The translations under genes and the position numbers were made by a program. 64,000 nt of DNA from Bryopsis sp. KO-2023. Lineage: Eukaryota > Chlorophyta > Ulvophyceae > Bryopsidales > Bryopsidaceae. Positions 1 to 64,000 of the stretch are shown here, in pieces (within the stretch, counting starts at the first letter, position 1; every line of letters starts with the position of its first letter). The notes under the pieces were generated by a model, which ran no database searches, was not told the DNA's origin, and saw nothing but the letters and a program-made list of their open reading frames with translations. The stretch is from assembly GCA_030272585.1 (NCBI GenBank), contig BSYQ01000013.1, forward strand, positions 2,232,001 through 2,296,000, written 5' to 3'.

Positions 1-362
1 TGTGTTTCCAGCGCCTGCCCGATCACCTCTGATGCGCCAGCCAGTTGGTTCGACACAGAGGCCTCAGCATGGGCTAGCCTCTGCCCCAGTGTCTGGTCAA
101 CTTGCTGCAGGTGACCCCTTAGCCCGTGGGCTAAATCGTCCACACGGTCATGGACCGCATCCACATCCTCTCTTAAGGCTTCCGCATCAGCTCCCATGTC
201 TATGTCGACAGCTGCTTGCTGGACATTGTGGATGTTCTGGACGTTTATTTGTTGGTACACAACATTGGGTGCGTCAGGCAATTCCTCATCGAACTCAGGT
301 TCAATCCCTGGCTCTTCAACTTGAGGCTCGCGCACTGCCAATGCGTGTTCACGGTCAGCCAT
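1..362 (-). CDS. gag N-terminus of element A' (partial)
   Basis: Open frame from an ATG at 360-362 (minus strand) to the left edge, about 120 residues. It resembles the N-terminal part of the gag of element B: an acidic stretch around EFDEEL, then repeated Asn-Val-Gln-rich segments, then a helical stretch. No capsid core or zinc knuckle is reached within the window. The leader between PBS and ATG is about 130 bp. Confidence 0.7.
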   Translation of the reverse strand, partial: MADREHALAVREPQVEEPGIEPEFDEELPDAPNVVYQQINVQNIHNVQQAAVDIDMGADAEALREDVDAVHDRVDDLAHGLRGHLQQVDQTLGQRLAHAEASVSNQLAGASEVIGQALET

Positions 363-493
363 GGTCTCTCAGCCACTATTTGGGAGTACTCAACAACCAC
401 GGTTGGAGTTTCTCTCTACCAAACAAACAAACAAAAACGTTTGTTGCGCCACGTTCACAAGTTTCGATCTCAAGAACTTAAAGTTCTTGCCTA

Positions 494-505
494 GCTCCGA
501 AACCA
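494..505 (-). promoter_or_regulatory. primer-binding site of A'
   Basis: TGGTTTCGGAGC on the minus strand, two bases inside the LTR end. The same 12 bases stand next to the 5' LTRs of elements B, C and D. It differs from the common initiator-methionine site TGGTATCAGAGC of plant Ty3 elements, so the priming tRNA is not identified. Confidence 0.8.
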
Positions 506-507
506 AT

Positions 508-929
508 TGATAGTGAAGCTTGTGGGTGACGCAATAGTGGTCGGCTGTGTTGATTGGATTCGTGATAACTTGCTGGCTAACGCAAGTATACTTGTGGGGT
601 TTGTTGGTTTAGACAACTCTCTAGCTAGCGTGGTTGTGAACGCTACTAGAGCACTTGGGTTGGGAAGTGATTGCGTCAGGCAAACACTTAACACACACAC
701 ACACACAAACACACACACAAGCGGGAACACACCAATCCCACGAATCCCGAGTTCTTACAAAATAAAGTGAACGTCAAAACAACGAGTGGGCCTCTTAAGT
801 ACCCCTAAGTGTAGTACGCTGACGCATGCCCCAAACTCTGGGTCTAATCTGTCTTACTCGCGAACCCGCATGCGTCAGCCACCCTCGGCTCTATCCCAAA
901 CTACCTCGTATAGCGCTAAAAGACTAACA
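508..929 (-). repeat. 5' LTR of element A'
   Basis: 422-bp LTR with TG...CA ends (TGTTAGTC...CACTATCA read on the minus strand). It contains a CA microsatellite around 679-722. It matches the A 3' LTR along its whole length with a few percent difference by eye. Any open frame that reads from here into the A pol is an accident of the junction. Confidence 0.9.
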
Positions 930-3900
930 GATAAGGTAGCGCGTGATCTCGGGTTGTCGATTACACCAAGCTCAAAGAGAGCAATGTTGGCAAACGGAGA
1001 TATTAAAGAACTGGCTGGCAGCTGTAACAACCTCCGAGTAAAGATAGGAGGGCTGAAGTGCAAAATGAAAGCGGATCTGTTCCCAGACCTTGGTTATGAC
1101 CTAATATTGGGCATGCCTTGGTTGCAGAAAGAAAACCCCCGCATAGACTTTCAGCAGAATGAGATTTCAGTTTGCAAAAACAGTCAAGTGTTTCATCTCC
1201 CGTTGCGTCATCCAACCCAAGAGAGTATTGAACCTGAACGAAAAGTACAGTCGATACTGCAAGAAGTGCCAGTGACTGAGTGTTCAGCTAAACGAATGAT
1301 GCGTCATCTCAAAACAGAGACAGCATTCATGGTTGTAGTGCAAGAGTCTGAAGAGAAAGCTTTAGGCCAACATGAATTGCCTGACGCTATAGAGCGAACA
1401 CAGCCATTCAACACTGAGGATGAGATTGGCAAACTTATTCGTTCAGACACCCCTGCCGAAATTAAAAAGGTGGTAGAAACACACCGTGGTGTGTTCCCTC
1501 GTGATTTACCCCCAGGGATCCCTCCGAAGAGAAAAGGTCATGAGTTTAAGATAGACCTGGAGGATCCAACACCTATCCATCGTCCAATATACAAGCTTTC
1601 ACCAGCAGAGCTGGATGAAGTGAAAGCACAAGTGGACTACCTTCTGGAACAGAAGAAAATCAAACCATCCGAGTCCCCTTGGGGCGCGCCAATCCTGTTT
1701 GTACCGAAAAAGGATGGAGGCTTAAGGATGTGTGTGGATTACAGGTGGATCAATAAGGTGACGGTGAAAAACCGATATCCTTTACCCCTGCCAGAAGAAT
1801 TGATGGATAGAGTGTTCAAAGCCAAAGTGTTCTCAAAGTTAGATCTGCGATCAGGCTATTGGCAATTTCCAGTAAGGCCATCTGATACAGATAAAACAGC
1901 GTTCCGCACGAGATACGGTCACTTTGAGTTTTTGGTAGCGCCTTTTGGGCTAACCAATTGCCCAGCGCAATTCCAAACTCTAGTGCAAGACCTACTCACA
2001 GAGTTTTTAGATGATTTTGTTGTTGTCTTTATTGATGACATACTCATCTTCTCTGAAAACATGGAACAGCATGCCGAACACTTAGAGAAAGTCCTGTCGC
2101 GACTAGCAGAATATCAGCTTTTTGCTAAGGCAAGTAAAAGTGAGCTGGCTGTCGCAACAGTAGACTATCTTGGCTACCGCATTAGCGGAAGTGGGTTAGA
2201 ACCACAGGAACAAAAAGTGAAGGCAGTGAAGGAGTGGAAGGAACTACAGAGTGTTAGCGATGTACGTAGTTTCCTTGGAATGGTTTCATACTACAGGAAA
2301 TTCATTCCCCAGTTTGCACATGTTGCTGGACCACTCCATGACTTAGTGAAAAAAGACCATCCCTGGAGATGGGGACAGGTTGAGCGTGGCGCATTCAATG
2401 AACTGAAAAAGCGTCTAAGTCAAGCTCCCGTCCTTATTTTTCCAGATGCGTCACTGCCTTACACTGTGATCACTGATGCGTCGAATGAGGCCATCGGTGC
2501 CGTGTTAACACAGGATCACGGAGAGGGGCTACAGCCAATAGCTTACCTCTCACGTAGATTCAAGCCTGCCGAGCTTAACTATGCACCATACGACAAAGAG
2601 TTGTGTGCAATATGTTATGCGATGGTGCAGTGGAGACATTATCTAGAAGGTTGTGCGGGTGGAGTAACAGTGTTCACTGACCACCAACCTCTGACGCATA
2701 TTCTGTCGCAGAGGAACCTTTCTAGAACCCAAGCAAGATGGCTTGAGGCGGGGTACCTGACTTCGATCAACCCCAAGATCTCCTACATAAAAGGCAAGGC
2801 TAATGTGTTAGCAGATGCTCTCTCCCGCAGTGTTCCTAAGCCCGTGGAAACTGCGATGAACATTTCCACTTGGCAAGTGCATCAAGCAAGCCAAGACGAG
2901 TGGAAACAAGCCCTCCAAGCTGATAACTCCTTGGTGAAGATATTGCGGAAGCTTGAGAGTGGCGAGGAAGTTGAGGGATATTTCCTCAGAGAGGGAATAC
3001 TCTGGACGGTCCCAAAGAGAGGATTAGTCGAGAAAGTGGTGGTTCCTAAAGGCCAGCGCAATAAGATTATGAAGGAGTGCCATGAGACACCTTCAGCAGG
3101 CCATACAGGACCAGCGCGAACAGGAGAAATCCTAGCGCGGCGATATTGGTGGAAGGGGTGGATGAATGAGTTGAAGGCATTTGTGCGCGAATGCCCTGTG
3201 TGCCAACAAATAAAGGCTGACACACAGAAGCCTATGGGCTTACTTCAACCCCTGCCAATACCTGAGCGGAAGTGGGAGCAAATTACCACTGACTTGGTGA
3301 CAGATCTACCAGCATCCAATGGGTTTACTGCTGTAGCTGTCTTTGTCGATAGACTTACCAAGTTTGTGCATTTCGCCCCATGTACTAAAGAGCTTACCGC
3401 TGCAGGTTACGCCCAACTTTTTATCGAACATGTTTACCGCAACCATGGCCTACCTAAAGTGATTGTGTCTGATAGAGACCCTCGCTTTACCAGCAAGTTC
3501 TGGCAGACGCTTTTTAAAGCTCTGGGTACAGAGATTCGTATGAGTACAGCTTACCACCCTCAAACGGATGGGCAGAGTGAGGTTACCATACGTACTCTGG
3601 AAAATTTCCTGAGGCCATATGCTGAGAGGTATCCCCATAAGTGGGTTGAGTATTTACCTACAGCAGAGTTTGCAGCAAACAATGCAGTGAATGCGAGTAC
3701 AGGGTTCGCACCTGCATACTTGATGTATGGGTACCATCCAGAAACACCAAACATTGGTGGGACGGCAACGCAATTTCAAGTGGAAGCAGTTAAGACAATG
3801 GTAGCACGGATGGCACAGGACTTAGATACCGCAAAAGCATATTACTCTAGGGCACAACACAGAATGTGTGTGAGTGCAAACAAGAAGAGGAAAGATATTG

Positions 3901-4355
3901 CTTTTGAGCAAGGGGATAAAGTCCTGATAAAAAGCCGTTTTATTCCGTTGGCTGCTTTGAACAAAGTGAGTCCCAAACTGCGCCGTCGATTTGTGGGTCC
4001 CTTTGAAATTGTGGAGAAAATATCAAAGGTGGCTTACAGAGTTCAACTTCCGGAAACATGGCTCATTCACCCAGTGTTTCATGTTTCTAAGTTCAAGCGT
4101 TATCACGCCTCGAGTGATAACAGCAGGCAAATACAACCTCCAGAAGGAGAGTTGATTGGTAGCGAAGTAGAGTATGAGGTCGAAAATATCCTAAGGGCTA
4201 GAGGTAAACGCAATCGCGAATACCTAGTGCTGTGGAAAGGATACGATCTACTTGACGCTACTTGGGAACCTGAAGCTAATCTGGTTAACGCACCAGATAT
4301 ACTTCGCGCATTTAAAGAGAAAGAAAGAAAAGAGTTGCAGAAAGGAAGAGAATAG
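930..4355 (+). CDS. pol of element A (5' part missing)
   Basis: Long open frame with, in order, the rear of the aspartic protease (ILGMPWL region), reverse transcriptase (motif FIDDILIFS near 2030-2055), RNase H (TDASNEAIGAVL), integrase with an HHCC zinc domain (near 3060-3200) and DDE core (TDLVTDLP, SDRDPRFTSKFW, YHPQTDGQSEV), and a canonical C-terminal chromodomain (EYLVLWKGYDLLDATWEPE) ending at 4355. The chromodomain places it among the chromoviruses of the Ty3/gypsy group. The enzyme copies element RNA to DNA and integrates it; the chromodomain is thought to guide integration to marked chromatin. The piece of open frame before 930 is LTR of A' and not part of pol. Confidence 0.92.
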   Translation, partial: DKVARDLGLSITPSSKRAMLANGDIKELAGSCNNLRVKIGGLKCKMKADLFPDLGYDLILGMPWLQKENPRIDFQQNEISVCKNSQVFHLPLRHPTQESIEPERKVQSILQEVPVTECSAKRMMRHLKTETAFMVVVQESEEKALGQHELPDAIERTQPFNTEDEIGKLIRSDTPAEIKKVVETHRGVFPRDLPPGIPPKRKGHEFKIDLEDPTPIHRPIYKLSPAELDEVKAQVDYLLEQKKIKPSESPWGAPILFVPKKDGGLRMCVDYRWINKVTVKNRYPLPLPEELMDRVFKAKVFSKLDLRSGYWQFPVRPSDTDKTAFRTRYGHFEFLVAPFGLTNCPAQFQTLVQDLLTEFLDDFVVVFIDDILIFSENMEQHAEHLEKVLSRLAEYQLFAKASKSELAVATVDYLGYRISGSGLEPQEQKVKAVKEWKELQSVSDVRSFLGMVSYYRKFIPQFAHVAGPLHDLVKKDHPWRWGQVERGAFNELKKRLSQAPVLIFPDASLPYTVITDASNEAIGAVLTQDHGEGLQPIAYLSRRFKPAELNYAPYDKELCAICYAMVQWRHYLEGCAGGVTVFTDHQPLTHILSQRNLSRTQARWLEAGYLTSINPKISYIKGKANVLADALSRSVPKPVETAMNISTWQVHQASQDEWKQALQADNSLVKILRKLESGEEVEGYFLREGILWTVPKRGLVEKVVVPKGQRNKIMKECHETPSAGHTGPARTGEILARRYWWKGWMNELKAFVRECPVCQQIKADTQKPMGLLQPLPIPERKWEQITTDLVTDLPASNGFTAVAVFVDRLTKFVHFAPCTKELTAAGYAQLFIEHVYRNHGLPKVIVSDRDPRFTSKFWQTLFKALGTEIRMSTAYHPQTDGQSEVTIRTLENFLRPYAERYPHKWVEYLPTAEFAANNAVNASTGFAPAYLMYGYHPETPNIGGTATQFQVEAVKTMVARMAQDLDTAKAYYSRAQHRMCVSANKKRKDIAFEQGDKVLIKSRFIPLAALNKVSPKLRRRFVGPFEIVEKISKVAYRVQLPETWLIHPVFHVSKFKRYHASSDNSRQIQPPEGELIGSEVEYEVENILRARGKRNREYLVLWKGYDLLDATWEPEANLVNAPDILRAFKEKERKELQKGRE

Positions 4356-4684
4356 GGAAACAGAGTGTTTGATGGCTAAGGTGGAACTCCTTATAGCAAG
4401 GGGACGCGAAAAAGGATACCTTAGAAAAACTCTGTCGACTTCCAAACCAACTCTTTAACTTTAATGCGTTAGGTGCCTAAGTTATTTGGCTGGCGCAGTA
4501 AGTGTAGCTTCAGTAGTACTTTAGAAACCGGGCAAACGATGTCACATTCGAGATAGTGTGGTTGTTCCGAGAAAACCCCTATCAAGTGACGTGTTGAGGT
4601 GGTCTTGACGAGACTCCAACCGAGCAAAACGTTGGTGTCTCACCCCAATAACTCAACGAGGAAAGTGTACGAGTCACCCAGCCT

Positions 4685-4690
4685 TATAAG
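4685..4690 (+). promoter_or_regulatory. TATA-like box before the extra ORF of A
   Basis: TATAAG, 121 bp upstream of the ATG of the extra reading frame and 330 bp after the pol stop. Element B has TATAAA 117 bp before its matching ATG. This suggests, without proving, a separate internal promoter for the extra frame. Confidence 0.45.
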
Positions 4691-4805
4691 CGCAGCCCTC
4701 GAACCATTTTGCCCTAGTGTTTGTGTGAACGGAGCGAGCTCCTGAGTGAAAAAGAGTCTAAAGACGCACAAACCGTTGTTTATATCTTTCTTTCCGACAA
4801 ACATA

Positions 4806-6308
4806 ATGGCTGCCGACACACCCGCCGCAATTATTGCGAGATTGGAAGCGGAGGTAGCTAAAAAAGAAGAGGAGCTGCAGCACTTTACGTCGACCGCAGA
4901 GGAGGTGCTGCAGAACAATGAGGCCTTAACCCGGCAGCTCTCAGAGTTGAGTGACCGGACGAAAGCAGCTGAGGCTGCGAAGGAGGCAGCGGAGAAAGCC
5001 AAGGAAAAGGCGGAGGCGGAAAAGAAAGAAGCGGAGGACAAGACCAAGGTCTTGGAAGAAAAATTGGAAGCCATGAAGCTGAAGAAGCAGCGGTTCCAAT
5101 CTCATATGATGGGTAACCATCGTGAGAATGACCTCCGTAAACAAGCTCTCGGGGGAATGGTGGATCGATTTACCGCGGTAGAGGAAACGCTGCAGCGAGC
5201 TGTAGCAACCGCGTGGAGTGCAGCAGCCAACAACCTTAAGAAGGAATTGGCAGAACAAGAGCTGCAGATCGATTTGCTGGGAGAGTCCCTCAGAGACGGC
5301 TCTGAAAAACTTCAAGTGCAGAGCGAAACAACGGACAAGATGCTGCGTTTGAACCCGGCGGTACCAGCACCACGGGTACGCGAAGAACTGGATCGCCAAG
5401 TCCAAGTTCTGTTGTCAAACGCAACACTTGATCTGGAACCGTCCAAGGACGATGATGCGGGAGGCTCAAGCAAGGGCAAGGGGAAAGGGAAAAACAAACG
5501 CCCAAGCTCGCCGTGTAGGGATGCAGATCCACACGGGAAGAGAAGGCGAGAGGACGGTGACGATGAAGGTGGTGAGCCACCGAGGGATCGTATGCCTGGA
5601 GATGCAGCAAGAGCCAACTTGTTACTCAAGTTAAAGGCTGCCGCATTAAAGACTCCAGCACCCTCACAACCAGCACCAACAGTTCAGACTCCCGGAGATG
5701 AGGCTACCGCAATAGCACCGGGGGAGGACTTATTCGACATGAGAGAGGAGGAGCTTTTGGACTTGGATTTTAACGAAGAAATTGACTTCGGCAGTCCACC
5801 TCCTAGGCTCGAAGGTCCTAGTTCTGAACTGGAGGACGGGGAAATAAGGAATGATGAAGGGCCAAGCCAGGTGACAGAGGTTCAGCGTGCGGTCCATCCA
5901 CCGTTGGAGTTAGCTCCAACAGAAGCAGCACTTCGGGCTTTCCGAGAAAAGGTTAAGCTCAGGAGACTAAGGGCGGCTGCTCAGGACAAAGTGGATGCTG
6001 CACCCGGCGAAGTGAACCTGTCACGGGAGGATATCGAGGAGGCTTGCAACCCCATCACTGCGTCAGAGAAATGGCCGAAGGTCCAATATACTAACCCCAG
6101 GGACCGAGCCTTGCAAAATTACCGCGGCAACCGGCACTTTCACGAGTTGCCCATGTGCATTTGGTGCGGGAGAAGCCCAATGCAGGCAAGTGCTCAGCGG
6201 CTGACGCAGAAGAAGTATTCCGTCCTTCCTTGTGGGTATCACCTCGTGTGTGATGCTCATTGGTTGGACAGGTCCAAGACAGTTGGGTGTGGGTATGGGA
6301 GTGGGTGA
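4806..6308 (+). CDS. extra 3' ORF of element A: coiled coil plus CxxC...CGxHxVC cluster
   Basis: 500-residue frame from the ATG at 4806 (first ATG; the frame is open a little further upstream without one). Residues about 8-105 are an Ala/Glu/Lys-rich coiled coil, followed by a second helical stretch to about 200, a Gly/Lys-rich basic region with nuclear-signal-like runs (GKGKGKNKRP, GKRRRED), a long acidic part, and a C-terminal cluster near residues 451-483: CIWC, then 21 residues, then CGYHLVCDAHW. The frame in element B ends in CYYC...CGAHYVCPTHW, and element C has CVFC...CQRHWVC. No transmembrane segment or signal peptide is visible, so it is not an envelope-type gene. Function unknown; a nuclear or particle-associated zinc protein is inference. 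Confidence 0.72.
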   Translation: MAADTPAAIIARLEAEVAKKEEELQHFTSTAEEVLQNNEALTRQLSELSDRTKAAEAAKEAAEKAKEKAEAEKKEAEDKTKVLEEKLEAMKLKKQRFQSHMMGNHRENDLRKQALGGMVDRFTAVEETLQRAVATAWSAAANNLKKELAEQELQIDLLGESLRDGSEKLQVQSETTDKMLRLNPAVPAPRVREELDRQVQVLLSNATLDLEPSKDDDAGGSSKGKGKGKNKRPSSPCRDADPHGKRRREDGDDEGGEPPRDRMPGDAARANLLLKLKAAALKTPAPSQPAPTVQTPGDEATAIAPGEDLFDMREEELLDLDFNEEIDFGSPPPRLEGPSSELEDGEIRNDEGPSQVTEVQRAVHPPLELAPTEAALRAFREKVKLRRLRAAAQDKVDAAPGEVNLSREDIEEACNPITASEKWPKVQYTNPRDRALQNYRGNRHFHELPMCIWCGRSPMQASAQRLTQKKYSVLPCGYHLVCDAHWLDRSKTVGCGYGSG

Positions 6309-6393
6309 GTTTTGTGTTTGTGTTTTTGTGTTTTTGTTTTTTTTCTTTGTGTTTTGGTGTGCGTGGGCGCCCACTTTTTGCGGGGGGGGCGTA

Positions 6394-6814
6394 TGTTAGT
6401 CTTTTAGCGCTATACGAGGTAGTTTGGGATAGAGCCGAGGGTGGCTGACGCATGTGGGTTCACGAGTAAGACAGATTAGACCCAGAGTTTGGGGCATGCG
6501 TCAGCGTACTACACTTAGGGGTACTTAAGAGGCCCACTCGTTGTTTTGACACTCATAGTTACTTTGTAAGAACTCGGGATTCGTGGGATTGGTGTGTTCC
6601 CGCTTGTGTGTGTGTTTGTGTGTGTGTGTGTTAAGTGTTTGCCTGACGCAATCACTTCCCAACCTAAGTGCTCTAGTAGCGTTCACAACCGCGCTAGCTA
6701 GAGAGTTGTCTAAACCAACAAACCCCACAAGTATACTTGCGTTAGCCAGCAAGTTATCACGAATTCAACCAACACAGCCGACCACTATTGCGTCACCCAC
6801 AAGCTTCACTATCA
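6394..6814 (+). repeat. 3' LTR of element A
   Basis: 421-bp LTR, TGTTAGTC...CACTATCA, with a TG microsatellite around 6606-6632. It is preceded by an oligo-G polypurine tract. The five bases after it are CTACT; the matching upstream copy is outside what is preserved. Confidence 0.9.
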
Positions 6815-6819
6815 CTACT

Positions 6820-7370
6820 TCAGGAACGTTCTCGATGGGAGGAAACACCCAGTTCCTCTCCGCCCTCCACAGGTCCAAGCTTTGAGTCATGCAATTCGTC
6901 CCTTCCGTCCCGGGCTCGCGATCCAGACTGTTGAATCTCCCAAGATGTCGTGTACCCTACGATGCAAAGCGGTCGATCGTCAGGTGAAACCGCTCCTGCA
7001 ATTTCTGGAAGATCTTCGGGCTCAACCTGTACTCTTGCTTCTCCGAAAGCCGCGGCAGCGCATCGGGGTACACGTTCTGAGGGCTGGGAATCCACTCCAC
7101 TTGGAAATCAATGTTCACGGCTTCCAATAGCCAAGAGAGCCGCTTGTACTCCTGGAACAGCGGACTCGAACGCGAACATTGACTCCGTAATATGGCAGCA
7201 ATCACCTGACTGTCGGTGATGCACTTCAAACGCCGATCTCAGATCTTGTCTTTGAAGGCCTTGACTGCAAAACCCACTGCTTGCAGTTTTCGTAGTTTTA
7301 TATGCTCTTCCCCCTTCCAGATGCCTGCCGCCAAAGCCATAGGTGGGGCGTCCTTCGAAGCATTCTCATG
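6820..7370 (-). mobile_element. DIRS-like retrotransposon remnant (RT-RNase H end)
   Basis: Read on the minus strand, this stretch keeps the RNase H part of a tyrosine-recombinase retrotransposon: a DSQVIAAIL segment, a WIPSPQNVYPDALPRLS segment, the hallmark DRFAS that follows RNase H in DIRS elements, and then a NWVFPP segment typical of the same family just before element A begins. It is an old fragment with several breaks; no recombinase or terminal repeats are present. Element A lies against its downstream end, so A may have inserted into it. Confidence 0.65.
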
Positions 7371-7394
7371 GATTTTCAGAGACGCTCCCCATCC

Positions 7395-7655
7395 CGTCAA
7401 GCTGGATTACCTTTCGTGCCTTTGAACGAAAGGTATTGTCCGTTTTGTTTGGACGCTGGGGTTTCGACGCCCGAAAACGAGGTGCATTTTCTTTTTGCTT
7501 GTCCTCTTTATGCGCGGTTGCATGTGGACTCGGTCGTGGAAGAGTGTCGTGGCTCTCTGTTTCGTTTGTTTAATTGTCCGGGGCAGGTTCGTGTGGCTGT
7601 TTATATTCGCCGGGCGCTCGCCTTGCGTAGGGAGTGGTTGGACGCTCGTTCGTAG
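7395..7655 (+). mobile_element. LINE 3'-end fragment (zinc-binding C-terminus)
   Basis: About 87 codons, open to a stop at 7653-7655, encoding CPFCLDAGVSTPENEVHF and a following CPLY segment, then an AVYIRRALALRREWL tail. This is the C-terminal zinc-binding region of a non-LTR reverse transcriptase. It closely matches the end of the LINE fragment at 19845-21297 (CPYCLSQGNKTAENERHF, AVYLRRALDFRAQWL). The upstream reverse transcriptase is absent, so this is a 5'-truncated copy, as is usual for LINEs. Confidence 0.7.
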
Positions 7656-8183
7656 TGGGCTTGCAGCGACTGGTGGTGTTACGATATAAGATCCTTTGAG
7701 ACGTTTGGAACAGACGTGTAAGACATAGGGTAGCTTCAGGGTAGCTTCATTAGGTAATGGGACGTAAGGTTTGGTCATGGAAGCTAAAGGAAGCTATCAG
7801 AAGGTTTAGAAGGTCTGGAACGTTCTAGAACAGGGAAGTTCACTGGGAACTCTTGGTTCTCCAGGTTCTTGATAGCTCTCTGTTCACAGCACGCCTGAGT
7901 ATATATTCCCTTGTATTCGAACGTTTTTTTAACTTTTTCCCATGGAGTAACCTTTCCCGTGACAGGTCGTGTTCGTTTTTCGTTGTTCTGGATGTTTGGT
8001 TTAATGGGGAAGTTGGTGTTCTTTGTTGTTTGCTTTGTTTGTTGGGCGCTCGCTCTGGTTTTCTGAGTTGGAAGCAACCGATTCTTGTGTTTGGTTTTAT
8101 GTTTCGATGTTTGGGCTCTTTCTCGAGTTTCGATTGGGGATCTCTGGTTTCTGAGACGTTGGGATCCTTTTTGTTTTGGGAGA
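7656..8183. other. unassigned repeat-like DNA left of element B
   Basis: No gene seen. The first part may be the 3' untranslated region of the LINE fragment. Bases about 8098-8170 recur almost unchanged at 18708-18781 (both contain CTCTTTCTCGAGTTTCGATT), so this is part of a dispersed repeat. The last five bases, GGAGA (8179-8183), are the left target duplication of element B. Confidence 0.5.
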
Positions 8184-8355
8184 TGATACGTTGTCGCACT
8201 CATTTTGCAGTACGAGTGTGTAGTACGGGTTAGTACGGGTTCTAGGGGTTAAGTTCAGAGAGAACACCTTGTAAATTAATTCTCTGGTTTGTAGTGTGTG
8301 TGACCCCAGTCTCAACCTCAGCAACGACTTCACTAAAACCTACAGGGACCTAACA
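8184..8355 (+). repeat. 5' LTR of element B
   Basis: 172 bp, TGATACGTTG...GACCTAACA. It is unusually short for a Ty3 element. No convincing TATA box is seen inside it. Confidence 0.95.
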
Positions 8356-8357
8356 AC

Positions 8358-8369
8358 TGGTTTCGGAGC
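8358..8369 (+). promoter_or_regulatory. primer-binding site of element B
   Basis: TGGTTTCGGAGC, two bases after the 5' LTR, identical to the sites of A', C and D. Confidence 0.85.
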
Positions 8370-8860
8370 GGTAGCACCCTTCCTGCAAGTCGAGTCTACT
8401 TAGTGGAAGAGATCGACAGGAGATTTTGCAGTCGAGGTGCAAAAGATCAGGGTCGGCTAGGTCGAAGAAGGTTTCCCCTCGTGTCTGGAACCTACTTCGT
8501 GTTGCTGCGCACCAACCAAACGCTGGACGAACGAGAACGCACGTTGCTGCGCTCGATCATCCCTCCCAAAATCACAGGATCGATAGATCCTTGGACGCTA
8601 CGACCACCACAGCACGGCGTAGTAGTACTTCCGTTTGTCGGAGAGTTGTCGACACTGAACGCGGTTACCGCAGAGCGGACAAAACGAGTCTGCCAGCGGA
8701 CGTTTCTGCGGACGAATACGTTTCCGCCAGAAATTACGTGCCAGAAACCGCTGCCAGAAACCGCTGACAAAGAGTGACCAATTAGTCACGTGGATTACCC
8801 GCCAACGGAATCCACCAAACGGACACGTGATTCTACCGCCGACGAATCAAGACATCCACC

Positions 8861-11827
8861 ATGAGCGGACACGACGAGCAGCTATACCTGGAATACGGTA
8901 TCGAAGACAATCAGCAAGAGCGCGACGCCCCAGATGGCCCGCCGCTATATCCGCTGATCGTCGCCCAGGAATTACCTGCTGTCGGACTGCCGATACAGGC
9001 AGAAATGGACCAGCCTTTACAGGCATACGGTGTCCCCGCGCACCCGGACATGGTGGAGGAGGCAGGCGATGAGGAAGCGGACATTGGCCCGGAGTTTGAT
9101 GAGGAGATGGAAGAAGAGCCAGGAGTCTTCATCAATCAACAAACGCAGCACCTGCAACAGAGCCAAGTAAACGTGCATAACCAGACCCTGCACGTGCACA
9201 ACGATGGCCTGCGGGAGCGCGATCTCCATGAATCGCAAGAGCGGTTATACAGCCAATTGTCCGATGAGGCTGCCCAGCGGACAGCCCAGGTCGCCGAGCA
9301 CCTTGATAGCCGGATGGAGGGAGCTTGTTCAAGCATGGCTTCCCAAGTACATGATGTGTTGGACTCTACTCTACAGTCCCGCCATCACCAGATCGAAGGA
9401 CAGCTCAGTGAAAGGTTGGATGAGCGGATACAAGATCTGGATGCTGCAGCCAAGGGGAGGCTCAGCCAAATGGAAGCTGGCTTGGCGAATATCCGTGATG
9501 TCGCCCAGAAAGAGGTGGACGAAGCCAAAGAGGCTCAGCGGATATTGGCTGAACAAGTAGCTGACACGGACGAAAAAAGGAAGAAACTTGAAGAAGAATA
9601 TGACCGGCAATATAACGACGCCCTTTGGGGGTTGGATACGGTTCAACAAGAACTGAGAGAGACGCAGGCGGAAATGGGTGCGGGTCAAGATAAACAGTTC
9701 AAGGAAATCGTTCGTGTTAAGTATGATCTCAAAGAGACGCAAGAAAAAGCGGAAAGTTTTCAGATACAGCATCATGCGGAAGTAGCCTATTTGTTAAAGG
9801 AGGCAGCGGCTGCGAAAGAAGCGGCGGCTAGATTACAAGCGGAAATGGAGGAGTTGAAAAGAAGTCAAAGTCGGTCTTCAAGGAGAAGCAGATCGAGAAG
9901 CTCAACAAGGAGCAGAGAACCGCGGGAAATGCTACAAGAAATGCTACAAGATCCGGAAACCGCGCAAGAGCTAAAGAAGGTGTTTGAGGATGTAGCGGAC
10001 ACAAAGTTCACGTCGAATTTTGAGTTTTGGCGGAAGAAAGATGCTGCAGCAGTTGCCACACAAATGGCATCCGCTGCTCAACAAACACCTCTTGTGGCTG
10101 CTATGGCGGGAGCGGGAACCAGAACGGTGGCACAACCACCAAGGTTGTCCGAAGTACAAATTCCATTCGGTCAACCGCCCCAAACCTCATCCGGCTTTGC
10201 CCCGGATTCAGTAGGTTTTCCGCCAATACCACCCGTATTTCCGCGGGCAAATCGACCGATTACCCGACCTGCATCACCCCCAGTCATTATTCCTGGAGTG
10301 GGGCGAGGCAGTGCAATCAGCGGACAGGGAAATGTACCTAGGCCGATCGTGAGGCCTAGCGCTGTGTTTGGACAAACACCAAATACAAGACCACCAGCGG
10401 TATTACAGCCAGTACAACCGCCACAGCGTACGCAGGCTTCTCCCGTGGTACAAACTGTTCCGCTGACAACTCCAACCACCACGTCACCCGAGCCACCTAG
10501 AACATTACCCATGCCACCACCAGTTTCTCAGCCAGTGTTATCACATCCATCAATGATTTCACCACCCGGCTATTATGCCATGGGAGCATCATACATTCGG
10601 CCTTCTATCTTAGGTCACTCCGTGAATGTATACGGAGCTCCATCATCCGGAAACCCCTATGTTGGATGGGGATCCTATCCGCGTATTCCTCAACGCGCAG
10701 GCGGAGGAGGCGGAGGAGGCGGAGGTGGAGATGATGATGGTTCCGGTGATGGAAGTGGCGGAGGCCCATCGGACAGAAGTGGCCGTGGGTCTGCACCTGG
10801 ACCACATATTGGTGGAGGAAGAGAAGGACCATCTAGGAACCCAGGAGGCGGTCCTGGAGATGGTGGTGGTGGAGGTGGCGGAGGAGGCGGACCTCCTGGT
10901 CCCCCAGGCGGGGTCCCTGATTTTATGGGCTATGCACGTCCAGAAAATCGTTTGCTTCACATTCCTAATGCGGTCAAATTCCCGATGCCGAAACCGTATA
11001 CTGGCGCTGGAGATCGCTGGATTCGGGATTGGCAGGCAGAACTCACCAACTTCTGTAAAGTTTATGATTTGGATGAGTCTGTTTGGCTTAAAGTATTCCG
11101 CACAAATCTCTCTGGTTCAGCCGCCACATGGCGGAATATGCAAGAGATGCGGATTCGGGAAGGCGTTCGTCCGATGTTCCAGGACTGGGTACAACTTGTG
11201 GAAGAGTTAGCTATTGCTTTTGAACCTACAAGGATGTCCGATGTTTCGCGTAGGAAGCTGCGGAAACTTCAACAAACGGGGACTGTTCGTTCCTACATTA
11301 ACGCATTTCGGGATCTCATACTCAGAATTCCGAATATGACGGAGGAGGAGCAGTACTTGACGTTTGTTGACGGACTACGGCCCCAGATCCGACATCAAGT
11401 TGTTACAATGGTGACAGAAGGAGTGGAAGCGGCGATAGTCACTGCCGAAAGAATCGATTCGTTGGGAGGCCAATCGCAAAACAACCGCGGACGTGGTCGC
11501 GGACGAGGGCGATGGAATTGGAATTGGAAAAACAAGCCCAAAGCTGACCAGAACCAGCAAATGCAGGGTCAGCAACCGCAACCACCACCTCCACCCCAAG
11601 ATCAAAATCAGCAAATGGGAGGAGGCAACAGAGGTGGAGGCGGCCGTGGCCGCGGAAGAGGCGGAAGACGAGGTGGCGGACGAACTCGAGGTGGTGGCGG
11701 AAGGCAGCAACAAGGCGGAGCTAGAGGCGGAGGCGCATGTTACATCTGCGGTGAAGTGGGTCATGGCTTTGGAAAATGTCCCAAAGGCCCAACTTTTCAA
11801 AAATGGCTAAAAGATCACGCCGCATAG
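8861..11827 (+). CDS. gag of element B, unusually long (988 residues)
   Basis: ATG at 8861, about 490 bp after the PBS. Domains in order: acidic N-terminus (about 1-90); Gln/His/Asn-rich segment; long coiled coil (about 120-330); an Arg-Ser-rich stretch (about 338-355, SRSSRRSRSRSS-like); a Pro-rich linker (about 430-590); Gly-rich stretches encoded by GGA/GGC repeats (about 610-690); the capsid-like core (from about 700, KFPMPKPYTGAGDRWIRDW, then TNLSGSAATWRNM); an RGG-rich basic region; and a single CCHC knuckle near the end (CYICGEVGHGFGKC). Typical chromovirus gag has about 300-400 residues, so the N-terminal 600 are an addition. Gag forms the particle and packages RNA. It overlaps pol by about 50 bases in another frame, an arrangement often handled by ribosomal frameshifting in this group. 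Confidence 0.9.
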   Translation: MSGHDEQLYLEYGIEDNQQERDAPDGPPLYPLIVAQELPAVGLPIQAEMDQPLQAYGVPAHPDMVEEAGDEEADIGPEFDEEMEEEPGVFINQQTQHLQQSQVNVHNQTLHVHNDGLRERDLHESQERLYSQLSDEAAQRTAQVAEHLDSRMEGACSSMASQVHDVLDSTLQSRHHQIEGQLSERLDERIQDLDAAAKGRLSQMEAGLANIRDVAQKEVDEAKEAQRILAEQVADTDEKRKKLEEEYDRQYNDALWGLDTVQQELRETQAEMGAGQDKQFKEIVRVKYDLKETQEKAESFQIQHHAEVAYLLKEAAAAKEAAARLQAEMEELKRSQSRSSRRSRSRSSTRSREPREMLQEMLQDPETAQELKKVFEDVADTKFTSNFEFWRKKDAAAVATQMASAAQQTPLVAAMAGAGTRTVAQPPRLSEVQIPFGQPPQTSSGFAPDSVGFPPIPPVFPRANRPITRPASPPVIIPGVGRGSAISGQGNVPRPIVRPSAVFGQTPNTRPPAVLQPVQPPQRTQASPVVQTVPLTTPTTTSPEPPRTLPMPPPVSQPVLSHPSMISPPGYYAMGASYIRPSILGHSVNVYGAPSSGNPYVGWGSYPRIPQRAGGGGGGGGGGDDDGSGDGSGGGPSDRSGRGSAPGPHIGGGREGPSRNPGGGPGDGGGGGGGGGGPPGPPGGVPDFMGYARPENRLLHIPNAVKFPMPKPYTGAGDRWIRDWQAELTNFCKVYDLDESVWLKVFRTNLSGSAATWRNMQEMRIREGVRPMFQDWVQLVEELAIAFEPTRMSDVSRRKLRKLQQTGTVRSYINAFRDLILRIPNMTEEEQYLTFVDGLRPQIRHQVVTMVTEGVEAAIVTAERIDSLGGQSQNNRGRGRGRGRWNWNWKNKPKADQNQQMQGQQPQPPPPPQDQNQQMGGGNRGGGGRGRGRGGRRGGGRTRGGGGRQQQGGARGGGACYICGEVGHGFGKCPKGPTFQKWLKDHAA

Positions 11828-14800
11828 AGGAGACTTCGCTCCATGCGGCCAGAAGGAAAAGAGCCAGACGCCGAAGATATAGACATCGCAGACGTCAGAA
11901 GCTCCGGGAGTCACGAGCAAGAGAACGAGAGGGGAATAAAAAGACCGAGAAAGAGTCAAAAAGAAATCCCGCCCAGAGGGCTGAAAATCCGCTGATGAGT
12001 ACAAAACTTGGTGACAAAGAGCGGATGGATGATTCAAGTACGGTCATCCTAAGCACTTCCGGCAGAGAGTTGGCGGAAAGTGTTGGTTCAGTACATGAAG
12101 ACTCTGGAAGTTCCTCCGGAGATAGCAACCTGGAATCTATCCCGCCTTGTGGAGAGAAACAGGCTTCGGAAGGAAGTGTAAAAAGTTTAGACCGGACCAG
12201 CCCAAGGGTTCCGTCTGACGCCGGTGCAAGGGAGGCATCGGACAGAAAGAAACAACCAGGGGTTGAAGGTGGGGATTACCTTCAAGACAGTTTTAATCCA
12301 CTGGTCAATAATCACCACCTTAAGTTCATGGGGTATGAGCTTAAGGGGCGGATAGGGGGAGTTTCAATCTCCGCTTATTTGGACTGTGGAGCTACGGAAA
12401 ATTATGTAGCGCAGAAACTTGTGGATCGTTTGGGGTTAGAGTTCTCCTCGTGTAATAAGACCGTTTCATTAGCCAACGGGTCTGTTTGCAATGTGGACAA
12501 ACGATGCGGAAACATCAACATGCAGTTGGGCGGATACAAAACCCAGTTGTCTGCGGATGTTTTTCCTCATCTCACGTATGACATCGTGTTAGGGTTACCG
12601 TGGCTAATCGCCAATAACCCGTCCATAGACTTTGCACAGGGAACTATCAACATTCGCCAAGGTCAAGGTTGGATAACAGTACCGGTAAAGGAAAGACCGA
12701 CTGATTATCTTCAACTTGCGAATGAAACCACACCTCTCATCACCCACAAGAAGATATTCCGCTACATCAAGAAGCAAACTGAAGCCACAGATAGTTTGGC
12801 TTACTTGGTGGTGGTGCGTGAATCTGACCCCACGGATAGCAATCACTTGATGCAATATCCGTATGAGGGGGTAACCGTTGATAGCCTTCAAACTTCAGCG
12901 GGCACCAACACACCACAAGAGACGGAGGTACCGAAGTTGCTGCATGAGCAGATGCACCCGGATATCCGCTCTGTGGTGGAGGAATATAGCCACATTTTTC
13001 CAAAAGATCTCCCACCTGGCATACCTCCCGTCCGCAAGGGTCATGAATTTAAGATCGACCTTGAGGATGAGAGTATGAGCCCAATCCACCGTCCCCTGTA
13101 CAAACTTTCTCCGGCTGAATTGGATGAAGTTCGGACACAAGTGGATTATCTCCTCGAGCAACGGAAGATTAGGCCGTCAGAGAGTCCCTGGGGAGCCCCC
13201 ATACTCTTTGTCCCTAAGAAAGACGGCGGATTGCGGATGTGTGTTGATTACCGATGGATCAACCACTACACCATCAAAAACCGCTATCCACTTCCGCTCC
13301 CCGAAGAGTTAATGGACCGGCTCGCTAAAGCAAAGATCTACACCAAGATCGACCTCCGCTCGGGCTACTGGCAATTTCCAGTCCGGCCAAAGGATACCCC
13401 AAAAACTGCATTCCGCACACGATACGGGCATTTCGAGTTCCTCGTTTGTCCCTTCGGAATGTCCAACTGTCCAGCCCAGTTTCAAACTATGGTGCAGGAT
13501 TTGTTGGGGGAGTTTTTGGACCACTTTGTGGTTGTTTTCATTGACGACATTCTGGTGTTTTCCAATTCAGTGGAAGAACATGTCGATCATTTGAAACAGG
13601 TATTCGAGCGGTTACACAAACACAAGCTCTACGCGAAAGCGAGCAAGTGTGAAGTGGGGGTCAGCGAGACCGATTATCTGGGATATCATTTGTCAGGGAA
13701 AGGCCTGCAACCAATGGATGATAAAGTGCGGGCTATTCAAGAATGGAAGGAGTTGAGCTCAGTTGGGGATGTGCGAAGTTTTCTGGGCATGGTATCTTAC
13801 TATCGTAAGTTTATACCAGAGTTTGCGCGGATTGCAGGACCCTTACATGATCTGATCAAAAAGAATCATGTGTGGACATGGGGGCCTATTCAGCGCGAAG
13901 CCTTCAGCAAACTCAAGCAAAAGATCACCCGCACCCCCATACTTCTCCTACCCGATCCGCTTCTTAGGTACACCGTAATAACGGACGCATCAGGAACTGC
14001 ATATGGAGCAGTTCTGTGTCAGGACCATGGAAAGTGTTAGGTCCCTGTAGGTTTTAGTGAAGTCGTTGCTGAGGTTGAGACTGGGGTCACACACACTACA
14101 AACCAGAGAATTAATTTACAGGTTGTTCTCTCTGAACTTAACCCCTAGAACCCGTACAACCCGTACTACACACTCGTACTGCAAAATGAGTGCGACAACG
14201 TATCAGAAAGGGGCTACAGCCAATAGCCTACCTTTCAAGACGATTAAAACCAGCTGAGACACGATATTCCGCATATGAGCGGGAGCTGGGGGCTGTAGCA
14301 TATGCGCTCAGCCAATGGCGGCATTACCTCGAAGGAGCGCCTGGGGAGGTTACGGTTATGACAGACCATCGGCCGATAACCCACTTCATGACCCAAGCTA
14401 AAATGTCGCGGACACAATCCCGATGGTACACGTCAAGGTATTTTGATTCCATAGGTCCAAAAATCGTCTATGTGCCTGGTAAAGCCAATGTACTGGCAGA
14501 TGCGTTATCCCGAAGCCTTCCTGATTCACAGGATCAAATTCATGCTTTGTCCGCCTGGGTGGTGGATGAAGCGGATGCATGGAAGACCGCTATTGCAGCA
14601 GATCAAAAACTGCAGGCGGAAGTCACGAAAATCCAAGCGGGTAAACCCACGAAACTTTCGTTCGAGGATGGCTGGTTGTATTATCAAGCAACTCCCACCT
14701 CAGACAAAGTACTAGTGGTTCCAAATGGATACCGGAAAAAGGTTATGGGGGAGTTCCATGATGTTCCGAGCGCTGGCCACGCAGGTGCCGCCCGGACATT

Positions 14801-16088
14801 GGATGTGCTACAGCGATACTACTGGTGGAAGGGAGTTGGAAAGGATGTCCAAGCATACGTACGGACATGTCCTGTCTGTCAGCGGACAAAAGCTGATACG
14901 ACGAAGCAGAAAGGGCTTCTGCATCCACTTCCAATACCGACAACAAAGTGGGAACAGATCACCACCGACCTCGTGACTGATTTACCGAAGTCACGTGGGT
15001 TCACCGCCATCGCGGTATTTGTTGATCGGTTAACCAAGTACGTCCGCTTTGCACCGTGCACAAAGGAAATAACCGCCCCGGAATATGCAAAGTTGTTTGT
15101 GGACAACATATACAAACACTACGGCCTTCCAAAAGTGATCATATCCGATCGAGACCCCAGATTCACAAGTTCGTTCTGGCGGTCTTTATTTTCACTTCTG
15201 GGAACCCAACTCCGGATGAGCACAGCCTACCACCCACAAACAGATGGGCAGTCAGAGGTTACTATTCGGGTGTTGGAAGACTTTTTGCGGCCTTATGTGG
15301 AGCGGTATCCAGACCGCTGGGTTGATTTCTTGGCGACAGCGGAATTTGCTGCCAACAACTCCCGCAATGTGTCAACCGGCTATGCCCCAGCACATTTGTT
15401 GTATGGGCAGCATATGGGCCAAATTACCGTGCAGAAAAAGTTAACGGCGAAAGAAGAGTCCGAAATGGCAACCGAAATGGTGAAACGAATGGACGAGCAA
15501 CTGCAGCAGGCAAAGCAGCAGTATGCAACCGCACAAGAGCGGATGTGTGTCCAAGCGAACAAACGGCGGCGGGAAGTAACCTTCAAAGAAGGGGATGAAG
15601 TTTTGGTGCGGAGTGCATTTATTCCGCTGCAATCCTTGCAAAAGATCCCACCAAAAATCCGCCGGAGGTTTGTCGGGCCATTCAAAGTGGACAAAGCGAT
15701 ATCCACAGTCGCTTATCGCCTGCAACTACCACCCCATTGGACTATTCATTCTACCTTCCATGTCTCCAAGCTGAAGGCATACAACCGCTTGTCAGAAGAT
15801 GATGAGCGGGAGGTGGAACCTCCCGAAGGGGAGTTGGTGGATGGCTCCATTGAATATGAGGTCGAGCGTATTCTGCGGGATCGAGGCACACCCAACCGTC
15901 GGGAGTACTTGATTCTGTGGAAGGGCTATGATTTGATGGAAGCCACCTGGGAGCCAGAAGCCCACCTGGCCAATGCCAGCGATATCTTGGCAGAGTATCT
16001 CAAAAACCGCACGCGCTTGCCGACCAAAGAGGAAATCCGCTCTAAGCGGGAAGAAAGGCGGACAAGGCGGCGGAAACAACCTCTTTAG
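11776..16088 (+). CDS. pol region of element B, interrupted by a solo LTR
   Basis: Protease (DCGATENYVAQKL, near 12375), reverse transcriptase (FIDDILVFS near 13540), RNase H, integrase (HHCC zinc domain, then TDLVTDLPKS, SDRDPRFTSSFW, YHPQTDGQSEV) and a C-terminal chromodomain (EYLILWKGYDLMEATWEPE) ending at 16088. The protein is closely related to pol of element A. A solo LTR of the same family (14035-14205, opposite orientation, GAAAG duplicated on both sides) lies in the RNase H part, so this copy is interrupted there. Confidence 0.9.
14035..14205 (-). repeat. solo LTR of the B family inside B
   Basis: 171 bp, the reverse complement of the B LTR with a few differences, flanked by a perfect 5-bp duplication GAAAG (14030-14034 and 14206-14210). 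A second element of the same family must have inserted here in inverted orientation and then lost its interior by LTR-LTR recombination. Confidence 0.95.
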
Positions 16089-16291
16089 ATGATACAGGTT
16101 GATATGGGGAAGGGAACGATGGTTGATGTGTTGGTATCAGTTCACCTATAATCAAATACATCTAAGAGCGAGCTACAGAGAGCTGAGTCAAGATAGCGAG
16201 GGTAATATCAAAGCGGGCTAGAACCTTGGATGAGACGACACTCAATAGAGGAAGTCTTCCATCAGTGACAAGTGAGTGACTCTATCACTTG

Positions 16292-16297
16292 TATAAA
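16292..16297 (+). promoter_or_regulatory. TATA-like box before the extra ORF of B
   Basis: TATAAA, 117 bp before the ATG at 16409 and about 200 bp after the pol stop. It matches the placement of TATAAG in element A (121 bp). Putative internal promoter. Confidence 0.45.
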
Positions 16298-16408
16298 CTA
16301 GCTAGGCTGCAACCCTCCAGCCCTATTTCGTCAAAAGTTTACGCCGAGCGCACTGAGCCTTCAGAAGCAACCGCCACCAAAGCAAAACATTGAGAACATT
16401 TGCGTAAA

Positions 16409-18202
16409 ATGTCTGGAACATCAGACCATTTGGAGCGACTCCGTCAGCAGAGGGATGCGTGGAAAACAAAGGCAGAGGCCTTGGAAACGGAGCTCGCAGA
16501 AGCCTTAGAATCTGGAACTGAGGCGGTGGAATCACATGCAAATGTGGCGGCGGATTACGAAAAGTTACACAAGAAGCTTCAGGAGGGTGTGACAAAAAGA
16601 GATGAGCAGGAGGCGGAAATCTGTGAGCTGGCGGCGGAACTCCGGGAAACCAAGGAGGAAAGGGCGGCGGAAAAAACTAAGCTGGAAGCGGATTGGACAG
16701 ATCGATACCGGGCTCTTCAACAGCAGTTGAGTGATGCTCAAGTGAAAGCCCGTGGTGCGGAAGCGGACCTCAAGACTATCAAACGAGAGTTATCCGCAAA
16801 AGAGGAAGAAAATTCCGCAAAAGATCAAACGATTTCCGCGCGGGATCAAGAAATTTCCGCAAAAACAAAGGAAATCAGCCAGCTGACCACCGACCTCACC
16901 CTCTCCCGGAAAGCGGCCACAAAAGCTCAGGCGGATACCGAATGGTATCACCGGGAAAACAAGCAGCTCATCAGCGAGGCGGAGAAACGCTACAAGCACC
17001 TCGCCACGGTCCAAAAAGAGTTGGCAGCCACGAAAGCCGCTCTCGCCAAGGCGGAAAAGGGAGACGATTTCTGCAGCAGCACGACCGCCCGTGTGTTGAT
17101 GTCAGAACTCGTGGCGTCCAAAGTTGAGGTCAACCGGCTTCGGGCCAGCCTCATGGACATCCCTCAGTCACTCGCGAGCTTCTCACACGGACTCGTGGGA
17201 GTACGCCTGGACACCGCGAAAACGCAGGCGCAGTTGGTGAGAGATGGCCGGATAAAAGATCAGGTCGACATGCATAAGGTCAAGGAGATCACCATCACAA
17301 ACGTGGACCTTACAAAGGCGCATAACTTGGACCAAGTGAACGACTGGTTGAGCCGGATAGACGGGGCAGCGGAGAATATCTCAAAGCAGTTGACGAAACC
17401 ACCCCAGAGTTCCCTTGACGATGACGACAACGAAGAGGTCATAGCGGAAGAACCGACAGGTTCAAAACCACCGCTGAGCGCGGAGGACGCACAAACAAAA
17501 GCACTCGTCAAAGCAGCAATGCTCAAAGCACTTGCGGAGAAAAAGAAAGCAGCCGCGGAGAAAAAGGCGGACGCGGAGAAAACACACGCGGACGCGGGAA
17601 AACAAAAGAAGGCGGACGCGGAGAAAAAGACAACCGCCGAAACCAAGAAAGGGGAGCCGTCGACTCAGGCGGATGCGGAAAAAGGGAAGGAAGCGAACAA
17701 AAAGGGCGCGGAGAAAAGCACCAAGCGGGGGAAGAAACGCACACGTGCGCAGGACGCGAAAGAGTTGCGTGCAGCGCTCAAGAAGATCAAAGGCACGCAC
17801 GATCCAGCACTCGCGGGAACGAAGTGCTATTACTGCGCGGGAACGCAACATGGTGTCGGGGTCAAAACCAGTTGTGGGGCACACTACGTTTGCCCTACAC
17901 ACTGGCCCCATCATCATGTAATGGATCGGGTCATCAATCGGTGGCTCGCGGATAAAAGTATCCGGCCGCTCGATATGACCGCGGAGCATCTTCGCCTCGG
18001 AAAACGTGCGGAGGATTTTCTTCCGCTCCCATCGCTTCCACCCCCGGATGCCACTGATCAGCTCACCTTACCATGTCAGGTGTGTCGGGTCAAATCCGCA
18101 GCCTTCCCTTCGAAAACCGGTGTCAAGGAACTTGGATCCCGGCTGACATACATCCTACGAACGATGTGGGATCTCGAGGGCTTGGACTCGGATTCCGCTT
18201 AA
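16409..18202 (+). CDS. extra 3' ORF of element B: coiled coil plus CxxC...CGxHxVC cluster
   Basis: 597-residue frame from the first ATG at 16409. Residues about 5-235 are a long coiled coil (heptads rich in Ala, Glu, Lys). Then comes a globular-looking stretch, an Ala-Glu-Lys repeat region (about 365-430, AEKKADAEK-like), a basic nuclear-signal-like run (KRGKKRTRAQDAK), and a Cys/His cluster near residues 473-497: CYYC, 12 residues, CGAHYVCPTHW. A further CQVC pair lies near 555-558, and element C has a matching CKLC. The frame follows pol by 320 bp, in the same position as the extra ORF of A. No membrane segment is present. Function unknown. Confidence 0.75.
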   Translation: MSGTSDHLERLRQQRDAWKTKAEALETELAEALESGTEAVESHANVAADYEKLHKKLQEGVTKRDEQEAEICELAAELRETKEERAAEKTKLEADWTDRYRALQQQLSDAQVKARGAEADLKTIKRELSAKEEENSAKDQTISARDQEISAKTKEISQLTTDLTLSRKAATKAQADTEWYHRENKQLISEAEKRYKHLATVQKELAATKAALAKAEKGDDFCSSTTARVLMSELVASKVEVNRLRASLMDIPQSLASFSHGLVGVRLDTAKTQAQLVRDGRIKDQVDMHKVKEITITNVDLTKAHNLDQVNDWLSRIDGAAENISKQLTKPPQSSLDDDDNEEVIAEEPTGSKPPLSAEDAQTKALVKAAMLKALAEKKKAAAEKKADAEKTHADAGKQKKADAEKKTTAETKKGEPSTQADAEKGKEANKKGAEKSTKRGKKRTRAQDAKELRAALKKIKGTHDPALAGTKCYYCAGTQHGVGVKTSCGAHYVCPTHWPHHHVMDRVINRWLADKSIRPLDMTAEHLRLGKRAEDFLPLPSLPPPDATDQLTLPCQVCRVKSAAFPSKTGVKELGSRLTYILRTMWDLEGLDSDSA

Positions 18203-18388
18203 GCACGCGGAATTCATCGACAGAGTGAGAGAGAGAGAGAGTCAGAGCCAGAGATTCAGAGCCGGACAGAGACAGTTTTTCCTTGGGGGTTTTTCGTTCT
18301 TTTCTTTTCTTTTCTTTTCTTTTCTTTTTCTTTCCTTTTGGGTTCTTCTACGGGTGTGGACACCCTGTGGGGGGGGGGGGGAAGTAGT

Positions 18389-18560
18389 TGATACGTTGTC
18401 GCACTCATTTTGCAGTACGAGTGTGTAGTACGGGTTAGTACGGGTTCTAGGGGTTAAGTTCAGAGAGAACACCTTGTAAATTAATTCTCTGGTTTGTAGT
18501 GTGTGTGACCCCAGTCTCAACCTCAGCAACGACTTCACTAAAACCTACAGGGACCTAACA
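18389..18560 (+). repeat. 3' LTR of element B with polypurine tract
   Basis: 172 bp, apparently identical to the 5' LTR. It is preceded at about 18368-18381 by an uninterrupted run of G that serves as the polypurine tract, and further upstream by a (TTTTC)n stretch near 18298-18325 in the 3' untranslated region. Confidence 0.95.
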
Positions 18561-18874
18561 GGAGATTTTGTTCATTTAGGAGTTGATTACATTTAGAGGC
18601 TTTTGCCTTGCTTCGAACGTTGGGACACGCTTCACTCATGTATGTCGTTGCAACAGGGCGGTTTGCCCTACGCAACTTGTAATTCTGTTTCTGTTTCTGT
18701 TTCTGTTTCTTGTTTCGATGTTTAGGCTCTTTCTCGAGTTTCGATTGGGGATCTCTGGGTTCTGAGACGTTGGGATCCTTTGATACCAGCATGGGTCCCT
18801 GAGACGTCAAGGACGTCTGACAGACATATGACTGTATGTATGTCGATTCACCCATGTATGTCGTTGGCAACGAC
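18561..18874. repeat. flank with hairpin repeat and hexamer array
   Basis: After the right GGAGA duplication of B comes repeat DNA without genes. At about 18646-18680 there is a hairpin-forming module (GTTGCAACAGGGC ... GCCCTACGCAAC) followed by TTGTAATT and a (TTTCTG)n array. The same module recurs at about 42329-42362 and, inverted, inside the hAT element at about 19550-19585. Bases 18708-18781 repeat 8098-8170. The last eight bases, GCAACGAC (18867-18874), are the left target duplication of the outer hAT element. Confidence 0.6.
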
Positions 18875-19305
18875 CAGACATGGGCTGAGACCCCTGTGCA
18901 CAGGCTAGAACAGAACAGACTGTCTGTTCTGTGCACAGGGTCGGACCTGTGCTGCACAGGTGCACAGACCTGTACAGCACAGCACAGACAGGGTCTGTGC
19001 AAAGTCTGTGCAGGTCTGTGCAAAGTCTGTGTAGGTCTGTGCAGATTCTGTGCAGATCTGTGCAGATTCTGTGCAGATTCTGTGCAGTTGAAACGGATTC
19101 TTTTCTGAGGCTGAATACTTCCAGCCGCCACTTAATCCGTTCTTCGCACACGTTGGGAGACGACCAGAAATTCTGTAGGAACGGTCTGAGACACGAGAGT
19201 ATACAACTGAAATCTTATTTCAACAAGCTTGTTCTTTACAACGATTCCCCGCCTTTTATACTCTCAGCCCAGAGCTTCTAGAAAACTCCCAGCCCATCTC
19301 CTAAC

Positions 19306-21436
19306 CAGTCATGGGCTGCACAGGACAGACCCCTGTCCTGTGCAGGTTCTGTGCACCCTGTGCTGTCCTGTCCTGTGCAGCGGAATTGCACAGGCCAGAA
19401 CAGCACAGACTGTCTGTTCTGTGCACAGGGTCAGACCTGTGCTGCACAGGTGAGCAGACCTGCACAGCACAGCACAGAATCTGCACAGAACTGCACAGAA
19501 TCTGCACAGATTTTGCACAGAAACAGAAACAGAAACAGAAACAGAAATTACATGTTGCGAAGGGCCAATCCGCCCTGTTGCAACCACATACAATGTCTCA
19601 GCCATGTCCAAAAGTCCACAGAAGATGAAGTCTCCAATAAAACCCAAGTACAATCAACGAGAGACCCATCACTAAGGAATCAATGTAGCAGAAAGTATTG
19701 CCAAAAAACGTTCCCAAGAAAAAGAAACCCGGAACACCAAGCAACAACCAAAAGGAGAGCGAAAACTACTGTCAAACGCCCACCACAAACGACCAACAAA
19801 CAAAACGAAACAAACAAACACAAAACAAACAAACAAAAACCACGTCACGGCTGAGCCTCAAGCCACTGAGCTCGAAAATCCAACGCCCGACGAAGGTAAA
19901 CAGCCACCCGATACTGACCCGGCAAATTGAACGAACGACGCAACGAAAACCCCGATTCAGACACAACCGATCCCACACGCAAACCAGAATACAACGGACA
20001 AAAGAACAGGAAATGCCGCTCGTTCTCAGCCGTCTTGTTGCCTTGCGACAAACAATAAGGACAGAAACGCTCGTGCAAAGGCACATCCCTCCGTAGCAGA
20101 TCCGCCACGTCGATCTCCAAACCGTGCAAACGCGCACGAAAACGCACCCACACCGTCCGCAGCCCCACATCCTCGAATGAAGACAGCGCTCTCGAGTAGC
20201 CGAACACCGGCTTGAACACGTTGTAAAACGCAACAATACGAGGATGTCCCGAACGAAGACGAGCCACAATGTCCGCCTTATACGCCGCGGTCCACGACGC
20301 AAGGTCCACTTCTCCAGATCCATCGAATCCAGGAGCAAATCGGCGCACCATATCCTTGAACAAAACCCACCAAGAGCGCTGAGAGACCGTGGCTTCCGAT
20401 TGGAGCCAAACGATCAACTGCCGAGCCGGATGGTCGACAGGCAAAGTCATCATACGATTCCAAAACCGAACCGCGTTCTTGTTGAAGTAGTAGAGGATCG
20501 GCAGAGCACCCATCTCCAAATACACCACATTGCGAAGCGTCCTCACGGGAAGCCGCAACACCCGCTTCAGAAAACGAATCTGCAAACCGTTGAACGCATC
20601 CTTGTGCGCCTGAGTCAAGAAGAAGCACCAAACTGGCGCCGCATACTGAACCTTCCCCAAAACATACATGCGAAACAGAGACAGAAGCGTCTTCGGATCG
20701 CGAAGCCCCAGATCCCCGGATCGAGCCAACAAGCGCCCCACTGCCGCCTGTCCGTTTTGCAGAGTCCTGTCGATATGATTTCCAAACACGTTCACGTTGC
20801 CCGGACCATCCTTGAAGAAAACTCCCAAATATTTCATCGTCGATTGCAGCTCCACATCCACACCGTTGAGAGACACAGTCGTGAGCCCCCGCGCATTCAC
20901 CACCATCCCTTCCGTCTTCTCCAGATTCGTCTTCACTCCCCAATCGTGCTCATACTGCCCCAGCACATCACCAACAGCCGAGACATCCTCCACAGACGAG
21001 CACGGCACCAGCGTGTCGTCCGCAAAGATGAGCGCCACAATGATCGCCAAACCCAGAACGATGTGGCTAACCTGCGCCCCCTCCAGCAGCCGCGGCAAGT
21101 TGTCATGATATAACGTGAAAAGCAGCGGACTGAACGGACAGCCCTGACGAACGCCCCTGCCAATTCCAAACGGCGCCGTGCACCCCTTCGTCCCACGAAC
21201 CACCGCCGTCGAGTTCTCGTACATGAACGTCAGTACAACAAAAAAGGGATCAGCCAGGCCCAACCTCCGCAAGTGCAGCCACAATCGCGAATGGCTAACG
21301 CACAGAATCTGCACAGACCCTGTCTGTGCTGTGCTGTACAGGTCTGTGCACCTGTGCAGCACAGGTCTGACCCTGTGCACAGAACAGACAGTCTGTTCTG
21401 TCCTGTCCTGTGCACAGAGGTCTCAGCCCATGTCTG
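19306..21436. mobile_element. hAT element carrying a LINE reverse-transcriptase fragment
   Basis: 2,131 bp bounded by CAGTCATGGGCTGCAC (left) and the inverted CAGACATGGGCTGAG end (right), with a perfect 8-bp duplication CTCCTAAC (19298-19305 and 21437-21444). Both ends carry about 140-210 bp of the CTGTGCA-rich subterminal repeats seen in the other two hAT copies. There is no transposase. The interior instead holds a (CAGAAA)n stretch, the inverted hairpin module (about 19550-19585) and a LINE 3' portion. It is presumably moved by the transposase of the copy at 23628-29588. Confidence 0.88.
19845..21297 (-). pseudogene. LINE reverse-transcriptase fragment captured in a hAT element
   Basis: Open frame of about 480 codons on the minus strand, ending at 19845. 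It starts inside the reverse transcriptase (GRGVRQGCPFSPLLF, then the catalytic FADDTLV), continues through the thumb (MKYLGVFFKD) and a long C-terminal region, and ends with the zinc-binding tail CPYCLSQGNKTAENERHF. The endonuclease and front of the polymerase are missing, so it is a 5'-truncated non-LTR retrotransposon (exact clade not determined). The sequence up to about 19650 looks like its 3' untranslated region. Codons upstream of about 21297 in the same frame are hAT terminal repeat and not part of it. That so long a fragment is still open suggests recent capture. Confidence 0.82.
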
Positions 21437-21798
21437 CTCCTAACCTTACAAATACTAGCTATCATCTAGCTCTCCCCAAAACGTCTCTATCATTTCTCAG
21501 CTCAGCCCTTCTAGCCAGAGCTCCGACTAACCCTTTATAACCCTTGATAACCTCTAGACTAAGGACCCAGACTGAAGCTCCTTTCAGTCTGACTCCCGAC
21601 TCTTTACCCAACTCTCAGCCATCTGAGATCTGACACTGAATATACTGAACCTGGTTCGAACTCTTTTCGTTACGTTTCAGCCTCTCATTGAGCATCATGT
21701 AACTACCCCATTCTCAATCAGTCCGCGACTACCTGGAACTCTCAGACTGTAACCTCTGTTTTCCGCCTAGATCTTCGCCTACTAAGTCAGCCGTTTCA

Positions 21799-22313
21799 CT
21801 CCTCCCCCCTTAGAGAGAGATCGCTGACCCAGCGATGTTCTGTACACTAAGTTCGTATTGCACGACTTCACCAGAACTGCCAAGTGACTTAACTCGCTTA
21901 TTCTGAGAATACCTCTGATATAGCTGTAAGCAATATTCTCCGGCGTTTTCCGTAACAACTTCCCGATTGCGACTTGAGCTGAATGTTGGTTTCTGCTTAT
22001 GGTTACTTCTGCCGCTGTGACATCCCATCCCAGCCCGTTCACACATAAACCCAACCCTGTTCAATAGATTTCACAGCCCACACTGGAAATCACACAGTCT
22101 CAGCTCCAGTCAAACTGTAATTTTCACAAGTGTTTTTACACACTCAGCATGTTAATTGTTTTCCAGAAATTCCCTTTTACCCTCACTTGATCCATTCACT
22201 GTTCTTTTCCTTTTTCTTCCAAAAACAAAATAAAATTCAAACACCCAAATACCAACAGAAAATCATATTTCACTCTTGATCCTATTTTTTTTTTTTTTTT
22301 TTTAATATTCAAC
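21799..22313 (-). other. 3' untranslated region and polypurine tract of element C
   Basis: Directly inside the 3' LTR the minus strand reads an AAGGGGGGAGGAG polypurine tract (about 21799-21812). The rest up to the extra ORF is AT-rich and non-coding, with a T-run near 22287-22303 on the plus strand. Confidence 0.75.
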
Positions 22314-23086
22314 TCAGGCTTTTCTGAGTTTCACATTTCTGGATCCTCCTGAACTTCCAGGAGGTTTCCTTTTCTTTCCTTCTGGTTCACTGTCTCCGCC
22401 TGGCTCATTGACGACCCAATCCCCATCGTAATCCGTTGGTTCTGCCTCGTCTTCGGCTGCCTCGAATTTTCTCAGGGGGCCCACGGTCCGCTTGGCCTTC
22501 ATATACACTCCCCGAGTATAATCCGACCCCAACTTGAAACCCAAGGCGCAGAGTTTGCAGGTTTCCGAGTGTAGCACCATTGGTGGCCCTGTTTCAGCTG
22601 GTACCCACATTCTCCGCCAGTCTCGTTTTTCCTCATCCACTTCCAGACTGACACTCAGCCACACCCGATCCCGACACCCGATATTCGAGCACACCCAGTG
22701 CCGTTGGCAGTCTTCTCCGGTCGGCTGACAGTTGCTGCTCGAGGTGCGACAAAACACACAAGTGTGTTTTTCCCCCTCTTCCTGCTTTGGTTCTCCGCCT
22801 GATATTTCTCCCTGTCGTTGAGCAACCGGGTGCGTTTAGCCTCCCAGCTATCTCTTTCCGCCTGAAATCCCCCCTCTTCTTCCAGCTCGGCGATCTTTTT
22901 TTTCAACCTCTCCTTCTCTTCTCCCCATTCCTGTTGTTCCGCTTCCTGGATTTTTTCCATCCTTTCTTCCTCTGCCATATACTGCTCCAGCATCCCTTGC
23001 AGCTTTTCCACCACTCCTGTCACCTTCCCAGCGTTATCCTTGATCTCCTCCAAAAGTGCCTGGGCTCCTGCCTTGAATTCCACCAT
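22314..23086 (-). CDS. extra 3' ORF region of element C: coiled coil plus Cys/His cluster
   Basis: Begins at an ATG (23084-23086, minus strand) 112 bp after the pol stop. The first part is a coiled coil (Lys/Glu heptads). The second part contains CVFC, 13 residues, CQRHWVC, then a further CKLC pair and an acidic Lys-rich tail. The order and spacing match the extra ORFs of elements A and B, although the overall sequence is divergent. It is not open throughout in one frame (about one break). Function unknown. Confidence 0.62.
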
Positions 23087-23197
23087 TTTTTTTTTCACAA
23101 AAAGTCGTCCCGAAACGTCCTCTGTCCTTTGTCTTGCGTTCGTCCTGTTCTTGCGCTCCGTTTGCTCTGTACACTCTCAAACTCGAAAAAACCAGAA

Positions 23198-23619
23198 CTA
23201 GTCCATGGGAGACTTTTGACGTAAATACTCCTGCAGCACTTGCTGCGCATTACCCAAGTGATGGGACGGGAGCCACTGGTCCTCTTCCGATCCGTATCCT
23301 TCCCAGGAAACCAAGTACTCTGTCACATTCTTCTTTTTCCGCCGTTTGGTTCGATGTGTCTTGATCTTTTCGACGATATATTCCTCGACTCCTTCCAACA
23401 CCACTGGATCTGGAGGTGGAGAAATAGCCCTGGCTGGAAACTCCTCTGATCCATCTTCAAAAGCTTTTAGTTTGGAAACATGAAAAACATCATGTATTTT
23501 CCAGTGATTAGGAAGTTCCAACCTGTAAGTTACTGATGTCACAATATCAATAATTCTAAAAGGTCCACAAAACTTAGATACCAACTTCCGGCCCATCATT
23601 GGCGGTAAAGGTAAATCAG
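23198..23619 (-). CDS. pol C-terminus of element C with chromodomain
   Basis: Portion of pol left of the hAT insertion. It encodes the integrase tail (KFCGPFRIIDIV, HDVFHVSKLKAF) and a chromodomain (EYLVSWEGYGSEEDQWLPSHH) ending at 23198. The chromodomain is more divergent than those of A, B and D. Confidence 0.85.
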
Positions 23620-23989
23620 CTGTCGATCAGACATGGGCTGAGACCCCTGTGCACAGGACAGGACAGAACAGACTGTCTGTTCTGTGCACAGGGTTGGACC
23701 TGTGCTGCACAGGTGCACAGACCTGTACAGCACAGCACAGACAGGGTCTGTGCAAAGTCTGTGCTGGGTCTGTGCTATGTCTGTGCTCTGTCTGTGCAGC
23801 ACAGGTTCATCCTGTCCTGTGTGAAGCACAGGACAGAACAGATGTGCACAGGTGCCTGGGGACAAACACACAGACTGCACAGACCCCAAGTCTGTGCAGG
23901 TTCTGTCTGGACAGGGTTCACACAGAGATGGACAGGGTTCACACAGAGATGGACAGGGTTCACACAGACTTGGTTTTTTTCAATATTTC

Positions 23990-24215
23990 ATTAAAAACTG
24001 CAGTCATCCCCAGCAAATTCCATATCCCCTTTTCCCCCATTGTTTTCCCCTTTGTTTTCCCACTATAAACTGCAGTCACTCCTGCAAATTCCATATCCCA
24101 TTTTCCCCCATTGTTTTCCCCATTGTTTTCCCACTATAAACTGCAGTCACTCCTGCAAATTCCATATCCCATTTTCCCCCATTGTTTTCCCCTTTGTTTT
24201 CCCCTTCTTCCCATT
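23990..24215. repeat. 71-bp tandem repeat in the hAT 3' region
   Basis: About three copies of a unit containing ACTGCAGTCACTCCTGCAAA and a pyrimidine-rich TTTTCCCCCATTG part, between the subterminal repeat and the transposase stop. Confidence 0.85.
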
Positions 24216-24228
24216 TCGTTATTTCGTT

Positions 24229-27200
24229 TCATATCATTGCAGCCTCCACCTCCCCAGCCTCCACCTCCCCACCCTCTACCTCCCCACCCTCCACCTCCCC
24301 ACCCTCCACCTGCCGGCTACCCGCTGTCTCTGGTGTTCTCCCTGACTGGCTGCCTGGGTGTGGGTCCTCTTTCTTGATCTCGGGCAATCTTCCTGCCTTC
24401 GGAAGCATGCTATGCCCGTTCCACGACAGGAAGCTGAGGTACCGGATGTTCTTCGTGGACAGCTTTGCCCTTCGAGCCCTCACGATAGCTCCTGTTTTGG
24501 AGAAGGACCTCTCCGAAGATGAAGAGGATGCAGGGACACACAAGAAGTCCGCAGCGAGGAGCTTCAGCACCGGGAAACCTGAGCCCTCTGTCGACCAAAA
24601 CTGTAGCGGGCACTTGATACCCCTACCGCCCTGCAAAAATAAACAAACAAAAACAAAGGTCACAACATGTAATTTCTGTTTCTGTTTCTCTTTTAAAGGC
24701 TAAAACAAAAATGACATGTCCCTTACAGTGGATGTCCCTGAATGCGATCAAATGTGGATTTGGAAATAAACAATTGTGATTAAAATTATTAAAAAAACAA
24801 AAATTCAAGAATACCTTTGTCTCCATGAAGCGAGTCAGCTCTGCCTCGGCAAATTCATCGGCTTGGGTTTGGGCACCTGCTGGTGGTGCTGCTGATTGGC
24901 TGGTTGGAGTGTCCCAGTTGAGGAAACAATCCTCCATGTCGACATCGGCAGGATCGTTATCAAGCTTCATGCCGACCTCCTCCATCTTCTGCAGCATGAG
25001 TGCCTTGATTTCTTCCCTTACCTGTGCCGGAAAACGTCAACACATATGGGCACATGTGAGTCACATGATGTGACACAAGCAACGAAAGGAAGCACAGAAA
25101 CACAGAAGCAAAGACAATTAACGAACCTCCTGCAGCAGGCTGTCCTTGGATGGAAAATCCTGTCGTGTTCTTTGGAAGTATTGCCTCCCGCTGGTGTCTT
25201 TACGCTTGTACACGTGCGCATCGAGAAAACCAAAATCCCTATAACAAGCATGTAACCCACAGTTACAAACAAAGACACACAAACACCTCTGCTTCACACT
25301 CTCAGAAGTTATTGTTTTTATGCTTGCCTGACGGTTGTGTCGAGGGTGGCTATGACCAGACACGCAAACACCCAATTTGGTGAGTCCATTCTGGCCCGAA
25401 CATGCTCAGCAATCATCTTCATCAGCTTCAGGAGGTCCCCATCTGCAGCCCCTTCCCCTTCTTGATTCATAGGGCAACCAGCGTTAAGGTGCTCTATCAA
25501 CTGCAGGAAAACATGTCGGCATTTAGAAACAAAAGATCACAAGAAAAGGTTGACCACAGAAACACAAGGAAAGACATGAACGTTTAGAAATACGTACCCG
25601 GAAAAGGACTTTCAAAACCGAGCCTGCTGTGGGCTTTGTCTCAGATTCGAGGACTTTTGATGTCCTCATCACGGGTTCGAGGGCTGTCATCCACCCCTGG
25701 AGATGCACCCAGTGCTTTCGCTCCAGCCCGTCCACAAAGGCAGCGTAGTTCTTGTCTAGCCACGCCTGGCACGGGCCCTTGATCCTGAGCAATCTGTTGG
25801 GACACAAAACCAAACAATTTCAGCAAACAATTTGTACGATCACAACAACGAAACAAGATAACACACACATGATCATCACCTTTCCATCATGAAGTAGGTG
25901 GAATTCCACCTTGTGGCCTGTGGCATTTTTAACGCCAACACGATCTTCGGGGATCCCTGAGGCAGGAGGTCATCGGCACTTTCTTCCCCCGTGTCTTCCA
26001 TCTCCCCAGCTGCACGGATGTTCTCCCGCTGCAGGTTATCAAGCTCTGCTTTGGATTTTGTGGATCTGTAAGGAGCATTAACAATAACAAATATAAACAC
26101 TTAACAGTTAATCAACAAAATTAACAAGCAAGCAGAAGTGGGAAATATAAGGGATTTTCTTCCTTCTGTTTTTCACACCTGTTCATGTGCTCCACAAATT
26201 GGGAGGCGCGCCTCAGGCTCAAGTGGAACTCCGAGTTTTCGGTTTTGTGTGCCTTGAACGTGTCGCACACTGCATTGTGCAACACGTGGCACATACAGGG
26301 CATCCAGTCCCATTTTAGGTTCCTACGATACATAACACAACTCAACATTCCATGAAATCAAAAATTAAATTAAAACACAAAACAAAACAAAACACGAAAC
26401 AAAATACAAAACAGTAACTCACCTGTCAAAACAGTGTACCACGTTGCTCCCCTGGTCTGTTATTATGGTGGGCCGGTACCAGGTCAGCCCAAAGCGCTCG
26501 ATTTCCTCCTCCACGTGTTGCCGAATCACTGCAAACCACACACATGAAAACCCAATTCATTAACAAAACAAAAACAGAAACAAAAACAGAAAGAAAAACA
26601 ATAACAATAACAATAACAAAAACAAAAACAGAAGTAAAAACAAAAACAAAAACAGAAGCAAAAACAAAAACAAAAACAAACACAATAACAAAAACAAAAC
26701 CATACTCACCATTTGAAGTTGCGGAGTCTTCTTGGATGGGCATCGCTCCCAGCACCCACGTCTTCATCCTCCAAGGCTGCACCGTGTCGTCCATTCCATG
26801 TACTGTCAGTGTCATGAATTTGTCCTGCCTGCGACTGGTCCATATGTCGCAGGTCAGGGCTGGCTTCTGTTGCCTTTCCTGCAGCCGCTTCATGCTCTCC
26901 CGCATCTTTGCCACCCCCTCCTCGTACAGGGATTCTACCTGCACCAGATGCACCAACAGTGAAAAAACACACCACACAGAGCACAGAAACAGCACACATG
27001 CAACACAAGTAACCCACAGACACAGCACAGGGATAACACAGACATTGCACAGGATCAACACAGACATTGCACAGATGCACACAGGTAACACACAGACCAT
27101 ACACAGAGACAGCACAGATGTTCCACAGACATAGCACAGGTGCACAGACAGTGCACAGAGATTACACAGGGAAAAAACACACCACACAGACCACAGATGC

Positions 27201-29093
27201 AGCACACATGCAACACAAGTAACCCACAGACCATGCACAGACACAGCACAGGGATAACACAGACATTGCACAGGATCAACACAGACATTGCACAGATGCA
27301 CACAGGTAACACACAGACCATACACAGATGTTCCACAGACATAGCACAGGTGCACAGACAGTGCACAGAGATTACACAGGGAAACAAAACACACATGTAC
27401 TTACCCTGCTTGTGACTGTTTTCCTTGAGAGTTTTGGTGCTTTGGGGTTGAGGAGGGCACTGTAGTGTTGGAAGGCCTCACTCTCACAGACTGAGAGTGG
27501 GAGGCCTTCCATCGCCACCCAAAGGGCAGCACCTCGGGCGATCCTCTCCCACGCATGTGTCCGGGCCTGGTAGGGGGCTGCCGTGATGTACCTCTCCATC
27601 ACATCGGCCCGGGTGGTGTCGGTTTTGGCATTGGGGCTGGAACACATAGAAACAGGATTAGCAACAGAAACAAGATTCAAACAAACACACAAACAGGATT
27701 CAAACGAACAAACAGGATTAAAACATACAAACAGGATTGAAACTGAAACAGAAACAGCAACAGAACTTATACTTACTCTAGCTGGGCCAGGCGGTTGTCG
27801 AGGTCCTCCGCATTGAAGATCCGGTGGGTCCTCGCATGCGCCACGGGGGTGGTCAGGCTGCTGTTGTGGAAGGAGACCCGCTCCCCACACAGGTTGCAGA
27901 CAACCTATGAAACAAACAAACAAAAAAACACAAACACATCAGTAATGGGCACAGGCAGTGTCTGTGCACTATCTGTTCACATTCTGTACGGGTCTGTGCG
28001 GGTCTGTTCACTTTCTGTTCAATGTCTGTTCATATTTGTGCACCACCTGTTCATATCTGTGCACTATCTGTGCACTATCTGTGCACTATCTGTGCACTAT
28101 CTGTGCACTATCTGTGCACTATCTGTGCACTGCCTTTTTTTTTTCCTTTCTTTCAAACAGGTTCTTATTAAAAAAACATGCAACTGCAGAAGCAGGAAAA
28201 GAGTTTATACAAAAAAACAGCACAAAATCACTTACCTTCACCACCTTCCGACCACCCTGCTCCGTGACTTCCTTGTTCATGACCCCATCGATCATGTACA
28301 GGGGCCGCACCCATCGCAGGGGTGACTTTCCCTACAAAACATTAACACACAAAATTCAAAATTCAGAACACAGCATCAACATGCACATCACATGCACATG
28401 CAGTCCCCCCCCCAGTTCAGGCTGGACATTCAAACATTTCAACATCAAAATTAACATTCACATTCACATGCACATGCACATGCACATGCAGTCCCCCCCC
28501 CAGTTCAGGCTGGACATTCAAACATTTCAACATAAAAATTAACATTCACATTCACATGCACATGCACATGCACATGCAGTCCCCCCCCCCACAGCTCAAC
28601 ATCAACAGCAAAAACAGATTCTTACCTTGCGGGCGGGCACCTCCTTCACCTCCATCACCTCCTCCCCTTCCCCTTCCCCCTGCTCGAAGGCCCTGCGCAG
28701 CGGCTCCTTTCCCTTCCCCTTTGCTATGGGCTTCAACACCCCATGCAGGGTGTTTCTCCTCCTTGGTCTGCTCCCCTGTGCTTTGGAGCCTCTCCCTCCT
28801 CTCCCTCCTCTCCCTCCTGTCCCTCCTGTCACTCCTGTCCCTACTGACACTCCTACTGCTCCTGACCCTCCTACTGCTCTTGACCCTCCTGTTTGTCCTG
28901 TTCCTCCTGTTCCTCCTATTCCTCCTGTCCCTGCCTGTCGATTTGGCGTCTCCAATCCCATGCTCTGGCCCTCTCTTTCTGGCGTGACAGCTGCCCCACT
29001 ACACTCTTGAAGGCGAGCCGTCTCCCTTTGATCGAATTCCAGCAACGCGCGCTCCTCCCTCTCCTCAAAAGTAGCGATCTTTTTGGGGGCCAT
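24229..29093 (-). CDS. hAT transposase (13 exons, 892 residues)
   Basis: Exons on the minus strand: 29093-28626, 28331-28236, 27904-27777, 27636-27405, 26938-26710, 26528-26423, 26322-26179, 26065-25880, 25793-25598, 25500-25328, 25238-25127, 25021-24815, 24630-24229. All phases agree and the coding total is 2,679 nt. Introns are GT-AG except the one after exon 10, which has a GC donor (CAG|GCAAGC). Domains: Gly/Thr-rich low-complexity N-terminus (about 60-110), BED zinc finger (CNLC...HARTH, about 191-213), catalytic segment with TCDIWTS (Asp about 339) and ITDQGSN (Asp about 409), the CHVLH motif, TRWNSTY, and the C-terminal dimerisation domain ([17 protein letters not shown] ... RRAKLSTKN, about 785-825). 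A VEGGE repeat forms the tail. It cuts and pastes elements with the matching ends. Confidence 0.88.
26958..27390. repeat. large tandem duplication in hAT intron 4
   Basis: Two copies of a unit of roughly 200 bp made of ACACAG/TGCACAG-type motifs, at about 26958-27140 and 27170-27385. It resembles the CTGTGCA-rich subterminal repeats of the element. Cys-rich open frames across it are artefacts. Confidence 0.75.
28055..28590. repeat. 11-bp array and about 75-bp repeats in hAT introns
   Basis: 28055-28136 is an array of about seven TCTGTGCACTA units in intron 2. 28380-28590 in intron 1 has three copies of a unit with (CACATG)n, a C-run and CAGTTCAGGCTGGACATT. Confidence 0.85.
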
Positions 29094-29596
29094 TTTCCTT
29101 CTCTCTTTTCTTTTCCTTTTTTTGCTGTAGGTACGCACACAGGTCGGCAAGGGTTCGGCAAGCGAAAACGTCGAAAGGGCAGGAATGGTTGCGCCCTTCT
29201 ATTTGTAGTGGCGATGCCGTGAAAGAGTGAGAGAACGCACTGTGCAACACAGTGCGTTGTCTGTGCAACACAGTGCGTCGTCTGTGCAGCACAGTGCGTT
29301 GTCTGTGCAGCACAGTGCGTTGTCTGTGCAGCACTGTGCAGCACAGACGGCGCACTGTGCTGCACAGACAACGCACTGTGCTGCGCACAGTCGCACGTGG
29401 GCGCACAGGTTGTACAAGGGGTCGAACTTCTGTTTCACACAGGGTTTGTACAGTACAGGACAGACGTGGGTCTGTCCTGTGGATTTTCGGAAAACAGGAC
29501 AGGACAGCACAGGGTGCACAGAACCTGCACAGACCCCTGTCCTGTGCGCCGCACAGGACAGGGGTCTGTCCTGTGCAGCCCATGACTGCTGTCGAT

Positions 29597-32500
29597 AAAA
29601 AGACATACTGATTTAATGCAAAACTTGCATCCCTCCGCCCTCGGTTTGCGACAGCCCTCTGTCGCTGTTGGCTTTTCAAAATCGCTTTCCGAGCCAGCTG
29701 TAAACTTTTAGCCCAAACTGTCCACCATTCATCTGAAACTGGACCTGAGTCTAACAAATCCTGAGGAGATCTGGGATGTTGCCCATAAACCAAATAAAAA
29801 GGTGTAAAACCTGTTGATGAGTGAACGGATGAGTTATAAGCAAACTCAGCCGCCACTAATTTAGTGTCCCAATCACCCCCTATGGTCGAAATATAAATTC
29901 GCAACATGTCTCCGACTACTCGATTTGCCCTTTCAGTCATTCCATCAGTTTCAGGATGATATCCCGATGACATGGCTAAACGAGTTCCCGCTAATTCCCA
30001 CAGTTTTCGCCAAAACTGGCCTGTAAAACGAGTATCTCGATCAGAAATAATAGCCTCTGGCAACCCATGATGTCTGAAAATTGTATCAAAGAAAATTTCA
30101 GCTACCCCACTAGCTGTAACTGCAGTAGTGGTGGCTACCAAGTGGATCATTCGACTAAAACGGTCGACCATAACCACTAAATAATCATGACCCTTTTGCG
30201 TCATAGGTAAAGGTCCCACAAAATCTAAACAAACTTCTTTCCAGCGTTCGTCTGGAACTGGAATTGGCTGATATAACCCCAATGGTTTTTGAGTGCTAGA
30301 CTTGTTTTTCTGACAACCAACACAAGTTCTAACATATCGTTCGACATCCTCAGTGCATCTAGGCCAATAATATCTTTTTCGAACATTTGCGACAGTTTTG
30401 TGTCGCCCAAAATGTCCAGCCTGATCGTGACATTCAGCCAACACTGTTTGTCTAATTTCTTTGTCCTTTGGAATATACCAAAACCATTTGTCTTTCAGAC
30501 TATACCACAATTTTGTGCCATCCCACCTATAACGCGGATCTTTTTCACCAGCTTCCCAATTAGCTATAACTTCTCTGCAATGTTCATCCCCTTGATACGC
30601 AAGTCTAACCTGATCCTGAAATACTACGCCTGCTCGGACTTTTGCCACAGCGTTTAATTCCATTTCCGACCTTCGACTCAATGCATCTGCAACTGTATTT
30701 TCTTTTCCAGGTTTGTATTTAATCTCAAAATCAAATTCCTGTAAAGTTTCCATCCACCTAGCCTGTCTACTGGATAATTTAGGCTGCGTCTGAATATATT
30801 TCAGCGGAGCGTGGTCCGTGTGAACCACAAATTTCCTCGCCCCCAAATAATGTCGCCAAGTTTTCAAACAATAGACTATCGCATACAGTTCTTTTTCGTG
30901 TGTCGGATAATTCCTTTCAGCTGAATTTAATTTCCGACTTTCAAACGCGGCTGGTTGTTGCCCCTGACCTTGATCTTGCGTCAAAACTCCTCCAATAGCA
31001 AAATCCGATGCGTCTGTAGTTACTTCAAAACTCAACTCCGGATCTGGAATTATTAACACAGGTGCCTCCTGCATGCTCTTCTTTAGCGTCTGAAACGCTT
31101 TCTCCTGACTTTCAGTCCACTGCCATTTAACTTCCTTCCTTGTTAGTTCATGTAACGGCGTTGCAATTCCAGAGTATCCCTTAATAAATTTCCGATAATA
31201 ATTCGCTAAACCCAAAAACGACCTAATATCCCGAACTGTCTGAGGTTGTGCCCACTCCTTAATGGCTAAAACTTTCTTAGGTACCACGGAGAGTCCCTCT
31301 CTTCCGACTATGTGTCCCAAAAATTCGACTTCTGTCATCCCCAAATCACATTTGTCCGGTGAAACGTAAAGTTTGTGTTTTTCGAGTAGCTGAAACACTT
31401 GTCTAAGATGTTCCTTATGCTCTTCCCAGTTCCGACTGTAAACTAAGATATCATCGAGATAAACTATAACAAACTTATCCAGATGTGGTCGAAAAACATC
31501 GTTCATCACATTCATAAAAGTTGCTGGTGCATTTGTCAACCCCATTGGCATAACTGTGTATTCGTAAGATCCATATCTAGTTCGAAAAGCAGTTTTCGCC
31601 CAATCCTTTTTCGCCATCCTGACTTGATAATATCCCGAACACAAATCTATTTTCGAGAAGTATTTTGCGTCATGAAGCTGATCTATCAGTTCATCTATCC
31701 TCGGAATCGGATAAGCGTTTTTCACCGTCACCTTATTCAATGCCCGATAATCTACGCACATACGTAGTTTCCCATTTTTCTTCGGTACAAAAATTACCGG
31801 TGCTCCCCAAGGTGATCTACTCGGTCGAATAAACCCTTTTTCCGACATGGCTGCAATCTGAGTTTTCAGTTCTGCCATTTCCTTGATGCCTAGTCGATAA
31901 GGTGCCTTACTTTGTGGAACCGTGCCTGGTTCCAACTGGATCGTGTGTTCGATACCTCTAGAAGGGGGTATCTCACTGGGTAATTCTTCCACAAAAGTAT
32001 TAGGAAATTCCTGTCTGATTTCTGCTGCAAGTTCAGCTTGTCTGGAAACATTTTGTTCAGAGTCAGTTCTGTTCAAACATGTTTCAAACACCATCAGCAC
32101 ATACTGTTCCTCTTCCTCCTCTCCGGGGTTTACCGGAGGAATCAAATGTTCTTTCAGCCCGTCTGAAACCACTACCTCATTTGTTCGAAAATCAACCCGG
32201 GGATTATGCTTAGCCAGCCAAGTTTTTCCCAATATAGCATCATACTTAGCAAGAGACATTTCATGAAAAATCTCCCTACTAGCAAAATCTCCAAATCTGA
32301 GAGTAGCCCTGATCTTCCCTTTAGATTCTAAGGTACTTCCCCCAGCCAGGCTAACTTTTTCTTCTTGTTCTTCTAATTCCAGCTTATTTTTCTCGCAAAA
32401 TTTCCGAGCTAAAAAGCAATCAGTTGCTCCACAGTCTATTAATATCTCAGCTGCAAAACCTGAGATTTCCCCTTTCACAGTAATCAGTTGTCTAGTTCGG

Positions 32501-32712
32501 TTATCAGTTTCAGCCACTGCTAGAAATCCGAACTTAGTCATGTCTAAATCTGTCCCATCAAATGAATGGACTTCTAGGTTATCTAGGTTATCAGGTCTAG
32601 TCGGTTCCTTGGACGTTTCTTTCAACGAAAAATCCCTCGAACTCCTAGAACTCCTCGAACTCGCAGGCTTCCCCCTAACTTCACACCCTGCGAGTTTACC
32701 TAACATACTCAT
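29597..32712 (-). CDS. pol of element C, part right of the hAT insertion
   Basis: Starts at an ATG (32712-32710) that overlaps the gag stop as ATGA. Encodes protease ([13 protein letters not shown]), reverse transcriptase (YLDDILVYS near 31455), RNase H ([12 protein letters not shown]) and integrase ([12 protein letters not shown], then [22 protein letters not shown]) up to the hAT target site. The final residues of the visible open frame beyond 29597 are hAT terminal repeat and not pol. The chromodomain part lies on the other side of the hAT, at 23198-23619. Confidence 0.9.
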
Positions 32713-33695
32713 TTTCGCGAGGGGCAATCTCGAGCGTAATGCCCTCGACGCCCGCACTTGTAACACTTCACCTCTCCGTCTGCTTTTTCTTTTTTCCAGA
32801 CTGGCTTATTTCTTTCTCTCTCTTTATCACCTCGCTGTCTCTGCTGTCTCTGTTGTCGCCTCCTTCCGACGTAGTCCAACTCCATGTGATCCGATCTGCG
32901 ATTTCCGCCGCCGCCGCCGCCGCCGCGATCTCGATTCAAGATCGAACTCCCGGATTGAGCTCCTCCCCACCTTTCCGCCACTCGAATAGCTTCATCCAAG
33001 GTCTTGGGGTTTTGGAGGTCGGTCTCGATGCCAACCCTCCCTCGCAAACCATCGACGAACCTGTGTATTTTCTCGCCCTCTGATGCGTCGGAAATATACA
33101 ACATCAGCTGTCTAAAGCGATGCGTGTATTCCCGCACAGACATTCCGCCTTGGCGTAAATTCGCCCATTCTGTCCGTGTGCGGCGCAAAAAATGCGGTTC
33201 CTCGAACTGGTTTTTCAGCTCCTCACAGAAGTCCTCATACGTCGGCAAAGGTCGGCCTCCATCAGTCTCCGACTCCTCCACTCTTGTCCTCCACCATGTC
33301 GCGGCTGGCCCTCTCAGTAGAGATCCTGCCAGGCGGAGTTTCGAGACTCCATCTTCGACGTGGGTGGCGTCAAAATGCACTCGGAGGCTGAACAACCAAT
33401 CCTGGATAGGAGGGTCATTCTGCCTGCCTCCCCACAAATCAGGTCGGGCTGGCTTGCTTCTCAGGTCATTACCTCGACCACCACTTCCAGCCGCCGTTCC
33501 AGCCTGTGCTGCAGTTGCCGCCCCGATTGCTGTTCCCACCTTGTCGGTTAGTTGCTCCAAAATGGAGCTCCCCACAGCCTCATTCACCGCCGTGCTCAGC
33601 ATTCCTGGTACTTCTTCGACCACGCCTTGCACTCGGTTCAACCTTCCCATCACCTCCTCATACGCCGCCCTCAACTCAGCCACCTGTTGCTCCAT
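32709..33695 (-). CDS. gag of element C
   Basis: 328 residues from the ATG at 33695. A short N-terminal coiled coil, then the capsid-type core ([39 protein letters not shown]), a basic Arg/Gln-rich stretch, and one CCHC knuckle [14 protein letters not shown] at the end. Size and order are typical of chromovirus gag, in contrast to the long gag of B. Its stop shares bases with the pol start (ATGA). Confidence 0.92.
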
Positions 33696-33702
33696 CTCAG
33701 AT

Positions 33703-34580
33703 TCAGATATCCTCGGTTAGGGTATTCCTCGGATAAGTGAATTCGGATACCCTGACTTTCTTCGACTGCCTGCCCTGGTCGAGAAGTTCCACTGTCTCTC
33801 CTTCCTGATTTACCAGCGTGTCTAGTACCCTCTTCCTCTCTGGATCCCCGGTACACCTCCTCACGATCTGCCGCTCCTCTTGGGTCAGCTGCAGAAAACG
33901 ATCTCCAAACAATCCCAGAGGTCGAAGAGGTGGAAGTTCCAGCCCCTCCGAGTTTACCACCGGCTCGTTCTCGTGTCCCCTGACGTTGTGGATCCCAGGT
34001 TGAGCTAGAACCCACTGCACCTTATAAGAATCGTTGAGCCGCTCGATTCGTTCTTCTTTCATGGATGGAAGAACTCAGACAAGGCGAGGTCTGCTCTCTC
34101 CTCCTCGTCGAGGCTGTAGAACCTGGGGTTGGTCGGAAAGTCCGGTGGCTGGTGGTGGCTGATTCTCTTTGTCAGCCTGTTCTTCCAGCTCTTTTAAGAA
34201 GCAGAGTAGGTCGAGTTCCTCGTAGTTCAGTTGGACCTCGTTCCTCCTAGCTTCCCTCCGCACTACTGGTAATTCCAGTTCCTCGCCGGGATACTGCCAC
34301 TCGATTCTGTAGTATAGCTCGAAAAGAAAATCAAGCCAAGGGTCCATAGACAAACTTACTGAGGTTCTGCCTGAGTTGGGGTTTCAGGGGTAAGCGGGAG
34401 ATCAACTGTCGCCTCCGTCTCAGTTCTCGATTCGCTTGATCCTGTGCTTTCAGTATCACTATTGTCTTCGTCGAAATGCAGAACTTCCAACGGGTTCTCT
34501 TCCAGCCAAAGGTCTACAAGCAGTAACCTAGGGTCTTCTTCTTCGCCAAACCAGTACTCTTCTTCTCTGATTATAGGCAT
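33703..34580 (-). other. three short leader ORFs upstream of gag in element C
   Basis: Minus strand, in order: 34580-34356 (74 codons, very acidic, starting 9 bp after the PBS), 34347-34075 (90 codons, starts MDPWLDFLFELYYRIEW) and 34062-33703 (119 codons). Each begins with an ATG 7-12 bases after the stop of the one before, and gag follows the last by 7 bases. The sequences resemble no family known to me. The packing suggests translation by reinitiation along one RNA, but they could also be chance frames in a leader. Element D has no such series. Confidence 0.5.
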
Positions 34581-34589
34581 AAGAAACTC

Positions 34590-34601
34590 GCTCCGAAACC
34601 A
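34590..34601 (-). promoter_or_regulatory. primer-binding site of element C
   Basis: TGGTTTCGGAGC one base inside the 5' LTR of C, identical to those of A', B and D. Confidence 0.85.
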
Positions 34602-34966
34602 GTGAAACGGATTCTTTTCTGAGGCTGAATACTTCCAGCCGCCACTTAATCCGTTCTTCGCACACGTTGGGAGACGACCAGAAATTCTGTAGGAACGGTC
34701 TGAGACACGAGAGTATACAACTGAAATCTTATTTCAACAAGCTTGTTCTTTACAACGATTCCCCGCCTTTTATACTCTCAGCCCAGAGCTTCTAAAAAAC
34801 TCCCAGCCCATCTCCTAACCTTACAAATACTAGCTATCATCTAGCTCTCCCCAAAACGTCTCTATCATTTCTCAGCTCAGCCCTTCTAGCCAGAGCTCCG
34901 ACTAACCCTTTATAACCCTTGATAACCTCTAGACTAAGGACCCAGACTGAAGCTCCTTTCAGTCTG

Positions 34967-35206
34967 TGTTTAGAACCTCTCTTGCGCGACCTTGTCGCCA
35001 AAAGAAGCCCCTTGGACAGCCCCTTGAAGTCCTTTAACCCTCCAACCCCATGGGTCCCATCAACCACGTGGAGGAACCTAGCAAGCTAGGCGGACACCCT
35101 GTCCAGTCACATCACCCATCAGGGGGATGTGACATCGACCACCCACTACACCACGCCACCCACGTGGCTAGTGGAGGCGGCACACTCAGGCAAGGAGGGC
35201 ATAACA
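34967..35206 (-). repeat. 3' LTR of element D
   Basis: 240 bp, apparently identical to 41685-41924. Confidence 0.95.
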
Positions 35207-35778
35207 GTCCTCCCCCTCCGATGAGTCTCCACCTGGTGACTCGTGCCTCTGGAGCATATGTTGCTATTGCAACATACCATGATAACCTGGAGTAGTTATC
35301 CTCGTGTGGTCAATAGAGCAGATGGGTACTCAAGATACTCTTGTACCTTAGCTATCGGTTACCCCTTTAGCTATGCGGACCACCCACATCTCTCTACAAT
35401 GGATAATCAGTTGACTATTGTCCCACTGATTCTACCAACATCCAACACACCCATTCCTGGTGGCGAACCAAGACACCATATCAATTCCTCCCGAAGTGAT
35501 ATCCACACTCTCGCACCTGCACATCCGCCTATGCAGTAAGAAGATGCGATACCCAACACTTCTTCTTTTCCAACTTCCCCTTCCTGTTTCGGAAGCAAGT
35601 CGACTCCCATTATGCGAGAAACCCAAAGTCAAGGTAGCTAACCTTCAACTAAGGCAGGTTCATTAGTTGAAAGTATTCCTCCTCATACAAACAACTTGAT
35701 TTTTCTGATCACGAACCCCTCTTCATATCAGTACTCCCCTTCCTGATCACGAAGAAAACATACTCAACCCTACACAAG
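35207..35778 (-). other. 3' untranslated region and polypurine tract of element D
   Basis: Non-coding. A GGAGGGGGAGGA polypurine tract (minus strand) stands directly against the 3' LTR near 35208-35220. Confidence 0.8.
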
Positions 35779-38700
35779 TCACGAACGAAGTCGCCTACTT
35801 CGACGCACTTGTTTCAGGGGAACCAACGTTGGTTTCTTATATTCCTCAATCATATCCCGAGCATTCTCCAGATTTGCTTCGGGCTCCCATGAGTTATGCT
35901 CATGCGAGTATCCCAACCACTTCACCAAGTATTGCGGGATTACTCGTCGACCTGTCTTTACCTCTCGGTAGTCGAGGAGTTTCTCAACCTCATATTCAAG
36001 CTCACCCTCAATCTCAACTGGAGGTGGCGGAGGTTGTGTCCTACCATGCTTCCAATACCTCTTCAGAAGTGAAGCATGAAAGACCGGGTGGATCGGAAGT
36101 GATTCAGGCAGTTCCAGCCGGAATGCAACCTGTTCGGCCATCGACCTTCGCTTTTGGACACCTTCCAAAACGCGGAAAGGACCCAACCATCGTGGCAACA
36201 ACTTCCTCCTGCCGGGATGTTTCAGTTTAATATGTCTAGCATCCAGCAAGACCATATCTCCCACTTGAACATCTACCGGACGTCTGCGCGCATCAGCATA
36301 AGATTTCATCCTTTGCTGAGCCGCTTCCAAACACCGCTTTGCCCTGACAATCGCCTCGCGAATGTCCTCAGTCATCTTCTTCACCGCCGGTACCCCCACT
36401 TGGGTCTTACTCGTCCCACCTGGATCACCTGATCCTCTGGTAGGGAGTTGCACCGTCAACGGCGTCCACGGATCTCTACCGTAGTTCAAGAAGAACGGCG
36501 TCTCATCAGTGGCCATTGACTTGGAATTATTCAATGCAAATTCCACCACTGGGAGCAAATCACTCCAATCACTTTGGCGCGGTCCAACGAAATGTCTCAG
36601 GGTATCTTCGAGGACCCTATTCATCGCCTCGGTCTGACCATCAGTCTGTGGATGGAAAGCCGTCGATAACGCCTGTGTGACTCCCAAGGTACGACATAGT
36701 TCTTTGAAGAACTTCGACGTCCACCTTGTATCCCTGTCACTGATGAGAGTCTTAGGAAGTCCGTGCGAACGGAAGACCTCACCAACAAACAGCCTCGCCG
36801 ATTCAACCGCATCACAAGTCGTATGTGTAGCAACACATCGAACCATCTTTGTGAGTCTGTCTACAAAGACAATGATGGCATCGAATCCACTCGAACCCGA
36901 CTTAGGCAAATCAGTAATCAAATCCATGGATACTGATTCCCATCTACCATCCGGTATACGTAAGGGTTGCAGAGGACCTGGCACCTTGCCGCGTCGGTGC
37001 TTATTCCTCTGACACGAATCACATCCTTTCACAAAGTTTGCGATATCACCCTCAACGCCAGGCCACCAAAAGTGTTTCAGAACTGCCCTTTGAGTCTTGC
37101 GGATCCCAAAGTGTCCGGCATACACACTTTCATGACTTCCAATCAGGATTTCCTGCCTTAGGCCATCCCAATCAGGTACCACTACACGTGCCCCATTCCA
37201 ACACAAGCCTGAGTCATAGTGACAACCATGAGCGGCGACCTCACTGGTTTCAAACCACTCATCTTGTGCCAACCCCTCAAGAATTCTATCACTGAGCACC
37301 GACGTACCGGTCCGGGGCGAGGACGGATCCCCTTTCCAAGTTGGTCGTTTCTGGCCACCTCCCAGCTCCGAGAGTATTCCGATCTGCTGAGAATACGACG
37401 GATATCGTGACAAGGGATCTGCCACGTTCGTCCGACCCGGCCTGTATTCCCACTCGAACCGAAACCCCTGGAGGACTTCGAGCCAACGTGCCGATCTCCG
37501 TGAAAGCGTTTCTTGGGAATGGAAATACGTATTAGGCTGGTGATCACACACCACCTTGAACATACGCACATCCAAGTAGCAACGCCACAACTTCAAAGCA
37601 TGTACCACGGCGAACATTTCCTTGTCCCCGGTGCTCCAATTAAGTTGTGCTCCAGATAACTTCCGACTTTCGAAAGCTATTGGATGTCCCTCTTGCAACA
37701 AGATTGCCCCGATTGCATAATCCGAAGCATCAGCAATCACTTCGAAATCCTTATCGAAGTTAGGCATTGCCAAACAAGGCGCATTCGTTAAGCTTTCCTT
37801 AACTCCTTGAAATGCCCTTTGACAATCCTCTGTCCAACTCCACTCTTTGCCCTTCCTAAGCAAATTAGTAAGTGGGGCAACAAGCTTGCTGTACCCTTGC
37901 ACAAACCTCCGAAAGTAATTCGACAGCCCAAGGAAAGAACGTAACTCACTTACATCCTTCGGGACAGGCCATTCGAACACCTTTGCAGTCTTACGAGTAT
38001 CCACCGTAATACCGTCTCGGTTCACCACAAAACCAAGATAATGGAGCTCATTCTTGAAGAAATCACACTTTGACTTCTTAAGAAAGACCTTGTGCTCACG
38101 CAACCGTTCCATCACGGCTCGTAAATGTTGCACATGCTCCTCGGGGGTTTTGCTGAATACGAGTATATCATCCAAGTATATTAGGACCGACTTCCCAATC
38201 ATACCAGTGAACACCCGATTCATCCAAGTCTGGAATATCGCTGGTGCGTTGCACAAACCCATCGGCAACACCCGATATTCATACAGACCAAACGGGGTCT
38301 TAAAAGCAGTCTTCGGCTGGTCTGGTTCCTTCACCCGAAGTTGCCAATACCCTGCTTTCAAGTCCAAGGCCGAAAAGAACTTCGCACCTTGCAACTGATC
38401 AAGGAGATCATCTATCCTTGGTAGAGGATATTGATTCCTGATCGTGAGTTTGTTCAACCCTCTATAGTCAACGCACATGCGCCGGGAACCATCAGGTTTG
38501 GGCACAAACAAGATAGGTGCTCCCCATGGACTACAACTTGGTTTCACCAAACCCTTTCTCAACATATCAGCGATTTGCTCCTCGATCTCTTTTCTTTCCT
38601 CTGGCGTATACCGAAACATTGGTCTATGAACCGGTTTCGCTCCAGGGATAAGATCAATCGCTGCATCCTCTTCACGAGCGGGTGGACATTCAGCCAACTC

Positions 38701-41016
38701 ATCCGCAAATCTGTCCTCATATTCATTCAACAAGTTTTTCAACTCACTTGAATGAGACACAGATGGAAGGGATTCAGTTTCGGGTACCCCAGGTTCCTCC
38801 CCCTCAACAGGGTGCGGGACCTCCCGAACCAACACAAGGAAAGGTGAAAGCGAAGATTTCTTCAACCGCCTTTTCACTTGTGAGACACTCAACAAGGGAT
38901 TGATCCGTGCATTCGACGGAGTAGGGGCACGTAACGCCAAATCAGGTCGTAACGTGAGTCGGTTTCCCCGTGTGGATAGAACCGATGCACTGCCCACAGT
39001 GAAATCCATCAGAACTCGGTGATTGCGTAACCACACATCCCCAAGGTACAAATCAAAATGCTTGGCAGTGATCACTTGACACTCGATTTTCATCCGCAAG
39101 CCTTGCATCCGCAAGTTAATCGAGGTGACCCCAACAACATGTAAGGGACTGCCATCAGCCATCTCAACTTGTTGACCTTGTGTACACCTGTAACTCAGCC
39201 CTATGCTTTCGCAGTAGTGCTTTGAGATATAGGCCAAACCAGCGGCGCCAGAGTCTAACAAGACTTGACCAGGAGAACCAGAAATTAACGCTTTAAAGGA
39301 CATTGACATCTGATGATTATGATCCTCTTCAGATACCCCTCCAGGTAACGAAGCTACTGGTGGATCATAATAGATATCAACGGGCCAAAGCAAACCTGGT
39401 GCTTTTCCGCTACCATGAGCAAACAATTTCGCTCCTTTACGGTACTGTGCGATCAATCGCATTTTCCCGATTTCTTTGATCTGCACCGCCATGTTGTGAG
39501 GAATCAACACGCAGCAACTGGTGGTAGAAGGTGATTCTTTCTTGCCATTCAAATAATGTTGCATATACTCATGCACATTCTTTCGTCCAGGATCCATCCA
39601 AACATGATGTCCTGTTACTGACGATGCAAGAAATTTTTCTCCTGTACGAAACTCTTTACACAAAGCAAAGTTCACATCGTTTGTAGACGAGTCCAAAGTA
39701 AACTCTCTACTTGCTTCTTGCAAACGATGAAATTCCGTATCCAAGAGTCGCATCCCAGAGACGCAATCTTTCTCTGGCACCTTCTCTTTCTCACTCAGAA
39801 GTACAGGATTTTGGACGTCCCCAAAGGGATCGACGACCATCTCATCCTCTTCTTGAGTTCCCCTCTCATTTCTATCAACAGACATAACCTGGTCAGGATT
39901 CGTCTTTGATGAAATGGTTTGTTCGGGTTCCAACATATCTGCATCCAATGGATCAGATTTTTCTGTGGCATGTTCCACAACTGTTGGAAAAACTTCTTTC
40001 CCGAAACAAGCAAACACACCCTTGCTTACCGTTCCAGAATCACACACGTGACCCGGTTGGTATGGTGCACCGCACTTGAAACACAAACTGGCTACTCTAC
40101 GCCTCTCGAGTTCCTTCGGACTCAAGCCAAAAGAGCGTTTCTCATTTCCCCGACGCATCCGCGTTGGTTGAGAATCACCACCACGACCTGGTGTGAAAGC
40201 CGGAGTCGATCGAAACTTCTTTCGACTATTCGACCGTTCCTTGCTCTTTTCGTTTGTTTCATTGCGCTTTTTGCTCTTTCTGTCCTCTTCGTCACTCTTC
40301 TGTGACAACACTGGCGTTCGCTCATCGTGCGAAACCCCTTTTGCCAACACATGAGATCGGAAACCCTCATACGAGGTCCATTCCTTTCCCGAAGTATCTG
40401 TTGCAACCGCTTCTTTCAACACACTGTGCAAGTTGCGGTGTAAGAACCAAATCTTGGTGATATCATCCACCTTGGTCTTACGCAGGGTAAAGTATGTGTC
40501 CATCTGACGAACATACTCTCCAGTGTCACATTTCCGATTGATATGGTCCCTGAATGTGGCTAGTTTTTGAGTTATGGCATACTCTGTTGCCAACTCACCA
40601 AAACTACCATCATCCATGGCGGTACACATATCCTCCCACGATAGGGCACCTTGGGACACACTGTCCTCACCCACACGTGCAATGAGGTGTTTGATCCCCT
40701 TGGGACCCAAATAGGTTGGACCTATTTTACCCCACTCGGAACGAGGCACACCCTCAGCATTCCAGAAAATTTCTAAGGTCACCTTGTGCTCAGCCCATGG
40801 ACATTGTCCATCGAACTTGTCCGGTTTTCCAACCGCGGACCTTTTAGCACCTCTGCGGCTTTCGACCTCTTTCTGAAAATTTTCTTGCTGGGTTCTCAAC
40901 AAAACCAACTCCCTTTGCAACTCTGCAACTGTGGGAGCTACCATTTCTGGCTCCTCGGTCTGACCTCCGACCAAGTCTTGAACCTCAAGGCCAGTAGACC
41001 CTTCTGGTTGAGCCAT
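35779..41016 (-). CDS. gag-pol polyprotein of element D (1745 residues)
   Basis: Single frame from the ATG at 41016. Gag portion (about 1-340) with capsid-like region and a CX2CX7HXC knuckle (CFKCGAPYQPGHVC), the variant form known in several chromoviruses. Then protease (LLDSGAAGLAYISKHYC), reverse transcriptase (YLDDILVFS), RNase H (ADASDYAIGAIL), integrase (HHCC; TDLPKSGSSGFDAI; SDRDTRWTSKFF; FHPQTDGQTEA) and C-terminal chromodomain (QYLVKWLGYSHEHNSWEPE). Gag and pol share one frame, unlike B and C, so particle proteins must come from proteolysis alone. It belongs to a lineage distinct from A/B and from C. Confidence 0.95.
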   Translation of the reverse strand: MAQPEGSTGLEVQDLVGGQTEEPEMVAPTVAELQRELVLLRTQQENFQKEVESRRGAKRSAVGKPDKFDGQCPWAEHKVTLEIFWNAEGVPRSEWGKIGPTYLGPKGIKHLIARVGEDSVSQGALSWEDMCTAMDDGSFGELATEYAITQKLATFRDHINRKCDTGEYVRQMDTYFTLRKTKVDDITKIWFLHRNLHSVLKEAVATDTSGKEWTSYEGFRSHVLAKGVSHDERTPVLSQKSDEEDRKSKKRNETNEKSKERSNSRKKFRSTPAFTPGRGGDSQPTRMRRGNEKRSFGLSPKELERRRVASLCFKCGAPYQPGHVCDSGTVSKGVFACFGKEVFPTVVEHATEKSDPLDADMLEPEQTISSKTNPDQVMSVDRNERGTQEEDEMVVDPFGDVQNPVLLSEKEKVPEKDCVSGMRLLDTEFHRLQEASREFTLDSSTNDVNFALCKEFRTGEKFLASSVTGHHVWMDPGRKNVHEYMQHYLNGKKESPSTTSCCVLIPHNMAVQIKEIGKMRLIAQYRKGAKLFAHGSGKAPGLLWPVDIYYDPPVASLPGGVSEEDHNHQMSMSFKALISGSPGQVLLDSGAAGLAYISKHYCESIGLSYRCTQGQQVEMADGSPLHVVGVTSINLRMQGLRMKIECQVITAKHFDLYLGDVWLRNHRVLMDFTVGSASVLSTRGNRLTLRPDLALRAPTPSNARINPLLSVSQVKRRLKKSSLSPFLVLVREVPHPVEGEEPGVPETESLPSVSHSSELKNLLNEYEDRFADELAECPPAREEDAAIDLIPGAKPVHRPMFRYTPEERKEIEEQIADMLRKGLVKPSCSPWGAPILFVPKPDGSRRMCVDYRGLNKLTIRNQYPLPRIDDLLDQLQGAKFFSALDLKAGYWQLRVKEPDQPKTAFKTPFGLYEYRVLPMGLCNAPAIFQTWMNRVFTGMIGKSVLIYLDDILVFSKTPEEHVQHLRAVMERLREHKVFLKKSKCDFFKNELHYLGFVVNRDGITVDTRKTAKVFEWPVPKDVSELRSFLGLSNYFRRFVQGYSKLVAPLTNLLRKGKEWSWTEDCQRAFQGVKESLTNAPCLAMPNFDKDFEVIADASDYAIGAILLQEGHPIAFESRKLSGAQLNWSTGDKEMFAVVHALKLWRCYLDVRMFKVVCDHQPNTYFHSQETLSRRSARWLEVLQGFRFEWEYRPGRTNVADPLSRYPSYSQQIGILSELGGGQKRPTWKGDPSSPRTGTSVLSDRILEGLAQDEWFETSEVAAHGCHYDSGLCWNGARVVVPDWDGLRQEILIGSHESVYAGHFGIRKTQRAVLKHFWWPGVEGDIANFVKGCDSCQRNKHRRGKVPGPLQPLRIPDGRWESVSMDLITDLPKSGSSGFDAIIVFVDRLTKMVRCVATHTTCDAVESARLFVGEVFRSHGLPKTLISDRDTRWTSKFFKELCRTLGVTQALSTAFHPQTDGQTEAMNRVLEDTLRHFVGPRQSDWSDLLPVVEFALNNSKSMATDETPFFLNYGRDPWTPLTVQLPTRGSGDPGGTSKTQVGVPAVKKMTEDIREAIVRAKRCLEAAQQRMKSYADARRRPVDVQVGDMVLLDARHIKLKHPGRRKLLPRWLGPFRVLEGVQKRRSMAEQVAFRLELPESLPIHPVFHASLLKRYWKHGRTQPPPPPVEIEGELEYEVEKLLDYREVKTGRRVIPQYLVKWLGYSHEHNSWEPEANLENARDMIEEYKKPTLVPLKQVRRSRRLRS

Positions 41017-41684
41017 TTTTCCTCACACCTTCTATTGACCAAATAAAAGGGAACACACTCACTGAAGCTCTCCAAGCACTTCAGTACAAATGTACTCTTT
41101 CCACCATCCAAGACACAACTGCCCTTGGTATGCTATGTAGCACTAAGGCTTCTCGAGAGCACACACACACACACACTAGAGCTCTCTAGGGTCTTGATCT
41201 TAGCTCAAGGAGAAAAAATCTCAGCAACCCCAGTCACAGCCCTCACTGATGTTTGTGGGTTTCCAGAAAAACCTCAGCCCACTTTCACTTGCTTATCCAC
41301 CCAAAAGAAAACACCCCTTTGAGTAGCAACAAGCCCTATGGACCCAAACAAGCACACAGCACCACCAAAACTCTCCAACACTTGTGTTAGGGTAACTGAG
41401 CTGACCCTTACCCTAACCTAGGGTAAATCACTCAGTGAACAAGAAAACAACCCAAGTTTTCCTTCGCAAACCCAAACGAAACCGTATAGGCCACCCTGAA
41501 AAACGTCAGGATCTTCAAACGGCCATAACTCGCTCGTCTGAACTCCGATAACCTAGCGACAAAATGTTCTGGAAAGCTCTTTGTCTGTAGATACTTTTTG
41601 CAACCTTGGAATCCCAATTCCGATACGTGTGCGAGCTGTAGCAGCCAAAAACGTGCGCTTATCGTCACTTGCTCCGAAACCAAC
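41017..41684 (-). other. leader of element D with PBS at 41671-41682
   Basis: About 670-bp non-coding leader. PBS TGGTTTCGGAGC two bases inside the 5' LTR. A short CA microsatellite lies near 41162-41177. Confidence 0.8.
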
Positions 41685-41924
41685 TGTTTAGAACCTCTCT
41701 TGCGCGACCTTGTCGCCAAAAGAAGCCCCTTGGACAGCCCCTTGAAGTCCTTTAACCCTCCAACCCCATGGGTCCCATCAACCACGTGGAGGAACCTAGC
41801 AAGCTAGGCGGACACCCTGTCCAGTCACATCACCCATCAGGGGGATGTGACATCGACCACCCACTACACCACGCCACCCACGTGGCTAGTGGAGGCGGCA
41901 CACTCAGGCAAGGAGGGCATAACA
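41685..41924 (-). repeat. 5' LTR of element D
   Basis: 240 bp with TG...CA ends; matches the 3' LTR throughout. Confidence 0.95.
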
Positions 41925-42307
41925 GTCTGACTCCCGACTCTTTACCCAACTCTCAGCCATCTGAGATCTGACACTGAATATACTGAACCTGGTTCGAACT
42001 CTTTTCGTTACGTTTCAGCCTCTCATTGAGCATCATGTAACTACCCCATTCCCAGTCAGTCCGCGACTACCTGGAACTCTCAGACTGTAACCTCTGTTTT
42101 CCGCCTAGATCTTCGCCTACTAAGTCAGCCGTTTCAGCAGTTCTGTGCTGTGCTGTGCAGTCTGTGCACCTGTGCAGCACAGGTCCGACCTGTGCACAGA
42201 ACAGACAGTCTGTTCTGTTCTAGCCTGTGGAATTTCGAAAAACAGGACAGGACAGCACAGGGTGCACAGAACCCGCACAGAACCCTGTCCTGTGCAGCCC
42301 ATGACTG

Positions 42308-42564
42308 GCAACGACATACAACGACTCGTTGCAACAGGGCGGTTTGCCCTACGCAACTTGTAATCCTTGTTTCCTTGTTTTCGCTGAGAAGTCACAAGAC
42401 CGAGACAGTGTTTTCGATAATCAGGAAGAACTGCCTTAGGGGACGAGAGTCCGCGCTTATATGACCTTCGGGTCGGTACGAGATGTCTCATCTCGAACCG
42501 TCCTCGTCCGAGCTGGTGTTGCCGGACGGACTGATCTCGTCCGAGTCAGACAAGTTCATATCAC
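42308..42564. repeat. hairpin repeat module and unassigned DNA
   Basis: 42308-42315 is the right target duplication GCAACGAC of the outer hAT. At about 42329-42362 the hairpin module seen at 18646 recurs (GTTGCAACAGGGC ... GCCCTACGCAAC, then TTGTAAT). The following 200 bp contain short inverted repeats but no gene I can name. Confidence 0.55.
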
Positions 42565-43265
42565 AGACGAAATCAAGGATCTATTACGCCAACGCAATAC
42601 TACTCTTGTATCTATTCCGTCTGGATCCACAAGCCAAATTCAGCCCCTCGACGTGTCTCTCAAGTTGAGAGTCTCAACAAACCCTTGAATGATGCGGTCA
42701 AAGAGCAGTTAGAGCGTCATCAAGAGGACAACTTGTCCCTGTATACTGAGGGCAAGCTCTCTGCATATGACCGCAAAGTGTTAATTACGAAGTGGGTGGC
42801 TGAGGCGTGGCAGAAGGTGTGTGCGCAAAAGGATGTTATGATGAGATCCTTTAAGAAGTGTGGTATCTCCATCAAGCTAGATGGATCCGAGGATAAGCAA
42901 GTGAATATTGAAGGCCTCCCTGACTATGAGTATTGGAAGGAGAGAGTGGATTTAGTGGAGGAGAATGAAGTGGTTGACAGGGATGGCTTGGCTGAGGCAT
43001 CTTTGGTTGCAGAGGTGGTGGCGCTCGATGAGGAGAGCATACTTATTAACGACGAGGATGAGATGGTTTCAAGTGATGTAGTTGTTGTGCTTGATGCTTG
43101 AGCTTGTAGTGTTTTTTTTCTTCGTTTTGTAATTGTTGTTATCTATTTCGATCCTTGTATACGCCCGTGCCCGAATATAAGCCCATGTCTTTGTATACGC
43201 CCACTTTTTAGGGCTTGCTATTCTATACGCCCATGGCTTATTTACGGACTTTTACGGTATTTCGA
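42565..43265 (+). pseudogene. pogo/Tc1-type transposase C-terminal fragment
   Basis: Encodes HITDEIKDLLRQRNTTL, then IPSGSTSQIQPLDVSL, and in a second frame NKPLNDAVKEQLERHQ, AWQKVCAQKDVMMRSFKKCGI, ending at 43101. These are the rear of the DDE domain and C-terminal part of a pogo/jerky-type DNA transposase. The N-terminal DNA-binding domain and most of the catalytic domain are missing. A 14-bp insertion near 42660, which creates the inverted repeat CTCTCAAGTTGAGAG (42657-42671), shifts the frame. Downstream, 43150-43235 has three TATACGCCC motifs, probably the subterminal repeat of the dead element. Confidence 0.65.
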
Positions 43266-43817
43266 ATTCCCTTTGCACTGCGCGTTCTTCGTTCGACCAT
43301 TCGCGTATGAAATTCGCGAGTGGCGTGGTTGATTAGCCGACGGCCGGGCCAATTAAACGATAGTCCCCACCCCCTGAAAATTCCGTTCCTAGGGATTTCG
43401 GCTTAAAAGGCGACGGATTTAATTATCCGGTGGTTGACAAAGCGGCATCTACTGCACCGTTTTCAAAAGAATACACTTTCTCTTGATTACTTCCTTGACG
43501 TGGCAGTCGTCCCCCCCATGGTGTCCGAGACATGATGCAGGAACAGGTGCCGGTTGGTTACCACGCACTTGTCCTTTTTGTGTGGGGGCAAGTTAGAGCG
43601 TTTGGCTGGGGGTGAGGAAAGCACTAGAAGAGCAAGCCGACCAGCCAGCCATAGACACAAGCTTCCCATAAGCAAATCACCACATCCACAAATTTAGTGC
43701 CCCCCTTGCCCAGCATCAGCCTCTACACACAAACAAAATGGCATCATCACAAACCCACCCAAACTAGAATTCCTATTTCCCCAGAACACTGCCCGAACCC
43801 TCCTCTTTTTTTTTTAA
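43266..43817. other. spacer between repeats and the gene island
   Basis: No gene recognised. It forms the 3' flank of the TCERG1-like gene on the minus strand. A small minus-strand frame at 43487-43675 has no recognisable features. Confidence 0.5.
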
Positions 43818-46800
43818 TCATGGCCGACGCTTTTTCCAATCTCTTTCATCAGGACTATTGTCTCGACTCCTTTGATACTCCCTTCTATCCCTAGAATCTC
43901 TTTGGCCCCTCCTGTCTTTCCCATTGTCCCTCCCTCTATCCTTCTCTGTCCTTCTAGCCCGATCTCTTTCACTATGAACCCGGTTCTGTGCACGCATCCT
44001 TTGCCTATCATCTGCAACGGAATGAAAAAACTGAGCATTGATTTCTTAACTATTCAAAAATTTTCTCGCCACCTGATGTCTTCAGCCACAAAGTCCAGAA
44101 AGTGGATCACTCACCAGTATCTCGATCACGCATCAGCCTTCTATCTTTCCTGTCGCGGTCTCCAGGGACAAGGGGTGGTTTGGACTCGAAGAACATGTCC
44201 TCAATAAAACGTCGCCAAAGCCTTTCCCTGCCAAATCGTGGCAAAGATGGATCGAATACAAAAACCAATGGATTGGATCTATAACACCCAACAGGTGGCA
44301 GTGAAGGCAGTCTATAAAAATTAGACACGTAGCAAAGTTCACAGAAAGCAGGGACTCCGTACCTCGAGTCTTTGGATGCTCTCATGAACCGTGGGTCTTC
44401 TTCCATGAGCTCCCGTGCCGCCTCGAATGTGTGCAGAGCAGGAGGAAAGTCGTCCGATTGGGAATCAGGGTCTTCTTTCGAAGGGAAGAGGGGCCTGATC
44501 ACTTCCTCCAACACCTCCCGGTACTCTCTGTTGGCCACATCCATCAACTCCTTTACGTGGTCCCGAAACAAGCGTTCCAGTTCACGCTGCTCCAGCGCTG
44601 GATTCGTTGCTCTTCCCTGACCAGGATGAACACACACACATGTTGGCATTACCTCAGGTGACAAAAAATCCCTGTGGTCCCCCAGCAACTTCAACGATCC
44701 GAGATCTGAAATCTGTTCAGGCCCACCTGAGGGTCTCTCTCCAGCTTGTGCTTCCAGTCCCTCCACATGGTGTCTGGGTCTTTGACCACCTCTCCCAGCA
44801 GTGTTTGGAAAGCGGACACTGCATCTCCGTGGGCGGCTCGGAGCTTCCTTCGATCCGCTTCCTCCTCATCCCTTTCCATTCTCATCCTCATTTCACGCTC
44901 CCGAGCAAGTTGATCTCTTTCCTCCCGTCTGTCGTGCTCTTCAAGGAGCTGTGACCAAGAAACTTCCAATCAGTGGTCTGAATGAGACGAGTGCAGCCAA
45001 TGCCTTTGTTTCTCATGAACCATTCCTACAGAGAATGCTTGAAAGGCAGACAGGAAAACTTGTTCGTAGCTCTCATGTTAAAATCAGCATTTCAGATCAT
45101 GTTGGCTTTGGGCCATTTCCCCACATCATACCACACAAGCAGAGGTTTCTCAGGAGAAATGGTAAAGCACCTCCACGTCACCCACTTCACCCCCTTTCAT
45201 TTTCTGGGGGGTAGGGAGGGAGATGGGGACAATCTGTTTTCTTAAAACATACCGATGAAACGTCCCCTTCATCCTAACCTTGATTCCTTCCACATGCTTT
45301 CGAAACAGTTCCTCCCTGTCTGCCCGGGCAACTGCATTGAACCTGTCATCTTCCGACAAAGCTTGCTTTGTCTTTGACCATCTTGAACTGGAGGTAACCC
45401 CATGCTCCTGAACCAAGCACCACAGATTCAAGTTAAAACCCGGCAATATGTACTTGTGCAGCCCGATCCTCTGGAGCCTCATCGCCGACTGCCCTACCTG
45501 TAACAACGCTTTGAAGTTGGCTTCGAGCCGCTCCCTCTCCAGCTTCCGATTGTCATGCGTTGGACCTTTGACGGGCCGCTGCCTCTCCTCAAAAAGTTGC
45601 TTTCGGGTTCTTGGACTACAAGCCTACGCACAGGAATCCACTGGGCCATGGACTACACAGGAAGGTGATTCCATCAATCGAACAGGTGTGTCGGATTCTA
45701 TCCCAGTGTAATGTTTCTAAAAAAACAAAAAGCACATGGATTACAGAGTTGAAGGAATGCAACTTTCTTCCTACCCTCCATCGTGGATCGTTGCCCCAGA
45801 ACTTTTCCAAGGCTTCAAGGGTGGTGTCATGAGAAAGCCCAGGCACCATGATCTCAGGGTCGTCCTCTGAATCCCCCGTTTCCATTTCGCCCTCTTCTCG
45901 ATCCGCAGCTGGAAATTTACCCACAAGAAAATACTCAAAAAGCAGTGCTGTTTTCTGCATACAAACTAGCTGTGGTGAAACTCAGTGGTCCATAGAAAAA
46001 CCCTGCAATGTTTTTTAAAGGGGGGTAGAGAAGGCACCTTTCTTTCTCTTTCGCTCCGCCTGTTGGACTATTTCGTTTTCTGCGATGGCCTCAAGGAGCT
46101 CTATGAAACCCTCCACCGACACTTTGGTTGCTTCTTCCTTGTTTTTCCTCTGGTCCTCTGCCATAGCTCGACAAAAATCGTCAAATATCAGCCGCTTTTC
46201 CTTCAAAGAACCGACACCCTTCCACCGCTCATCGTGTTCCAGCTTCGGCATCTCTCTTTCAAATCGAGAAAATGGATTCACCTGCCCCCCCCCAAAAAGA
46301 AAAAACAGCAGCTTCACGGGAAATATAGCAACTGTGCATCCAATGGAGTTATCTACAATAATGGCCAAGCTGAAGCGTTTGATTCATTCAAGAACGAGAA
46401 AGCATCCATACGCCAAAAGTTTCTTCTATATCTTTGACTAATTCCACAGCTTCTATTAGTGTTATATTTTTTAATTTTTCGATAATTTCTTCAAAATTAT
46501 CCGCAATGGGCGGTTATGTGCGACTGGGAGGAGTTTTTGAAGAGATATCAGCCTTACCCCCTTTTCTGATAATAATGCCTTGAATTCTTCCACGGCAGCC
46601 TCGCTGGGTTGATTTCCTTTAGTGCTTGGTTGACCCTTTCGGACGGATAGCATCACTCTGGGCATCTTCACAGGTGGGTGTCTTACAGGCGGCGGCAACA
46701 TATTGGGACGGGCTTGTGGAGGGGTCACCACAATGGGAGGTGGGATTTTCGATGGGGCCTCTTCAATGCTTCTTGATTTGGTAACATCCGGGGGTTCACT

Positions 46801-48516
46801 CCAAACAGTCTCCTACAACAAAAATTGAAAGATGATACCATTTTCAGACCAAAGCTTTGTATTCTCCACCTCATTATTTTTTGGCTTCTTTGGGGCACAC
46901 AGACTTTCAGCAGGGAACGAAAAAGACTCAGAGTAACAAAGAGAGAGCTCAAAGAAAATCTTTAACAGGAGTGTTGATGACGACTATTACCATGTGCCAG
47001 CACTGTTGTTGGATTTCTCATTCCTAGTTTTCGACAAATACGTCAAAGTTTCCATCCATTGTGCAAGTCCCGTCAATCTTGCATTTTCTTACGTACTTTT
47101 TTTTTCAACGGATGCAGATTCTATCAAAAGATGCCGACTGCCCAAAGCACCTGGGTGACAACATGGAAGTAGTACTTCCGGCCATCCTCACACTTCACTT
47201 CCGTCCAGTCACAGCCTTTTACCCTTTCGGAGGAAACAGGCTTTGGACGCTCAGTAACACCCACCGCATTGCCATCAAACCCCAATGGTTTTCCCCAAGA
47301 CGAAACCCCGGTGAACGTATTGTAGTAATACACCTGTCATACATACGTCCACTTCTCATAAGCAAAACCTCCGTCTCGCTTTGAAATGCAGCAAACTCGA
47401 AATTCCAAAATGAAAGGTAAAAAGGATGACTCACAGATCCATCGTCAGATTTATGGGCCGTCCACGACTCCTCCTCCTTTTGCTTATTTGCCTTGTCTTT
47501 TTCCTCTTTCGTGGCCTCAGCAGACTTGAAGGCATCTGTTTGGCCCTCTGATGGCATACGTCCATCGTTTCCCTTGACTGTTTGATACGACCCAAAGAGG
47601 ACCCTCACAACACGTCGAGAGTTTCTAATTGGGAAGTCCCCAAATTGATATCACAAAATGGATGCGTTGGGCCAGACACCTACCTTCCAGTACCTGGGGA
47701 GGCGGTCGCCATCCACCATGAGGGACACCACCCCTCATCGCCAACGGTGGAGGGGGTCCCATGGGAGGTCGGGGAGGGGGAATTGGGGCCCAACCGTCAG
47801 GCCCTCTCGGCAAAAGACCTCCGGGACCCATCGGGGGGAACATGTGACCAGGTGGAGGGTGACCCAATGGCCCCCTGGGAGGCATAAGGGGTCCTCTCAC
47901 AGGAGGGGCCATCCCTGGTCGAGGAGCAAAGCCACCAGGGGGCGGAGGAAATACAGGGGGTGGAAACATGTGAGGTTGAGGAGGCTGCAACATTGAAATT
48001 TTCCAATTTCACGTCCAAGTCCTATGCTTGTTGCTTGTTGGGGTGACAAGTGATGCACAGAAATCGTACCAAGAAGGGACGATCCATGTTGGGCGGTTGA
48101 GGAGGGGGGCGGGGGGGTTGGGCCATTCCAGGAGGGCGGCCTGGCACATGCATCATTGGGTGTGCCATTTCGCCCCCGCCCACTGGACGAGGTGCTCCAT
48201 TGGGGGGAAATGGTGGCCTGGGACACACCATACGAATGCCTCTGGCTCAAAATACTGTTGTCTTTTCATGACAACATTGGCAGCTTAGTCACTAATGTGC
48301 AGAGGTGTTGTTAGCAACATTGGCACTCATTGCTGTGCTTCATTGTCAGAAGGATATCTTGGCTCCTAGCTGTTGCCTACAGGATGAAACGTTAGCATGA
48401 GCCCCATTTACTTCTCACCTGGCCCCTCCAAACCCGAGGCCGTGCTTAAACTTGGCTGCCCCAGCTCCTCGCGAACGCTGACCGTCATAAAATGCGATCG
48501 CTTCGGACTCCTCCAT
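43818..48516 (-). CDS. TCERG1: TCERG1/CA150-like WW-FF domain protein (PRP40C type)
   Basis: Fourteen exons, minus strand: 48516-48419, 48241-48070, 47984-47680, 47603-47435, 47333-47151, 46812-46558, 46281-46038, 45908-45775, 45623-45498, 45407-45279, 44948-44727, 44616-44363, 44278-44115, 44011-43818. Phases agree; 882 residues (the exon 3/4 junction is least certain). A Pro/Gly/Met-rich N-terminus (about 35-190) precedes two WW domains (SWTAHKSDDGSVYYYNTF..., about 235-263; CDWTEVKCEDGRKYYFH..., about 288-318) and about five FF domains (about 380-770; e.g. SSRWSKTKQALSEDDRF). The tail is Arg/Asp/Ser-rich. Homologues couple transcription elongation to splicing in the nucleus; WW domains bind Pro-rich splicing factors and FF domains bind the phosphorylated polymerase II tail. 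It is divergent with RPA12. Confidence 0.88.
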
Positions 48517-48825
48517 GCTCACGTGACCTCCCAGGAGCCAACCGTCCGTCTCTCTTCTTATTCTCGACAGGGAAAAAACAGGGGATAAACAGAGCCCACC
48601 CTTGGAAGCTCACTGTTTGGTCTGGCGCTTCAGGTGTCAGGGGAATGGTGTTCCATCGCCCCCCGTGCGTCTCAAACTTCCAACAGCTTACTAAAAATTT
48701 CACTCAGACGAATACCCCGTCATCGCGGACATGCAATTTTGTCGGACATGAGATTTTTTTCCCACTGTTTCTCTTCAGGGGGACGGAAGAAAGGGTCGTG
48801 AGAGTTTACAGCGTTCGGGGTTGCT
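48517..48825. promoter_or_regulatory. divergent promoter of TCERG1-like and RPA12
   Basis: 309 bp between the two ATGs. It holds a CACGTG box at about 48520-48525, just upstream of the TCERG1-like start, and a pyrimidine tract ending in CAG near 48777 that could be a 5'-leader splice acceptor for RPA12. No TATA box is evident. Confidence 0.5.
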
Positions 48826-49938
48826 ATGTCCAGCACAAACTGGAAGTTCTGCCCGATATCGGGATATCTCCTTGACATCTCTGCACAAGGAGCGTCATGT
48901 TCCGTGTCTGGCTACAAAAAGGATCTTGAAGGTGAGGATTCTGACGCACGGCACTTCCTTCGAGTTTTGAGGTGGTATGTGATGGCGGCGGCTTCGTTCG
49001 TTGCAGGCATCTCTTTGCCTGTCTTTGTTTCCTGATGAATTTGCTTTCTTTCCTGCTGAACTTGCTTTCTTTGGTGTGGACTCAGAAATTGAAGACATCA
49101 AAATTGTTGGAGTTACAGACATGGAGGTGTGCCTTCTTTCTGGTTGAGTTGCTGTCTCAAAAATTCGTTTCAAATGAAACTTGACCTTGGGTGCATGAAA
49201 TTAGGCGAACTTCATTCTCTTTGGATTCATTCTCAACATGCCGATGTCCATTCAACCCCAAGCTGCTTTTTTATTATTTGTTTCGATACTTGAGGGCTTT
49301 TGAAAGATCATTTCTGAAGACGATAAGGTTTTTTTATTAGTCCTGTTTCTGTCCAATTGGATTATTTGAGTCCCAGCAGATGGGTAATTTGGGTGGATTT
49401 GTCTGGAAACTTGCAGGATTATCGCCGCCGGTTCAAACTGGAGCCTCTTGTGAAGCAGTCAACTCTGGTCGATGACTCCAAGGGAATCGAGCGAGCGACT
49501 GTGGATGAGCCATGTCCAAACTGTGGATACCACCAGCTTGAATTCTACACCTTGCAACTGAGATCTGCTGACGAAGGCCAGACAGTGTTCTATGAATGCA
49601 CAAAATGCGGGTACGATCTTGTTTCATGTGGTGACTGCAATGTCAAAACGTCGGATTTCATCCCATCGGGAGCTGAAACCAGTTCAGCCAGTGACAACCT
49701 GAGCCATTCTGAGTGTGTTTGTTCCAATGCAGGCACAAGTACTCCCAAAACAATTGATCTGCAGAGTGACTTCTTCTTCTGCAAAGGAAACCATAGGGTC
49801 CCTCATCGATTCACTTTTCATGCGTCCTTCCCACTGCCATGCTTACCTCCAAATGCATGTTGCATCGAGATCCAGGACAGGTTGGTGTTAACAGCTACTG
49901 TCAAGAGGATAACTGGCCGCTCTGGTGAGCAGCAGTGA
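48826..49938 (+). CDS. RPA12: RNA polymerase I subunit RPA12
   Basis: Three exons: 48826-48931, 49086-49126, 49417-49938; phases agree; 222 residues. The C-terminal zinc ribbon is canonical TFIIS type: CPNCGYHQLEFYTLQLRSADEG, with the catalytic RSADEG hairpin, then FYECTKCGYDL. In the family this hairpin reaches the polymerase I active site and drives RNA cleavage and termination. The N-terminal ribbon is odd: FCPISGYLL ... SCSVSGYKKDL has Ser where the second Cys of each CxxC pair is expected. The frame also runs about 105 residues past the usual end of the protein, with several extra Cys, so either the protein is extended or the last exon is mis-modelled. It is convergent with CFAP70, 138 bp away. 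Confidence 0.88.
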
Positions 49939-50076
49939 CTGTTTATATGGTCGATCTGTGCCACATGCACTCAGGGTGAATATGAGAAATGCTACAAGTT
50001 GTCCTATGGTTTAAAGATTGAACAAGCTCCCTCTTGGAGCTCTCCCGAAGTTATCAGTGGAATCTGAGGATAGGTC

Positions 50077-53000
50077 TCAGTCCTCCTGCTGGTTTTCAGC
50101 AACAGTTGAATGTTCCTTTTCATCTACTTGCTCTTTGTCCCCGTTGTCGCCTGTTTCCTCCCCACCACTCTCCTCCACCTCGCCAGCCTTCAATTCCGCC
50201 TCGAGACGCTCCACCTCGTCAGTACAGCCCAAAATCTTGTTCACCTTGATGGCTTTCTCGATCAAGGCCACCCTATCCGACTCTTCCACGTCCTCCAGTG
50301 CTCTGCTGAAGTGCTGTTTGGCTTCTTCATGTTTGTTTTGCTCGGAGAGTGCAGACCCTAAGAGCTCATGCCCCTTGCTGCTGGCATGGGTCACCAGTAA
50401 TCGCTTCAGGATTCCTTCTGACTCCCAATGCCTTCCCTGGTCGAAGTATTCTTGGCCCATTTCCATGCTTAGATCTGCTTCCTTGAAACCCTCCTCGAGT
50501 GCGCGTGACAGAGCCTGTCAAAGGGAAACAGGTCTCACACCACAACAATCCAAATTCATGCACCACAACACCTCCAAATTCATGCACCACAACACCTTGT
50601 CAAAATACGCCGCCTCACCATACTAGCTTCATCGAATCGCTGCTCTTTAAGGGCCACCAATGCTAAATAACCCCACACATTGGCGTTCCTGTTGTCGAGG
50701 ATGTTGGCTTCCGACAGGGCAAGCTCCCCTCTATGCAAATCCCCCAAGCGGAGGTAAGCGATCCCGACACCAAGCCAAAGCGTCATACATGGATGGGATA
50801 TGCATCCTTGCAGGTAAACATCACATGCGCTCTGCCAGTCCATCTTGGCAGAATAGCACGCGCCCAAGTGCATGAACGCTTCAAGAGTGAACGCGGCCGG
50901 ATTGGTCCGCAGCCCTTGTTGATAAGCGTCGCAAGCTTCGCTGCACCGTCCAGCCTGAAATAGAAATCAAGTCCTTTAACTTTCCGTTATTGTATAAATA
51001 CATAAACGCCAACCTGCATGTGCCGACTTGATCTTGGCTGGTGCTGGGCGCAGACTTCAAATCTGTGGGACCCGGAAGGGTCAGTGGTTCGATTCCATCT
51101 GGTTGGCGGTTGTGGTAGTAGGATTTACCAATGAAGATTTACCTTGAAATGCAATTTGCCCAGCTGGAGATGACCTCGAATGTCCTCCTCAGCCGCAAGC
51201 CTCATAGTGGCTTTCAGAATATCCATGGCATCCGAATCTCGACCTTGGAGCTGTGCAGACAGGGCCCTGTTGAACCCAAGTTGAATTGTAGCCTCATCAA
51301 CAGGGTCTCTGCATTCTAGGAAAAAACAACACAAACGCTGACCTCACACATCTACTTTGGAATGTAGTCATGGCAGCATCGATATCTATGAAGTCATGGC
51401 GCCTGCATTGCTTGGAAGGCAATCCAAGCCAGAAATTCAGAGTGATGACAAAAAATTTCCATATTCCATGCTTCTAACATTGAGGACACCACACCCACCT
51501 TTGACATGAGCAAGAGCTCTGTCTGCACACTCAGGCAAATGCAAGTCCAGCATCAGCCCAGAAGCTCTGAGAAAACCGTCAACCTGTGCTGGGCTCTCCC
51601 CTCGCTCCGTTGCTTCATTCGCCAGTCTCGATACCTCAAAATGGATATTCCTCATGTCATCTTTGCTGTACACACCTGCAACGCTACGTGTATAGATGAC
51701 ATGAGTTGATCTTCCCCAAGCATAACGCGTCATCCCTTGTCTGACTCTGAGATGGGGGGGGTCAATGTTTGGCTCAGTCAGCCCAGGAACACAGTTGACA
51801 CAGTCCCTTCCTGATTGGGGCATCACTGCTGTTTTCAAAACCACCTCAACAGAGCACCTTACCTTCGACAACTATGGCCAGAAGAGCCCACACCATGGCA
51901 TTGTCTGGTTCAAGTTCCTTTGCTTTGTGCAAAAAGACCTCTGCACTCTCCAAGAATGCAGGATCTGTCATAATGCTGTTGTGGAGCAACAAACCCGACA
52001 GGGACAGCAGGCATTGAACATTACAAGGATCGAGAGAAAGACTATCTCGAAAACATTCCTCAGCTCTTCCATACAACCCACATCGCATGCAGAAAGCCCC
52101 GTAGTCATACCACACCTGTTGAGCAACATGAATCGAACGTGCCGATCACTTTCCTGTTGAATAATTTTTTGGAATTTTTTTCTGAGGAACTGACAATCTC
52201 CTCGTCACAGAACAAGGGCCAAATAAAAGCTTTTTTGAGCTAGGATCATACGTCAACAAAAATTGCCCATACAAGTACACTGATCTCGGCAACCACCTGG
52301 GGATCTTCTGACACTACAATTCTGTCCTGGTGTTTCTTCTCTGCATCGCTCCTGTTCCCTGCAATCTCATATTCGGTTGCAAGGCACAGCAATTTCCCCA
52401 AATCTAGTTGGTCGGGCACTGGTGGCTCTGGTGCAGGCGATTCAACAGGTTTTATGGCATCGCGTGCGGAGTCCAACAAGTGCACATAAAGATCGTTATA
52501 CAATCCAGCAAGCCCATCCTTCGACATGTTCTCTGAACACAGTACAACAAATATCCTCAGGAAGCGACGTCATTTATATCTGAGTTTGAGTTTCCAGTGC
52601 TCCTTGAAACCACCCAGACCATACGCCAAAGACGAATGATTAAGCATCACCACAGCAAGCCATCAACAAGAAAAGTCTGCTTTGAGCTGTTTTCTAGTTT
52701 ACCTACCTTTGGTTTTGTATCGTTCTTGGATGACATTCTGAAGGTATTTCTTCAGCTGTGTTTGTATATCCAGGTACTTCCCAGATTTGTTCAGTTCAAA
52801 AACAAGTTTTTTCTGTTTCATATCTTCCGTTCCCTCGAAATCAATTTCCTCATACTCCTTCTTCAGAAACTCCACCAGGCTTTGGATCTAATTAACAACA
52901 CAGTGCCACACCACCATATATTACTCTCACACATTCCTCAGAAAATCAGCTCCTTCACAATCTTGGGGAGTACGGAACACCCTTGCAAGGAAAAAACTTC

Positions 53001-55590
53001 ACCTGTGATTTGAACTCCATAGTGGCTGATTTTGGCTCAGGCGCCTTCTTCTCAGGTCTCCTGGGGATGACTTCTTCAAACGACTTGCTGGGCTTGGGTG
53101 GCGGCTGCCATGGGGGGACCAGAGGTTTTGAAAAAGTCAGCTTGAAGCTCACTTCCGTTTCAGACCATGGACAGAATTCCTTCGTTGCCTCAGGGGCTGC
53201 TTCAATCGGTTTTGCCTTGGGGCTGTTTCAACAAAAGTGCGCATGAAGACTTGACAGGGACGTTACACCAATCTCAAGCAGTTCAACACCGATCAAATTC
53301 AACTCACTTTGGATTTTGAACGGGTGGGGGCATCATCGTTGGTGCGCTACCATCGCCAGTTGCAACAGTTGAAAACGAAGTGGCCACGTCCAAAATATCT
53401 GTTGCTCCAGGCACCATGAGCTGTTCGCTAATGCTCACATGGCCATGGGCATGATACGCTGCAAAGGCTGGATCTGTGAAGACCTCTGCATCAGGGCTGA
53501 GATAACGAGCAATTTCAAATGGCAGTTGATCACCATCCTCCATCATCTCCTGACCAACACAACTACACTGAATCCAGAGACCCTTGGGTGCATGGGCAAT
53601 TCTCATTTGCACAGGCAATATATATCGAGAAACGCCCAGACAACACCCTACCCTGCGACATATTTTGAAGGTTCCACACTGTGGAATTAAAAATAGTACC
53701 AGGTCTGTATTACTGGAAGTGAAACATATGTGGTTGGCTTACCCGGAGTTTTCTGACGGTGGCTGCTGGAAGGAAAAACTTTTTTGGCTTTCCCCATTTG
53801 ATCTCATTATCTTCCAGGGAGCCCTTATTTAGGATGAGTGCCTCGGTGGTGGTCTCATCCTTCAAATCAAATCCAAGACCGACGGAAAATTGAACTGTGC
53901 CTTCAGGTAACTGGGCAACGACATCCTTGAGGCCTTGTGGGATTGGTGCAGCCGCCAAGGCAGAGAACTCCACCATGCAGCTCTTCCCCACCTCATTGTG
54001 GGGTACCAAGGGATATGGATGCTGAATTTTTGTGGGAGGATCCAAGGTCACACCTTGAAATCAGAACAACAAATTCATGAAAGCCCAGGGAAAGACCATC
54101 GATGTAGAACTCTGTTAACAACAAGACCTCCTTTTTTTTTTGTATTCTCTCCACAAAGGTCAACTCATTCCCAAGGAACTGTGAAACTTTCTGGTGTTGG
54201 CAATGTTTTGAAAGCTGAGTGAAGAGGGTCCTACCTGTTTCTGGATCCTTTTCCACGATTTCATCAGAGAGGAGGCTCACCCTAATCCACAGGGACCCCT
54301 TTTCTGTCACCTAAAAAATTGCAGCAGCTGATCGTCACCTCTTGCTGGGATGTGTTCACCATCAACTAGCTGTGAGACATGGGGTTGTTTTTTTGAACAC
54401 TACCTGAAATGGATCAGCTTCTGATGAGGGAGAGACCCTATTCAGTTGAATGTCCTTCTTCTCAATGGTGTGCACCCCTTCAGTGAACTCATCTAGGGGC
54501 GTGCTGCATGTTGCAACTGCCATCCCTGAAATTTATAACACTTCAATTAAATAAAGCTTTTTGACCCAAACCATTCATTTGCAGAGTGGATGGGCTACGT
54601 GGCGCTTTTTTACAGCCGACATGTATAATAGTTGTAAAAACAATCGAAGGTTTGTGCATATTCCCTGTATACGCTAGGCAGGGCAATTCTGAACATGCTA
54701 GATCCTTGGCATCAGCTTTGAATGTTGCAATTCGTGTTCCTCTAGAGCTGCATAGAAACTGCTCATTTCAACTGAACCCAGTGTTGCCTGTCCAGCAGAG
54801 GTTGCTGAGATTCTTTTCAATTGAATCCTGAATTCTGATTTAGTTTTTCATTTTTGTCCAGCCTATCAGAGCTTTTGTTTGGCCTTTCATGTTTCGTTGC
54901 CATTCAATCCGTTGAGCCTTACCGGTATCACATTGATGCAATGTGACAGTGAGATCAGAGTTTAGAAAGTCTTGAAGTAGCTCTGCTTTTGTGTTTTCTG
55001 TCAACGGACGCTCAATTCCATCGCTGATGTTGAAGGTGTATAGCGATGGTTCTTCTGTCAGAATAGGTTTGTCCCTGGAGTCCCTCTTTTCCCCCAAAAT
55101 GCACCAGCTCACGAATAGCTCTGGTGGCTGGCAAGTGCCCGTCTCCTCGATTGCATTGCTGTTTTTTTCCTTTTGGATGACATTTGTTGAATGAAGTGGG
55201 TCTTAAATTCATGGTATGCCCAGAAAGGACAACATGGTGCTTTTGTTGTGTGAAAATCAGTGGAGAACTCAGTTTATCTGTTTGTGGTATTGGCTGGCCC
55301 TGTAGAGCACTCCCAAGGAGACATTTTTGGCGCTACAGAGCGGGTGTGCGTGAGGAGGTCAGGTGAGCACCATTATTTCGGTACGATCGACGTGCGGTAG
55401 GCCGCAGTTCGTGATCAGGGGACATTTTACGATACGCGAACGACCGTCAAGCACAGTGACTCCACTGACATTCTTATACAGTTTACAAACTCACGAATAA
55501 ACTTCTCGCCTCCACAGTTTCGACCACAACGTGCACAGCAGGTTGAGGTGCCAGAACTTCCTCCTCCGCAGACGCCTTTTTGGGAGGCAT
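50077..55590 (-). CDS. CFAP70: cilia- and flagella-associated protein 70 (TPR protein)
   Basis: Fifteen exons, minus strand: 55590-55503, 55120-54923, 54525-54404, 54310-54235, 54053-53743, 53678-53652, 53582-53308, 53222-53003, 52887-52707, 52532-52297, 52115-51863, 51681-51499, 51315-51143, 50954-50619, 50514-50077. Phases agree; 1038 residues, near the 1121 of human CFAP70. The N-terminal half has a C2-like start (VHVVVETVEARKL...) and the family middle region (KIQHPYPLVPHNEVGKSCMV). The C-terminal half is TPR repeats (YDYGAFCMRCGLYGRAEECF; WLGVGIAYLRLGDLHRGELAL). Exon 1 uses a weak donor (A|GTTTAT) and exon 6 has only 27 bases; both are less certain. In ciliates and animals the protein sits at the base of the outer dynein arm. 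Its presence implies motile cilia. Intron 13 holds a tRNA gene on the other strand. Confidence 0.88.
50993..51000 (+). promoter_or_regulatory. TATA box of the tRNA-Sec gene
   Basis: TATAAATA at -29 to -22 relative to the tRNA 5' end. Selenocysteine tRNA genes of animals are transcribed by polymerase III from an external promoter with a TATA box near -30, and this spacing fits. Confidence 0.7.
51022..51108 (+). tRNA. tRNA-Sec: selenocysteine tRNA, anticodon UCA
   Basis: 87 nt, the same length as human tRNA-Sec, and it aligns block by block with no gap: acceptor GCCGACTTG, D-arm with 6-bp stem (CTTGGC/GCTGGG), anticodon arm CAGACTTCAAATCTG with anticodon TCA, long variable arm GACCCGGAAGGGTC (5-bp stem, GGAA loop), T-arm GTGGTTCGATTCCAT, 3' acceptor strand GGTTGGC and discriminator G. 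The T:T apposition at position 8 followed by a G-C pair is also found in human tRNA-Sec (9/4 fold). B-box GGTTCGATTCC is perfect. It is charged with serine and converted to selenocysteine, which is inserted at UGA codons. It lies antisense in intron 13 of CFAP70 (50955-51142). No T4 terminator follows at once, which is a small doubt about the 3' end of the transcript. Confidence 0.93.
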
Positions 55591-55765
55591 CTCGTCGTTT
55601 CACAGCCCAAGTTCAGTCCAAACTGTTTCCCTCAACTCCTTCCTTGACGAGCGCAAGGATAAGAACGTCACCAAAAGCTGTCATGGGTACGACAAATTGT
55701 GTCACGTTGCGTGACGGGCTGTTCTCCTCAAGAATGTGGTGTGGGCTTGTGTATGTTCGGGGCTG
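55591..55765. promoter_or_regulatory. divergent promoter of CFAP70 and the mTERF-like gene
   Basis: Only 175 bp separate the two start codons. No TATA box or other motif was recognised. Confidence 0.45.
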
Positions 55766-56938
55766 ATGAATGTGGGGGTTGGTTTGGCATGGGATTGTCT
55801 CGAATCTCCCTTGCACTGCTCGAGGACCCCCCGCGAACTCTATGTTCGAAAGCTGCCCCTCCCTTCACCGCAACGGCGATGGCGCCTTCATTCATCCCCC
55901 CAGAAGCTTCGGGAACACATAGCTTCTCTGAGCTATCCCAAGGGGACGTTCGAATCTTTGTATGATTGCGAGTTGGTCTCAGACCTTCGGTTTACCGAGT
56001 GGGAGTTCGTACAAGTCTGTAGGCGAGTGAAAAAGCGTGGCGAAGACCCACGAATTTGGCTAAACGTTTCAAAAAATCTGCTCCTGAGACCCAACCTGGA
56101 TGTTTTGGAAGCACAGATAGGTATGAGGCCCATCGAGCAGAGACGTCTCTTGGAAAAGACGCCTCTGGTCGTCACGCAGTACGACACCGACGATTTTGTC
56201 AGCCGACTGGGGAGTTATTTCGAGTTGGGTTTTTCAAATGCTCAGGTCAAGAGATTGTTTTTGGCTTACCCCGAATGCTTGACTGACTACTTTCTCCCAA
56301 GAGTGGAGGTGGCATTGAAGTTCTATTTGAGTTTAGGATTGATAAGGGATGAGGTGGTGTCTGCATTTGAGCAAGTGCCTTCCATGCTTGGGGGTGATTT
56401 CTATGTTGATTTCGAACCCAAGTTTGTATGGCTTGAGGAGGTGGTTGGGATTGACAGAAAGATCATATTGCATGATTGGCTTGTCAAAAAACCCAGAATT
56501 GTCTTGAAAGCCGACCTCAGCAAACTCCAAGAGAATTACGACGTTTTTCTCGCCAACGGTTTCAGCAGGCGTGAATGCGTGGGCATTTTTGAGGAGTTTC
56601 CTGAGCTTCTATCCGGGGATAAATTTGATTTCCAAGATAAGATGGATTTTCTGAAACAAGAGTTGGGTGAAGCAGGGTTCAAAGAGGTGTTGGGCTGGCC
56701 GATTTTTTTCACTTACTCATATCACCGTCGAATAACTATGCGAATGGCTTTTTTAAAGTATCGAGGACGGGGTGAGAAGGGTTTTCCGTTGCAGAGTGTC
56801 TTAGAGGCTGGGACCGATCGGTTCATGAGGCGCTTTGCTAGGAGTAACAGAAAAGAATACAAATTGTTTACGAAAGAGTGGAAGGCCCCTGATCGAATCA
56901 GAAAAGCGCAGGAGCGATGGAATAGTTCTGAAATGTGA
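55766..56938 (+). CDS. mTERF-like organellar protein
   Basis: Intronless, 390 residues from the first in-frame ATG at 55766 (the frame is open further upstream without ATG). The N-terminal 50 residues are Arg/Ser/Pro-rich with few acids, as in an organelle-targeting peptide. The remainder is made of helical mTERF repeats with the usual Leu and Pro spacing (FVSRLGSYFELGFSNAQVKRLFLAYPECL; VVSAFEQVPSML; CVGIFEEFPELLSG; GWPIFFTYSYHRRITMRMAFL). The family binds nucleic acid in mitochondria or plastids and acts in transcription termination, RNA processing or ribosome assembly. Which organelle and which role cannot be told. It is divergent from CFAP70. Confidence 0.85.
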   Translation: MNVGVGLAWDCLESPLHCSRTPRELYVRKLPLPSPQRRWRLHSSPQKLREHIASLSYPKGTFESLYDCELVSDLRFTEWEFVQVCRRVKKRGEDPRIWLNVSKNLLLRPNLDVLEAQIGMRPIEQRRLLEKTPLVVTQYDTDDFVSRLGSYFELGFSNAQVKRLFLAYPECLTDYFLPRVEVALKFYLSLGLIRDEVVSAFEQVPSMLGGDFYVDFEPKFVWLEEVVGIDRKIILHDWLVKKPRIVLKADLSKLQENYDVFLANGFSRRECVGIFEEFPELLSGDKFDFQDKMDFLKQELGEAGFKEVLGWPIFFTYSYHRRITMRMAFLKYRGRGEKGFPLQSVLEAGTDRFMRRFARSNRKEYKLFTKEWKAPDRIRKAQERWNSSEM

Positions 56939-57474
56939 GTCAGACATCGACTGGCGAATGGTGGGCATTCACAAAACCCATTGTGCATCTGGAATCGGAA
57001 GTTTCTTTTTGGTCAGTATTTCCATGTGTTTTCCAAAACTATTGGCCACTATGTGCAAGTATCCTTTTTAAATGATGGTCTTATATCGTATTTGGATGTC
57101 GGGGAATAAAAGCCGGCCCTGCAAAACCAAGATGGATACACCCATTCCCCCCAAAAAAAATAGGGAAAGGAAAATTCAAACTTCTGTGTTGTATTGAGGC
57201 ATTCTTTTGGGGGGGCAGGTTCTGATTTCTTTTGTTGAGACTCGATCATGAGGTGAGCTGGTTTAGATCACCACAATGGTTTTATTTGATGCGAGAGGGT
57301 GTAAAACACTCTGAAATGAAGTGACCCATGTCAGTGAATAACGCCAATCATGCCCAAAGTTCAAAAAAATACAAAATTCCACGAGGCGAATGGAACTATA
57401 GAAACAAAATTACAACCAGAAAATCAACTCTTCTTCATCCACGTCAAACGTAACTTTCCTTGTGTTTGAACATC
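56939..57474. other. convergent 3' spacer of the mTERF-like and glycosyltransferase genes
   Basis: No gene seen. AATAAA at about 57105 may be the poly(A) signal of the mTERF-like gene; an inverse AATAAA-like run near 57280-57290 may serve the glycosyltransferase gene. Confidence 0.45.
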
Positions 57475-59373
57475 TCAACTCCAACCAGTCCAAAAAAATA
57501 CCCAGAAAAAGCAGCCCACCAACCAGAACAAACATTGAAACCCTGCCCGTTTAATTTCGAACTGCGGAGCGCCTTTCAGGTATCCCAAGAACCAGTCAAA
57601 ACGGGAGCATAGATGTCGAAATTTTCTGCGTTCCACATGCCCCTTGAGGCGACCAACTTCGCTCATGATTCTGTAAAGATTCGACTCGACAGCACATCCC
57701 AACCGCTTCCACCCTCTCACACTCGTCGGACGGGCATGTGAAACATAAATCCACACAGCGCCAGCTACGATATCACTAATCCAGATACTAAGCAAAAAGC
57801 CCAGAATGCACATTCCAAAGATGGGCAAGAGCATGATCAAAACAGCTGACGCCTCTACGATATTGGGAAGGTTGAAATAGCAATATTGCTTGTACTTGTC
57901 AATCAGAAAACCATCTCCTGCGGCCCAGTTCATGATTCTTGTTGCAAGGGCCCACCGTCCTCCTCCTCCCCACCATGGATGGACAACAATCGCCTTTGGA
58001 GCAGGAAAAAACTCTCCTTGACCAGACCCACCCGAAATGCAAAAGTCTATGTCCTCTCCGCCACCCGTCTTTGGAAAGCGTTCATCGAACTCCAAATCCT
58101 TCTGCCATTTGACACACAAGTTTGCCGTGACGCCCCACGGACACGGAAGCTCATGTTTGGCCGACCAATCCGCGACACCCCAAAAGAATAGCGCTTGCGA
58201 TAAATGGAAGGCCGTCGTGGAGTGCTGTCCATCCATTGGTACCCGACTTGCACCCACGAATCCGCTAGCTTTTGGCAGCTCGTGTATTCTGTGTGCGTAC
58301 TCGTCCAACAGATTGGGGTCGGGATGCACATCATCGTCGAGGAATACAACATATTCAGAATGGCACTCCCGCATACCCCTCGAGCGAGAATACGGCGCTC
58401 CTTGATTTCCGCTATTTACACGGATACGGACGTTGCTTGCAGACAGCTCTATGCTCCGCAAGCGCTCGGACACTTCGGGGGTAAGATCGTCAACGTTGCG
58501 ATCAACAATCAACACGAACCTGACATTCGCATGCTCTGACTCGAGCCGAAGGATCTCTTCCCACGTTCCCGTTTCGACGCGAAAACAGGGAACCACGACA
58601 TCGAACGTCAGTTTCGGCTGCAAGTGTCGACCCAGAATCCCAGACCAGGCCGGAAGTAAGCTTTTCCTCCACTCCATGTGGATGGGCTTGTATCTGACCT
58701 CGGGCCCAGTTTTGAGTCCCCCCCTCACTCCACCAATCGTGTTGCAGATTGCGATTCTCCGAGTAAAGCGTGCACGGTCGTAGCGCCTGTACAGCTCAAA
58801 CAGGAAAGGATCCGCCTCCTGATTGTAAAAGGCCTTTCCTTCGAACGCATCTTCAATAGCTGTACTGGCAGGGAACGTTTCGCCGAAAATTTTGAAGTGC
58901 GTTCGTTGAAGCACAGGGAAACATGGCCACGATGGACTCGTCTCTTCTGAAAGTGCCACCACCCCCAACCCCAACGAGTCCTGCGTGCACTGCATTCCTT
59001 CGAACTCTTCCATGAGCCCCTGGTACCACGCAGGATCCTTGAAGACGATATCCTCACCAAGAAAAACGAACAAGTCATTTTCCACATCCGCGACTGCGGT
59101 TTGTGCAAGCAATCGCCAAGCGAAACAGGCGGCGAATGGATCAGTGGGAGGGAACTCAACCCACACCACTTTAGTCGCAAATTGGAAACACGTTCCTATC
59201 TTCTGCCGCAAGTGCAGGATGTTGTCATCTTCGTCAACCCCGAAATACACGGTATACTTGTTTCGGATCGTGGGATCACTCTCCAGCGTCGACGAGAATC
59301 GAACAAGGTTGGAAAGAGTTTCGTCTGCACTGGCATCTCTTGACTTGAGAGGTAGCAAAATTGCGATATTCAT
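57475..59373 (-). CDS. family-2-type glycosyltransferase, tandem domains, membrane-anchored
   Basis: Intronless, 632 residues from the ATG at 59373. Residues about 1-260 resemble a first nucleotide-sugar-binding fold (MNIAILLPLKSR; FLGEDIVFKDPAW). Residues about 260-470 are a clear GT-A domain: FDVVVPCFR, GNQGAPYSRSRG, the metal-binding FLDDDVHPDP, and GGGEDIDFC as the acceptor-side acidic motif. Hydrophobic helices follow (about 510-550, and a last one at about 610-630). It probably transfers a sugar at the cytosolic face of an inner membrane or in the Golgi; substrate unknown. The first domain lacks an obvious DxD and may be inactive. It is divergent with the SUMO protease gene. The absence of introns contrasts with the intron-rich neighbours. 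Confidence 0.8.
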   Translation of the reverse strand: MNIAILLPLKSRDASADETLSNLVRFSSTLESDPTIRNKYTVYFGVDEDDNILHLRQKIGTCFQFATKVVWVEFPPTDPFAACFAWRLLAQTAVADVENDLFVFLGEDIVFKDPAWYQGLMEEFEGMQCTQDSLGLGVVALSEETSPSWPCFPVLQRTHFKIFGETFPASTAIEDAFEGKAFYNQEADPFLFELYRRYDRARFTRRIAICNTIGGVRGGLKTGPEVRYKPIHMEWRKSLLPAWSGILGRHLQPKLTFDVVVPCFRVETGTWEEILRLESEHANVRFVLIVDRNVDDLTPEVSERLRSIELSASNVRIRVNSGNQGAPYSRSRGMRECHSEYVVFLDDDVHPDPNLLDEYAHRIHELPKASGFVGASRVPMDGQHSTTAFHLSQALFFWGVADWSAKHELPCPWGVTANLCVKWQKDLEFDERFPKTGGGEDIDFCISGGSGQGEFFPAPKAIVVHPWWGGGGRWALATRIMNWAAGDGFLIDKYKQYCYFNLPNIVEASAVLIMLLPIFGMCILGFLLSIWISDIVAGAVWIYVSHARPTSVRGWKRLGCAVESNLYRIMSEVGRLKGHVERRKFRHLCSRFDWFLGYLKGAPQFEIKRAGFQCLFWLVGCFFWVFFWTGWS

Positions 59374-60554
59374 TGCGTCTTCTCGTTCAACGCGAAACCA
59401 TGGGAACTTATGTCGGGTGTCACGCCGTGTTCAACACGTTGAGCAGTGGCTGCCTGAGGAAGTCCTCCCGTGTGTGTCTATTCGCCACGTCGATCGCGTC
59501 CATCAATCAAGCTTCCAATCAAACAAACAACATACAAAACCTCTCAATCAATCCACAGCACTTGCGGAACCTTTCTCCTTGTGTTCATTCCCGAGAGGGC
59601 TGGAGGGTGTCGGGCCGCACCCTTCTAATCGTACCTTTTTTGGTATTGTTGGGTTTGAGAGTCCGAGATATGACACGAAGAGAGTGACGCCATGACGCAA
59701 CCAACATGGAGCCGAACGAAACCACGCATCAGCCAGGGGGAGCTGAACGCTTTCGGCCACACTTCAAAATACGTGTACACTCTGCGGGCTTGTTGGATAC
59801 TCTTCTGACATTTGAACCTCTTTCTCCCTTCCGACGCGATTGTTGGGCACGTTCCGCATCAGCGATTCTGCCGGGATCGGACCCCCAGCAATATTCACCG
59901 CTACGACTTTAAAAATCGTGGAGTTCGTGTTTCGGAAGTAGTAAACTCATCTCCACATGCTTGGCCAATGTCTTTTAACTGAAGCGTGCGTGTTCCCGCT
60001 TTTACCTTCCGAGGAATTCCACAATAGTGCATTGGGAACATAGAAAACGCACGCAAAGTCGTGAGCTGTTGAATGCGAACTCAGCGAACGCTCCTATGGA
60101 GAGGACAAACGATTCCGAACCAAATCAAACGAATTGCTCCTGCTCGGTCGGTTGTCCAACATCCCGCAAGCATTCGCCAAATGCTTCGAACACAGTAGTC
60201 CTCACCGTAACACGGCGCTAGATCGACAGGCGCTAGATCGACAACGTCGAGTGTAGCGCGGTGTAGCCGTCCTCACTTTCCTGTGGAGTGACGCATAAAT
60301 CACACTTCTCGGATCGACTATCGCATCACCGCCTCCCCCCACCAAGAACGTCAATCTCTCCAGTTGCGAGGGAGGATATTTCATTCAACCAATGCAAGGC
60401 GTCAAAGGACAGATAGTTTCGTCAAACTCTAGGGGCAACTTGACTCTCGCTGCGCCCTCTTTTTCCCAACCGTCGCTCACTAAGCTAGAAACTTTGATCC
60501 TCGACTGGTGGGAGGTTGGACTTGCACTTTCAGGCTGGGCTCAGTTTTTCCGCG
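59374..60554. other. divergent spacer of the glycosyltransferase and SUMO protease genes
   Basis: 1.18 kb without a gene I can support. It contains a direct repeat of GCGCTAGATCGACA at about 60211-60238. Short open frames here have no recognisable features. Confidence 0.45.
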
Positions 60555-63500
60555 ATGACCAGCGATAACCCACCTGCAAAGGATTTGGATTCCGAATCCC
60601 CGAAGGACGAGTTTAGGTTGATGTCGTCCGAGAGCTTGAGGAGCAAAAAGCTTTCGTGCGAAAGAGTTCTGAGAATGAATTGTTTGCCAATGCCCGACAA
60701 CGGTGACGGCGCTAGGAGAGTGCTTCATGGGATAGAAATGGAAATGAGACGAAGGCGTGAAGAGGTACCGAGTTGCGATAACGAGCCTTTGCCTTTGGTG
60801 TATTGCTGGTATTGGCTTTCCACTATCATGAAAAAGAAGAAAGAATTTTTTCAGATGTTGGATGTGGTGTATAGGAAAAACAATTTATCTTTCTTTTTTT
60901 GAATACATGAAAAGGTTTGATTTGATTAGTGATTTTTACTTTTTTCCAGAAGTCCAAATGCCAACCAAGAAGGCCACCGCCGCCAGTCCCACCAATGCCT
61001 TCTTTTCTCAGAAGAGATCAAGCAAAGACGGAAAAACAGAGAGAGGATGAAGGTACTGAAAATTGTGCAACTTGGCATTCACATAAAAAAACGAGAGCCA
61101 TTGACAAAAACAAGCTGAACCCTTTGTTCCGCCAAGAATACATTTTTTCCTGGGAGGGTATCCTTTTTGTTGAAAAATCTGAGGTGTTGAAAAAAAAATC
61201 TCATCTGATGGAAAAGAGCTGGGAGCAAAACAGTGGTTTTAAGACTGCTTTCTGATTGATTGGAGAACAAACGTGAAAAAAGAATACAAACTCAGGAGCA
61301 AAAAAAAACACATTCTTGCAGGGTTGTTTTTCGCATCATGTGATGAGGATGAAGCGAAAAATGATGATGGCCGAGAAATCAATCTTCCGCCCAAAAATCC
61401 CAAGAAAAAATTGCGACTGTTGCACCCTATCCTGCCTGAAAGACGAGTCAATGACGGTGGGGGGAGCCAACCAAGCAAACTGGGTGGACAACTTTGCCTG
61501 CAACCTTCTCAACCAGAGGTAGGTCTTTGGTGGTTGGAACAAAGGTGAATACGCATTCCTTTTTCCTTGAATGCTTGAGCAAAAAGTTGCCTGCTTCTTT
61601 TCGTTGGAGAAGTGCAGTTCTGGCTTGATGGATATTTTATTTTGACGAGAACAAAGTCAGTTTTTTTTTTTCTTCTTTTTTTGGAGGATGGTTGGAAAAG
61701 GGGCAAACAAATCCACTAACGAAGGAATGGCTGGGTGTGGTACAGAGCTTCAGAAACACGAGTCCCAAAAGGAGAAGGGTCGATGAGCAACCTCAAAGTT
61801 CCAGGCCAGGTAAATTACACACCCCATCCGGAAAAAAAAATCAATGGGCAAGCGTTGGGCTCGTATTTCCATGTACTCTGGAACCACCATCCCTTTTCCC
61901 CCTCTGGTCTGAACAGAAATAGAAACAAGAAATTGTGTAGGTCTTGAATCCTGAGGGGTTTTTTTCTCTGCTGTTGCTCAGGAGGTCCTCTGGATAACCA
62001 CGGATCATGGTCAAATTCCAATGGTGACTTTCAATCAAGGCAGCAGGTTCGAAGGGGGAAAAATTGCTGGAAAAACACAGAGTCGATATTCAGGATCCAA
62101 CACATAGAATCAAAAGAGGACTGCCACAAGAAACCAGAACCTCAACACCCACATTGGAGACCCCGACAAAGAGAGGGAAATTCACAAGTAAAGCATCCCA
62201 AGCAGAAACCAATTCCAACCCAGGTACATCTTTTTTTTGCGAAGAACATGGTCTTTGAAATTTAGGGTTCAGAAAATTTTATCTAAATGACTGTTTTCAC
62301 AGGAAACCAATAAATTGGTTGTGTTCCCTATTTGGCAATTTCGCTCCAGGAATTCTTGGTTAAATCAGGACTGTCTGGGAAAATTCCCCATCGTGTTTTA
62401 TCCTCACTTTTAAAAAAGCTACTTTATGTTTCATCCAGACCTTTGTTGTGGTTTTGAATCGTGAGTTGTTGTAGATTCTGGAATGAATTCCAAGTGATAT
62501 GCAGACATCTCCTTACATGTGTGTGGTATTTCCTTGTGAAAAATTTCTGGTATCTGTTTTATATCCATTTGAGCTTAAAACCTTCATCTCTTCCCCACCC
62601 TGAATTTTCTTTCCCTCCTTCCCCCCATTTTTTTTTCCCACAGAGGAAAAGAAGGTGGCATAATTCTTTGCCAGGCGAGAAGCCTCCAGAGCTACAACGA
62701 GAAACGATCGTTTTGGAGGGGGATTCTGATAGCGAACCTGCAAGTGAAAAGGATCAAATTGTGGATCCTCCCGATACTGGGCAAAAAATAAAGATAACTA
62801 TGGATTCAGATTTGGAGCACGCATTGGAGGTATGTGGAAGATACAAACCGAATCATGAGGTCATGCAAGTCGATTAGTGTTGCAGCTAAAACGCCAGGGT
62901 GAAATCCATTAACAGCTTAACAGGAGCAACTGGAAAAGGGAACAGGGATAACAAATTTCGTTTCAAAAAGTGTTTCTTTTCTTTTTTGTTCTCAGACTTT
63001 GCCAGCGAAATTCCTACCTGCTAACCCATGAATACATTTTTATTTATTTTTTTGGTAAATGAAAACTGAAAAACTGCTCCAAGCGTTCACCCCCCAGTGT
63101 TGCAGTTTCCATAATTCTGTCGATGACTTTCTCGCACCCGAGATGCTCTTGTTTTTACTCTCTCTCCACACTCATATTTTTTTTCCATTCACCCGCTATC
63201 TTCCACACACAATAGGTTTTTTTTTTTTTTTGGTATTGGTCCTCAACCTCACGATCGCTGGTCCAGGGAGTGGGAAATGTTGCATATCCAAAGGACGGTG
63301 GAAAAGGAATGGTGATGGTTTCACCACGTGACCTGCAACGATTGGACCCAACGGAATTTCTTAATGATAATTGCATCGACCTTTACATAAAGTAAGTCGC
63401 CTGTTGAGCATTGAATCGACACACAGTTGATAGCATCCCTGTGGGTTCACACACACACACACACACATTCAAAAGCTCTCCTTTCACTAACTGCTCAACA

Positions 63501-63682
63501 AGTGGGCAGTTTTGGCCACAGTGATGGCTTTTGAGGGGGTATCTGGGTATCACTCTTTTTTTGACACGGGGGGAATGTTGCCTTTGATAGGGTGATCGAA
63601 ACCACTTGTCCCCAGGAGAGTCGATGCCACTTTTTTAGGAGCTTCTTTTTTGGGCGGTTGGTCCAATCTGATGGATATCGAG
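60555..63682 (+). CDS. ULP2/SENP6-type SUMO protease (5' part)
   Basis: Eight exons visible: 60555-60764, 60950-61052, 61322-61518, 61746-61809, 61982-62223, 62644-62829, 63267-63391, 63591-63682; phases agree; about 406 codons before the window ends. The N-terminal 330 residues are charged and look disordered, with basic nuclear-signal-like runs (SPKRRRVDEQ, RKRRW) and a SUMO-interaction-like motif TIVLEGDSDSE. The catalytic domain begins in exon 7 with VSPRDLQRLDPTEFLNDNCI and continues in exon 8 with RCHFFRSFFFGRL, the signature of ULP2-class C48 peptidases. The catalytic His, Asp and Cys lie beyond the window. Such enzymes strip poly-SUMO chains in the nucleus. Confidence 0.88.
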
Positions 63683-64000
63683 GTGACAATTGCAGGAGAC
63701 CTACCAAGGTGGGTTGGAGCCGTCAAACTCTCGCCACAGTTTTGTTGTCCTGAGTCCAGCAAATTTTTTGTTCAAAATTTTTGGTTCAAATTTTTGATAA
63801 AGGGTCTCAAATTATTGAAGGGAAGTAAACAAATCAGCGAACCAACAAATTGATACGTTGTAGTAACAAGGGATGGGGAGTCTCAAGTTTTTCCTTTAAT
63901 CCATTTTCCTGCCAAATTTCCATTTTTCCATTTTCGTCGGAACTCGAATGTGAAACATTGGAATTGAAAGAGGAGGTGATTTGAATGCCCGGAAATGAAT

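Follow-up and report, generated by a model that had tools for sequence, protein, structure and literature searches.

Genes and features at the locus

The window (the whole stretch of 64,000 nucleotides that was analysed) contains three chromodomain LTR retrotransposons, elements A, B and C, each with an additional gene (ORF3), as well as a chromovirus without this gene. The features are listed below, with the strand given after the coordinates.

Element A
786–4355, plus strand: pol (protease remnant, RT, RNase H, integrase, chromodomain)
4746–6308, plus strand: ORF3, cut off inside the Cys/His cluster; the second CxxC pair is missing in this copy

Element B
8184–8355, plus strand: 5′ LTR (TG...CA, 172 bp), with the target-site repeat GGAGA before it
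8861–11827, plus strand: gag (Retrotrans_gag, part of a CCHC knuckle)
11776–16088, plus strand: pol with chromodomain, in two frames (11776–14040 and 14190–16088)
16400–18202, plus strand: ORF3, a single open frame of 600 aa
18389–18560, plus strand: 3′ LTR, with the target-site repeat GGAGA after it (18561–18565)

Element C
22314–23176, minus strand: ORF3, broken (coil half in frame 22655–23176, Cys half in frame 22314–22835)
23201–23626, minus strand: end of pol (SH3-like domain, chromodomain)
29065–33716, minus strand: gag (32709–33716) and most of pol (29065–32805)

Element without the extra gene
34967–41924, minus strand: complete chromovirus, with identical LTRs and the target-site repeat GTCTG

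The pol genes of A, B and C all have the RT, RNase H, integrase and C-terminal chromodomain that define a chromovirus. ORF3 is located behind this pol in the sense direction in all three, as the preliminary description had stated. An LTR pair with a short target-site repeat is confirmed for B and for the gene-free element; the window copies of A and C are rearranged.

Element B has the only whole ORF3 among the three copies. As described earlier, the frame carries a Cys/His cluster (CYYC-x12-CGAHYVCPTHW) and a later CxxC pair (CQVC). It is open and lies between the end of pol (16088) and the 3′ LTR, with the Cys/His domain covering about 17789–18199. The pol gene of B is broken by an antisense copy of the element's own LTR at about 14035–14205. 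A G-rich tract is found immediately 5′ of the 3′ LTR.

In element A, the start of pol overlaps one arm of an inverted repeat (508–929 and 6394–6814), the other arm of which lies on the far side of the element. The frame that had been reported behind pol is present, but this copy stops within the Cys/His cluster. It has 500 aa from its Met, as compared to 604 aa in most other A copies. These other copies also carry the second CxxC pair (CNMC), which had been assigned to B and C alone.

The ORF3 of element C had been read as one frame (22314–23086), but its coil half and Cys half lie in two frames. In other C copies ORF3 is open, mostly with 412 aa, and one of them (L061) has roughly 70 extra residues between the two halves. 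The window copy therefore carries an internal deletion and a frame change. The gag gene and most of pol are split from the remainder of C by other repeats (about 23.6–29.6 kb). The RT of this copy is identical across 204 aa to that of the C copy on the contig labelled C3.

The gag-pol of the chromovirus at 34967–41924 is one frame of 1745 aa with a chromodomain. There is no ORF3 between its pol and 3′ LTR, where the longest sense frame has 73 aa. This complete element rules out that the gene is universal to chromoviruses.

Copies in the genome and selection on ORF3

The genome of 91 Mb is likely that of a siphonous green alga. Among the best PDB rows for one of its LHCII genes is Bry-Lhcb1 (third row, E-value 2.5e-91; the first row is LHCI-2 of 9vfj), where 'Bry' may stand for Bryopsis. 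Searches through this genome find dozens of copies for each of A, B and C, and the frame is therefore not confined to the window. For A (240 candidates), 81 of 83 scored rows have no stop. For B, 47 loci match over at least residues 11–400, and the same query finds 11 rows of a related family, B2, with 39–40% identity to B. For C, 56 rows score 358 bits or more. A genome survey of chromodomains, with 150 of 1097 candidates scored, was kept out of these counts.

The ORF3 protein is under selection in families A and B, as indicated by variation on the third codon positions and low dN/dS-like ratios. The variable sites by codon position number 31/25/96 in A (28 copies) and 66/45/167 in B (25 copies). 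The corresponding numbers are 5/3/29 (A) and 6/3/14 (B) for the end of pol, and 12/6/13 (A) and 11/8/9 (B) for the gap between pol and ORF3. The dN/dS-like ratio is 0.163 for A (29 copies) and 0.222 for B (30 copies), both taken from the copies with the best match (30 of the 83 rows for A, 30 rows for B), a choice that favours low nonsynonymous change. In low-copy families, ORF3 may be a neutral passenger shared by recombination. Chance frames are ruled out by the selection signal of the copies and by the absence of the Cys/His pattern from shuffled sequences.

Ten families with the Cys/His pattern

The ligand pattern was found in ten families (A, B, B2, C, C2, C3, C4, D, E and F). The eight positions are present in all ten family frames, and in none of 5000 shuffles of each. 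They comprise seven invariant ligand columns plus one position that is His or Cys, in the order CxxC, CxxHxxC, [H or C] with a Trp after it, and CxxC, with 38–60 residues before the last pair.

Seven of the families (C, C2, C3, C4, D, E and F) belong to a single protein family, as judged from E-values or profile comparison. The C query matches C2 (1e-16), C3 (1e-5) and C4 (5e-4), the gene of the Helitron (see below) matches C2 (1e-7), C (2e-5), D (4e-4) and C4 (6e-4), and the D/E/F profile matches the C–C4 profile with a probability of 96%. A profile of A, B and B2 against the other seven beats all 40 shuffles, with an HH probability of 10–25%. These three are thus joined to the others weakly, by ligand pattern, place and profile match, and likely carry the same gene family. 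Overall, the interpretation in the preliminary description is retained in amended form: the gene extends beyond chromoviruses and is absent from some of them, and the link of A and B to C is weak.

Families D, E and F are chromoviruses, with chromodomain and RT found. B2 is seen by its RT alone, which is 97% identical to that of B, and no pol was seen for C2. ORF3 follows pol in A, B, C, D, E and F, and in B and C2 it lies shortly before the 3′ LTR. That C2 is an LTR element is shown by LTR pairs at a distance of 10.4–10.8 kb, present in 9 of its 13 short rows. C3 is a Helitron, in which two ORF3-type genes flank the Rep-helicase at all five loci. Its Rep is recognized by Helitron_like_N (151.7 bits) in a frame of 1386 aa, and at one locus (L075) a PIF1 helicase (E-value 8e-53) is in the same reading frame as Rep by coordinates. 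C4 is unclassified and has divergent genes with 186-bp tandem repeats between them. The Helitron C3 and other carriers rule out that the gene is limited to chromoviruses.

ORF3 is located 2–5 kb downstream of 51 of 150 scored RT matches (median 3303 bp), and upstream over the same span of 5 of them. No gene was detected in the RT classes with 78–79% (0 of 35) or 91% (0 of 3) identity to D, which may lack it or hold one too diverged to find.

The sequence identities indicate that ORF3 diverges far faster than reverse transcriptase between families (40% vs 97% for B/B2, and 29% vs 87% for D/E). The identities of the domain and of RT are correlated in seven Ty3-type families (Mantel r 0.86, 1 of 5040 permutations). 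The domain tree is poorly resolved, with long branches and one of seven inner branches starred, and a single clade of the Helitron and C4 rows is compatible with the data (p-AU 0.256).

Predicted features of the ORF3 protein

The Cys/His cluster is predicted from its ligand pattern to bind zinc. Its eight positions are in an order like that of RING fingers. However, seven families have a C5-x4-C6 spacing, which differs from that usual in RING fingers, and the families are under the Pfam cut-off. None of the ten cores reaches a curated Pfam RING cut-off (19.7 bits against 50 for family E, no match for the others), and the A frame has 11 bits against a cut-off of 27 for Prok-RING_4 (E-value 0.42). 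The D/E/F profile has an HH score of 22.25 with RING, a value exceeded by at least one of 60 shuffles (22.62), and the all-family profile gives 5%. A PHD finger fold was rejected (profile probability at most 0.4%). Structure predictions with two models have mean pLDDT values of 32.6 and 34.3, too low to read a fold. We lean towards a RING-like adaptor or ligase as the mode of action.

ORF3 reaches the cut-off of no known family in Pfam and other family libraries, and GDSL and DEDDy have no Pfam match in the frames of A, B, D, E and F, the C pieces or the ten cores. Coil-type Pfam matches are below cut-off (CobN, 0.0024, for A; SPAM, 0.0034, for F). A search of 5.8 billion proteins with residues 440–520 of A gave one candidate and no match, and a PDB sequence search with B, E and the all-family profile gave best E-values of 0.75, 0.86 and 2, respectively. 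No relative was confirmed in viral contigs (searched with B pol, C, E and A) or found in phages (searched with B). The C-terminus of ORF3 is perhaps a zinc domain beyond the present Pfam models.

A coiled coil had been proposed for all three window elements. A crude heptad score against 100 shuffles bears this out for B but not for A and C. Among the ten families, the score is above all shuffles in six (B, C3, C4, D, E and F) and not in A, B2, C and C2. Motifs resembling basic nuclear signals are present in eight families, all except E and F. Membrane segments are not evident in the ten families, in agreement with the earlier account, the highest 19-residue Kyte-Doolittle mean being 1.39 (in D).

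Possible role in evading host silencing

We propose that these genes are a fast-diverging Cys/His family on chromodomain LTR elements and a Helitron, whose likely nuclear product would block host silencing of the element. This is a tentative reading, with a probability of roughly 0.35. The C-terminal cluster would bind zinc, the partly supported coiled coil would give oligomerisation, and the basic motifs (in eight of the ten families) would bring the protein into the nucleus, where it may act as a RING-type ubiquitin ligase or by binding DNA or chromatin. The element would thus be spared silencing by its own ORF3 protein. Because the gene is on both RNA-borne and DNA-borne elements, the protein would act at a stage that LTR elements and Helitrons have in common, the most likely one being evasion of silencing. 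The shared task would then not be capsid formation, reverse transcription or integration, and the simplest candidates left are expression and host silencing. More narrowly, and with a clearly smaller probability, one RING-like nuclear family may have moved between LTR elements, Helitrons and others, disabling or degrading a host silencing factor common to these elements in a giant-celled alga and diverging fast in an arms race.

The strongest alternative, only somewhat less probable than evasion of silencing, is a helper of transposition or targeting, which would bind DNA, recognize host chromatin or the element that encodes it, and guide insertion or replication. The Cys/His cluster and likely coil suit a DNA-binding dimer, recognition of the particular sequence of each element would fit the fast divergence between families, and the 186-bp repeats of C4 would be candidate sites. 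On the other hand, LTR elements and Helitrons differ in their insertion chemistry, and in chromoviruses a chromodomain is already available for targeting.

A second structural or RNA-binding accessory of the particle, similar to Gag or nucleocapsid and aiding RNA packaging or assembly, is unlikely, though not by much more than the helper. Nucleic-acid-binding accessory proteins can show the same layout of coil, basic stretch and Cys/His cluster, and the position behind pol in six families fits such a role. However, element B already encodes a gag that includes part of a CCHC knuckle, and the Helitron holds two such genes at all five loci; particle formation is not known for Helitrons.

We consider it improbable that ORF3 is a captured host gene carried with little function. 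Gene capture by Helitrons is known, and the divergence between families is very large. Against this, A and B show the third-position bias and low dN/dS-like ratios, and there is no significant low-copy host relative among the matches listed when the genome was searched for B, A, C, C3 and C4, although fast divergence could hide one.

Least probable by far is an envelope-like gene that would serve the element's passage from cell to cell or nucleus to nucleus. Most third genes of Ty3 elements are envelope-like, the position after pol fits, and transfer between nuclei might pay in a siphonous host with many nuclei in one cytoplasm, but no 19-residue stretch in the ten families exceeds a mean hydropathy of 1.39 and the Helitron also carries the gene.

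Comparison with known systems

For evasion of silencing, a gene on both LTR retrotransposons and a Helitron would mark a bottleneck of chemically unlike elements, most simply host silencing. The ten families, with hundreds of copies, would be a ready system for the genome defence of this alga and for how elements defeat it. Accessory genes common to element classes appear to be rare, and the case reported in bdelloid rotifers is one among retroelements, with ORF3 shared among LTR and Penelope-like elements (Rodriguez, Kenefick and Arkhipova 2017, PMC5408684). The types described there for LTR retrotransposons and Terminons include GDSL esterase, DEDDy exonuclease and CC (coiled-coil), and the sharing shows no departure from neutrality (PMC5408684), a point against the role proposed for the algal gene. 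As in the alga, the bdelloid gene is an extra frame after pol, of a type common to element classes, and a fast-evolving accessory missing in some families. In contrast, the bdelloid genes encode enzymes and are on retroelements, whereas the algal gene has a Cys/His cluster that matches no Pfam family and reaches a DNA element, the Helitron. The words zinc, RING, chromovirus and Helitron were not found in the text of the bdelloid paper (PMC5408684).

RAG1, which derives from a transposase and contains a RING ubiquitin ligase (PMC10799480), is a case of such a ligase joined to a mobile-element protein. It is a domesticated fusion, however, whereas the algal ORF3 is a separate gene inside active-looking elements.

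The VANC proteins are anti-silencing proteins of Arabidopsis VANDAL elements, diverged between elements and with tandem repeats as targets (PMC5735166). VANDAL is a group of DNA transposons, and an anti-silencing role is conjectural for ORF3. VANC is likewise element-borne and diverged, and its tandem-repeat targets may be compared with the 186-bp repeats of the algal C4 element.

ORF3 in the window elements

The preliminary description held that elements A, B and C, three chromoviruses of the window, share a third reading frame after pol that ends in a Cys/His cluster. The location of this gene (ORF3) behind a chromodomain pol is borne out in each of them. In the window translation the frame itself is whole and open in B, but it stops inside the cluster in A and is spread over two frames in C. 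Elements B and C are located as follows.

8184-18560: element B, complete, with 172-bp LTRs and target-site repeat GGAGA
29065-33716: element C, piece 1, gag and most of pol
22314-23626: element C, piece 2, end of pol and ORF3

The two pieces of C belong to a single element, with other repeats in between, and its reverse transcriptase (RT) is identical across 204 aa to that of a C copy on another contig (contig C3). Element A is without its gag side, is rearranged at both ends, and is flanked by a 97% inverted repeat (508-929 and 6394-6814). Inside the pol of B, at 14035-14205, a further copy of B's own LTR is inserted in antisense (98%).

Ten families with a common cluster

Reading of individual loci gave ten ORF3 families (A, B, B2, C, C2, C3, C4, D, E and F). 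Families E and F, first seen at subthreshold E-values of 0.04 and 0.3, were identified by reading two loci (L070 and L071). The pattern C-x2-C, C-x2-H-x2-C, x2 or x4, H or C, C-x2-C is common to all ten, and a Trp stands before the last C-x2-C in nine of the ten aligned family rows. It was found in none of 5000 shuffles of each family frame.

E-value links lead from C to C2, C3 and C4, from C3 to C2, C, D and C4, from C4 to C, C2 and C3, and from B to B2. Against the C-C4 profile, D/E/F together have an HH probability of 95.7%, and E and F singly of 97.6% and 95.6%. The probabilities for A and B/B2 against the other seven are 10% and 25%, each above 40 of 40 shuffles. On the basis of these links and shuffles, C, C2, C3, C4, D, E and F form one protein family at the sequence level, to which A, B and B2 are likely to belong.

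Carrier elements

A chromodomain pol precedes ORF3 in A, B, C, D, E and F, and the B2 gene is preceded by an RT 97% identical to that of B. Among the best 150 of 1779 RT candidates, ORF3 is located 2-5 kb downstream of 51 (median 3303 bp) and in the same span upstream of 5. In C2, an LTR element, the gene is directly upstream of the 3′ LTR; for 9 of the 13 rows covering the LTR part only, a full row is present on the same strand at a distance of 10.4-10.8 kb (best 40 of 143 candidates).

C3 is a Helitron, with a PIF1 helicase in frame. Two ORF3 paralogues of 454 and 449 aa (76% identical) flank its Helitron_like_N domain at all five loci. In the unclassified C4, a divergent partner gene is present in six of seven copies. 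Its motif, CPCC-x18-CQRHLTC, is similar, and the two genes are separated by 186-bp tandem repeats. Loci L065, L076 and L081 (contig C11, 3.823-3.834 Mb) show an unclassified element with two divergent ORF3-type genes; tandem repeats of 186 bp lie both between these genes and next to them. Similarity to the partner gene is also seen in another set of proteins, about 516-557 aa long.

Not every element carries the gene. The chromovirus at 34967-41924 of the window has no ORF3-type gene; it is very young, with LTRs identical over 243 bp (BLAST), target-site repeat GTCTG, and gag and pol fused in one 1745-aa frame. Helitrons of a second family, with a 1806-aa frame, are clustered on contig C11 (3.347-3.474 Mb) in many copies about 9-12 kb apart, and no ORF3-type gene is nearby among the matches listed.

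Copies and selection

The genome assembly containing the window is 91 Mb. The B protein matched 47 loci over at least residues 11-400, together with 11 rows of B2 at 39-40% identity. The search with the C piece gave 56 rows reaching at least 358 bits and 29 rows of C2 at 33-42% identity. For A, 81 of the 83 scored rows (best 83 of 240 candidates) are without stops. The opportunity-scaled ratio of nonsynonymous to synonymous variants is 0.163 for A (29 copies) and 0.222 for B (30 copies), values that are biased low because the copies scored are the best matches.

For A, with 28 copies out of 30 loci, the variable sites in ORF3 number 31/25/96 by codon position; for B, with 25 of 30, they number 66/45/167. 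The corresponding values are 5/3/29 and 6/3/14 at the end of pol, and 12/6/13 and 11/8/9 in the gap before ORF3. The pattern of ORF3 resembles that of the pol end, not that of the gap. On contig C14 (31463-46040), C genes have an exact spacing of 7046 bp, as if the element were in tandem.

Divergence relative to RT

Identities for RT and ORF3, respectively, are 97% and 40% for B/B2, 75% and 25% for A/B, 87% and 29% for D/E, and 76% and 26% for D/F. ORF3 either diverges fast or passes between elements by exchange, and saturation of its synonymous sites makes the two inseparable. Domain identity correlates with RT identity across the seven Ty3-type families compared (r 0.86). The C domain is nearer to those of C2 and C4 (0.39 and 0.36) than to those of D, E and F (0.19-0.23), although the C RT is 63-67% identical to the RTs of the latter three.

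Possible function

As ORF3 is used both by elements that move with RNA and integrase and by those that move with DNA and a Rep-helicase, it probably serves a step common to the two. The simplest shared step would be expression under host silencing. Membrane segments, reported absent in the preliminary description, are found in none of the ten families, and basic motifs resembling nuclear signals are present in eight.

No ORF3 frame or core reached a Pfam cut-off, and no solved structure matched. RING signals are weak, at 19.7 bits in E (cut-off 50) and 11 bits in A. The D/E/F profile gave 33% against five RING sequences, with a score of 22.25 that at least one of 60 shuffles attained. AlphaFold models built from only one or two window sequences were unusable.

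Literature listings, mostly from non-subscription journals, on chromovirus third, RING or zinc genes, Helitron accessory genes and Bryopsidales genomes yielded no description of ORF3. The nearest case is in bdelloid rotifers, where ORF3 types are reported to be common to LTR and Penelope-like elements (PMC5408684). The nearest functional model is VANC (PMC5735166).

Other features of the window

19845-21422, minus strand: frame that, as read by eye, resembles a LINE reverse transcriptase carrying a zinc-finger region at its C terminus
51022-51108: tRNA-Sec, predicted by ARAGORN

In view of the predicted tRNA-Sec, the alga is likely to make selenoproteins.
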